From positions 1 to 35,344 of the IMG/VR virus record IMGVR_UViG_3300025108_000182: DNA of 35,344 nt, one strand, 5' to 3'. Under the pieces are notes generated by a model. It had not been told where the DNA came from. It searched no databases and saw only the letters and a list, made by a program, of their open reading frames with translations. A program made the translations under genes and the position numbers. Numbering within the stretch: position 1 is the stretch's first letter; the number at the start of each line of letters is the position of its first letter. Origin of the DNA: a virus. Shown one piece after another: positions 1 through 35,344 of the stretch.

Positions 1-2811
1 AACCTGCTACTAAAATTAACTGGCCTGCAGGGGCTTGGAGATATAGCGCAATCTGTTGGGTTGGGCAGAATGGGTTTCAAACTAGACGAACTTGTAGCGA
101 ACCAACGTGGTGAGATACAAACCGCCAACAAAATAATCGAAAGAAAAATAGGTGATATCCTGACCACGCTAGGTAAAGGTACACCAGAGGCGGCTCAGAA
201 ACGCAAAGAAGCCTTAGATCGTTTGATCTACAGCAATGACTACGGCGCTACCATATACCAAGTAGACCCGACAAAACCAAAAGGTGCGTACATCAACAAA
301 GATGGTAGCCCACGCATGGACAATGACGGCAATGATCTTCTGGAAGTATGGAACGCTCAACGCGCTGATTGGAACGCTATGGGCAAAGACGGGCAGAAAG
401 CGTACAACGATATGCGAGCCGTGTACAAAGATCAGTACGACAAATTAAAGGCTGTTGTCCTCAAACAAATTGACGAGTTGGTGCAAGACCCTGACGCTTC
501 TGCTAAACTTAAAAAAGACATATTCGCCAAGCTATTTGATTCTAGTAAGTTAGATGTGTACTTCCCACTCATGCGTGAAGGCGACTACGTGTTACGTTAT
601 GAGGTCAAGAACCCTAAGTCTGCGAGAGAAGCTAGTGTGGTGCAGACATTCACGACTGCCGCAGAACGCGAAGACGCGGCTAAACAGTTTAGAGCAAACA
701 AAGACTACAAGAATGTAGAAATCGTTGATGAGGTAACTGCGAACACGTTCAGAGGTACAGGCGTGGACCCCAGCTTCGCGTACGACACCTTGAACATCTT
801 AGAAAGTAAAGGTGTGGACAAAGACGTGCGGGATCAGATTTTAAAACTGTTCTTGAACTCCTTACCCGAGACATCGTTTGCTAAGTCATTGCAGAAACGT
901 AAGGGAACCCCGGGCTACATGCAGGATTCTGTGTATGCTCTCAAGACAAAGGGCTACAGCCTAGCAAGTCAAACAGCTAAATTAAAATATGGCGCTCTGC
1001 TACGGCAATACGAACAAGATTTAAAAGAATTTCAACAAGTAGCTGTACCAGAGGCCAAGAGTTTTGTTGGTAAAAGAGCTAAAAACCTTACCGCCGCATT
1101 CGAGGACGTAAAAGCCGAGCTAAAAAATCGCTCAGAATTTGCAAGGAAAGGTGCGGACAAAAAGAACCTAGAGGAGGTCGCACGTAGGCTGAACCAGACA
1201 GCGTTCATATACACCATCGGCTTCAACGCATCTTCCGCGTTGGTCAACCTATCACAAATCCCATTGTTCGTTGCGCCGTTTTTAAATGGTCGCTATGGGT
1301 ACAAAAAAACTTATTACGCAATCAAATCCGCGTATGGGAACACGTTATTCGGTGGCAGGCGCGGCGGGGCGACAAATTCTATCTTAGACTTCTACGATAT
1401 ATCTGACAAAGGTAATTTCACCCTGAAGAAAGGTCTAAAACTACCTGAAGGTAAAGAAGCCGAGCTACGCAACATGGAAGCCTTGGTGCAAACTGCATCG
1501 AAACGTGGTCTGTTAGGTCAAGGTTTCTTAGCGGAAGCTATGGGGTTGAACGAGACTAGCCGCATTAAAAAAGGTGGTAAGATAGGCAACGCTGTAGATA
1601 ACGCATCGGTGCTATCAGCTTGGTTGTTTAACCATGCAGAACAACTTAACCGCCAAGTAACCTTGATGGCTTCGTTCAATCTAGCCTTGGACAGCGTGAC
1701 AAAGGGTAAAACTAAAAACCCTAGTGCCGCACAGATAGAAGAAGCCGTGCAAATGGCGATATATGATACACAACAGACGAACGGTGGTACGTTCTTAGAG
1801 ACTGCTCCGAGTATCGCACGGGAAGGTATAGGTCGCGTTGCGTTTATGTATAAAAACTACGGTTTGCAGATGTACTACACCATGTTGAAAACAGCTAAGA
1901 CTGCTATGGACAGCGACAAAGGTAAGTTGTTTGGTAAAGAAGGGTCACCCGAACGTAAGGCCGCAGTAAAACAACTTATCGGTATGCACGGGTCGGCGTT
2001 ATTCTTCGCAGGTATACAGGGTCTACCACTGTACGGCGCAGTAAAACTAATTGCTAACTTGTTCTTCTTGGATGACGAAGAAGCAGATTTCGACACATTA
2101 ACACGGCAATACTTCGGAGAAGGTTGGTACAAAGGTGCTATAACTGAGTTCGCAGGTATAGATGTTGCAAGTCGTATGGCTCTTACAGGGTTGTTAATCC
2201 AAGAAAACAGGTTCAACAATGATCCGTCCCTAGAAGAAACTATAGGGTTCTATGTAGGTGGCCCGGCGCTGAGTGTAGCTAACCGCCTGTACCGTGGAGG
2301 TTCTGACTTACTGTCTTCTGAGGGTGACATCGAACGCGGTATAGAAAACATACTTCCTGCAGGTGTGGCTAACGCGTACAAAGCCTCGTTTGGTAGATAC
2401 GCAGATCAAGGTGGTGCTTTCACAAGACGCCAAGACCCTATCTACGATGACATGACAGGTGGTGAATTAGTTGCTCAAGCCTTGGGTTTCCCTCCAACGG
2501 AGTACACATTCCGTCAAGAACAAAACAGTATATCAAAAGGTATAGACATTGCGGTAGGCAAACGTCGATCCGCACTGCACAAGAAACTGTATATAGCACA
2601 GCGTATGGGCGACTTCGACGAAGAGATGGCGTTGTACGATAAGATAGATAAGTTCAACGAACGCCACCCCGAAGCGGCTATAACACCTAAATCTATAAAA
2701 CGTTCGTTAGAACAACACGCCAAAACTTCTGCGGAAATGTACAACGGGGTCACTCTTAGCCCACTGTATCGTAACGCTTTAGAGATGCTACGAGATGGGT
2801 ACAAACAATAA
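1..2811 (+). CDS. Giant virion protein, PLxRFG-type, C-terminal part (5' end outside window)
   Basis: The frame is already open at base 1 and stays open to the TAA at 2809-2811, so this is the C-terminal part (936 codons visible) of a longer gene. A TTG at 61 is an in-frame candidate start but has no convincing ribosome site, so I treat the gene as truncated by the window. The visible part is alpha-helical, with charged helices first and hydrophobic stretches near the C-terminus (around 'SALFFAGIQGLPLYGAVKLI'). The C-terminal layout, a 'MYKNYGLQMYY' helix followed by hydrophobic helices, resembles from memory the huge PLxRFG-domain proteins of marine phages. These are thought to be virion or ejected proteins. 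The literal PLxRFG motif is not in view. Function is inferred from family resemblance only. It ends the late rightward block and converges on the early block. Confidence 0.75.
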   Translation, partial: NLLLKLTGLQGLGDIAQSVGLGRMGFKLDELVANQRGEIQTANKIIERKIGDILTTLGKGTPEAAQKRKEALDRLIYSNDYGATIYQVDPTKPKGAYINKDGSPRMDNDGNDLLEVWNAQRADWNAMGKDGQKAYNDMRAVYKDQYDKLKAVVLKQIDELVQDPDASAKLKKDIFAKLFDSSKLDVYFPLMREGDYVLRYEVKNPKSAREASVVQTFTTAAEREDAAKQFRANKDYKNVEIVDEVTANTFRGTGVDPSFAYDTLNILESKGVDKDVRDQILKLFLNSLPETSFAKSLQKRKGTPGYMQDSVYALKTKGYSLASQTAKLKYGALLRQYEQDLKEFQQVAVPEAKSFVGKRAKNLTAAFEDVKAELKNRSEFARKGADKKNLEEVARRLNQTAFIYTIGFNASSALVNLSQIPLFVAPFLNGRYGYKKTYYAIKSAYGNTLFGGRRGGATNSILDFYDISDKGNFTLKKGLKLPEGKEAELRNMEALVQTASKRGLLGQGFLAEAMGLNETSRIKKGGKIGNAVDNASVLSAWLFNHAEQLNRQVTLMASFNLALDSVTKGKTKNPSAAQIEEAVQMAIYDTQQTNGGTFLETAPSIAREGIGRVAFMYKNYGLQMYYTMLKTAKTAMDSDKGKLFGKEGSPERKAAVKQLIGMHGSALFFAGIQGLPLYGAVKLIANLFFLDDEEADFDTLTRQYFGEGWYKGAITEFAGIDVASRMALTGLLIQENRFNNDPSLEETIGFYVGGPALSVANRLYRGGSDLLSSEGDIERGIENILPAGVANAYKASFGRYADQGGAFTRRQDPIYDDMTGGELVAQALGFPPTEYTFRQEQNSISKGIDIAVGKRRSALHKKLYIAQRMGDFDEEMALYDKIDKFNERHPEAAITPKSIKRSLEQHAKTSAEMYNGVTLSPLYRNALEMLRDGYKQ

Positions 2812-2815
2812 AAGA

Positions 2816-2835
2816 CCCCCGCACAATGGCGGGGG
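2816..2835 (-). terminator. Rho-independent terminator of the leftward early block
   Basis: On the minus strand a perfect 7-bp stem CCCCCGC/GCGGGGG with a 6-nt loop is followed by TCTTTTATT. It lies just downstream of the last leftward gene (stop at 2884) and directly after the stop of the rightward giant gene. On the plus strand the stem has no T-run, so the intrinsic signal points leftward. A second weaker inverted repeat, GACAAG...CTTGTC, sits at about 2850-2871. Confidence 0.8.
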
Positions 2836-2883
2836 CACAGGAGGAGAACGACAAGTATAGTCGAGCTTGTCAGGTGTAACCTA

Positions 2884-3114
2884 TCACACAGTTCTCCACA
2901 TGCGAACCCCAAACATTCCATTTTCTATTCGGACACGTATTTCAACGTTCCAGTTTTTGCGTTGTGCTATATCTAGCAGTTGCTTTTCAGCTTTGACGTT
3001 ATTCACGCAGGGTATAAACACCGAAGCGTTTGCAACCATAGCGTCCCAATCTACCACTATTTTAACACCATCAGGCGCGAGATCATCAAGTCTCAGGGGC
3101 TTCTGGTAAACCAT
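2884..3114 (-). CDS. Conserved small phage protein, 76 aa
   Basis: This is the last gene of the leftward block. It overlaps the end of the primase-helicase gene by 29 bp, so translation is probably coupled. The protein starts MVYQKPLRLDDLAPDG and has a compact alpha/beta-like pattern ('VKIVVDWDAMVANASVFIPC', 'RVRIENGMFGVRMWR'). I recall similar short proteins beside primase genes in marine phages but know no function. It contains no catalytic motif I recognise. A role in replication is inferred only from its position. The start may be a few codons further in. Confidence 0.7.
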   Translation of the reverse strand: MVYQKPLRLDDLAPDGVKIVVDWDAMVANASVFIPCVNNVKAEKQLLDIAQRKNWNVEIRVRIENGMFGVRMWRTV

Positions 3115-5899
3115 TAAAACCTTTTAACTCCACTGCTATAGCCCGTATCGGGGGTAGGTTGAAGTTCGTACCTTTACTCAAACGCATCTGTTTGCGTACA
3201 GCACCCATCTCTTTTTGCATCCCCTCCAAGGTACTTAGGTAGTCTAGCTTCTGTTCGCCAAGCCATTTCTTGAACGGTTTAGGTACTATGTATAACATGT
3301 TTGTGTCTGTCTCGTACCGCGCAATCAAAGAACCTCTTGGGTTTTGATCGGGTATAACCATAGGAGCAATACCATCGACTGCTTGTGCCGTGTCTGTACT
3401 CTTGATCTTTAAGATGCTACCCCAATGCTCTGTTGTATATTCTGTAATTAACGTTTGAACAGACGCCGTGCTATCATCAACAAACGCTTTTACTCGAATT
3501 AACTGGTTAACCACCCACTTAAATAATTTCTTTAAGTCATAGGATATTATACCTAAACGTTTAGCCGCCAAAGCTCCTGTTAAGATAGACGCGCACCCCC
3601 CAGACCAGAAGCGGTTAACATTATTAAGCCCTGCCGCTTTATCTAACTTGGCCTTTATCTGCGCGTAATCTGCGGCAATGGCATCTTTATTATTTATGAC
3701 ATACTGCACAAACTCTGGCCCAAAGTGCCCGTAATTAAGTTGTACGTCCCTAAGTTGCGCATCTGCTTCTTGTTGGTTGACGATAACACGAGGCATCTCG
3801 TCTACACGTAGCTCTAGCAGTCGTTGCATTTCGGCTTTAGTGTTGTTTTTATACATGGACATTTGCGCGTACAGGCTTGTGTTGCCCGTAGAAAAAGCCA
3901 ACAACCTCCAAGGCTTACCCCTAACACGTTCTATGTTGCCCCCACCTGCCATACGGTTTTTCTGTACTCCTTCAGACAGTTGGTACGCGTATGTTGATGC
4001 CTCTTTAGGAGTAAAGTTTGTCAACTCGTCTGTGTTTAGCATCATGTTGTGCATAAGTTCTGCTTGGTTCATTTTCGAGTTAACGGTATCTCCGCCAGTG
4101 GCGGTTAGCCCACGGGGATCGCCCCATATAGATGACGCCGCATACATAGCCGTTGTTTTACCACCACCTGTTTCACCAAACAGATGTACGCCTAGACTGT
4201 ACAGACCCGTAAGTGGCATAAGTATAGTGCCAAAACCACCACACACGGTGAATTGATGTAGTTCCATATCCTCACGATTATACCAATCAAGTAACTCCCT
4301 ACTGCGCTCTTTCACACCTTTGTGTTTAAACTTATCTATGTACCCCGAAGTTTTTGCCGAGGGTGGGTTATAATCTGTACCATTGGCTGTGATAAGTTGA
4401 TCACCCAGAACAAACTCGTCCATCTTCTTATCGTCAACCCACCCGAACTGTTGGTGTGCTTCACTAGCAGTAGTAGTCTGTTGAAGTTCTTTTATCCATG
4501 CGGCTGTGTATGCCATGAGTTTATCTACGTCCTTTCCAAAAGTTACTATGCCCTGCATGGACATGTGTTTGCGAAACTCTTCTCTTGAAGTAACTGCGGA
4601 TAGCGGCACTACAAAGTCACGCACCCCGTCTCTTGGCAAGTGAAGTGCAAACGCTATAACTTCCCCAAGCTCCACGTCATGTAGCCTACGTGTGATGTAG
4701 AAGTCGTGGTGGTATATACAAACCTCTTCTGGGTCTCCGTCCGCGTTAGTGCCACGCAAGTAAACGCCACCGTTCTGCCCTCTAAAATACGGGGTTGGTA
4801 GTGTAGGTATAGTTATACTCTTCGTATTATCCCCATCTATTTCCTCTATAATATTATCTTCTGGCGTTGCCTCTTTAACTTCTTTGGTCAACTGCGCAGG
4901 TGTAGTCAGCTTACCTTTGTTGGGGCAACCCTCGCACCCTTCGGGGTTAAGACGTTCTATCGTACTGCAGAAATGTGGACCGCCTGTGTCCTCCATCTTG
5001 CGTAGGGTACTTTGCACATTATAGTCTTCGTGCTTTGCAGACATAAGGTGAGCGGCTTCTGCACCATCCTCACACACGTTGGCTATAGATAACCCTGCCC
5101 TCCACAAGTCATGCGATACGCTATCTTGGTTGACTATTATATGTTTTATCTGGTTACAGCCCGTGCCGTTCTTTGTTTTTAACAGCAGACGTTTGAAGCT
5201 ACCTCGATAGTTCTGATACATGGCATTTTTAAACGCGTTGACCGCGGACGCCTCGCGTCTCTGGGGTACTGGTATCGGTACGTCCCCAAGCAAAACAGAA
5301 AACTTATCAAAATCTACGGTGTCGAAATCTTCTACCCCATAAAAGTCTACGGGTAGCGGCTCGTCATATTTATAATTGTGGGTACTTGGTACACGTAATA
5401 TACCTGCGGCGTCAGATGTACGGGATGGGTCAGCGTCAAAGCCTTGATCTGCACATAACTTCTTTAGACGTTCAGCTACAGGCCACCAATCTTCGCGGCA
5501 AACAGGTTCAGATAGTATCCAGTATACATGAACACCACGCCCAGAGTTTATGAGTGTAGGTGTAGGAAGTTCGTTGTTCTCACAGAAGTTGCGTAGTTCA
5601 TCAATCGCCACCGCTTGAGACGGGAACTCTTTATTCGGCCCACAGTCCAAGTCTAGGAAGAACGATTTCATCCACTGCATGTTGTTTGCGGTACGGGAAC
5701 TACTGTCAAAATACGTACCTAATGCGAAGAAGGCGTTCCACCCATTGTTATCAAGATCACGCGCCGCCTGTAGCAAGTCATCTGTAGAAGGATAAAACTG
5801 TTGTTTTATTTGTTCGTTTGGTTTGGTGCCCTTCAAAGCCCACAGGCAATACTGCCCTTCGTGCGCTAACACCAAATCTAAAAACCTTTTATTTTTCAT
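3086..5899 (-). CDS. Bifunctional AEP-type primase / P-loop helicase
   Basis: The protein is about 937 aa. The N-terminal ~200 residues look like an archaeo-eukaryotic primase: a DLD acidic pair near residue 86, an SGRGVHVYW (sGxH-like) motif near 122-130, and an RTSDAAGILRVPST segment near 163-176. Around 312-328 is an H/C-C-x2-C cluster (HFC...GCEGCP) that could bind zinc. A DUF927-like helicase half follows, with a Walker A GETGGGKTT near 578-586. The enzyme should make primers and unwind DNA at the phage fork. The open frame begins at a GTG at 5908. I prefer the ATG at 5899 (MKNKRF), nine bases in. It lies just downstream of the SSB gene across a long hairpin. Domain roles follow from family knowledge; the motifs are visible directly. 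Confidence 0.9.
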   Translation of the reverse strand: MKNKRFLDLVLAHEGQYCLWALKGTKPNEQIKQQFYPSTDDLLQAARDLDNNGWNAFFALGTYFDSSSRTANNMQWMKSFFLDLDCGPNKEFPSQAVAIDELRNFCENNELPTPTLINSGRGVHVYWILSEPVCREDWWPVAERLKKLCADQGFDADPSRTSDAAGILRVPSTHNYKYDEPLPVDFYGVEDFDTVDFDKFSVLLGDVPIPVPQRREASAVNAFKNAMYQNYRGSFKRLLLKTKNGTGCNQIKHIIVNQDSVSHDLWRAGLSIANVCEDGAEAAHLMSAKHEDYNVQSTLRKMEDTGGPHFCSTIERLNPEGCEGCPNKGKLTTPAQLTKEVKEATPEDNIIEEIDGDNTKSITIPTLPTPYFRGQNGGVYLRGTNADGDPEEVCIYHHDFYITRRLHDVELGEVIAFALHLPRDGVRDFVVPLSAVTSREEFRKHMSMQGIVTFGKDVDKLMAYTAAWIKELQQTTTASEAHQQFGWVDDKKMDEFVLGDQLITANGTDYNPPSAKTSGYIDKFKHKGVKERSRELLDWYNREDMELHQFTVCGGFGTILMPLTGLYSLGVHLFGETGGGKTTAMYAASSIWGDPRGLTATGGDTVNSKMNQAELMHNMMLNTDELTNFTPKEASTYAYQLSEGVQKNRMAGGGNIERVRGKPWRLLAFSTGNTSLYAQMSMYKNNTKAEMQRLLELRVDEMPRVIVNQQEADAQLRDVQLNYGHFGPEFVQYVINNKDAIAADYAQIKAKLDKAAGLNNVNRFWSGGCASILTGALAAKRLGIISYDLKKLFKWVVNQLIRVKAFVDDSTASVQTLITEYTTEHWGSILKIKSTDTAQAVDGIAPMVIPDQNPRGSLIARYETDTNMLYIVPKPFKKWLGEQKLDYLSTLEGMQKEMGAVRKQMRLSKGTNFNLPPIRAIAVELKGFNGLPEAPET

Positions 5900-5919
5900 T
5901 ACCACCACTCATACCATAA

Positions 5920-5959
5920 GAGTTACCACGGCTACCGAAATAGCCGTGGATTTTAACTC
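5920..5959 (-). other. Long intergenic hairpin between SSB and primase genes
   Basis: A perfect 9-bp stem (CCACGGCTA / TAGCCGTGG, 6-nt loop) is flanked by a second perfect 6-bp arm (GAGTTA / TAACTC) with a 4-nt bulge on one side. It starts at the SSB stop codon and ends shortly before the primase start. There is no T-run after it, so it does not look like a normal terminator. It may be an RNA processing or stability element that sets the ratio of the abundant SSB to primase. That role is inference. Confidence 0.6.
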
Positions 5960-6662
5960 AATCATCGTCGAACATGCTGTCCACGATATCGCCTAGTTCA
6001 CCTTTAGATGCAGATGCCACAGCCGCTTTTGTAGCGGTCTTTTTAACTGGCTCTTCAAACATGTCGTCACTTTCTTCAACGGCAGGTTTCATCTCCAACA
6101 CATTGTTGGTGGTGGGCTTAAAAGGGTTAGGGTCGTCCATAACAAACCCACCCTCGACTGCACGGAACGGATTAGAGCGTTCCATTGGTACATACTTAAT
6201 AACCTGCACAGCTTTGAGCCGTAGAGATACACTTTGCTTACCACCGAAATCGTACGGGATAAGTTGCACAGCTACGTTCACTGTACTGCCAGTAGTCAAC
6301 TGAAAGTCTTCTGCTAACGTGTTACCCTGTGAATCGTACTGGGCTGGTTTGTCAGTGACTTGTCCATTATACGCGCCCTTCAATGTGGCTTTGTGCGTAA
6401 TAGAACCGTTATCGTCTTTGACAAACGGGTTAGCCAACTTCTCTGCCCACTTATCTTCACGACTAGCTAAGTAGCAAGCGCTCATAGCCGCGAACAATGC
6501 TTTGGCTGTTGGGTTATCCATACGGAATTGTATAGAAAACTCTGCGTTGGTATCGCGTGGGCCGCAAGGCATACTGCGATTGGCCTTTTTATCAAACGCG
6601 TAGGTCTGATCTACTCTCGGCCATAGGGCTTCAATGCCCTCAATGATATATGTTTCTGCCAA
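5958..6662 (-). CDS. Single-stranded DNA-binding protein, T7 gp2.5-like (DUF2815-like)
   Basis: The protein is 234 aa. The N-terminal two thirds are beta-rich with a central 'STVNVAVQLIPYDFGG' strand region, as in gp2.5/DUF2815-type phage SSBs. A flexible Ala/Lys/Thr linker leads to an acidic tail ending DIVDSMFDDD, the typical SSB tip that recruits polymerase and helicase. The start is a TTG at 6660-6662, preceded by GGAG with a 7-nt gap, and no better ATG is close by. It sits between the HTH gene and the primase-helicase. It should coat single-stranded DNA at the fork and during recombination. The fold is assigned by pattern, the tail by direct reading. Confidence 0.8.
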   Translation of the reverse strand: MAETYIIEGIEALWPRVDQTYAFDKKANRSMPCGPRDTNAEFSIQFRMDNPTAKALFAAMSACYLASREDKWAEKLANPFVKDDNGSITHKATLKGAYNGQVTDKPAQYDSQGNTLAEDFQLTTGSTVNVAVQLIPYDFGGKQSVSLRLKAVQVIKYVPMERSNPFRAVEGGFVMDDPNPFKPTTNNVLEMKPAVEESDDMFEEPVKKTATKAAVASASKGELGDIVDSMFDDD

Positions 6663-6682
6663 TGTCGTTCTCCTTTTTTGGC

Positions 6683-6940
6683 TTAGATGTCTGCATCTGC
6701 GTGGAAGTTAAATTCCAACTGTTCTTCTACAGGCTCGTTACGAATTTCAGCCTGTTCTGCTTCTTTGGCCTTACCTGTTAGGGCTTCGGTTACGGAAGTT
6801 TTATTAAAACGGTAAGTGTTACCGATTTTAATGTATGTGGATTTAGGGATATGCCCCTGCCGCACCCACGCACGGATAGTAGAAATGGACACTGCGAAAT
6901 GCTTCGCCAAATCCTCTATTGGTACAAATGGTTCTGCCAT
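6683..6940 (-). CDS. Small MerR/excisionase-like HTH DNA-binding protein, 85 aa
   Basis: Residues about 5-58 fit the helix-turn-helix/excisionase family: 'IEDLAKHFAVSISTIRAWVR' is the HTH, followed by the wing 'IGNTYRFNKTSVTEAL'. The C-terminal 25 residues are acidic. Its ATG overlaps the stop of the upstream 133-aa gene as TAATG, so the two are translationally coupled. In this position, next to SSB and primase, it is more likely a transcriptional regulator or replication accessory than a true excisionase, since no integrase is visible. It is one candidate for the factor that binds the 18-bp palindromes; nothing in the sequence proves that. Confidence 0.8.
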   Translation of the reverse strand: MAEPFVPIEDLAKHFAVSISTIRAWVRQGHIPKSTYIKIGNTYRFNKTSVTEALTGKAKEAEQAEIRNEPVEEQLEFNFHADADI

Positions 6941-7341
6941 TATTTTTTCCTTACTGATATGACATACTCTGTGTCTACGTTCATACCCTTGGGTAGAACA
7001 TCTGGGTTTTCCTCTAAGAACTGTTTTACATTGGTCTGGTTAAGACGTTTGTCTAGGAACTCAGGTACATCATGCTCTTTTATGAAGCTGTACATTTGCT
7101 CCCAATCGCTAGTCCAATACTTTGTTTTAGTAGACCTAAAAAACAAACCCTCGGAGGTTCTAACACTCTCGACATTGTGGTTCTCACAATAGTCCAGAAG
7201 CGCATTCTTTAAGATTTCCTGTTGGCGTACCAACGCTCCATCTTCTTCTTTATATTTTGCGGATATCTCTGCTCTTTTTGCCCTTAATTTTATGTAGGCT
7301 TTTGTCAGTTTGTCCGCAGGGATGTCGGATTGATCCGTCAT
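6940..7341 (-). CDS. Conserved phage protein with N-terminal coiled coil, 133 aa
   Basis: Residues about 10-50 form a charged helix (KLTKAYIKLRAKRAEISAKY...) likely to be a coiled coil. The rest contains a conserved-looking 'FFRSTKTKYWTSDWEQMYSF' segment and ends 'NVDTEYVISVRKK'. The layout recalls Gam/Gp157-type phage proteins, and I remember similar proteins upstream of SSB in other phages, but I cannot assign a function. The start ATG has a strong GGAGAACGTAA leader. It is the first gene after an intergenic gap that holds a possible internal promoter. Confidence 0.75.
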   Translation of the reverse strand: MTDQSDIPADKLTKAYIKLRAKRAEISAKYKEEDGALVRQQEILKNALLDYCENHNVESVRTSEGLFFRSTKTKYWTSDWEQMYSFIKEHDVPEFLDKRLNQTNVKQFLEENPDVLPKGMNVDTEYVISVRKK

Positions 7342-7365
7342 TTACGTTCTCCTCTAGTAACGAGA

Positions 7366-7399
7366 ATTATACTCTAGTGGTATGGAATACCCTAGTCAA
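7366..7399 (-). promoter_or_regulatory. Possible internal promoter with long spacer and embedded inverted repeat
   Basis: On the minus strand a perfect TATAAT (7366-7371) lies 25 nt upstream of the ATG at 7341, and TTGACT (7394-7399) lies upstream of it. The spacer is 22 bp, too long for a standard sigma70 promoter. The spacer holds an inverted repeat, GGTAT-TCC-ATACC, with CTAG on both flanks. This could be an activator-dependent promoter or an operator for the SSB-primase end of the block. Confidence 0.4.
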
Positions 7400-8927
7400 G
7401 TATTTCTTTGTATAAATCTATCATTTTTGTGTGTACGTCTATTCTGTTATCGAGAAGTGAGTAAACACGCTTTTCCACAGCAGAGCCTTGCAACTGCACA
7501 ACTGTGCACGGGTGCTTCTGTCCAGACCTGTGAACCCTAGCGTTAGCTTGGGCATATGTTTCCAAGGAAGAGGTCGGCCCCCACCAGACTACAGTGTTAG
7601 CGGCTGTTAACGTAACACCGTGTGCCGCGGACTGCGGTTGGATGACTAGCACCCTTGGATCGGGGGTTGTTTGGAACCGTTTGAAGATATCAGTTCGTCG
7701 TGCTACAGGCACATCCCCCCTGATTACCTCTGTAGTCACCCCGTCATTACGCAACTTATCCGTCAATATGTCAATGGTGTGTTTAAATGGCACGAATACC
7801 AACACCTTTTGACTGCTCTCGTCTATGACTTCTTTAAGAACTTTGTATCTGTGCTTGATGTCAAACTCTAAGGTGTCACCTTCGTCTGTATATACCGCCC
7901 CTGCAGATATTTGTAGTAGCTTGTTCATTATGACAGCGGCGTTGATGCCTGTGATCTCGTCATCACCAACCTTCATGGTCATGCTCTTCTTGAGCAGGTT
8001 GTAGTATTTCTTCTGTTGACGCGTAAGCTCTACAACTCGCTTTGTGTATGTCATGTCAGGTAGATCAAGACACTCTTCTTTCGTGAAACGTATGGCAGGC
8101 TGTAAGATGTTAAACACAGTGTCCGAGGCATGAGGTTTTATCACCCACCTAAACTGCGTTACCTTGGTCATCACCATATCACGGAACGAACCAAAGAACC
8201 TTGGTACTGAGTTAGGGTTTACCATCTTGGCTAGGCCGTAAGCATCGAGCGGTGACTGCGCGGCAGGTGTACCTGTCATCATCCATAACCATGTATTATC
8301 CGTCACTATTCGCTTTAACACCTTCCACCTTTTAGACTGCGCGTTTTTGTAGTGTGTAGCCTCGTCAACAATGATTAGATCAAAGCCTCCGTTGATTATA
8401 GCATCAGCTACAATCTCAACTCCGTCATAGTTTATCACCACAAAGTCAGAACCTTGCTCGATAATCTCTCTACGTTTCTTCGCCGCGCCATATGCTATTG
8501 ACACACTTCGGTGCGGTGCAAAGGTAAATAAGTCCTCACGCCATGCGCTATCCATAATAGACAACGGACATATAACTAGCACACGTTTTATCTTGCCCTG
8601 TTTAATCAGGTAGTCTGCCGCCCATATAGCCGAGGCGGTCTTGCCTGTACCTTGTTCGTTAAAACAAAACCCTTTTTGGTTCATGGTGAAGAACGCCGCG
8701 GTCTTCTTTTGGTGGTCAAATGGTGTGTACTTACCTGTCCACTTGTACCTACCATTTATAGGTGACGGCACATCAATGTTTAGCTTCCGCAAACTGTGCG
8801 CTTCGTCGATGCCCCACTTGACTAGCACCTCGTGGTCTTCCACAGTTTTGCTTTTTGGTATCACTTCAGTGACACGTTTTGGATTGCGTAGCTTCAACAG
8901 CAACGCCTTACCATCTATAATCTGCAT
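7392..8927 (-). CDS. SNF2-family DEAD/DEAH-like helicase or translocase
   Basis: The protein is 511 aa. Walker A is EQGTGKTAS near residues 91-99. The Walker B/DExx box is IIVDEAT near 186-191 (DEAT instead of DEAH). The TGTPA motif III follows. The second RecA lobe carries 'VLVFVPFKHTIDILT' and the motif VI 'QANARVHRSGQ'. This is the standard short phage SNF2-like enzyme, an ATP-driven DNA translocase thought to act in replication or recombination. The ATG follows AGGAGAACACA. One copy of the 18-bp palindrome sits between the upstream gene's stop and this Shine-Dalgarno. Confidence 0.92.
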   Translation of the reverse strand: MQIIDGKALLLKLRNPKRVTEVIPKSKTVEDHEVLVKWGIDEAHSLRKLNIDVPSPINGRYKWTGKYTPFDHQKKTAAFFTMNQKGFCFNEQGTGKTASAIWAADYLIKQGKIKRVLVICPLSIMDSAWREDLFTFAPHRSVSIAYGAAKKRREIIEQGSDFVVINYDGVEIVADAIINGGFDLIIVDEATHYKNAQSKRWKVLKRIVTDNTWLWMMTGTPAAQSPLDAYGLAKMVNPNSVPRFFGSFRDMVMTKVTQFRWVIKPHASDTVFNILQPAIRFTKEECLDLPDMTYTKRVVELTRQQKKYYNLLKKSMTMKVGDDEITGINAAVIMNKLLQISAGAVYTDEGDTLEFDIKHRYKVLKEVIDESSQKVLVFVPFKHTIDILTDKLRNDGVTTEVIRGDVPVARRTDIFKRFQTTPDPRVLVIQPQSAAHGVTLTAANTVVWWGPTSSLETYAQANARVHRSGQKHPCTVVQLQGSAVEKRVYSLLDNRIDVHTKMIDLYKEILD

Positions 8928-8939
8928 TGTGTTCTCCTA

Positions 8940-8957
8940 TTTAGGGATTTCCCTAAA
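8940..8957. repeat. 18-bp palindrome, copy 1
   Basis: Perfect TTTAGGGATTTCCCTAAA. It fills the gap between the stop of the 89-aa gene (8958) and the ribosome site of the SNF2 helicase. Read on the minus strand the centre is AA. Confidence 0.9.
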
Positions 8958-9227
8958 TCATTTCTTCTTTTTATAATTACGTGCGCGGTTCTTACTGCGG
9001 CTTTCTACACGTACGCCGTCTTTGTTTGTCCCACCTTTTGACAAGGCTTTCTTGTGACTAACATCTTTACCTTCGCGCTTGTCGGCTTTGCCGTTCTTAT
9101 TCTTATCCACACCCTTCTTATCCATAGCGCGTCTTGCACGTTGCCGTTCCATACGGGCTTCAAATGTTTTGCTACCAACTGGTGCGTTCTTTTGTTTGGG
9201 ACGATCTTTGGGGTTTTTGTATGGCAT
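8958..9227 (-). CDS. Very basic HNH-like mini-protein with EF-hand-like loop, 89 aa
   Basis: The protein is highly rich in Lys and Arg. Residues about 40-51 (DKNKNGKADKRE) match the DxNxNGxxDxxE pattern of an EF-hand or dockerin calcium loop. Next comes 'VSHKKALSKGGTNKDGVRV...SKNRAR', which resembles the HNH core 'VDHxxPLSKGGxNxxxNLRVxSxxxNR' but with Ser in place of the Asp before His. It may be a degenerate HNH nuclease or a structured DNA-binding peptide. The gene is coupled to the upstream Cas4-like nuclease by a TAATG overlap. It is probably a real gene; the function is open. Confidence 0.75.
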   Translation of the reverse strand: MPYKNPKDRPKQKNAPVGSKTFEARMERQRARRAMDKKGVDKNKNGKADKREGKDVSHKKALSKGGTNKDGVRVESRSKNRARNYKKKK

Positions 9228-9895
9228 TAGTTAGCTCCGTTATGAACACATTCGATTATAGGACAGTATCGTCTGCATAACCCGTTAGGTCGTGCGTTCC
9301 ACATGTCCTCTTTAGCTGCAGTCTCCATCTGCCCGTACTTGCCGAGCCATTTCTCCCACAGCTTACTCTTATCGTACTCCATGTATGTGTCTTTTACCAA
9401 GTCATTACATATTACAAACAACAACCCTGCACGTACCTTCTTTACTTGTGGGTAACGTGCCATGAGCGAGAGAGCCATTAGCTCCAACTGTCCTTTGTCG
9501 GCGTACTTAGACGACTTGCCTGTCTTGTAGTCGATCACTGTCGCTACATCGTCGTCCATTATTACCAGATCAGCTATCCCACGAAACCAAACGTCCGAGG
9601 AGTAGAAGTCACAGGCTTCTAGGTTTTCTGTTAGACCCATCTTTAGTTCACAGAGTTTGTCACCCTGTCTGTTCTTCAAAGATGTTAGGGCTTTGGTCGC
9701 AAAGCTAAACTTCGCGGGGATCGGTGCGTCCTTACCAATAAAGTCTTCTGCCATTTTATGAAACGCGTTGCCGTAAAGTATGGCTTCCGTCTGAACAAAT
9801 GGCACCTCCTTTAGGATGTGTTTATGGTAGTATTGTTTTGGACATTGTTCAAAGTCTTTTATTTTACTGAAAGACCACGGCCATACTTTTGTCAT
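9227..9895 (-). CDS. Cas4/RecB-like PD-(D/E)XK exonuclease with probable Fe-S cluster
   Basis: The protein is 222 aa. The RecB-type nuclease core is visible: His46 (GNAFHKMAE), Asp109 (GIADLVI), and Asp122-x-Lys124 (VIDYKTGK). One cysteine at about 18 (EQCPKQY) and three near the end (C207, C211, C216 in CRRYCPIIEC) reproduce the Cas4/AddB-type arrangement that holds a 4Fe-4S cluster. There is no CRISPR array in the window. A role in processing DNA ends during replication or recombination is therefore more likely than spacer acquisition. The start ATG overlaps the stop of the DNA polymerase gene as ATGA. Confidence 0.88.
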   Translation of the reverse strand: MTKVWPWSFSKIKDFEQCPKQYYHKHILKEVPFVQTEAILYGNAFHKMAEDFIGKDAPIPAKFSFATKALTSLKNRQGDKLCELKMGLTENLEACDFYSSDVWFRGIADLVIMDDDVATVIDYKTGKSSKYADKGQLELMALSLMARYPQVKKVRAGLLFVICNDLVKDTYMEYDKSKLWEKWLGKYGQMETAAKEDMWNARPNGLCRRYCPIIECVHNGAN

Positions 9896-11721
9896 TCACA
9901 TTCTCCATATGATTTACCCGTGCCGCTCTCGCATGTAATGGGTAAACCTTCTGCCCAATCGGGTATCTGGCTCATACATTCTTCAACATATGCTCGTGCT
10001 TCATCTAACTCTTCGTCAGTAACACAGGCCACAACGCTATCATGTACTGTTAGCACAACTTTGTATCTCTTGGCAATAAGTAACATTTGGTGACCTATGA
10101 TACAACGTGCAATAGCTTGACACACATTCTCCACTACCTTGCCGCCGTATATACGGTTCGGGCCTTTTCGGGTTTTGTATGTGTACTCGTACCCGCGCTC
10201 CCCACGTTCAGCCGCCAAGCCATGATAGAACATAGGTAGGCCAGAAGGTAAGACTATTGAGCTGGTAGGTGCGTCCACTTTTAACACACCTTCTTTACCA
10301 AACTGTAAGCTGTCGCCGCGTTGCATGTACTGTACAGTGTTGTTCGCATCGCGCCATAGTTGACTGATCGCGCCATTGGCATCGCGGTACACTTGTATAA
10401 TGCGCCGAGCTTCGTCCAACTCTATATACACACCCATACCCTGCAACTGTGCTTGGAACTTCGGTGCGCCCATGCCGTACCCTGCACCAAGAATTGTGGT
10501 CTTACCCACAAACCTCTGATCTTTGCTTACCCCGTCTACTGGCACGTTATATATACTAGACGCCATGTATTTATATACGTCCTCGCCATCCGCGAACTGC
10601 TTGGTCAAATCATCTTGCCCTGCAAGCCACGCCAATACACGCGCCTCGATCTGCGAACTATCACAGTCGATCAATGAATGTCCTTCGGGTGCTGTTATGC
10701 TACCCTTTAACTTCTTACCATTTGGCCCACGGCTAGGTAGGTTCTGCAGATTGATCTTATCATCACCGCCCCAACGCCCAGTGTGCGCCGCATAATATCT
10801 TACAGGGACGGGCAGAAGGCCACGGTCCGATATGTCTATAAATCTCTGTGTCCGCGTTTCTTCCAACGTAGACTTCGTGCCGAGCCGTGCGGCTACTAAG
10901 GCTTGTACCCTATCATCTGTGTGGTCAGCTAACGCTTTGAAATCTTCATCGCTCTTTGCAAATGCGAATGTTTCTTTGCCTGTAGTCAGGCTTGTTTTCA
11001 TGGGTGGCTTCACCCCAAACCCTTTCAACAACTCCGCAAACTTGGGGTTGGACATCAGGTCTTTCTTATCTTCTATACCTGCATCAGCTAACAGTTTTTC
11101 CTTACGTGCTTTTACGTCCTGCAAGTGAGAGTTCAACAGGTCACGATCCAATGTCAGCGTAGGCTCAGTAAACATACGCAACGTAGCGTCTATAAGACGT
11201 AACTCTTCCCGCGGGAAACGTTTGACCATTATGCTAAACAGTTTGTAGGTGAGGTCTACGTCATTGACGCAATAGTCCCCGTACTTACCTAAGTCTTCGG
11301 GTTCAAAATCTCCACGCCGTTTACCGATTGCGTTGAGTACCTCGTGCCCTTTAGCGCCGACACCATATCTCTCAGAAACCGCAGAGAGACTTGCGCGAGC
11401 TTCAGTCCCATGTAGAGCACGGGCGATACACAAAGTATCGGTATACATCCGAGGACGAATATCAAAACGCCAATTAAGAATGGCACCATCAAACATAGTA
11501 TTATGGCAAAGTAACATAGCTTTTTCCCAAGGGAAGCCCTTGAGGTATTGTTTAATCTGTTCATGCGTTCCACTTGCCCACTCCGTTTGTTGATTGTTAA
11601 GTTTTACACCCACGCCGATCACCTCAAAACGAGGATCACGGACGTAGGCTTCTGTTGTTATCTTACGCAGAGAATAGTCCCTGTCGTAATACGTCTCAAA
11701 GTCTAATGTTATAAGCTCCAT
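9892..11721 (-). CDS. Family A DNA polymerase with 3'-5' exonuclease
   Basis: The protein is 609 aa. The exonuclease domain opens with LDFETYYD (Asp7, Glu9), then 'LLCHNTMFDG' and 'YCVNDVDLTYKLF' as Exo II and III. The polymerase domain shows motif A as 'IDCDSSQIEARVLAWLAG', motif B as 'RFVGKTTILGAGYGMG', and motif C as 'VLTVHDSVV'. All catalytic acids are present. It lacks the 5' nuclease domain of bacterial PolI, as is usual for phage enzymes. It should be the replicative polymerase, working with the SSB and the AEP primase-helicase. The start overlaps the stop of the upstream DUF6378-like gene as TAATG. Confidence 0.95.
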   Translation of the reverse strand: MELITLDFETYYDRDYSLRKITTEAYVRDPRFEVIGVGVKLNNQQTEWASGTHEQIKQYLKGFPWEKAMLLCHNTMFDGAILNWRFDIRPRMYTDTLCIARALHGTEARASLSAVSERYGVGAKGHEVLNAIGKRRGDFEPEDLGKYGDYCVNDVDLTYKLFSIMVKRFPREELRLIDATLRMFTEPTLTLDRDLLNSHLQDVKARKEKLLADAGIEDKKDLMSNPKFAELLKGFGVKPPMKTSLTTGKETFAFAKSDEDFKALADHTDDRVQALVAARLGTKSTLEETRTQRFIDISDRGLLPVPVRYYAAHTGRWGGDDKINLQNLPSRGPNGKKLKGSITAPEGHSLIDCDSSQIEARVLAWLAGQDDLTKQFADGEDVYKYMASSIYNVPVDGVSKDQRFVGKTTILGAGYGMGAPKFQAQLQGMGVYIELDEARRIIQVYRDANGAISQLWRDANNTVQYMQRGDSLQFGKEGVLKVDAPTSSIVLPSGLPMFYHGLAAERGERGYEYTYKTRKGPNRIYGGKVVENVCQAIARCIIGHQMLLIAKRYKVVLTVHDSVVACVTDEELDEARAYVEECMSQIPDWAEGLPITCESGTGKSYGECE

Positions 11722-12155
11722 TAGCCTTTACTCGCTATCTCGCCACCACATGCCATGTACCCACAGGCGTCGATCCAGTTGTCAGGGTGCGTTGCGTTTG
11801 ACTTGATACGTGCAACCTTCAACAGGTTCATCATAACAGCTACGTCAGTAGCACTTACGTTTATGCCTAGATGCACAGACCAGTAGTCTCCGATGGTGGT
11901 GAAGTTATCTTCCATATTGCCGTGGTCAGCCGCACGATCTTTGGTCACATAACTCTTGGCTGTGTCTAACACAGCACCGCGTGTAGTCCTGCGCGCTTCC
12001 TTCTCGAACACTTCTTTCGGTGTGCCGATCTTCTGCATAAGTTTATACACATACCCATAAGACGTTTTGGTAGCCTTGGCGATCTCGCTCGTAGTAGACT
12101 GCGGATGCCTAATTTTATACGCCCACACTTTATCCGCTTTACTCTTCTTAACCAT
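11721..12155 (-). CDS. HTH plus DUF6378-like protein, 144 aa
   Basis: Residues about 8-45 look like a helix-turn-helix ('TTSEIAKATKTSYGYVYKLM'). Residues about 58-140 match the DUF6378 pattern I remember from phages: 'VLDTAKSYVTKDRAADHGNMEDNF...ISATDVAVMMNLLKVARIKSN..HPDNWIDACGYMACGGEIA'. DUF6378 proteins are small all-helical proteins of unknown role. The fusion to an N-terminal HTH is notable. The start has GGAGAACGGC before ATG. It is coupled to the DNA polymerase gene by TAATG. Confidence 0.82.
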   Translation of the reverse strand: MVKKSKADKVWAYKIRHPQSTTSEIAKATKTSYGYVYKLMQKIGTPKEVFEKEARRTTRGAVLDTAKSYVTKDRAADHGNMEDNFTTIGDYWSVHLGINVSATDVAVMMNLLKVARIKSNATHPDNWIDACGYMACGGEIASKG

Positions 12156-12164
12156 GCCGTTCTC

Positions 12165-12482
12165 CTATCTTGGCAAATCGTATTTTCTTTTTATGTCGGA
12201 AGCCCAACGTGGACTCATTCCGATTATTTCTGCGGCGGCTTTTAAGGTCATGCCACGTTGCAACATTCTGTTAACCATTTCCGCTTCTTTAGTTAGGGGT
12301 AACTTGTTAGCCTCCTTTTTGGGTCTACCACCCAGATGCCCATTTACTTTGTTATTGTTACCATTGCGTATAGCTTTGTTACGCAAAGACAGGCGTGGGT
12401 TCGCGGCTATATCTTTTTTGTTTTGTGCTTCCCATGCTTGCCTATACAAGTCTTCATACTTTACACGTTCAAGCTCGTTCAT
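12165..12482 (-). CDS. Small HTH protein, 105 aa
   Basis: The N-terminal half is charged and Asn/Lys-rich. The C-terminal ~40 residues form a clear HTH-like block ('MLQRGMTLKAAAEIIGMSP' then 'RWASDIKRKYDL'). A GGRPKKE patch in the middle resembles an AT-hook-like basic stretch. Its ATG overlaps the stop of the 62-aa gene upstream (ATGA). It is probably a DNA-binding regulator, but the target cannot be read from sequence. Confidence 0.7.
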   Translation of the reverse strand: MNELERVKYEDLYRQAWEAQNKKDIAANPRLSLRNKAIRNGNNNKVNGHLGGRPKKEANKLPLTKEAEMVNRMLQRGMTLKAAAEIIGMSPRWASDIKRKYDLPR

Positions 12483-12667
12483 ATGTTCTTACCTGCACGT
12501 CTCAGACCACGAACAAACACATCAAGGTGTTCCCGTGCTACCCACAGATCGCGCTTTACATTAGGACGTGCATCTTTTCGATTTTCTTCGTCCTGCAAGT
12601 TATCGACTTGTCGCCGCAACCATTTTAGTTCGTTCTCTTGGAACGGGGTTAATTTATTATCATCCAT
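12479..12667 (-). CDS. Small charged helical protein, 62 aa
   Basis: The open frame extends further upstream, but the ATG at 12667 has GGAGG with a 5-nt gap, so I choose it (MDDNKLTPFQENELKWLRRQ...). The protein is almost entirely helical and charged, with a probable coiled coil over residues 8-50. There is no known motif. It is coupled to the HTH gene downstream. Confidence 0.65.
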   Translation of the reverse strand: MDDNKLTPFQENELKWLRRQVDNLQDEENRKDARPNVKRDLWVAREHLDVFVRGLRRAGKNI

Positions 12668-12713
12668 GCCTGCCTCCATTGTTAAAGTGATGCCCTGAGA
12701 GCTAACACAGGGA

Positions 12714-12830
12714 CTAACCATATCGCGGTTTCTTCGGTGCAGTCACAACGCCATAAAAAGTATCATGGAGAGCATTGCCTACACTGCTATGGTTTTCGCG
12801 GGACAAATAATAAAACCGCAACCCACTCAT
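12714..12830 (-). CDS. Possible mini-protein, 38 aa
   Basis: A short frame begins at ATG 12828-12830, just after the VRR-NUC stop, and ends at TAG 12714-12716. The peptide starts MSGLRFYYLSRENHSSVGNA and ends PKKPRYG. It fits the otherwise empty 170-bp gap and has a protein-like composition, but no clear Shine-Dalgarno precedes it. It may be non-coding. Confidence 0.35.
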   Translation of the reverse strand: MSGLRFYYLSRENHSSVGNALHDTFYGVVTAPKKPRYG

Positions 12831-12838
12831 AGCTTGGG

Positions 12839-13141
12839 TTAAGAGTTAACTATAACAGACCATGCCTTCAGATCATCGGTAACACCTAGCATGTTGTCTT
12901 CGTTCACAACTAAGTCCAGACCACCTGCGGCTCGAATTTGTTTTAGGTTTTTGTCTTGCAAGGGTGTGGGTTTGTTCTTCCCTGCCTTGCACTCTATTCC
13001 AAAGAAGAAACCCTTGTAGCAACCCACGATGTCAGGCACTCCACTTTGTCCGTAACCACCTGTAACAGGGTAGAAGTAGTACGCGCCAAGTTCTTTTAGT
13101 TGCGCCACTACTTTCTTTTTAACTTTCGCTTCGGGTGTCAT
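12839..13141 (-). CDS. VRR-NUC domain nuclease, 100 aa
   Basis: This is a stand-alone VRR-NUC of the usual phage length. 'GGYGQSGVPDIVGCYKGFFF' carries the Gly-x-PD motif, and 'GIECKAGKNKPTPLQ' supplies the ExK pair and the following conserved segment. 'LKQIRAAGG' completes the fold. Single-domain VRR-NUC proteins are thought to cut branched DNA such as Holliday junctions. The frame is open from a GTG at 13153. The ATG at 13141 has GGAGA with a short gap, so that start is preferred. The start overlaps the end of the 63-aa coiled-coil gene. Confidence 0.9.
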   Translation of the reverse strand: MTPEAKVKKKVVAQLKELGAYYFYPVTGGYGQSGVPDIVGCYKGFFFGIECKAGKNKPTPLQDKNLKQIRAAGGLDLVVNEDNMLGVTDDLKAWSVIVNS

Positions 13142-13310
13142 TTTTCTCTCCACGCATCCATTGTAAATCTTTGGTTAGTTGTTCGCGTTGAGCCATTAGC
13201 TTATCCACAACTTGAGTAAGCCTAGCAATCTCGTTGCGTTGTACGGCAACCTTGCTTTGTAGCTTTGCGTATTTACCTTCGTCCAATTTATCTAAACTCC
13301 ATTTAGCCAA
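13119..13310 (-). CDS. Coiled-coil mini-protein, 63 aa
   Basis: The start is a TTG at 13308-13310, preceded by AGGGGG with a 5-nt gap, and there is no in-frame ATG nearby. Residues about 15-50 form a continuous coiled coil (KLQSKVAVQRNEIARLTQVV...). It overlaps the VRR-NUC start by 23 bp, so the two are likely coupled. Function unknown; it may be an oligomerising partner of the nuclease, which is inference. Confidence 0.6.
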   Translation of the reverse strand: MAKWSLDKLDEGKYAKLQSKVAVQRNEIARLTQVVDKLMAQREQLTKDLQWMRGEKNDTRSES

Positions 13311-13323
13311 CGTGACCCCCTAT

Positions 13324-13335
13324 GATACCAGTACC
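13324..13335 (-). repeat. Variant of the GATACTGGTATC palindrome
   Basis: On the minus strand GGTACTGGTATC differs by one base from the three control-region copies. It lies between an 18-bp palindrome and the TTG-start gene. The order relative to the palindrome is reversed compared with the control region. Confidence 0.5.
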
Positions 13336-13341
13336 CCAGAA

Positions 13342-13363
13342 GCGAGGAGCCGTGACCCCTCGC
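13342..13363. other. Hairpin beside palindrome copy 2
   Basis: GCGAGGAG and CCCCTCGC pair over 8 positions (one G-T pair on the minus strand) around a 6-nt loop. It is three bases from palindrome copy 2 and has no T-run, so it is not a standard terminator. Confidence 0.5.
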
Positions 13364-13365
13364 CA

Positions 13366-13383
13366 TTTAGGGATTTCCCTAAT
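13366..13383. repeat. 18-bp palindrome, copy 2
   Basis: TTTAGGGATTTCCCTAAT, one mismatch at the outer edge. It includes the TAG stop codon of the 83-aa gene on the minus strand. Confidence 0.88.
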
Positions 13384-13630
13384 TGTAGACCCAAAACAAA
13401 TATGGGCCGATCCTACACCCAACACCATCTACATCGTTAGGCGGTGGTGGTACTTCCAACAGGGACAGTACAGCTAACCTGTCTTGCATCCACATTGGAA
13501 GTTCGTCCACAGAAGCATAATCACCATCTATCTCTTTGTCAACACAGTTCATGCCAATGCTTGTTATCGTAACTTGTTTAGTATCGTAAGCTACGTTTAC
13601 GCGGTAAGTAATACCAGACGTTGTACCCAT
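13379..13630 (-). CDS. Unknown phage protein, 83 aa
   Basis: The ATG at 13630 starts MGTTSGITYRVNVAYDTKQV. A beta-rich N-terminal half is followed by 'ELPMWMQDRLAVLSLL' and a PPPPND turn. No domain is recognised. It ends inside palindrome copy 2 and starts just inside the stop region of the 308-aa gene upstream. Its role in the block is unknown. Confidence 0.6.
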   Translation of the reverse strand: MGTTSGITYRVNVAYDTKQVTITSIGMNCVDKEIDGDYASVDELPMWMQDRLAVLSLLEVPPPPNDVDGVGCRIGPYLFWVYN

Positions 13631-13641
13631 GTTATAACACC

Positions 13642-14565
13642 TTACACGTAGAGGTAAAACGTGTGGTCATTTACGCGGTGACCAACACCTTCAACAAAGT
13701 GACCATCTTCACATATACTCAAGGCCGCACACTTATGCTCCACGTCTTCTGGTACTTTGTCCATTGCGAATGTCTGCACAGTATCTATCTCGCACAAGTA
13801 GTTGGTTACATCTTTGATACGCGCACAGTTTACCACCTGTTGTCCGTAGCGTTCATTGACGTGTACAAAATTCATAGGCACAACCTCACTGAACAGTTTA
13901 CGATCTTCGGTCAAAGTAAACATGGCACGTATGTCCGCATCTAGCTCCTTGTCATTGAACGTATGCCCTGCCTGTACCATGCTCCGTATCTCAGCCATCA
14001 ATCTTTGCGAGGCTTTCTTGGCATCACCATACGGCGATGTGTCCAAACCCACCGCGGCAACTGCATCATCACACTGTTTTTTCTTGTCGTGTAGCACATG
14101 TTGCACACTGTTCTTCACACCACCAACCAACGCTTTTGCGCACTCCTGTATAGAGTAACTTTGAAGTGATCTCTTAACGTGTTTGACGGCGGTATCCATG
14201 TTGACTGACATACGCATGTTGTGTTGATCGCCACTATCACAATACTTCATGTTTTGTATGCCCCGTGCACAGACAATATACTTATCGTCACCATGCACAC
14301 TGGTGGCAAAGTCGCCGTACCCAATGTACCCCATAACCATAAGTTCACCTTTGCGGTATATGTGCATAGTGTTGTCGGTGCGCGGTATTGTATGGACGCG
14401 CATCTCCTTTCTCACCACACTGGCAAAGTCTCGTAACGCGGTGTACCTGCTGTTTGCCTCTTTGTAGTAATCATCACCGAGCCTACTATCCAACTTATCG
14501 AACCTTTCTTTATGAAGTTCGTAGTGTTCTTTGGCTTGTGCCAATGTTGTATGGTTTATACCCAT
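13642..14565 (-). CDS. Unknown phage protein, about 307 aa
   Basis: The open frame begins at 14598, but the ATG at 14565 (MGINHTTLAQAKEH) follows AAAGG at good distance and leaves only a 4-bp gap to the upstream stop, so I choose it. The N-terminal ~65 residues are helical and charged. The middle holds short strands ('KGELMVMGYIGYGDF', 'DDKYIVCARGIQN'). The C-terminus has 'HFVEGVGHRVNDHTFYLYV'. I recognise no catalytic motif. It is paired with the 342-aa gene upstream, and both have Tyr/His-rich composition. Confidence 0.65.
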   Translation of the reverse strand: MGINHTTLAQAKEHYELHKERFDKLDSRLGDDYYKEANSRYTALRDFASVVRKEMRVHTIPRTDNTMHIYRKGELMVMGYIGYGDFATSVHGDDKYIVCARGIQNMKYCDSGDQHNMRMSVNMDTAVKHVKRSLQSYSIQECAKALVGGVKNSVQHVLHDKKKQCDDAVAAVGLDTSPYGDAKKASQRLMAEIRSMVQAGHTFNDKELDADIRAMFTLTEDRKLFSEVVPMNFVHVNERYGQQVVNCARIKDVTNYLCEIDTVQTFAMDKVPEDVEHKCAALSICEDGHFVEGVGHRVNDHTFYLYV

Positions 14566-14569
14566 TATA

Positions 14570-15598
14570 TTAACCTTTCGTCTTTTTGTTGAAGTCACAT
14601 ATTTTGTTTATGTGACGATTGAACTGTGCCTTGACCCTCTTGTCGTGTTCTTCTGGCGTGTCGAACGTGTGGGCTAAGTGATAATCTGTTTCACCCATCA
14701 ACCCATACATCAGGTGCAGACGTAACTCGTGGTCAGGGTCACGAATTATCTTTTTCGTTATATCTGGGTTGGACTCGAACATACCCAACAGACCCCAACC
14801 ATACGAATACCCTGCGCTCATAGCCCTACGTACCTCGTTTACGCGCTCGGTGTGGTAGTCATGGTCGCGTGTTGGCAACAACGGATACATGGCAAACGCC
14901 CAATCGCGGAACTCAGCGATAGCGTCTTTCATCTTAGCCTTGGCTACCTTGTCCACACGAACCTTGGGCGGAATAGGAAGCGGCTTACCACCATCCACAA
15001 AAGATATTACACCGTTATCAATACGGAACGTCAGGGCCACACCATCGTCGCGTGTGGTGAAGTGTTTATTCCACTCGTGCCGTTGCCCGTCTCTTGGCAG
15101 ATCAAAACTAGCCACTGTGTTACTCTTAGCGAGAAAGTATTCTGTACCATGAGTAAAGGCCACAAAGTGTTTGCCATTACGGATTATGAAGTTCAGACCC
15201 GATGGCAAGTGTCTGGCTAAGAAACTATACCTGCTGTTGTGTGCACCTTGGCCTGTACCATTGCGCACCTTGATGGTCTCTGTACCATCTTTATGTCTGC
15301 GCCACACGATAGGCGCGAGCTTGATCTTCTCTGCTTCAGTAGGTTTCGGCTTTTCTCCTTTTGCGTGGTAGTAACTCCACCCAGTGAATATATCATCGCT
15401 ACCGTTCCAACCGTCTTGCAGTATGTAGCAGTTGGCGTTGATTTTTTGTATGCGTTCCCACTTGCGGTTGCGATCACCGATAGGTCTTAGATCGTCAGCT
15501 AGTGTATGATGTTTAGACACAAGCGGTTTGATGCTATCATAGTACGCCGCCACTTTGTCGAATGTATTTAAGTAATTGTTTTGCCAGTATAAGGCCAT
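14570..15598 (-). CDS. Unknown phage protein, 342 aa
   Basis: The ATG at 15598 (MALYWQNNYLNTFDKVAAYY) has GGAGA with a 6-nt gap, so it is preferred over the upstream in-frame ATG. The middle region is strand-rich ('GLNFIIRNGKHFVAFTHGTEYF', shortened here to its ends GLN...EYF). The rest is helical, with an RDHDYHTERVNEVRR segment. No known domain is seen. Palindrome copy 3 and a perfect 6-bp hairpin lie directly upstream of its ribosome site, so it may be regulated separately within the block. Confidence 0.65.
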   Translation of the reverse strand: MALYWQNNYLNTFDKVAAYYDSIKPLVSKHHTLADDLRPIGDRNRKWERIQKINANCYILQDGWNGSDDIFTGWSYYHAKGEKPKPTEAEKIKLAPIVWRRHKDGTETIKVRNGTGQGAHNSRYSFLARHLPSGLNFIIRNGKHFVAFTHGTEYFLAKSNTVASFDLPRDGQRHEWNKHFTTRDDGVALTFRIDNGVISFVDGGKPLPIPPKVRVDKVAKAKMKDAIAEFRDWAFAMYPLLPTRDHDYHTERVNEVRRAMSAGYSYGWGLLGMFESNPDITKKIIRDPDHELRLHLMYGLMGETDYHLAHTFDTPEEHDKRVKAQFNRHINKICDFNKKTKG

Positions 15599-15620
15599 TG
15601 TATTTCTCCATTTGTTGTGA

Positions 15621-15637
15621 GGTAACACCGCGTTACC
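15621..15637. other. Hairpin beside palindrome copy 3
   Basis: Perfect 6-bp inverted repeat GGTAAC/GTTACC with a 5-nt loop, between palindrome copy 3 and the Shine-Dalgarno of the 342-aa gene. Confidence 0.5.
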
Positions 15638-15644
15638 CCTTTCA

Positions 15645-15662
15645 TTTAGGGATTTCCCTAAT
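15645..15662. repeat. 18-bp palindrome, copy 3
   Basis: TTTAGGGATTTCCCTAAT, one mismatch at the outer edge. It lies between the stop of the 49-aa gene and the 342-aa gene. Confidence 0.88.
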
Positions 15663-15666
15663 TAGT

Positions 15667-15816
15667 TTACCAAGGTGGATCACCGTTCTCGTCCAGTGTT
15701 GGCATCTTGAACGTATAGTCACGCTCCACCTTTGGCTTTTCGTTTTCGGGTTTACGAGGTGGAATCAAACCGAGTAGGTTTAACTCTGCCTCTAACGAGT
15801 TAGGTAGATCACCCAT
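15667..15816 (-). CDS. Small protein, 49 aa
   Basis: The frame is open much further upstream, but the protein-like part starts at the ATG at 15816 (MGDLPNSLEAELNLLGLIPP). This start overlaps the stop of the zinc-finger gene by 8 bp, as is normal in this block. The peptide is Pro/Lys/Glu-rich and ends LDENGDPPW. No clear Shine-Dalgarno precedes it. Function unknown. Confidence 0.55.
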   Translation of the reverse strand: MGDLPNSLEAELNLLGLIPPRKPENEKPKVERDYTFKMPTLDENGDPPW

Positions 15817-16024
15817 CGTCGTCGCCCCAGTCCCGCTCGATCTCGCCAAGCCCATTGCAGTTCTCGCAATCAATCCATGTCTCGAACGGTTCGTAAGTAT
15901 TACCCGTCCACTTGAACTCCTCGCTTGTAACTTTACCCTGCCGATCTGTGTCCTTGCACTCAGGACAATCAATGAACGGGTTCTCTTCCGCGTCCATGAA
16001 TAACCCTTTTACTTTACCCATCAT
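15809..16024 (-). CDS. Zinc-ribbon-like small protein, 71 aa
   Basis: Two CxxC knuckles (DCPECKD at about 19-24 and DCENCNGLGE at about 52-57) resemble a zinc ribbon or DnaJ-type CxxCxG knuckle. The rest is acidic and ends DWGDDDG. The ATG overlaps the stop of the metallopeptidase/VWA gene and has GGAGG just before it. It probably binds zinc and may serve as an adaptor for the neighbouring VWA/AAA+ pair; that link is inference from position. Confidence 0.75.
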   Translation of the reverse strand: MMGKVKGLFMDAEENPFIDCPECKDTDRQGKVTSEEFKWTGNTYEPFETWIDCENCNGLGEIERDWGDDDG

Positions 16025-17286
16025 AAGTCCTCCGAAGTTACGTGCACTGTTACGCCGTGATCTGGCTTGGCACTTTTGTTATCCACAATCACCCACAACA
16101 CAGGGTGATCCCATTCACCCCAACCGCCGTACAGATAACCATCTGTAAACACGACAGACGCTTGTGGTTTTATGTTATGCTCACGCAAGTATGCAGGGAC
16201 ACAACGTACATCTGTGCCGCCCCCACCTACGGGTTCAGTCTTAGATGCCACAGTATCAAGTTCTTCGTGCATGTACTTCTCGTAGCCACAGACTTCTGTG
16301 TCCCAATAGCTTACGTGTAACTCGTCAGGCTTGACTGCCTCACAGATACCGACCAATTCACTGATCATTATCTGCTGTTCACGCTTACCGATTGAGCCAG
16401 ACATGTCATTGTGCTCTGCGATACATTGAACTTTTTCCGACACGCCAGAGGGCATGTAGATACCAGTACCCATGTAACGTCTGTTTGGACGCTTCCATGT
16501 AGAGAAGTCCTTACCTGCACAGGTGGTCTGTATGAACTCACGCAACACTTCGCGCCAATCCACCTTGGGCTGTAGCAACTCGTCGAGACTACGCGCTCCA
16601 CCACTGCCCATCTTACCTGCAACCAGTGCACCTTGACGTATAGCCTCGTCTACTTCGCGTTGTATTTCACGCTGTTCGTCCGCGGTCATATCCTTCGCGC
16701 CGCCCCAATCATGGCTGTCAAAACCTTCGGGGTGACCATCACCGTGTGGGCTGTTACCCTGTGACGTGGACGTGGACTCCCCCGGGCAGTCTTGAGGTTC
16801 GCCTTGGCCTCCACCTTGCGGTTTATCGTTGGCCGCATCGGGGTCGTAGATATCCCAGAAGATTTTAGCTGTGCCCCAACCTTTGTACTTGGGATCGTGG
16901 CAACCAAGATCGGGCATCTTGACCCAACCATCTTGACCATACTCTTCAATGATCTTGCCATTGATATCGTAGTCCATTGAGATGTTGGCTGTACGAGGAC
17001 ATATAGCCCACAGGTGTGCCCACGTTACCAAGTGACGATACATCTTGTGAAACACCTCGTGTATGACAACGAACCGAAGCTCTGCGTCAGTAAGAGTTGC
17101 AACGAACGCTCTACCGTACCACTCGTCACGTCCGTTGGTACAAGCTGTTGGTATACTCGGATCATCTGTGATTTCACGTTCACCGATCATCAGAAGCCCT
17201 GCGATCTCAGGCACTTTGCCCATCACCGCCACGACTGCTTTGGACAGCCGTTGCTCCTCGGTTATTTGTTTGCCTACTGCTAACAT
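16021..17286 (-). CDS. Metallopeptidase-like plus von Willebrand A domain protein (DUF2201-type)
   Basis: The protein is 421 aa. The N-terminal DUF2201-type domain has an HExxH zinc motif, HEVFH at 76-80. A low-complexity Gly/Ser/Asp linker spans about 155-200. The C-terminal VWA-like domain holds DMSGS at about 294-298 (DxSxS of the MIDAS metal site) and 'GGGGTDV' as the later MIDAS Thr/Asp. VWA/DUF2201 proteins are regularly paired with MoxR AAA+ ATPases, where they act as a substrate adaptor. The ATPase gene is two genes upstream here. Whether the HExxH is an active protease cannot be told from sequence. The ATG has GGAGG upstream. Confidence 0.88.
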   Translation of the reverse strand: MLAVGKQITEEQRLSKAVVAVMGKVPEIAGLLMIGEREITDDPSIPTACTNGRDEWYGRAFVATLTDAELRFVVIHEVFHKMYRHLVTWAHLWAICPRTANISMDYDINGKIIEEYGQDGWVKMPDLGCHDPKYKGWGTAKIFWDIYDPDAANDKPQGGGQGEPQDCPGESTSTSQGNSPHGDGHPEGFDSHDWGGAKDMTADEQREIQREVDEAIRQGALVAGKMGSGGARSLDELLQPKVDWREVLREFIQTTCAGKDFSTWKRPNRRYMGTGIYMPSGVSEKVQCIAEHNDMSGSIGKREQQIMISELVGICEAVKPDELHVSYWDTEVCGYEKYMHEELDTVASKTEPVGGGGTDVRCVPAYLREHNIKPQASVVFTDGYLYGGWGEWDHPVLWVIVDNKSAKPDHGVTVHVTSEDL

Positions 17287-17287
17287 G

Positions 17288-17620
17288 TTACTTCCTCCAC
17301 CACATCATAGCTTTCCACCACTGCGGCTTCGGCTTGATATCTTGTTCCATTTGATTAAGCATTGCACCCATATCATTTAGGGATTTCCCTAAACCGTCAG
17401 GCTCACCGAACTCGATCTCGTGTTTAGCGAACGCTGTGTCCACAACTTCACGGAACGTAGGCTCTTTACCATACGGCAAACCCTTTGCGCTTATGCGATT
17501 GATCACAGACGATGGTGTTCTACCCAATGCCTCTGCGATTTCTTTCGTTGGTGTCTTAGCTTCACGCATCAACACTAGCTCCGCATCCTCTGCGGCTGTC
17601 CATTTTTTGTACTTAGTCAT
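17288..17620 (-). CDS. Myb/SANT-like DNA-binding protein, 110 aa
   Basis: The N-terminal ~45 residues 'KKWTAAEDAELVLMREAKTP' and 'KEIAEALGRTPSSVINRI' form a SANT/Myb-like three-helix HTH with its conserved Trp. The second half is an unrelated Trp/Lys-rich tail ending WWKAMMWWRK. Of two nearby ATGs the second (17620) has the better gap to AGGAG. Palindrome copy 4 lies inside this gene and is translated as LGKSLN. It is wedged between the MoxR-type ATPase and the VWA protein with 1-bp and 10-bp gaps. It may regulate the cassette. Confidence 0.78.
   Translation of the reverse strand: MTKYKKWTAAEDAELVLMREAKTPTKEIAEALGRTPSSVINRISAKGLPYGKEPTFREVVDTAFAKHEIEFGEPDGLGKSLNDMGAMLNQMEQDIKPKPQWWKAMMWWRK
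17376..17393. repeat. 18-bp palindrome, copy 4 (intragenic)
   Basis: Perfect TTTAGGGATTTCCCTAAA inside the Myb/SANT-like gene, about 90 bp upstream of the metallopeptidase/VWA start. It is the only copy within a coding region. Confidence 0.9.
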
Positions 17621-17630
17621 AGTCATTCTC

Positions 17631-18725
17631 CTATTTCTTGTCCGCTTGGAACATGTAGTTGTTTTCTTTAGCCCACGTTGTGAACTTTCGGTTCTGCATC
17701 ACCATTGGTTGCTTGCTGTACTTGGGCGCACGCACACCATTGGCGAACATACCTTGTGCCTCTACGTCTAGTCGCGGCATGTAATCCATCCACGCGTTGA
17801 TCCAATCACTCTCGATAGATGCGAGTGTACGATAGACAACCATACATATACCTGCGGCACTGTCAGGAACTTTGGCGGTCTTTGGCTCGTCTTTGATAGA
17901 CTGTAGACTTGGTAGTTGGTCAGATAATTTCACAAACGCCATCAAGTCCATCGCACCGCGATCACCGATAGTACCCATCAGGGCGGCAGTCAGTGTGGTG
18001 TCATTGAACATATGACGTTGGTGTAAGATGTCAGACGCAGAGTGTAACGAACGAGGTGTTACAAACGCGGCGCGTTGTTGTTTGGGGTGAAATATATACG
18101 GGTTTTCATCAGGGTCTTTCACGTCCTCGAACGATGCAAACAAGTGTGGGTTGTCTTTACACCAACCAAGTAGACTGTGATCAATCCCGTTGTTGATACC
18201 CCACTCGATCCACTCCATGTTTGTTGACTTGCGTACCTGTACGACGCTCATGCGGTTACGTGCGTGTGGAGGTAACATGTCACCCACACCCTCAGACCCT
18301 TTGTTGGTGGTCGCATACACAATACTCTCAGGGTGTAGCTCGTAGCTACCAATCTTGCGCTCCAAGATCAGGCGTAGCAGTGCCAACTTAACAGACGGGT
18401 TGGCCTTACCAAACTCGTCAATCATAATAATGACAGGCTCACCTGTGTGTAGGCCAAGCTCCTCATTGGTGACGTAGCGAACGAACTTGCTGTTCTCGTC
18501 GATCTCCATGATCATTGGGATCATAATGTCACCGAGGTCGAGGCTCGTGCAGTCTACGTAGAACCTCTTATGTGTTGGCTTGAGTTTACCAACCTCACCG
18601 AGCGTTGACGACTTGCCGTTGCCGATGTCACCTTGCATCAGAACAGTACGTTCGTGACCGATAGCGCCGATCAACGTGACACATTCGTCGAGTGATAGGG
18701 CATACATTTGTTGGGCGTTATTCAT
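17631..18725 (-). CDS. MoxR-type AAA+ ATPase
   Basis: The protein is 364 aa. Walker A is GDIGNGKSS at 32-40 and Walker B is IIMIDEFGK at 99-107. A sensor-1 Asn lies in 'IVYATTNKGSEG', followed by a 'PPHARNRMSVVQV' segment with candidate arginine-finger residues. This is the MoxR/AAA_5 layout: a hexameric ATPase that remodels protein partners, often with a VWA-domain adaptor. The metallopeptidase/VWA gene follows after one small gene, and the DUF3150-like gene precedes it. The ATG has GGAGA with a 6-nt gap. A degenerate palindrome copy lies just upstream. Confidence 0.9.
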   Translation of the reverse strand: MNNAQQMYALSLDECVTLIGAIGHERTVLMQGDIGNGKSSTLGEVGKLKPTHKRFYVDCTSLDLGDIMIPMIMEIDENSKFVRYVTNEELGLHTGEPVIIMIDEFGKANPSVKLALLRLILERKIGSYELHPESIVYATTNKGSEGVGDMLPPHARNRMSVVQVRKSTNMEWIEWGINNGIDHSLLGWCKDNPHLFASFEDVKDPDENPYIFHPKQQRAAFVTPRSLHSASDILHQRHMFNDTTLTAALMGTIGDRGAMDLMAFVKLSDQLPSLQSIKDEPKTAKVPDSAAGICMVVYRTLASIESDWINAWMDYMPRLDVEAQGMFANGVRAPKYSKQPMVMQNRKFTTWAKENNYMFQADKK

Positions 18726-18742
18726 TTTATTTCTCCATTTGA

Positions 18743-18760
18743 TTTAGGGATTTCCCTATT
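18743..18760. repeat. 18-bp palindrome, copy 5 (degenerate)
   Basis: TTTAGGGATTTCCCTATT, two outer mismatches. It sits just upstream of the ribosome site of the AAA+ ATPase gene. Confidence 0.85.
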
Positions 18761-18764
18761 TGGT

Positions 18765-18857
18765 TTAGTATCCGAGGCCGTGGCCAATGATTAGTAAGGC
18801 GTAGCCCCCACCGAATATGGCGAGGACTGCTAGTAAGTCTGCGATAAAATCCTTCAT
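18765..18857 (-). CDS. Single-pass membrane mini-protein, 30 aa
   Basis: A short frame starts at ATG 18855-18857, overlapping the stop of the DUF3150-like gene as TAATG, and ends at TAA 18765-18767. The peptide MKDFIADLL... continues with a hydrophobic run (AVLAIFGGGYALLIIG) long enough to span a membrane, and ends HGLGY. The overlap and the fit to the gap support it as a real gene. Function unknown; it could tether a partner to the membrane or act as a small toxin-like peptide. Confidence 0.55.
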   Translation of the reverse strand: MKDFIADLLAVLAIFGGGYALLIIGHGLGY

Positions 18858-19777
18858 TACATATCCAGACTTGGTAGTGCAGACAGAGCCGCATCGAGTT
18901 TGGCGCGTGTGTTTTCGCGCAATGATGGTGACTTCTTGATGCTATCAACAGTCAGAGGCGCACCATCGGCGTAGTGTAGTGCCTGTTCGAGTTGACGTTT
19001 CATGGCTTCCATCTGGGTGTCACCTGTCACGTTACACGTACCCAACATCTCAGTCAGTGAGAGAGCTTGGTCAAACACAGTATCATACAGGCGGTTGCCC
19101 TTACCTTCTTCGTCCACGTCTAGCTGTCGGACAAGTCGGGTCAGGTTTGTATGTAGCCGCGTCCACACATCGTCCATCGCGCCCTTGATCTTGCGGTTGA
19201 ATGTATCGGTGTAGTTTGTGCGCAATGTCTGCATCGCTTCATGCGGCAGGTCGAGCCGCCAATCACCAGTGTTACCACCATCAGGTAACTGCTCATAGGA
19301 TAGACGGAACGCGAACTTATCACGGATAGCGTCACGCGTGGGATACTCGTCGCGGTTGAACATCGCGCCCAACTTGGCTTGCGCGTCCATGACTTTCCAC
19401 TCGTACACATTGAGGAAGTCGTCAACCATGCGCCAACCTTCGTCGATCATCTCGGTCATAACTTCGTTGTACTTGAAATACTGCATGGTGGTGACGAGGC
19501 GTTGCCCATTGTCAGACCACGGCATTGTCATGCTGTAGTGTAGGTTACGCAGATTACCTGCAAACTTTTGCAACGCGATAAGTTCGTCACAATTACCAAG
19601 CAAGTTCTTGGTCACGTTAGCCACGCCCTTGTCCGCGGCGTTCATGTTTGCCACATCGTCGGACGCTTTGTGGTCTTTCTTACGTGCTGTCCATATGGAC
19701 ATGCTAAGTTCCACAGTCATAGCAGATGAAGCAATGCTTGGTGCAGATGCCTCGGGGGTTTGAAATAGATCGTTCAT
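18857..19777 (-). CDS. DUF3150-like protein, 306 aa
   Basis: The early segment 'LSMSIWTARKKDHKASDD' resembles the 'xWxGRKKL' opening of DUF3150 proteins, which occur beside MoxR ATPase and VWA genes on plasmids and phages. The rest is helical and charged, and ends in a helix-rich tail. The assignment rests on this motif plus gene neighbourhood, not on a search. The ATG has GGAGA with a good gap. Palindrome copy 6 lies just upstream. It is probably the third component of the AAA+/VWA module. Confidence 0.65.
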   Translation of the reverse strand: MNDLFQTPEASAPSIASSAMTVELSMSIWTARKKDHKASDDVANMNAADKGVANVTKNLLGNCDELIALQKFAGNLRNLHYSMTMPWSDNGQRLVTTMQYFKYNEVMTEMIDEGWRMVDDFLNVYEWKVMDAQAKLGAMFNRDEYPTRDAIRDKFAFRLSYEQLPDGGNTGDWRLDLPHEAMQTLRTNYTDTFNRKIKGAMDDVWTRLHTNLTRLVRQLDVDEEGKGNRLYDTVFDQALSLTEMLGTCNVTGDTQMEAMKRQLEQALHYADGAPLTVDSIKKSPSLRENTRAKLDAALSALPSLDM

Positions 19778-19798
19778 TGTCTTTCTCCAATTTGGTTG

Positions 19799-19816
19799 TT
19801 TAGGGATTTCCCTAAA
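19799..19816. repeat. 18-bp palindrome, copy 6
   Basis: Perfect TTTAGGGATTTCCCTAAA between the stop of the zinc-ribbon gene (19820) and the DUF3150-like gene. Confidence 0.9.
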
Positions 19817-19819
19817 TGG

Positions 19820-20035
19820 TTAGCGGGTCTTTTGATTTAGATGTAGCAAGTCGTCCTTGCGAGTTACGAGAGTGTAGCCTTGCTTGGGGAGCGGTACTGT
19901 GCACCAACTGGCGCGTTGCTCCGTGGCTTGGTATTCACCGCAGTCTAGGCATACGTTGTAACCCAGACGCGCACGACGAACGCTGTAGTATTCTCCACAG
20001 CCGACACACTCAGGAGTGTAATGTTTACGTGGCAT
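19820..20035 (-). CDS. Zinc-ribbon protein, first gene of the leftward block, 71 aa
   Basis: The frame is open up to 20176, but the promoter lies inside that extension. The ATG at 20035 has GGAGG with a 7-nt gap, so it is the real start (MPRKHYTPECVGCGEYYSVR). Two cysteine knuckles, ECVGCGE and VCLDCGEYQA, form a probable zinc ribbon in the first half. The tail is basic. As the first gene after the early promoter it could be an early regulator; no catalytic motif is seen. Confidence 0.75.
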   Translation of the reverse strand: MPRKHYTPECVGCGEYYSVRRARLGYNVCLDCGEYQATEQRASWCTVPLPKQGYTLVTRKDDLLHLNQKTR

Positions 20036-20054
20036 TGTTTGACCTCCATGTTGA

Positions 20055-20072
20055 TTTAGGGATTTCCCTAAA
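20055..20072. repeat. 18-bp palindrome, copy 7
   Basis: Perfect TTTAGGGATTTCCCTAAA in the 5' leader between the early promoter and the zinc-ribbon start, where a bound protein could block elongation. Confidence 0.9.
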
Positions 20073-20137
20073 CGAAAGTTGATATGAACGAGACACACGA
20101 GTGCCTCGGTAGCCAACTGCGCGCTAACTACTCTGTA

Positions 20138-20166
20138 GTTATAACACAAGTATCGAGGAATGTCAA
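20138..20166 (-). promoter_or_regulatory. Early leftward sigma70 promoter
   Basis: On the minus strand TTGACA (20161-20166), a 17-bp spacer and TATAAC (20138-20143) give a near-consensus promoter. A start near 20131 would leave a leader of about 95 nt, carrying palindrome copy 7, before the zinc-ribbon gene. The spacer contains CCTCGATAC, matching half of the GATACTGGTATC element region at 20493-20507. Confidence 0.85.
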
Positions 20167-20235
20167 TACGTGTCAAAAACTATCGTATGAGGGGTAAACG
20201 TTGTATGTACCATCATGTACCACCACGTAGGTCTG

Positions 20236-20281
20236 TAAGTCATTGATATTAAACGAATGTAGCAATGTAGCATTTGTACCA
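20236..20281 (-). repeat. Inverted copy of the control-region module
   Basis: On the minus strand this carries TGGTACAAATGCTACATTGC plus T (20261-20281), identical over 21 bp to the plus-strand copy at 20364-20384. TCAATGACTTA (20236-20246) follows after a 14-nt insert instead of 6 nt. Confidence 0.85.
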
Positions 20282-20363
20282 TAATGGTATGTATAGATTC
20301 TTTTAGGCCAGAGACCCCCTCTCTTACCCTTCAATAAAAAGAAGATATATATACTTAAAAAAG

Positions 20364-20404
20364 TGGTACAAATGCTACATTGCTTTGTTTTCAATGACTT
20401 AGCC
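20364..20404 (+). repeat. Control-region module, direct copy A
   Basis: This is a 41-bp unit running from TGGTACAAATG to CAATGACTTAGCC. It is repeated with 39/41 identity 63 bp further on, and partly inverted at 20236-20281. Confidence 0.9.
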
Positions 20405-20426
20405 CCCATTTGCGGTGGTACACGAG

Positions 20427-20467
20427 TGGTACAAGTGATACATTGCTTTGTTTTCAATGACTTAGCC
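20427..20467 (+). repeat. Control-region module, direct copy B
   Basis: Second 41-bp unit, with two substitutions against copy A (TGGTACAAGTGATACATTGC at its start). The period between copies is 63 bp. Confidence 0.9.
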
Positions 20468-20492
20468 TTTGCGCAGGGCGACACGCTGTTGG

Positions 20493-20504
20493 GATACTGG
20501 TATC
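20493..20504. repeat. GATACTGGTATC palindrome, copy a
   Basis: 5-bp arms GATAC/GTATC around TG, preceded by GG. Exactly 6 bp separate it from palindrome copy 8. Confidence 0.85.
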
Positions 20505-20510
20505 GAGGTA

Positions 20511-20528
20511 TTTAGGGAAGTCCCTAAA
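20511..20528. repeat. 18-bp palindrome, copy 8
   Basis: TTTAGGGAAGTCCCTAAA: perfect arms, with centre AG instead of AA/TT. Confidence 0.9.
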
Positions 20529-20593
20529 CGTGACGGGGTGTTGTGTTACCCACATGGTACATGGTGAAACGTGCTAGGGCGTGGCGCAACTGG

Positions 20594-20605
20594 GATACTG
20601 GTATC
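20594..20605. repeat. GATACTGGTATC palindrome, copy b
   Basis: Identical to copy a, again exactly 6 bp before an 18-bp palindrome (copy 9). Confidence 0.85.
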
Positions 20606-20611
20606 AAATCA

Positions 20612-20629
20612 TTTAGGGAAATCCCTAAA
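20612..20629. repeat. 18-bp palindrome, copy 9
   Basis: Perfect TTTAGGGAAATCCCTAAA, in opposite orientation to copies 1-7. It lies beside the T-run of the leftward terminator at 20631-20655. Confidence 0.9.
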
Positions 20630-20630
20630 C

Positions 20631-20655
20631 AAAAAAAGACCCGCCGAAGCGGGTC
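20631..20655 (-). terminator. Leftward rho-independent terminator
   Basis: On the minus strand GACCCGC-TTCG-GCGGGTC, a perfect 7-bp stem with a stable UUCG loop, is followed by seven T. Confidence 0.9.
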
Positions 20656-20680
20656 AGGTAAAGCATTATGGTATGATGCA
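20631..20680 (-). ncRNA. Candidate ~50-nt small RNA
   Basis: A possible promoter (20686-20714) is followed about 50 nt later by a strong terminator, with no room for a gene. The predicted transcript has an imperfect 7-bp hairpin (GCATCAT-ACC-ATAATGC) and then the terminator hairpin. No known RNA family is recognised. Expression is unproven. Confidence 0.35.
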
Positions 20681-20685
20681 GTGTT

Positions 20686-20714
20686 GGTATAGCACATAAC
20701 GTATCAGGGCGCAA
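20686..20714 (-). promoter_or_regulatory. Possible promoter for the small RNA
   Basis: On the minus strand TTGCGC (20709-20714), a 17-bp spacer and TATACC (20686-20691). A moderate match to sigma70 signals. Confidence 0.4.
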
Positions 20715-20738
20715 CATGCAGTGGCGTTACGCAAATGG

Positions 20739-20750
20739 GATACTGGTATC
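20739..20750. repeat. GATACTGGTATC palindrome, copy c
   Basis: Third identical copy. Unlike a and b it has no 18-bp palindrome beside it; a terminator lies 10 bp away. All three copies share degenerate GCG/CGCC blocks on the same side, so the full unit is about 30 bp. Confidence 0.8.
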
Positions 20751-20759
20751 ATTGGACAT

Positions 20760-20791
20760 AAAAAAATGGCCACTCCAATTAAGGAGTGACC
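20760..20791 (-). terminator. Leftward terminator after the 179-aa gene
   Basis: On the minus strand GGTCACTCC-TTAATT-GGAGTGGCC (9-bp stem with one G-T pair) is followed by A and a run of seven T. It starts 8 bp after the stop of the gene at 20800. Confidence 0.9.
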
Positions 20792-20799
20792 GAGTAGTT

Positions 20800-21339
20800 T
20801 TATCTTTTGATTGATAGTGTATCGAATACTGTCAAGATTGCCTTGCGCGTTGGTGTGTAATCTTTACCCAACTCAACACTGTTTTTCTCAACCCAATTCT
20901 TTACGTTGGTTATGAGTTGGTCGCGCATCTCAATGGTTGTTTTGGTATCAGTAGTTTTTAGTGTTACTGTATCATTCTCAACCGCTTCGATCTTGCCAAG
21001 GTTGCCTTTAGTATCGGCGTATACCTCTGGCGCTTGGCGTAGCATCAGTTGGTTCTTTAGGTCTTTAATCTCTGCACCAACGGCCATTGTATCGTGGTCG
21101 CGTTTCTTGCCTTTCAAGATACCTTCAAACAATTCTTTCAGTTGAGCGTATGCTTCAGGACTAGCGGTTGATTTGCCAGAGGCCAGATTGTTCTTGGTAG
21201 GTGATACCGCGTCCGTCCAACGCATGTGTTGCTTTACTACATCCATATGCTTCGAGAACGTATCCTCTGCACCTAGCTTGCCACCCCATGCTTTTTTGAT
21301 AGCGTCGATTGCTTGTGTGTTCATTGTAAGATTTGACAT
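20800..21339 (-). CDS. Unknown stand-alone early protein, 179 aa
   Basis: Three in-frame ATGs are close together. The one at 21339 (MSNLTMNTQAIDAIKKAWGG) has GGAG at usable distance and fits the pattern of this phage. The protein is charged, with a helical first two thirds and a short beta segment 'LGKIEAVENDTVTLKTTD' that resembles a small barrel or KOW-like turn. No domain is recognised. It is separated from the main block by its own terminator and has its own upstream region, which suggests individually controlled expression, perhaps an early regulator or host-takeover protein. That is inference. Confidence 0.7.
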   Translation of the reverse strand: MSNLTMNTQAIDAIKKAWGGKLGAEDTFSKHMDVVKQHMRWTDAVSPTKNNLASGKSTASPEAYAQLKELFEGILKGKKRDHDTMAVGAEIKDLKNQLMLRQAPEVYADTKGNLGKIEAVENDTVTLKTTDTKTTIEMRDQLITNVKNWVEKNSVELGKDYTPTRKAILTVFDTLSIKR

Positions 21340-21475
21340 TGTATTAGTCTCCATAAAAAATCGTAGGTCTTAATGACTTCATTGTCTGCCTTCGATATAA
21401 TCTTTATGCCATGATATAACGTGTTACACAATAGATAGAACCGCACTAGATGATACTATATGGCATTAGATACCA

Positions 21476-21493
21476 TTTAGGGAAATCCCTAAA
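21476..21493. repeat. 18-bp palindrome, copy 10
   Basis: Perfect TTTAGGGAAATCCCTAAA between the divergent transcription units, about 135 bp upstream of the late promoter. Confidence 0.9.
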
Positions 21494-21594
21494 TTGACCA
21501 TACGTTGACCATACCCCACCCCCACCCCCCGCGCTGTCATGTGGGACTCCGTGTTACGTGTAGTAATACTAATATGGACAAATGAATTGCTATT

Positions 21595-21624
21595 TTTTGA
21601 AAACCCCCCACCCCTTTTTCAAAA
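21595..21624. other. Inverted repeat abutting the late promoter
   Basis: Perfect 9-bp arms TTTTGAAAA / TTTTCAAAA around a C-rich 12-nt centre, ending 4 bp before the -35 box. It could be an operator for late gene control. Confidence 0.5.
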
Positions 21625-21627
21625 CCC

Positions 21628-21656
21628 TTGATAAAAAATTTTTTGTACTCTATTAT
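21628..21656 (+). promoter_or_regulatory. Late rightward promoter
   Basis: TTGATA (21628-21633), a 17-bp spacer and TATTAT (21651-21656). The -35/spacer boundary carries a perfect A6T6 palindrome, so the DNA is probably bent. The start would be near 21663, about 25 nt before the small terminase ATG. Confidence 0.75.
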
Positions 21657-21687
21657 TACGTTATCGGTTACCAACCTGCGACGTATT

Positions 21688-22284
21688 ATGACAATGAGTG
21701 CCACTCCAGAACTAGGGATACCCCTAGAAGATGAGGTTAAGAAGATACCTCTACCAGAGCGTGCAGCAGCACTGGGCAAAACCGTTGACGAATTAGAGAA
21801 GTACGGTGTTGACCTCGAACCTGACGAGGTAGACAAAGAAGTTGCGGCGACTTTAGCCACAGCATACGCGCAAAACCCTGATAAAACGTCCAATAAAGTC
21901 ACAAATAAACGTGCTGCGGCCCTAACACCCGCGTCTGTGCGCCTAACGAGCAATATTATCGACGAGTTTAACCACTCTGTTGTCGAATCTTCCAAGCAAT
22001 TACGTAATTTGGTGACCAATAAGCTCGTAATTGAGTCCGAAAACCCTGATCCTCGTGTGCGAATGCGTGCACTAGAGCTTTTGGGTAAGATTTCAGACGT
22101 AGGATTGTTCACAGAGAAGTCTGAAGTGACGATCACGCACCAAACCACCGATGACATCAAGGAAAAACTACGTAGCAAGCTAGCAAAACTGGTAAATCCA
22201 GCGCCTGAAATCGAAGATGCGGTAGTTTTAACGCCTGAAGACCTAGATGTAGACGAAGAATTTGGGTTTGACGACGATGAATGA
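21688..22284 (+). CDS. terS: Terminase small subunit (probable)
   Basis: This is the gene directly upstream of the large terminase, overlapping it by 8 bp. The protein is about 198 aa: an N-terminal charged region, a central helical block ('LTPASVRLTSNIIDEFNHSV' and 'RVRMRALELLGKISD') typical of small terminases that recognise packaging sites, and an acidic tail ending EFGFDDDE. The frame is open from 21628, but that lies in the promoter. The ATG at 21688 or the one at 21694 is the likely start. Neither has a clear Shine-Dalgarno. Assignment is by position and length rather than by a signature motif. Confidence 0.75.
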   Translation: MTMSATPELGIPLEDEVKKIPLPERAAALGKTVDELEKYGVDLEPDEVDKEVAATLATAYAQNPDKTSNKVTNKRAAALTPASVRLTSNIIDEFNHSVVESSKQLRNLVTNKLVIESENPDPRVRMRALELLGKISDVGLFTEKSEVTITHQTTDDIKEKLRSKLAKLVNPAPEIEDAVVLTPEDLDVDEEFGFDDDE

Positions 22285-23827
22285 CGGTTTGAACTTCAAC
22301 GAGGCCGATATTGAGGTCATGTTAGCTAACTTAGACGCGTTTAGCACTGAGGAAGTGGCTGAAATTGACCGTATGGTGGACGAACTTCACACGAGAAGCA
22401 CTAATAAAGCCGCGTATGATGACCTCATAGAGTTTTGCAAGCTGATGATGCCTGATTTCATAGTTGGTAAGCACCATCGCATACTGGCTAACATGTTAAT
22501 GGGTATTGAGAAGGGCGATAAGGACCGGGTTTGCGTGAATATACCCCCCAGACACGGCAAATCCCAGCTTGTTTCGATCTTTTACCCTGCGTGGTTCTTG
22601 GGTAGAAACCCGGGCAAGAAGGTTATGATGGTGTCGCACACCACAGACCTAGCGGTAGATTTTGGGCGTAAAGTACGTAACCTGATCGCTACAGATCAGT
22701 ACCGTTCGATATTCCCTACAGTTCAATTAGCACAGGATAGTAAGTCAGCAGGAAGGTGGAATACAAATGTCGGGGGAGAATATTATGCGTGTGGTATTGG
22801 TTCTGCTCTGGCTGGCCGTGGCGCTGACCTACTGTTGGTGGACGATCCACATTCTGAGCAAGATGTAATTAACGGGAACTTTGGTGTATTCGAGAAAGCC
22901 TATGAGTGGTTTACATTCGGTGCTCGTACACGTTTGATGCCCGGAGGTCGTGTAGCAATCATACAAACGCGTTGGCACATGGATGACCTGACAGGTCGTG
23001 TTGTGCGTGACATGACACAGAACGAACGCTCCGATCAGTACGAAGTGGTGGAGTTTCCTGCCATATTAGACGTACGCAACAAGAAAACTAAGAAAGAAGT
23101 GCAGAAACCTCTGTGGCCTGAGTTCTTTGATCTTGAAGCCCTCCTCAGAACCAAAGCGTCAATGCCTACGTTCCAGTGGAATGCACAGTATCAACAGCAA
23201 CCAACCGCAGAAGAAGCAGCTATTGTTAAGCGAGAGTGGTGGCAGGAGTGGACACACGAGACGCCGCCGCCCTGTGAATATATTATCATGTCGCTTGATG
23301 CCGCAGCCGAGAAGCACAACCGTGCAGACTATACAGCGCTTACCACATGGGGTGTTTTCTTGAACGAGGAAACCAATGCTTACAATATTATATTGTTAAA
23401 TAGCATAAAACAGCGTATTGAGTTCCCAGAGCTTAAACAACTCGCAATGGAAGAGTACCAAGATTGGGAACCAGACTCGTTTATTGTGGAGAAGAAAAGT
23501 TCTGGGGTGGCCTTGTATCAAGAGATGCGGCGTATGGGCTTACCTATATCGGAGTATACCCCTCACAGGGGGTCTGGAGATAAAACGGCACGTCTCAACT
23601 CCGTAGCGGACATAATTGCGTCCGAACTTGTATGGGTGCCGCAGACTAGGTGGGCAGAAGAAGTTGTCGAAGAGATTGCAGGATTTCCATTTATGAGTAA
23701 TGATGACCTTGTAGACTCGACAGTTATGGCCCTAATGCGGTTTAGACAGGGAGGATTCATACGCCTACCAACCGATGAACCAGACGAAGAACGGTTCTTC
23801 AAACAGCGCCGAGGCGGATATTATTAG
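22277..23827 (+). CDS. terL: Terminase large subunit (packaging ATPase and nuclease)
   Basis: The protein is about 516 aa from the ATG at 22277. The ATPase domain has a Walker A PPRHGKSQ near 90-97, Walker B 'LLLVDDP' near 185-191, and a 'VMMVSHTTDLA' strand. The C-terminal RNase H-like nuclease shows the acidic sites 'IIMSLDAA', 'IVEKKSSG' and 'DDLVDSTVMAL'. This motor pumps DNA into the prohead and cuts concatemers. The start is the ATG overlapping the small terminase stop; an in-frame start five codons upstream is less likely. Confidence 0.96.
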   Translation: MNDGLNFNEADIEVMLANLDAFSTEEVAEIDRMVDELHTRSTNKAAYDDLIEFCKLMMPDFIVGKHHRILANMLMGIEKGDKDRVCVNIPPRHGKSQLVSIFYPAWFLGRNPGKKVMMVSHTTDLAVDFGRKVRNLIATDQYRSIFPTVQLAQDSKSAGRWNTNVGGEYYACGIGSALAGRGADLLLVDDPHSEQDVINGNFGVFEKAYEWFTFGARTRLMPGGRVAIIQTRWHMDDLTGRVVRDMTQNERSDQYEVVEFPAILDVRNKKTKKEVQKPLWPEFFDLEALLRTKASMPTFQWNAQYQQQPTAEEAAIVKREWWQEWTHETPPPCEYIIMSLDAAAEKHNRADYTALTTWGVFLNEETNAYNIILLNSIKQRIEFPELKQLAMEEYQDWEPDSFIVEKKSSGVALYQEMRRMGLPISEYTPHRGSGDKTARLNSVADIIASELVWVPQTRWAEEVVEEIAGFPFMSNDDLVDSTVMALMRFRQGGFIRLPTDEPDEERFFKQRRGGYY

Positions 23828-23838
23828 GGGATTTAGCT

Positions 23839-26313
23839 ATGGCTATTGAAAAAGGATTATACGCAACCCCAGAGGGTCTTGAGGGCGATCTGGAAGGTGT
23901 GGAAGAGATGGATGTATCTGAGTTGGAGATCGAAATAGTCGATCCTGAGTCGGTTACACTAGCAGACGGCGGCATGGAAATCACCATAATCCCCGGTGAT
24001 GAGCTGGATTTTACCGAATTTGGCATGAATTTAGCTGAAGTTCTGGATGAGTCGCATTTGAATGAACTCTCCAGTGATCTTGTAGGTCAAGTAGGGGCGG
24101 ATATAGAAGGTCGTAAGGACTGGGCAGACACATTTGTCAAAGGATTAGACGTTTTAGGCTTCAAATACGAGGAACGTATGGACCCTTGGGAGGGCGCGTG
24201 TGGTGTAAACTCTACAGTTCTTGCAGAAGCAGCGATCAGATTCCAAGCAGAGGCTATGTCAGAGACATTTCCTGCATCAGGACCAGTAAAAACAAAGATT
24301 CTTGGTGAAGAAACCAAGGAAAAAGAAGAAGCCGCAGGCCGTGTAAAGGCCGACATGAACTACGAACTCACCGAAAACATGGTTGAGTACCGCCCAGAGC
24401 ACGAACGGATGCTCTACAGCCTTGGATTAGCGGGTTCAGCCTTTAAAAAGGTGTATTTTGACCCTAATTTAGGCCGTCAGGCTGCTATTTATATCTCTGC
24501 AGAAGACGTGATTGTGCCTTACGGTGCGTCGAATATTGAGTCTGCAGAGCGTGTAACGCACGTAATGCGTAAGACTAAGAACGAATTGAAGAAGCTACAA
24601 GCTGCAGGGTTCTATAGAGATATAGACCTTGGAGAGCCAGAACCTTACCACACGGACATCGAAGAGAAGAAAGCCGAAGACGGCGGGTATTCGCTTACTA
24701 ATGATGACCGATATGCCATTTATGAGATACACGCTGACCTGTTGATTGATGGGATTGATGATGACGATGGGATCGCTCGTCCGTACGTCGTCACTATAGA
24801 GCGTGGCAGTGGCGAAGTGCTGGCGATCCGTAGAAACTACGAGGAGGGTGACCCACTCACGCTCAAACGACAGCACTTCGTCCACTATGTATATGTGCCG
24901 GGATTCGGGTTTTATGGCCTTGGATTGATCCACATTATCGGTGGATACGCCCGTGCTGGAACTTCCTTGATACGTCAGCTTGTTGATGCTGGTACACTCT
25001 CCAACCTCCCGGGAGGGCTAAAGTCCCGTGGACTACGTATCAAGGGGGACGACTCACCAATCAATCCGGGCGAGTTTAAGGACGTAGACGTGCCGTCAGG
25101 GTCTATCCGTGACAACATCATGCCGCTACCTTACAAAGAGCCTTCACAGACGCTCCTAGCGCTTCTGAACCAGATTACGACTGAAGGTCGCAGATTGGGT
25201 GCGATTAGTGATATGGACATCTCGGACATGTCGGCTAACGCTCCTGTGGGCACTACACTAGCACTCTTGGAACGCACACTTAAACCTATGGCTGCGGTGC
25301 AAGCACGCGTACACTACGCGATGAAGCAGGAGTTTAAGCTACTCAAGGCTATCATGTCAGAGTATGCCCCCACAGAGTACGCGTACGTCCCGTACAGAGG
25401 CGAAGTGACCGCCAAGCGGGCAGACTACCTTATGGTCGATGTGATCCCTGTGAGCGACCCTAACAACTCTACGATGGCTCAACGGGTTGTGCAGTACCAA
25501 ACAGTGCTCCAGATGGCCGCACAGGCTCCACAGATATATGACTTACCACAACTACACAGACAGATGATAGAAGTGTTAGGTGTGAAGAACGCAGACAAGC
25601 TCGTACCTACAAAGGACGATGCGAAGCCTACAGACCCTATCAGCGAGAACATGGACGCGTTGGTCGGCAAGCCGATGAGGGCGTTTATCTACCAAGACCA
25701 CGAAGCTCACATCGCTACGCATACATCGTTTATGCAAGACCCGATGATGGCGCAAATGATCGGGCAAAACCCGCAGGCAAAACAGATTATGGCGTCTCTA
25801 CAGGCGCATATTGCCGAACACCTTGGCTTCGCCTATCGCCAGAAGATAGAAGAGAAGCTAGGCGCACCACTACCCGCTCCGAACGAGGAGCTGCCAGAGG
25901 ATATGGAAGTACAACTGTCACGTCTAGTAGCAGACGCAGGCAAGCAACTTACGCAGGCAAACCAGCAGCAAGCCGCGCAGCAAAAAGCTCAACAGCAGCA
26001 ACAAGACCCTATTATTCAGATGAAACAGGCAGAACTGCAGATCAAGCAGTCAGAAGAGCAGCGTAAAGCCCAGAAAGACCAAGCCGACTCACAAGTTAAA
26101 CAAGCTGAATTGAAGCAGAAACAGCAGAAAATGATGATTGATGCTAAGATAGCTTCGGAGCAGATCAACGTGGAGAAGGCAGAGTTAGCTATAGATGCCA
26201 AACGTCAAGGCGTCAAAGATGCTACAGCGAAACGTATAGAGGACAACAAGGTTGACCTTGAGCTTGCTCGCATGGCGCAGAACGCAAACAAAAACCCTAA
26301 AAAGGAGTCATAA
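23839..26313 (+). CDS. Portal protein, P22-like, long form
   Basis: The protein is 824 aa, longer than the roughly 725 aa of P22. An acidic N-terminal ~70 residues is followed by a portal core ('WADTFVKGLDVLGFKYEER', 'DPWEGACGVNSTVLAEA', 'ISAEDVIVPYGASNIESAERVTH', split here in parts). The C-terminal ~130 residues are a Gln/Lys-rich coiled coil (QQQAAQQKAQQQQQDP...), comparable to the barrel helix of long portals. The dodecameric portal is the DNA gate and the docking site for the terminase and neck. It is placed right after the large terminase with an 11-bp gap. A frame-specific AGGGGATTTAGCT precedes the ATG. Confidence 0.92.
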   Translation: MAIEKGLYATPEGLEGDLEGVEEMDVSELEIEIVDPESVTLADGGMEITIIPGDELDFTEFGMNLAEVLDESHLNELSSDLVGQVGADIEGRKDWADTFVKGLDVLGFKYEERMDPWEGACGVNSTVLAEAAIRFQAEAMSETFPASGPVKTKILGEETKEKEEAAGRVKADMNYELTENMVEYRPEHERMLYSLGLAGSAFKKVYFDPNLGRQAAIYISAEDVIVPYGASNIESAERVTHVMRKTKNELKKLQAAGFYRDIDLGEPEPYHTDIEEKKAEDGGYSLTNDDRYAIYEIHADLLIDGIDDDDGIARPYVVTIERGSGEVLAIRRNYEEGDPLTLKRQHFVHYVYVPGFGFYGLGLIHIIGGYARAGTSLIRQLVDAGTLSNLPGGLKSRGLRIKGDDSPINPGEFKDVDVPSGSIRDNIMPLPYKEPSQTLLALLNQITTEGRRLGAISDMDISDMSANAPVGTTLALLERTLKPMAAVQARVHYAMKQEFKLLKAIMSEYAPTEYAYVPYRGEVTAKRADYLMVDVIPVSDPNNSTMAQRVVQYQTVLQMAAQAPQIYDLPQLHRQMIEVLGVKNADKLVPTKDDAKPTDPISENMDALVGKPMRAFIYQDHEAHIATHTSFMQDPMMAQMIGQNPQAKQIMASLQAHIAEHLGFAYRQKIEEKLGAPLPAPNEELPEDMEVQLSRLVADAGKQLTQANQQQAAQQKAQQQQQDPIIQMKQAELQIKQSEEQRKAQKDQADSQVKQAELKQKQQKMMIDAKIASEQINVEKAELAIDAKRQGVKDATAKRIEDNKVDLELARMAQNANKNPKKES

Positions 26314-26319
26314 CATACA

Positions 26320-26517
26320 ATGGCAAAAACCGTCTTTGACGTGCTGAAAGATAAAATCGACGGGGATATCTCGTCTGCACAGAGTTTCTTAACCGCGGGG
26401 TCACCTAAAGACTATGCGGAATTTAGAGAGGTTGTTGGCTTAATTCGAGGTCTCGGAGCCAGCAAGTCTTACATTGAAGACCTTGCGAAAAACTATATGG
26501 ATGACGATAATGACTGA
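26320..26517 (+). CDS. Small conserved phage protein, 65 aa
   Basis: The protein (MAKTVFDVLKDKIDGDISSA... to KNYMDDDND) is helical with a 'FREVVGLIRGLGASKSYIED' core and an acidic end. I recall short proteins with this pattern between portal and scaffold genes in marine phages. The function is unknown; a head assembly role is guessed from position. GGAG lies upstream, though at a long distance. Confidence 0.75.
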   Translation: MAKTVFDVLKDKIDGDISSAQSFLTAGSPKDYAEFREVVGLIRGLGASKSYIEDLAKNYMDDDND

Positions 26518-26884
26518 AGAACCAGTTAAAATCAGCGACGCTGAATTGGAGTTACAACTCCCAAAACCCGTAGGCTACCGCGTACTCGTAGCGCTACCAC
26601 AACCAGAAGAAACCATATCAGGTACTTCTATCATCAAGACAGACACTGCTAAAACTCAAGATCACATTATGTCTATTATTGGACTTGTTGTGGACATGGG
26701 GTCAGCCGCATACGGAGACAAAGAGCGTTTCCCTGACGGACCGTGGTGTAAAGAAGGTGACTTTGTGATGTTCCGAATGAACTCGGGCACAAGGTTCACT
26801 ATTGGTGGTATAGAATATCGGTTGATGAATGACGACTCTATTGAGGCAGTCGTTACTGACCCAACCGGAATACAGAGGGCATAA
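26510..26884 (+). CDS. GroES-like co-chaperonin, 124 aa
   Basis: The preferred start is the ATG at 26510, overlapping the stop of the 65-aa gene. The protein shows the GroES fold pattern: 'KPVGYRVLVALPQPEET' at the start, a mobile-loop region around 'ISGTSIIKTDTAKTQ', 'GLVVDMGSAAYGD', 'KEGDFVMFRMNSGT' and 'IEYRLMNDDSIEAVV'. As with T4 gp31, such proteins can replace host GroES to help GroEL fold the phage capsid protein. Its place just before scaffold and capsid fits. It is longer than typical GroES (about 97 aa), with additions at both ends. Confidence 0.85.
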   Translation: MTEEPVKISDAELELQLPKPVGYRVLVALPQPEETISGTSIIKTDTAKTQDHIMSIIGLVVDMGSAAYGDKERFPDGPWCKEGDFVMFRMNSGTRFTIGGIEYRLMNDDSIEAVVTDPTGIQRA

Positions 26885-26886
26885 AT

Positions 26887-27918
26887 ATGGCATTTCAAAA
26901 AGTAGAATTTGAGTTTCCTGAAGATGAAACCGACAACGCAATGGCTATTGAGGAGACGAGTGCAGTTGAAATCGACATTACTGGCAAGAAAACTGCAGAA
27001 GACTTTGCAGCAGATGGAGCCGATGCTCCTGAAGTTGAAAGTGAAGCGGATACTGATGATAACGACGTTGAGATTGAAGTGGTCGATGACACGCCGAAAG
27101 CTGATCGTAACCGCAAAGCGTCTGATCCGCCAGCCGATGTTACAGATGACGAGCTGGAGGACTATTCTGATAAAGTCCGTAAGCGAATCCAACATTTTAG
27201 CAAGGGTTACCATGACGAGCGTAGAGCTAAAGAAGAAGCTGTACGGCAAAGTCAGGAGCTTGAACGTGTCACTCAACAGCTTATGGAAGAAAACAAAAAG
27301 CTAAAGGGTAATGTAAACAAGAACCAAACGGCGTTACTCGAGCAGGCTAAGAAGAATGCTTCCATTGAAACAGAGGCAGCTAAACGAAGCTATAAGGAAG
27401 CGTATGAATCAGGTGATTCCGATGCTGTCTTAGAAGCGCAAGAAAAGCTAACAAATGCTAAGTTAAAGTCCGAAAGACTAGCAAACTTCAAAATACCTGC
27501 TTTACAGGAAACACAAACCCCTGTACAACAGGAAGTAGAACAGACCGCCCCGGCAGTACAAGTCGATGATCGGGCCGCAGATTGGCAAAAGAACAATTCG
27601 TGGTTTGGTAGCGATGATGAGATGACAAGTTTAGCGCTGGGGTTGCATAATAAACTTGTCAAACAGGGCGTAAGCCCGCAAAGCGATGAATACTACGAGA
27701 CGATTGACTCTCGTATGCGTCAGGTCTTCCCAGATAACTTTGAGGAGATCGAACCGAAGCGAAAGAAGACCCAAGTGGTTGCTCCCGCAACGCGGAGCAC
27801 AGCACCTAAGAAAGTTACGTTGACACGTACTCAGGTTCAAATCGCTAAACGGTTGGGGCTAACGCCCGAACAATACGCCAAACAGGTTGCAATAGATATG
27901 AGGAAACAAAATGGCTGA
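26887..27918 (+). CDS. Capsid scaffolding protein (probable)
   Basis: The protein is 343 aa. The N-terminal ~100 residues are strongly acidic and low in complexity (many Asp/Glu/Thr). A long charged coiled coil spans about 100-200, and the C-terminus is basic with 'LTRTQVQIAKRLGLTPEQYA'. This layout, plus its place between portal and capsid genes, is typical of scaffolding proteins, whose basic end binds coat protein. There is no sequence motif that proves it. Confidence 0.8.
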   Translation: MAFQKVEFEFPEDETDNAMAIEETSAVEIDITGKKTAEDFAADGADAPEVESEADTDDNDVEIEVVDDTPKADRNRKASDPPADVTDDELEDYSDKVRKRIQHFSKGYHDERRAKEEAVRQSQELERVTQQLMEENKKLKGNVNKNQTALLEQAKKNASIETEAAKRSYKEAYESGDSDAVLEAQEKLTNAKLKSERLANFKIPALQETQTPVQQEVEQTAPAVQVDDRAADWQKNNSWFGSDDEMTSLALGLHNKLVKQGVSPQSDEYYETIDSRMRQVFPDNFEEIEPKRKKTQVVAPATRSTAPKKVTLTRTQVQIAKRLGLTPEQYAKQVAIDMRKQNG

Positions 27919-28360
27919 GAATCGGATTAACCGTGAACTAGAAACCCGCGAACGTACAGTTCGTAAAAAGGCTTGGCAGCGCCCAGAGGTGTTACCATCT
28001 CCTAATCCCGAGCCGGGATATAACTTTCACTGGGTACGCGTTAGTACGCAGGGTCAGGTTGACGCCACCAATGTTTCTTCAAAACTTCGAGAAGGTTGGG
28101 AGCCAGTAAAAGCGTCGGATCATCCAGAAATTACCATTGTTGCTATTGAGCAAGAACGCTTTAAAGACAATGTAGTTATCGGTGGTTTGATGTTGTGTAA
28201 GGCTCCAGTCGAAATGATTGAAGAACGAAACGCCTATTATAACGATCAGGCACAAGCTCAGATGTCATCTGTAGACAACAACTTTATGAGAGAAAATGAT
28301 CCTCGTATGCCGTTGTTTAATGAACGGAAGACGAAGGTTACTTTCGGTAAAGGAACTTAA
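27911..28360 (+). CDS. Conserved head-region protein, 149 aa
   Basis: It overlaps the scaffold gene by 8 bp. The basic N-terminus (RELETRERTVRKKAW) is followed by a beta-rich middle ('YNFHWVRVSTQGQVDATNV', 'VVIGGLMLCKAPVEMIEERN') and ends 'ERKTKVTFGKGT'. Similar proteins stand before the capsid gene in many marine phages. It is probably a minor head or scaffold-associated protein. Function unknown. Confidence 0.72.
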   Translation: MAENRINRELETRERTVRKKAWQRPEVLPSPNPEPGYNFHWVRVSTQGQVDATNVSSKLREGWEPVKASDHPEITIVAIEQERFKDNVVIGGLMLCKAPVEMIEERNAYYNDQAQAQMSSVDNNFMRENDPRMPLFNERKTKVTFGKGT

Positions 28361-28375
28361 ACTTAGGAGCTTTAG

Positions 28376-28972
28376 ATGGCTTATCCTTCTGTTAGCGGGC
28401 CTTATGGCCTGATTCCAGTAAAATTACTAAGCGGCACTCCCTTCGTTGGGGGCGTATATCGTCAAATGAATATTGCCAGTGGTTACGCTACTAGCATTTT
28501 CTTTGGTGACGCCGTTAAAGTGGTTACTGGAGGCACCGTTGAGCGTGATACGTTCGACGCTGCAATGACACCTGTTGGTGTTTTCATGGGTTGTAAATAC
28601 ACTGATCCAAACTTGGGTTATGAATTATACAGTCAATCTTACCCTGCGGGCACAGTTGCAAGCGACATTCAGGCTTACGTAGCAGATGCTACTGACCTGT
28701 TGTTCAAAGCCGCTGTTGTTTCTTCGGGTACAACTATTGGTGATTTAGCACAAACTGATATCGGTGCGAACGTAGCAGGCGTAGACAACACAGGGGACTC
28801 GACTTCGGGTAACTCGCGTGGCGCTATTTCTGACACATCAGCGACAACAGCAACGTTGCCGTTCCGCATCATCGGTTTGGTTGAAGAGACCAAAAACTCA
28901 AGTGGTGGTTACACTGAAGCCTACGTTAAATGGAACGCAGGTCACCAGTATAACAACACCACTGGCGTATAA
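28376..28972 (+). CDS. Structural protein, possible capsid decoration, 198 aa
   Basis: The N-terminus MAYPSVSGPYGLIPVKLLSG resembles, from memory, small structural proteins beside capsid genes in marine phages. The protein is rich in Gly, Ser, Thr and Ala, beta-like, with no catalytic motif and no membrane segment. It has a Shine-Dalgarno TAGGAGC. It sits directly before the major capsid protein, which suggests a capsid decoration or cement role, though a minor virion protein is equally possible. Confidence 0.72.
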   Translation: MAYPSVSGPYGLIPVKLLSGTPFVGGVYRQMNIASGYATSIFFGDAVKVVTGGTVERDTFDAAMTPVGVFMGCKYTDPNLGYELYSQSYPAGTVASDIQAYVADATDLLFKAAVVSSGTTIGDLAQTDIGANVAGVDNTGDSTSGNSRGAISDTSATTATLPFRIIGLVEETKNSSGGYTEAYVKWNAGHQYNNTTGV

Positions 28973-28984
28973 GGAGATTAAATA

Positions 28985-29893
28985 ATGGCTATTTCACGCG
29001 CCCAGCTACTTAAAGAGCTGCTCCCCGGCCTGAACGCATTGTTCGGAATGGAATACGCAAAATATGGCGAAGAACACGCTGAAATCTTTGAAACTGAATC
29101 GTCAGATCGGTCTTTTGAAGAGGAAACTAAACTATCCGGTTTCTCAGCAGCGCCAGTTAAAGGTGAAGGTTCTGCGATTGAGTATGACAATGCTCAAGAA
29201 GCATGGACTGCACGCTACACACACGAAACAGTTGCAATGGGTTTCTCAATTACTGAGGAAGCTATCGAGGATAACTTGTATGACTCATTGTCATCTCGTT
29301 ATACTAAAGCACTGGCTCGTGCGATGGCGTACACGAAGCAAGTTAAGGCTGCAGCAATCCTTAACAACGCCTTCGCCGCAGGCACCACATATGGTGACGG
29401 TAAATCCTTGTGTGCTACCGATCATCCATTAGTATCTGGTGGATCAAACTCCAACACGCCAGCAGTAGCGGCTGACCTCAACGAGACATCTCTTGAAGCA
29501 GCAGTTATTCAGATCGCAGGTTGGACAGACGAACGTGGTTTGCTTATTGCATCACAGCCACGTAAGTTGATTATCCCACCAGCACTACAGTTCGTGGCAA
29601 CTCGTCTCCTAGAGACAGAAGGTCGTGTCGGTACTGCCGATAACGATTTGAACGCACTACGCAATAACGGGTCAATCCCTGAAGGCTATGCGGTCAACCA
29701 CTATCTGACAGACACTAATGCGTGGTTCTTGATGACTGACGTACCAAATGGTCTGAAGCACTTCACTCGTGCGCCTATGGCGACTTCGATGGATGCTGAT
29801 TTCGATACAGGCAATAGCCGCTACAAAGCCCGTGAGCGTTACAGCTTCGGTGTATCTGACCCATTAGGTATCTTTGGTTCGCCCGGAGCGTAA
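28985..29893 (+). CDS. Major capsid protein, Mu gpT-like HK97 fold
   Basis: The protein is 302 aa. The pattern 'MGFSITEEAIEDNLYDSL', 'YTKALARAMAYTKQVKAAAI' and 'GKSLCATDHPLVSGGSNSN' matches Mu gpT-type coat proteins. 'RYSFGVSDPLGIFGSPGA' closes it. It is expected to form the icosahedral shell. The gene has AAGGAGATTAAATA before its ATG and is followed by a strong terminator, as expected for the most highly expressed late gene. There is no separate protease gene visible and no obvious cleaved delta domain. Confidence 0.9.
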   Translation: MAISRAQLLKELLPGLNALFGMEYAKYGEEHAEIFETESSDRSFEEETKLSGFSAAPVKGEGSAIEYDNAQEAWTARYTHETVAMGFSITEEAIEDNLYDSLSSRYTKALARAMAYTKQVKAAAILNNAFAAGTTYGDGKSLCATDHPLVSGGSNSNTPAVAADLNETSLEAAVIQIAGWTDERGLLIASQPRKLIIPPALQFVATRLLETEGRVGTADNDLNALRNNGSIPEGYAVNHYLTDTNAWFLMTDVPNGLKHFTRAPMATSMDADFDTGNSRYKARERYSFGVSDPLGIFGSPGA

Positions 29894-29915
29894 GCAGGTC
29901 ACATAGACTAAGTTA

Positions 29916-29944
29916 GGGGCTACTTCGGTGGCCCCTTTCTTTTT
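29916..29944 (+). terminator. Terminator after the capsid gene
   Basis: GGGGCTAC-TTCG-GTGGCCCC (8-bp stem with one G-T pair, UUCG loop) followed by TTTCTTTTT. Confidence 0.92.
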
Positions 29945-29945
29945 G

Positions 29946-29975
29946 TTGACATATCACGTTATATGGTGGTAGATT
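29946..29975 (+). promoter_or_regulatory. Rightward promoter for the neck/tail block
   Basis: TTGACA (29946-29951), an 18-bp spacer and TAGATT (29970-29975) with TG one base upstream (extended -10). It lies immediately after the capsid terminator and should restart transcription. Confidence 0.7.
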
Positions 29976-29984
29976 GTTAATAAT

Positions 29985-30056
29985 CGGGAACATCCCGTGA
30001 ATCTGACAGGCCCGACTGACGACATGCAGACAGATTCACTTAACTCGCATGTGAGG
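29985..30056 (+). promoter_or_regulatory. Structured 5' leader with possible pseudoknot
   Basis: Hairpin 1 is CGGGA-ACA-TCCCG (29985-29997). Hairpin 2 is TGAATCTG/CAGATTCA (29998-30005 with 30031-30038), perfect over 8 bp. In its loop ACATGC (30022-30027) can pair with GCATGT (30047-30052), which ends right at the GAGG ribosome site (30053-30056). This makes an H-type pseudoknot next to the Shine-Dalgarno. No known riboswitch family is recognised. Confidence 0.55.
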
Positions 30057-30064
30057 ATATATTC

Positions 30065-30289
30065 ATGGCGAATACTACATTTTCAGGTCCAGTGACCTCA
30101 ACCAACGGTTTCATTGGTGATATCGTTGTTCCAACATACACAGTTGCAAACGCACCTTCAGCTTCAGCGGCTGGCGCAGGTACAGTTGTGTTTGTTTCAA
30201 ACGGCGCAGCAGGTGCAGCAATTTTGGCTTTCTCTGACGGAACAAACTGGAAGCGTTCTGACACTGGTGCTACAATCGCAGCATCGTAA
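30065..30289 (+). CDS. Small virion-associated protein, 74 aa
   Basis: The protein MANTTFSGPVTSTNGFIGDI... is rich in Ala, Gly, Thr and Val and ends 'LAFSDGTNWKRSDTGATIAAS'. The pattern 'FSGPVxSxNGFxG' recurs, from memory, in small structural proteins of marine phages, and 'FSDGTNWKR' is a fibre-like ending. There is no signal peptide. It is the first gene after the new promoter and the structured leader, so it may be strongly expressed and under translational control. Confidence 0.75.
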   Translation: MANTTFSGPVTSTNGFIGDIVVPTYTVANAPSASAAGAGTVVFVSNGAAGAAILAFSDGTNWKRSDTGATIAAS

Positions 30290-30300
30290 GGAGGTGAAGC

Positions 30301-30489
30301 ATGAGTGATCGGTTTCAACCTCCAAGCAAAGAAGAACTAGCAGCTCGAGGAATCGGTGTTGTTAAAGTTCGTGCACGAAAAGAAGACGGCACGCTTAAAG
30401 CGGATGATCCTTCTACACCTGATGTAAATGAGGCGTGGGAAGAAAAACCAGCTAAAAAACGTGGTCGTCCTTCAAAAAAGAAGGATTAG
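30301..30489 (+). CDS. Small protein with AT-hook-like tail, 62 aa
   Basis: The start has a very strong AAGGAGG. The C-terminus KPAKKRGRPSKKKD carries an RGRP core flanked by lysines, as in AT-hooks that bind the minor groove of A/T-rich DNA. The first half is unremarkable (MSDRFQPPSKEELAARGIGV). It may package with or condense DNA; that is inference. Confidence 0.75.
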   Translation: MSDRFQPPSKEELAARGIGVVKVRARKEDGTLKADDPSTPDVNEAWEEKPAKKRGRPSKKKD

Positions 30490-30492
30490 CAT

Positions 30493-30768
30493 ATGTCTTC
30501 TGATGTATTAACCAAGCGTGTAACTGGTACGGGTTCGTTGGCTGTAGGCCCAGCGCGAGTACGTCAGGTACAAGTTTTAACAAGCAGCGGTGGCGCAGGA
30601 CGCCTTACACTTACTAATGGTAGTGGTGGCACAACTGTATTAGACCTAGATTTTCTGGCTTCTGATTCGCACTCTGTAAATATCCCTGATGACGGTATTC
30701 GTTGTAGTTCAGACGTGTATGTTTCTGCGGCTACAAACATCACTGCCATCACGTTTTTCTACAGTTAG
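30493..30768 (+). CDS. Small beta-rich phage protein, 91 aa
   Basis: A Gly/Ser/Thr/Val-rich sequence, with strands 'ARVRQVQVLTSSGGAGRLTL' and 'NITAITFFYS'. It has no cysteines except one near the end, no membrane segment and no known motif. It looks like a minor virion or neck protein. It follows the 62-aa gene after 3 bp. Confidence 0.7.
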   Translation: MSSDVLTKRVTGTGSLAVGPARVRQVQVLTSSGGAGRLTLTNGSGGTTVLDLDFLASDSHSVNIPDDGIRCSSDVYVSAATNITAITFFYS

Positions 30769-30777
30769 GAGCGTGTT

Positions 30778-31086
30778 ATGCGGGCATATTATAAAAAAGG
30801 TGGGGGCGTAAAATCTCCCGCTTGGACTCGCAAAGAGGGTAAAAGTGAGTCTGGTGGACTGAACGCTAAAGGCGTTGCCAGCTATCGAAAAGCTAATCCC
30901 GGCAGTAAATTAAAGACCGCGGTTACTACAAAACCCAGTAAACTTAAAAAAGGCTCTAAAGCCGCCAATCGGCGGAAGTCTTTTTGTGCCCGTATGAAGG
31001 GCATGAAGAAGCGCAATACGAGCGCAAAAACTGCAAACGACCCCGATAGTCGTATAAACAAGAGCTTACGGAAGTGGAATTGTTAG
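30778..31086 (+). CDS. Basic DUF6321-like protein, 102 aa
   Basis: The sequence pattern 'SPAWTRKEGKSESGGLNAKG', 'ASYRKANPGSKLK', 'RRKSFCARMKGMKKR' and the end 'RINKSLRKWNC' agrees with the DUF6321 family as I remember it from marine phages. It is strongly positive, probably binding nucleic acid or packaged in the virion. The opening MRAYYKKGGG matches the first residues of other mini-proteins in this block. The start has AGGAGCGTGTT before ATG. Confidence 0.8.
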   Translation: MRAYYKKGGGVKSPAWTRKEGKSESGGLNAKGVASYRKANPGSKLKTAVTTKPSKLKKGSKAANRRKSFCARMKGMKKRNTSAKTANDPDSRINKSLRKWNC

Positions 31087-31212
31087 ATGGCTATCAGTCG
31101 TACGCAGATGAAGAAACAAATTCAATCGTCTCCTTCTAAACTATCGCAACAGCGTAAGAAAGAGGCCGCGAAAAAACGAAAAAAGGAACTTAATGCCTTA
31201 CCTAACAAGTAG
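31087..31212 (+). CDS. Basic mini-protein, 41 aa
   Basis: An ATG follows directly after the stop of the DUF6321-like gene. The peptide MAISRTQMKKQIQSSPSKLS ends KKRKKELNALPNK with TAG at 31210-31212. 'MAISRxQMxxQI' short basic proteins are common in marine and other phages. It overlaps the next gene's start by 20 bp. Role unknown. Confidence 0.7.
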   Translation: MAISRTQMKKQIQSSPSKLSQQRKKEAAKKRKKELNALPNK

Positions 31213-31873
31213 TATTCCGTATTTCAAAGCATGGGTGCGGAGGGAGTATACGAAAAATTTAGAAGGTTATCACGGAGAGTTTTTACACGCTATGGTCGTT
31301 GCCGTAACTACAATGCCTAATCGGACGTTGAGCTTCCAAGTGATATTCACTGGGTGCGAGTCTGATGACACCGATGAACCTAATGTTCATGGTGGAGCTA
31401 TGTGGGCACGTCTACCGCTCACGGCTCTTGTTGCTGACACTCCGCTTGAAGAATGGCCTACAGAGCTTCCCGCTTATTTAGCACAGCCTTGGGATTGTAT
31501 GTCTCATACGCACAGTGTGTATAAGATAGAACGTGCATCCCCTGCACCGTGGATAGCTAAAGTAGATGGCGAGTTTTACCCTGCCAAGTATTATTTTACC
31601 GTGGACTATACTGATAATGAAGTGGCTGACGACCCAGCACAACACAAGCAAAGTCATATACTTGAGTTGTTAGACGCTGGAGAGTACACAGGTAACATAG
31701 TAGCATTACCAAATAATCGGGTTCGCGTTACGCACCCTGCATGGTTTGAAACAGGCCAAGGTGCCCCAGACTTCAAACCAAACCAACATACTTATAACTC
31801 AAAAGAAGATGTAGATTACGTATGGGATACTGAAAGAGTGTTCAACAATCTTTACAAGGAGACAGATCAATGA
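31193..31873 (+). CDS. Conserved phage protein, 226 aa
   Basis: MPYLTSSIPYFKAWVRREYT opens a compact alpha/beta protein with a beta-rich middle ('RTLSFQVIFTGCESDDTDEP', 'WARLPLTALV') and 'QPWDCMSHTHSVYKIER' near the centre. I recall homologues in cyanophages and other marine phages, annotated as hypothetical. No catalytic residue set is obvious. Overlapping starts at both ends show tight coupling to its neighbours. A virion or neck role is inferred from position. Confidence 0.78.
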   Translation: MPYLTSSIPYFKAWVRREYTKNLEGYHGEFLHAMVVAVTTMPNRTLSFQVIFTGCESDDTDEPNVHGGAMWARLPLTALVADTPLEEWPTELPAYLAQPWDCMSHTHSVYKIERASPAPWIAKVDGEFYPAKYYFTVDYTDNEVADDPAQHKQSHILELLDAGEYTGNIVALPNNRVRVTHPAWFETGQGAPDFKPNQHTYNSKEDVDYVWDTERVFNNLYKETDQ

Positions 31874-32232
31874 TGAAGAAAAAAGGTTACAAAGCAGGCG
31901 GCAAGATGCCTAAAAAGAAAATGGGCGGCGCACCTATGAACTCACCACGCCCTAGAATGCGCCCAAGCAGCGCACCTATGAGTTCGCCACGCCCTAGAAT
32001 GCGCCCAAAAGGTATGGATGCTACTCCAGAAGAAATTGCAGCGTTAGAGCGTGGCAACCGTATGCAAATGATGGAAGGCCGTGAAAACGAAGAAATTCGT
32101 AAAGGCGAAGCCGCTATGAAAAAAATGAAGGGCATGAAAGCTGGTGGTATGGCTAAGAAAGGTTACAAAAAAGGTGGCAAAATTCGTGGTTACGGCTTGG
32201 CTCGTGGCGGCAAAGTTTGCAAGATGCGCTAA
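31870..32232 (+). CDS. Lys/Gly-rich GGK-motif protein with internal repeats, 120 aa
   Basis: The start overlaps the previous stop (ATGA). The motif KKGYKxGGK occurs near the start and again near the end (KKGYKKGGKIRGYGLARGG). Between them a 14-aa repeat (PMxSPRPRMRP) is present twice, followed by an acidic helical stretch. It is strongly basic overall and probably disordered. Likely virion-associated or DNA-binding; the function is unknown. Confidence 0.78.
   Translation: MMKKKGYKAGGKMPKKKMGGAPMNSPRPRMRPSSAPMSSPRPRMRPKGMDATPEEIAALERGNRMQMMEGRENEEIRKGEAAMKKMKGMKAGGMAKKGYKKGGKIRGYGLARGGKVCKMR
31929..32012 (+). repeat. 42-bp tandem repeat, two units
   Basis: Two adjacent 42-bp units starting CGCACCTATG code for the 14-aa PMxSPRPRMRP repeat. 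Differences between units are few and partly silent, so the copy is under coding constraint or recent. Confidence 0.85.
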
Positions 32233-32399
32233 TGCGTAGGTATTACAAATCAGGCGGTAAAATATGTTCCAAGGGTAAGTCTTGGGCTAAACGTACGTTT
32301 GATACTTATCCTAGCGCTTACGCTAATATGGCTGCATCTAAGTATTGCAAAGACCCTAATTATGCTAAAGGTAGCAAGAACAAAAAGAAGAAAAGCTGA
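32232..32399 (+). CDS. Small basic GGK-motif protein, 55 aa
   Basis: The ATG at 32232 overlaps the stop of the 120-aa gene (TAATG) and gives MRRYYKSGGKICSKGKSWAK. An upstream TTG in frame is less likely. 'WAKRTFDTYPSAYANMAASK' and 'YCKDPNYAK' follow, a pattern I know from small conserved phage proteins of unknown role. Three cysteines may bind metal. The ending KGSKNKKKKS is basic. Confidence 0.8.
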   Translation: MRRYYKSGGKICSKGKSWAKRTFDTYPSAYANMAASKYCKDPNYAKGSKNKKKKS

Positions 32400-32728
32400 T
32401 GGGTGAACTAAAAAAATGGCGGGACCAAGACTGGGTTAGGGTTGGTACTGACGGCAAGATAAAAGGCGCGTGTGGGACTTCTAAAGATAAGAAGAACCCA
32501 GATCGTTGTTTACCGCGTAGTAAAGCTAATAGTCTGAGCAAGGGCGAACGTGCTACTACAGCTAAGAAAAAGAAGCGCGAAGGCGCTAAAGGCAAGACTG
32601 TAGTAAAAAACACAAAAGCTGCTACAGTAAAGTTAGCAGGTGGCGGGTTAGCTCGCCGTAAACGTGATATTGCTCGTGGGTGTGGGGCTGTCATGGAAGA
32701 TAGACGTAAAGCTACGTTGTACACTTAG
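32399..32728 (+). CDS. Basic phage protein with RGCGAVM tail, 109 aa
   Basis: The N-terminus 'ELKKWRDQDWVRVGTDGKIK' and 'ACGTSKDKKNPDRCLPRSKA' form a Cys-containing basic domain that recurs in marine phages. The C-terminus 'GGGLARRKRDIARGCGAVM' plus DRRKATLYT matches a recurrent tail motif of small phage proteins. It has two Cys in the core and is very basic. Possible RNA- or DNA-binding virion component. The ATG overlaps the previous stop. Confidence 0.8.
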   Translation: MGELKKWRDQDWVRVGTDGKIKGACGTSKDKKNPDRCLPRSKANSLSKGERATTAKKKKREGAKGKTVVKNTKAATVKLAGGGLARRKRDIARGCGAVMEDRRKATLYT

Positions 32729-32737
32729 GAGATTGTT

Positions 32738-33427
32738 ATGGCCACATCGGGCACCACAGCGTTTAATATGGACTTCACGGAGATCGCGGAAGAAGCGTGG
32801 GAACGTGCAGGACGTGAGATGCGTTCGGGGTATGATTTACGCACTGCTAGGCGCTCTATGAATTTAATGACTATTGAGTGGCAGAACCGTGGCATTAACA
32901 TGTGGACGATTGATTCTGGCACAGTAAACCTTGTTGATGGTACTTCTAGGTACGCGTTACCAGCCGATACCATTGATTTGCTTGAACACCAAATACGTAC
33001 CAACAACGGTAATCCCTCGACACAATCTGACCTAACTATAAGCAGAATAAGTGTAAGCACGTACGCAGCTATACCTAACAAGTTAACACAAGGGCGTCCT
33101 ATACAGCTCTACGTGGAACGATTAAGAGATGCGCCGCATGTAAATGTGTGGCCTGTACCAGACAATAACGACTACGTACTGTATTACTGGCGTATGCGCC
33201 GTATCGAAGACGCAGGAGCAGGAGCACAGACAGCGGACATGAACTTCCGTTTCTTCCCGTGTCTCGTTGCTGGATTAGCTTATCACATTGCTATGAAAGT
33301 CCCTGAGTTAGTTGATCGTATACCAATGTTAAAAGCTGTTTACGACGAACAGTTTGAGATGGCTGCAAGTGAAGATCGAGAAAAGACAGCGGCACGTTTT
33401 GTGCCTCGAATTGCTAGGATTGGCTAA
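32738..33427 (+). CDS. Head-to-tail adaptor, P22 gp4-like
   Basis: The protein is 229 aa. Helical N-terminal part 'DFTEIAEEAWERAGREMRSG', 'ARRSMNLMTIEWQNRGINMW' and then 'RYALPADTIDLLEHQIRTNN' fit gp4-type tail accessory proteins, which attach under the portal and close the packaged head. A long central beta stretch 'VNVWPVPDNNDYVLYYWRMR' follows. It supports a short-tailed podovirus layout with the long portal. The start has GGAGATTGTT. Confidence 0.85.
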   Translation: MATSGTTAFNMDFTEIAEEAWERAGREMRSGYDLRTARRSMNLMTIEWQNRGINMWTIDSGTVNLVDGTSRYALPADTIDLLEHQIRTNNGNPSTQSDLTISRISVSTYAAIPNKLTQGRPIQLYVERLRDAPHVNVWPVPDNNDYVLYYWRMRRIEDAGAGAQTADMNFRFFPCLVAGLAYHIAMKVPELVDRIPMLKAVYDEQFEMAASEDREKTAARFVPRIARIG

Positions 33428-33792
33428 TGGGTACTAGGTTCGCCTCTTCTCAAAAGGTTAACGCACTCTGCGATGTGTGTGGGTTTCAGTACAAGCTACG
33501 GGAACTTCGTAACCTGTTTGTTAAGGGACGAGATACAAATATAAAGGCATGCCGCGAGTGTTGGAGTCCTGATCAGCCGCAGTTACGGTTAGGTGAGTTT
33601 CCTGTAAATGACCCACAGGCTATACGCGATCCACGCCCTGATCAAAGTTTAGGGCCGTCAGGAGACTATAGTAGTCGTGGTATTCAATGGGGTTGGAACC
33701 CTGTTGGTGGAGGTGATGACCCATTTGGGCTTACACCTAACGATTTAGTAGGTACTGGTCAGGTAGGCCAAGTTACCATAAGTATAACATAG
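33427..33792 (+). CDS. Structural-region protein with CxxC knuckles, 121 aa
   Basis: Two cysteine pairs (ALCDVCGF and KACRECWSPD) about 30 residues apart suggest a zinc knuckle in the first half. The second half is Gly/Pro-rich and ends 'GTGQVGQVTISIT'. Homologues follow gp4-like genes in marine phages as I recall. It overlaps the adaptor stop by one base (TAATG). Role unknown. Confidence 0.75.
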   Translation: MGTRFASSQKVNALCDVCGFQYKLRELRNLFVKGRDTNIKACRECWSPDQPQLRLGEFPVNDPQAIRDPRPDQSLGPSGDYSSRGIQWGWNPVGGGDDPFGLTPNDLVGTGQVGQVTISIT

Positions 33793-33802
33793 GAGATGAA
33801 TA

Positions 33803-33985
33803 ATGGCTAAGAAACTAAACAAAGGTTTAACAGCTTTAAAGAAAAAAAGACCTGATGTCGTTACACAAATGGGTTTTAAAAAAGGTGGTATGACCAAAAA
33901 AGGTTATGCCAAAGGTGGTAAAATCAAGGTACGCGGTACAGGCGCAGCTACCAAGGGTTTGTACGCACGGGGGCCAATGGCGTAA
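33803..33985 (+). CDS. Lys/Gly-rich GGK-motif mini-protein, 60 aa
   Basis: Two linked motifs, 'GFKKGGMTKKGYAKGGKIKV', are followed by 'KGLYARGPMA'. The Shine-Dalgarno AGGAGATGAATA precedes the ATG. It belongs with the other GGK-motif proteins in this block. Function unknown. Confidence 0.75.
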   Translation: MAKKLNKGLTALKKKRPDVVTQMGFKKGGMTKKGYAKGGKIKVRGTGAATKGLYARGPMA

Positions 33986-33988
33986 GTT

Positions 33989-34618
33989 ATGAATTATACC
34001 GAGCTGAAAACTAACATTGAAGACATCTGCGAGAACTCGTTTACAGATGACCAGCTCGCTATGTTCACACAGCAGGCTGAACAGAAAATATATAACTCAG
34101 TGCAAATACCTGCGCTGCGTAAAAACGTGGCAGGTACGTTAACGGCGAGTAATAAGTATTTGTCTTCACCCGCAGATTTTTTATATAGCTACAGCCTTGC
34201 TGTGGTAGATGATAGTGGTGTGTATCATTATCTTCTTAACAAAGATGTCAACTTCATGCGAGAAGCATACCCTAATCCAACATCAGAGGGGTTACCAAAA
34301 CACTATGCTTACTTTGACGACGACACAATTATCCTCGGACCTACCCCAGACAGCGCCTACACAATGGAGTTACATTATGGATATTATCCTCAATCCATCG
34401 TTGTGGCTAACAATACATGGCTTGGGGACGAGTTTGATTCTGCTCTACTTAACGGTGCGCTTATCGAAGCGATACGATTCATGAAGGGGGAACAAGACAT
34501 TGTTGCAATGTACGAAAAGCTGTACTTGCAGGCAATAACGCTGTTGAAGGGACTCGGAGACGGCAAATTACGTGAAGACGCATATCGCTCGGGACAATTC
34601 CGAGTGCCAGTAAGTTAA
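33989..34618 (+). CDS. Phage adaptor/neck protein, 209 aa
   Basis: The pattern 'NYTELKTNIEDICENSFTDD', 'QAEQKIYNSVQIPALRKNV', 'YLSSPADFLYSYSLAVVDDS' and 'YLLNKDVNFMREAYPNPTSE' is one I recognise from neck or adaptor proteins of short-tailed marine phages. It is mostly helical and has no enzyme motif. It probably joins the neck ring that includes the gp4-like protein. The gap to the previous gene is 3 bp. Confidence 0.8.
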   Translation: MNYTELKTNIEDICENSFTDDQLAMFTQQAEQKIYNSVQIPALRKNVAGTLTASNKYLSSPADFLYSYSLAVVDDSGVYHYLLNKDVNFMREAYPNPTSEGLPKHYAYFDDDTIILGPTPDSAYTMELHYGYYPQSIVVANNTWLGDEFDSALLNGALIEAIRFMKGEQDIVAMYEKLYLQAITLLKGLGDGKLREDAYRSGQFRVPVS

Positions 34619-34628
34619 GGAGACAGAA

Positions 34629-35066
34629 ATGGCAATTACACAGGCAATGTGTACATCCTTCAAAGTCGCTCTATTAGACGGCGAGATGGATTTTAGCAGT
34701 AACACATCACAAACTTTTAAGATCGCTTTATATACAAGTTCAGCTACATTAGGTGCAGCTACAACAGCGTATGCAACGACGAACGAGGTATCAGGTACAG
34801 GATACACTGCAGGAGGTAATACACTTACTATCTCTGCTAATCCTGCATCATCAGGTACTACGGCGTTCTTGGACTTCGCAGATACTACGTGGACTGACGC
34901 CACAATTACAGCTCGGGGAGCGTTGATTTACAAAGTCGGCGGTACAAATCCTGCGGTTGCTGTGCTCGACTTTGGAGCAGATAAAACTTCTACAGCGGGT
35001 GACTTTCAAGTTCAGTTCCCCACAGCGGACGCTACAAACGCTATTGTACGTATCGCTACTCCGTAA
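34629..35066 (+). CDS. Tail/virion structural protein, 145 aa
   Basis: A Thr/Ala/Gly-rich beta protein (MAITQAMCTSFKVALLDGEM, 'TFKIALYTSSATLGAATTAY', 'TISANPASSGTTAFLDFADT') of the kind found in neck or tail genes of marine phages. It has no membrane segment. The Shine-Dalgarno is AAGGAGACAGAA. Exact virion position unknown. Confidence 0.75.
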   Translation: MAITQAMCTSFKVALLDGEMDFSSNTSQTFKIALYTSSATLGAATTAYATTNEVSGTGYTAGGNTLTISANPASSGTTAFLDFADTTWTDATITARGALIYKVGGTNPAVAVLDFGADKTSTAGDFQVQFPTADATNAIVRIATP

Positions 35067-35075
35067 GGTGGCTAG

Positions 35076-35344
35076 ATGCCGTCTTCAGTAGAATATATAG
35101 GTTGGGGTTCAGGTGCTTGGGGCCAAACGGCTTGGGGCACTAGCCTAACTATTGTCTCTGTTGATGGTGTAGCCGCCGAAGGTGCTATTGGGTCTGTATC
35201 GGTTGATGCGGAAGCTAATGTAGTAGTCACGGGCGTAGAAGCCGATGGACACGTAAATGTTGTAGGTATTGACGCCGAGGCGGATGTACTTGTTCAGGCT
35301 GTTCGCGCAGTAGGTGAAATCGGTACAGTCACGGTTAGCGCTGC
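35076..35344 (+). CDS. Repetitive tail-type protein, N-terminal part (runs off window)
   Basis: The ATG at 35076 follows AAGGTG at 6 nt. The peptide begins MPSSVEYIGWGSGAWGQTAW and then repeats a Val/Asp/Ala/Gly pattern (VDGVAAEGAIGSVSVDAEAN, VVVTGVEADGHVNVVGIDAE) to the window end, with no stop seen. Such Gly-Trp openings and short beta repeats occur in tail fibre or tail-associated proteins of marine phages. The 3' end lies outside the window. Confidence 0.7.
   Translation, partial: MPSSVEYIGWGSGAWGQTAWGTSLTIVSVDGVAAEGAIGSVSVDAEANVVVTGVEADGHVNVVGIDAEADVLVQAVRAVGEIGTVTVSA

Follow-up and report, generated by a model that had tools for sequence, protein, structure and literature searches.

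Palindromic, dispersed repressor sites upstream of early genes are known from actinophage phiC31, where they are the conserved inverted repeats. The stoperators of the Cluster A mycobacteriophages (L5/Bxb1) are asymmetric 13-bp sites, oriented with transcription and present in up to about 30 copies per genome, which are bound by a monomeric helix-turn-helix repressor (PMC6550527, PMC9283540). Phage P1 C1 has 22 dispersed operators, 17 bp long and asymmetric, including sites involved in the control of vegetative replication (PMC8546580). The composite OM-OR operator of TP901-1 is a two-part site on which two proteins, CI and MOR, sit side by side as one complex that works a single switch (PMC7250872).

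The window analyzed here, that is, the whole stretch of 35,344 nucleotides, carries a set of palindromic sites that in related phages are replaced, all copies together, by other palindromes. As with the Cluster A stoperators, the sites are dispersed and mostly off promoters, with further sites near the repressor gene, which here is the proposed repressor gene R. Many of them (here about 10, for a putative repressor) lie within transcription units, away from promoters, and the motif varies with the repressor among relatives (PMC6550527), as it does here with R (6 changes of operator type on the R tree versus 14 on the TerL tree). Unlike the asymmetric stoperators, the sites described here are symmetric palindromes of 17 to 20 bp, with about 10 per genome and a proposed reader without a recognized fold. 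The likeness to P1 C1 lies in the many operators of one repressor, here a proposed one, spread over the genome; the difference lies in the asymmetric 17-bp site of C1 as opposed to the TTTAGGGAnnTCCCTAAA palindromes, and we know of no case in which all C1 operators have switched together among near-identical relatives. The repressor family of phiC31 differs from R as far as is known, and the likeness to that phage is one of description. In contrast to the TP901-1 operator, one part of the site found here belongs to a dispersed network and the other part does not switch. The system is filed here as a form of dispersed-operator control and not as a member of the Cluster A stoperator or P1 C1 family.

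The 35 kb contig that makes up the window comes from an uncultivated tailed phage. Its replication-type genes (DUF927 primase, SSB-like, SNF2 helicase, exonuclease, PolA, AAA ATPase, and DUF2201) are on the − strand, the head genes (TerL, portal, and major head protein) are on the + strand in the opposite arm, and the control region that holds the two-part module lies between the two arms. Searching an annotated phage collection with the window DNA revealed no close relative, and the nearest named TerL proteins are 40 to 48% identical to that of the window (e.g., HTVC027P and DSL-LC04). A tyrosine integrase (PF00589) gave no match in six records, some of 62 and 65 kb, which may be incomplete, and Rfam and tRNA searches gave no match. 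Among bacterial genomes, a single distant TerL (77% identity) was found on a contig binned in a Rhodobacterales MAG (L159, CALCGO010000315.1), which is a hint to the host.

The module consists of GATACTGGTATC, exactly 6 bp, and an 18-bp palindrome, and occurs twice, at 20493-20528 and 20594-20629, as the earlier note on this DNA had described; a third GATACTGGTATC, which that note gave as lacking a palindrome, indeed lacks one. The three copies of GATACTGGTATC are at 20493-20504, 20594-20605, and 20739-20750, and the palindromes are TTTAGGGAAGTCCCTAAA (20511-20528) and TTTAGGGAAATCCCTAAA (20612-20629). The GCG and CGCC blocks said to be common to the three copies were also recovered, all three fitting GCGnnnnGC-N8-TACTGGTATC. 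The full elements, called E here, are all on the + strand: E1 (GCGACACGC-N8-TACTGGTATC) at 20478-20504, E2 at 20579-20605, and E3 at 20724-20750, the last being without a palindrome in genomes of the window's operator type (type I) and with one in several type-II relatives. A search for the 27-bp form with up to 3 mismatches gave 4 matches in the window versus 0 in 100 shuffles. The variant reported at 13324 is present on the − strand as GGTACTGGTATC, together with the GC block (score 22); in full it reads GCTCCTCGC-N8-TACTGGTATC and lies at 13324-13350 in the leader of the nuclease gene region, sense to the gene. Another variant, absent from the earlier note, is at 5248-5278 (+), inside the DUF927 primase gene and antisense to it. 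A half-site had also been noted in the spacer of the early promoter; GATACT does occur there within TTGACA-17-TATAAC, but relatives have GCTACT, GATATA, GCTCTA, or GACAAT at this place, so this half of E is probably a coincidence.

The palindrome proved to have a wider scope than the module. The palindrome search with TTTAGGGAnnTCCCTAAA found 10 places (20 strand hits) versus 0.12 expected, all within 8940-21493: seven in the leftward operon, two beside E elements (20511-20528 and 20612-20629, each at 6 bp), and one in the divergent promoter region that separates R from terS (21476-21493). The eight copies beyond the module have no E element 6 bp away. In the leftward operon, one copy is in the early leader, at about +69 to +86 from the predicted start (20055-20072), and others precede the start of the 306-aa gene by 21 nt (19799-19816), that of the AAA ATPase gene by 17 nt (18743-18760, with 2 mismatches), that of the gene for a 342-aa product by 46 nt (15645-15662), and that of the SNF2 helicase gene by 12 nt (8940-8957). 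Of the remaining two, one is within the 112-aa gene and 89 nt ahead of the DUF2201 metallopeptidase/VWA gene (17376-17393), and the other precedes the VRR-NUC-like nuclease region, where the E variant follows (13366-13383). Typically, these copies come right after one stop codon and 10 to 21 nt ahead of the next start codon, before the ribosome-binding site; at two genes with an extra leader hairpin the distance is 46 to 55 nt. The orientation of the palindrome centers looks consistent at the gene-gap sites of the window; a strand rule for the centers is, however, not kept in type II.

Relatives, taken as contigs fetched by their TerL, carry other palindromes in the same gene gaps, and all copies in a genome switch together, giving six types in total. 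The positions in orthologous gene gaps are kept through the type changes; in G003 and G006, type II TTTCGGGCAnnTGCCCGAAA stands in place of every copy. The other four, types III to VI, came from a de novo search or a scan. The half-sites of the six types are alike (TTTAGGGA, TTCGGGCA, GTTAGGGA, GTTAGTGC, GTTAGTCA, and TTCGGGTA), and this kinship suggests one mode of recognition with altered specificity. On a TerL tree of 64 loci, operator type changes 15 times; it is therefore exchanged among close relatives and not inherited with the backbone. A lone type-I operator is present at 146-163 of L010, where R and the other operators are of type II; this may be a transitional genome or a chimeric or mosaic assembly.

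Judged from sequence comparison, the protein that reads the palindromes is most likely the product of R, a gene for 179 aa of no recognized family at 20800-21339 on the − strand. R is the only large early-region ORF of the window that is present in all six type-I genomes (60 to 74% identity) and escapes sequence detection in the two type-II genomes, which have a distant R homologue at the same place (18 to 20% identity in alignment). R homologues were collected from 62 loci. Across the same 54 loci, operator type changes 6 times on the R tree, versus 14 times on that of TerL and 13 times on that of TerS, the neighbor of R, and none of the 54 loci is discordant between the main two R clades and operator class. 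Independent pairs on well-supported TerL branches were concordant with operator class in 6 of 6 cases (sign test, P = 0.031, with only six such pairs). Operators up to 12 kb from R match the type of R in all full genomes read. L116 (type I) and L010 (type II) have TerL proteins that are 100% identical and R proteins that are 18% identical. In L008, the most telling genome, TerL and the portal start on the right flank are 97 to 100% like those of type-I G001, and the 306-aa gene on the left flank has 88% nucleotide identity to type-I G002 right up to the operator; nevertheless, its R and all six operators seen are of type II. The operators therefore appear to be rewritten in place to match R. 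The pattern suggests that R and operator type diversify together, like immunity repressors and their operators.

R was modeled as a mostly helical protein with high confidence (AlphaFold pLDDT 89.9). Fold searches with Foldseek against PDB and BFVD gave no confident match, and the best Z of VIA-align, 5.4 to 5.6 over about 45 to 50 residues of a helical hairpin, is at background. Pfam gave no hit, PHROGs and PDB sequences no significant match, and the R profile did not match ORFs of DSL-LC04, HTVC027P, or Rhizobium phage TM3_14A. Since no structure library gave a convincing match, DNA binding is a property that we infer for R. It also counts against R as the reader that type-I operators accompany two far-apart R lineages. 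A control gene, zn71, tracks operator type fairly well (3 changes, versus 2 for R and 6 for TerL, over 20 loci), and a 71-aa gene (15809-16024), found in five type-I genomes, has an R-like type-I-specific pattern; either may be regarded as an alternative candidate reader of the palindrome. A helix-turn-helix protein (12165-12482) is missing from type-I G001 and hence not needed for this function, and a SANT-like 112-aa protein (17288-17626) was set aside since both type-II genomes encode it and it is largely missing from the remaining type-I genomes. SANT/Myb-like helix-turn-helix proteins (KWTAAEDAELVLMREAKTPTKEIAEALGRTPSSV) occur among the early genes of the window (17288-17626), G001 (34350-35059), and G002 (905-1681).

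The E element behaves differently from the palindrome. Genomes of types I, II, III, IV, and VI carry it in the control region two or three times in direct orientation, in the form GCGnnnnGC-N8/9-TACTGGTATC; a shorter core, CTGGTATC, is conserved in more distant types, and type V and part of type IV have a degenerate form, GAAACCAGTT, that points leftward. Because E stays constant when R changes, it would be read by a protein other than R. The geometry of the two parts was compared among relatives. Of 26 distinct type-I copies, 25 have a gap of 6 bp, and 25 have the end of TACTGGTATC 15 bp from the palindrome center. Type II has a 20-bp palindrome with a gap of 5 in 22 of 27 copies, which keeps the distance to the center at 15 bp in the same proportion (22/27). 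Gap and distance to the center are 7 and 16 in type III, 3 and 12.5 in type IV, and 7 and 17 in two of the three copies of type VI. The 6-bp spacing of the earlier note is thus kept in nearly all copies of type I and not in types III and IV or in two of the three type-VI copies. The outcome that the note named as a refutation, loss of the spacing in relatives, is therefore seen in part, and the geometry is preferred, not absolute.

The region beyond E1 (20200-20470) is conserved even in distant relatives. Short repeats form arrays there, in inverted orientation, on either side of a conserved AT-rich core, AAGTATATATA, and the region is likely to be the replication origin. The short repeat differs in concert between relatives (GTACCA, GTTCCG, GTTCCA, GTACCG, and GAGAAT forms), which may hint at a second diversifying specificity. 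Leftward intrinsic terminators on the − strand lie just upstream of operator 2/E2 (20638-20655, conserved in position in relatives) and, as the terminator of R, just upstream of E3 (20768-20791). The segment between E3 and the second leftward terminator (20656-20723) is of near-constant length in most relatives (E2 to E3, 144 to 145 bp) and could be a small RNA gene.

Conservation within the palindrome was counted in 149 distinct sites of type I and 90 of type II. In these, the innermost A..T positions are kept in 288 of 298 type-I and 179 of 180 type-II half-sites, as are the arms, and the two central bases vary. Since an RNA hairpin could not pair these innermost positions and a protein dimer on DNA can contact them, the palindrome appears to be read as DNA rather than RNA. 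No excess of sigma-70 promoters was found upstream of the gene-gap operators, where the scores are at background. The one good promoter, the early leftward TTGACA-17-TATAAC (20148-20176, −), is conserved in relatives, and the operator at 20055-20072 follows the early start by about 70 bp, without overlap with the −35 or −10 box. Classical occlusion of a sigma-70 promoter does not agree with these positions, which favor a block of elongation, the direction of regulation being presumed. In the early transcript leader (20078-20130, −), two tandem hairpins (AGTAGTTAGCGCGCAGTTGGCTAC and CGAGGCACTCGTGTGTCTCG) are possible and are conserved in several type-I genomes; we take them to be reminiscent of put-type antitermination leaders.

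The explanation that we consider probable, at somewhat better than even, is that the palindromes are operators of R, a diversifying regulator, that E has a separate reader, and that R and its operators form an immunity-like pair. The palindrome would be a double-stranded DNA operator, a symmetric dimer site placed about ten times in the early and replication half of the genome. As roadblock or repressor, R would lower expression of the leftward early operon by halting elongation at one gene after another, and it would also control the elements on the origin side and the divergent promoter region of its own gene. At the edge of the likely origin, E would serve as the conserved site of another protein, one that does not switch, and R bound 15 bp away, as measured to the palindrome center, would touch or block that protein. 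The module is then best explained as the meeting point of two separate regulatory networks, that of the palindrome and that of E.

Other explanations of the palindromes were weighed against this one. Most copies lie 10 to 21 nt ahead of a start codon, after the preceding stop codon and before the ribosome-binding site, as might be expected of mRNA hairpins to which a translational regulator, possibly still R, binds. This reading seems unlikely given that the innermost A..T, unpaired in any hairpin, is conserved like the arms while the two central bases are free; moreover, the control-region copies are not beside a gene start, operators also occur within genes (17376 of the window and 25239 of G003), and Rfam gave no match. 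A similarly low probability is given to the palindromes being activator sites of middle promoters that use a phage factor. Such sites would agree with the palindromes preceding many genes of one functional class and with the lack of an excess of classical sigma-70 promoters, but the 10 to 21 nt to the start codon often leave no room for a downstream promoter, and what lies upstream is the end of the previous gene's coding sequence. It is also improbable that R and operator type share ancestry or recombination blocks without interacting. Joint inheritance could be expected for the operators close to R, yet those up to 12 kb away still match its type, the adjacent TerS does not track operator type, and L008 has type-II operators within type-I-like flanks.

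The earlier note took the constant spacing to suggest two proteins or one protein with two domains. Two separate readers are supported by the independent evolution of the two parts, TACTGGTATC being nearly constant across the switches among the six palindrome types. A single two-domain protein on both halves, which the near-constant geometry in types I and II might suggest, is very improbable, since the two sequences do not switch together, 8 of 10 palindromes lack an E at 6 bp, type-I genomes have E3 without a palindrome, and the geometry shifts in types III, IV, and VI. The identity of E itself is a closer matter. It is a real possibility, somewhat short of even, that the E copies are iterons of a replication initiator (or terminase or packaging sites), with the adjacent palindrome allowing R to shut replication off, and this is compatible with the palindromes being operators of R. 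The two or three direct copies border the conserved inverted-repeat arrays around the AT-rich core, and two of them are shielded by terminators; on the other hand, there are variants far away at 13324 and 5248, the origin is itself a deduction, and terS is only about 1 kb away, which would also suit a role in packaging.

On the reading that the palindromes are operators of R, a rewriting of the whole operator set upon a change of regulator, which is hard to catch, appears here repeatedly among close relatives, so that the successive steps by which immunity or regulatory specificity evolves can be traced (e.g., L116 versus L010, and L008). Moreover, the constant E beside a switching operator marks where replication probably starts and is controlled in a widespread group of uncultivated phages. 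More tentatively, and with the balance leaning against it, R may found a family of DNA-binding regulators with an undescribed fold and a fast-diversifying specificity (at least six operator types), its ten operators being rewritten in place in near-identical phages as an immunity or incompatibility system of uncultivated marine phages without a recognized integrase. The collection provides a short list of R proteins with their matching sites, and possibly a new DNA-binding fold. A relative of the replication module, Rhizobium phage RHph_TM3_14A (L158, MN988472), has about 20 copies of a palindrome of its own, GTTACC-N6-GGTAAC or close to it, in gene gaps and inside genes.
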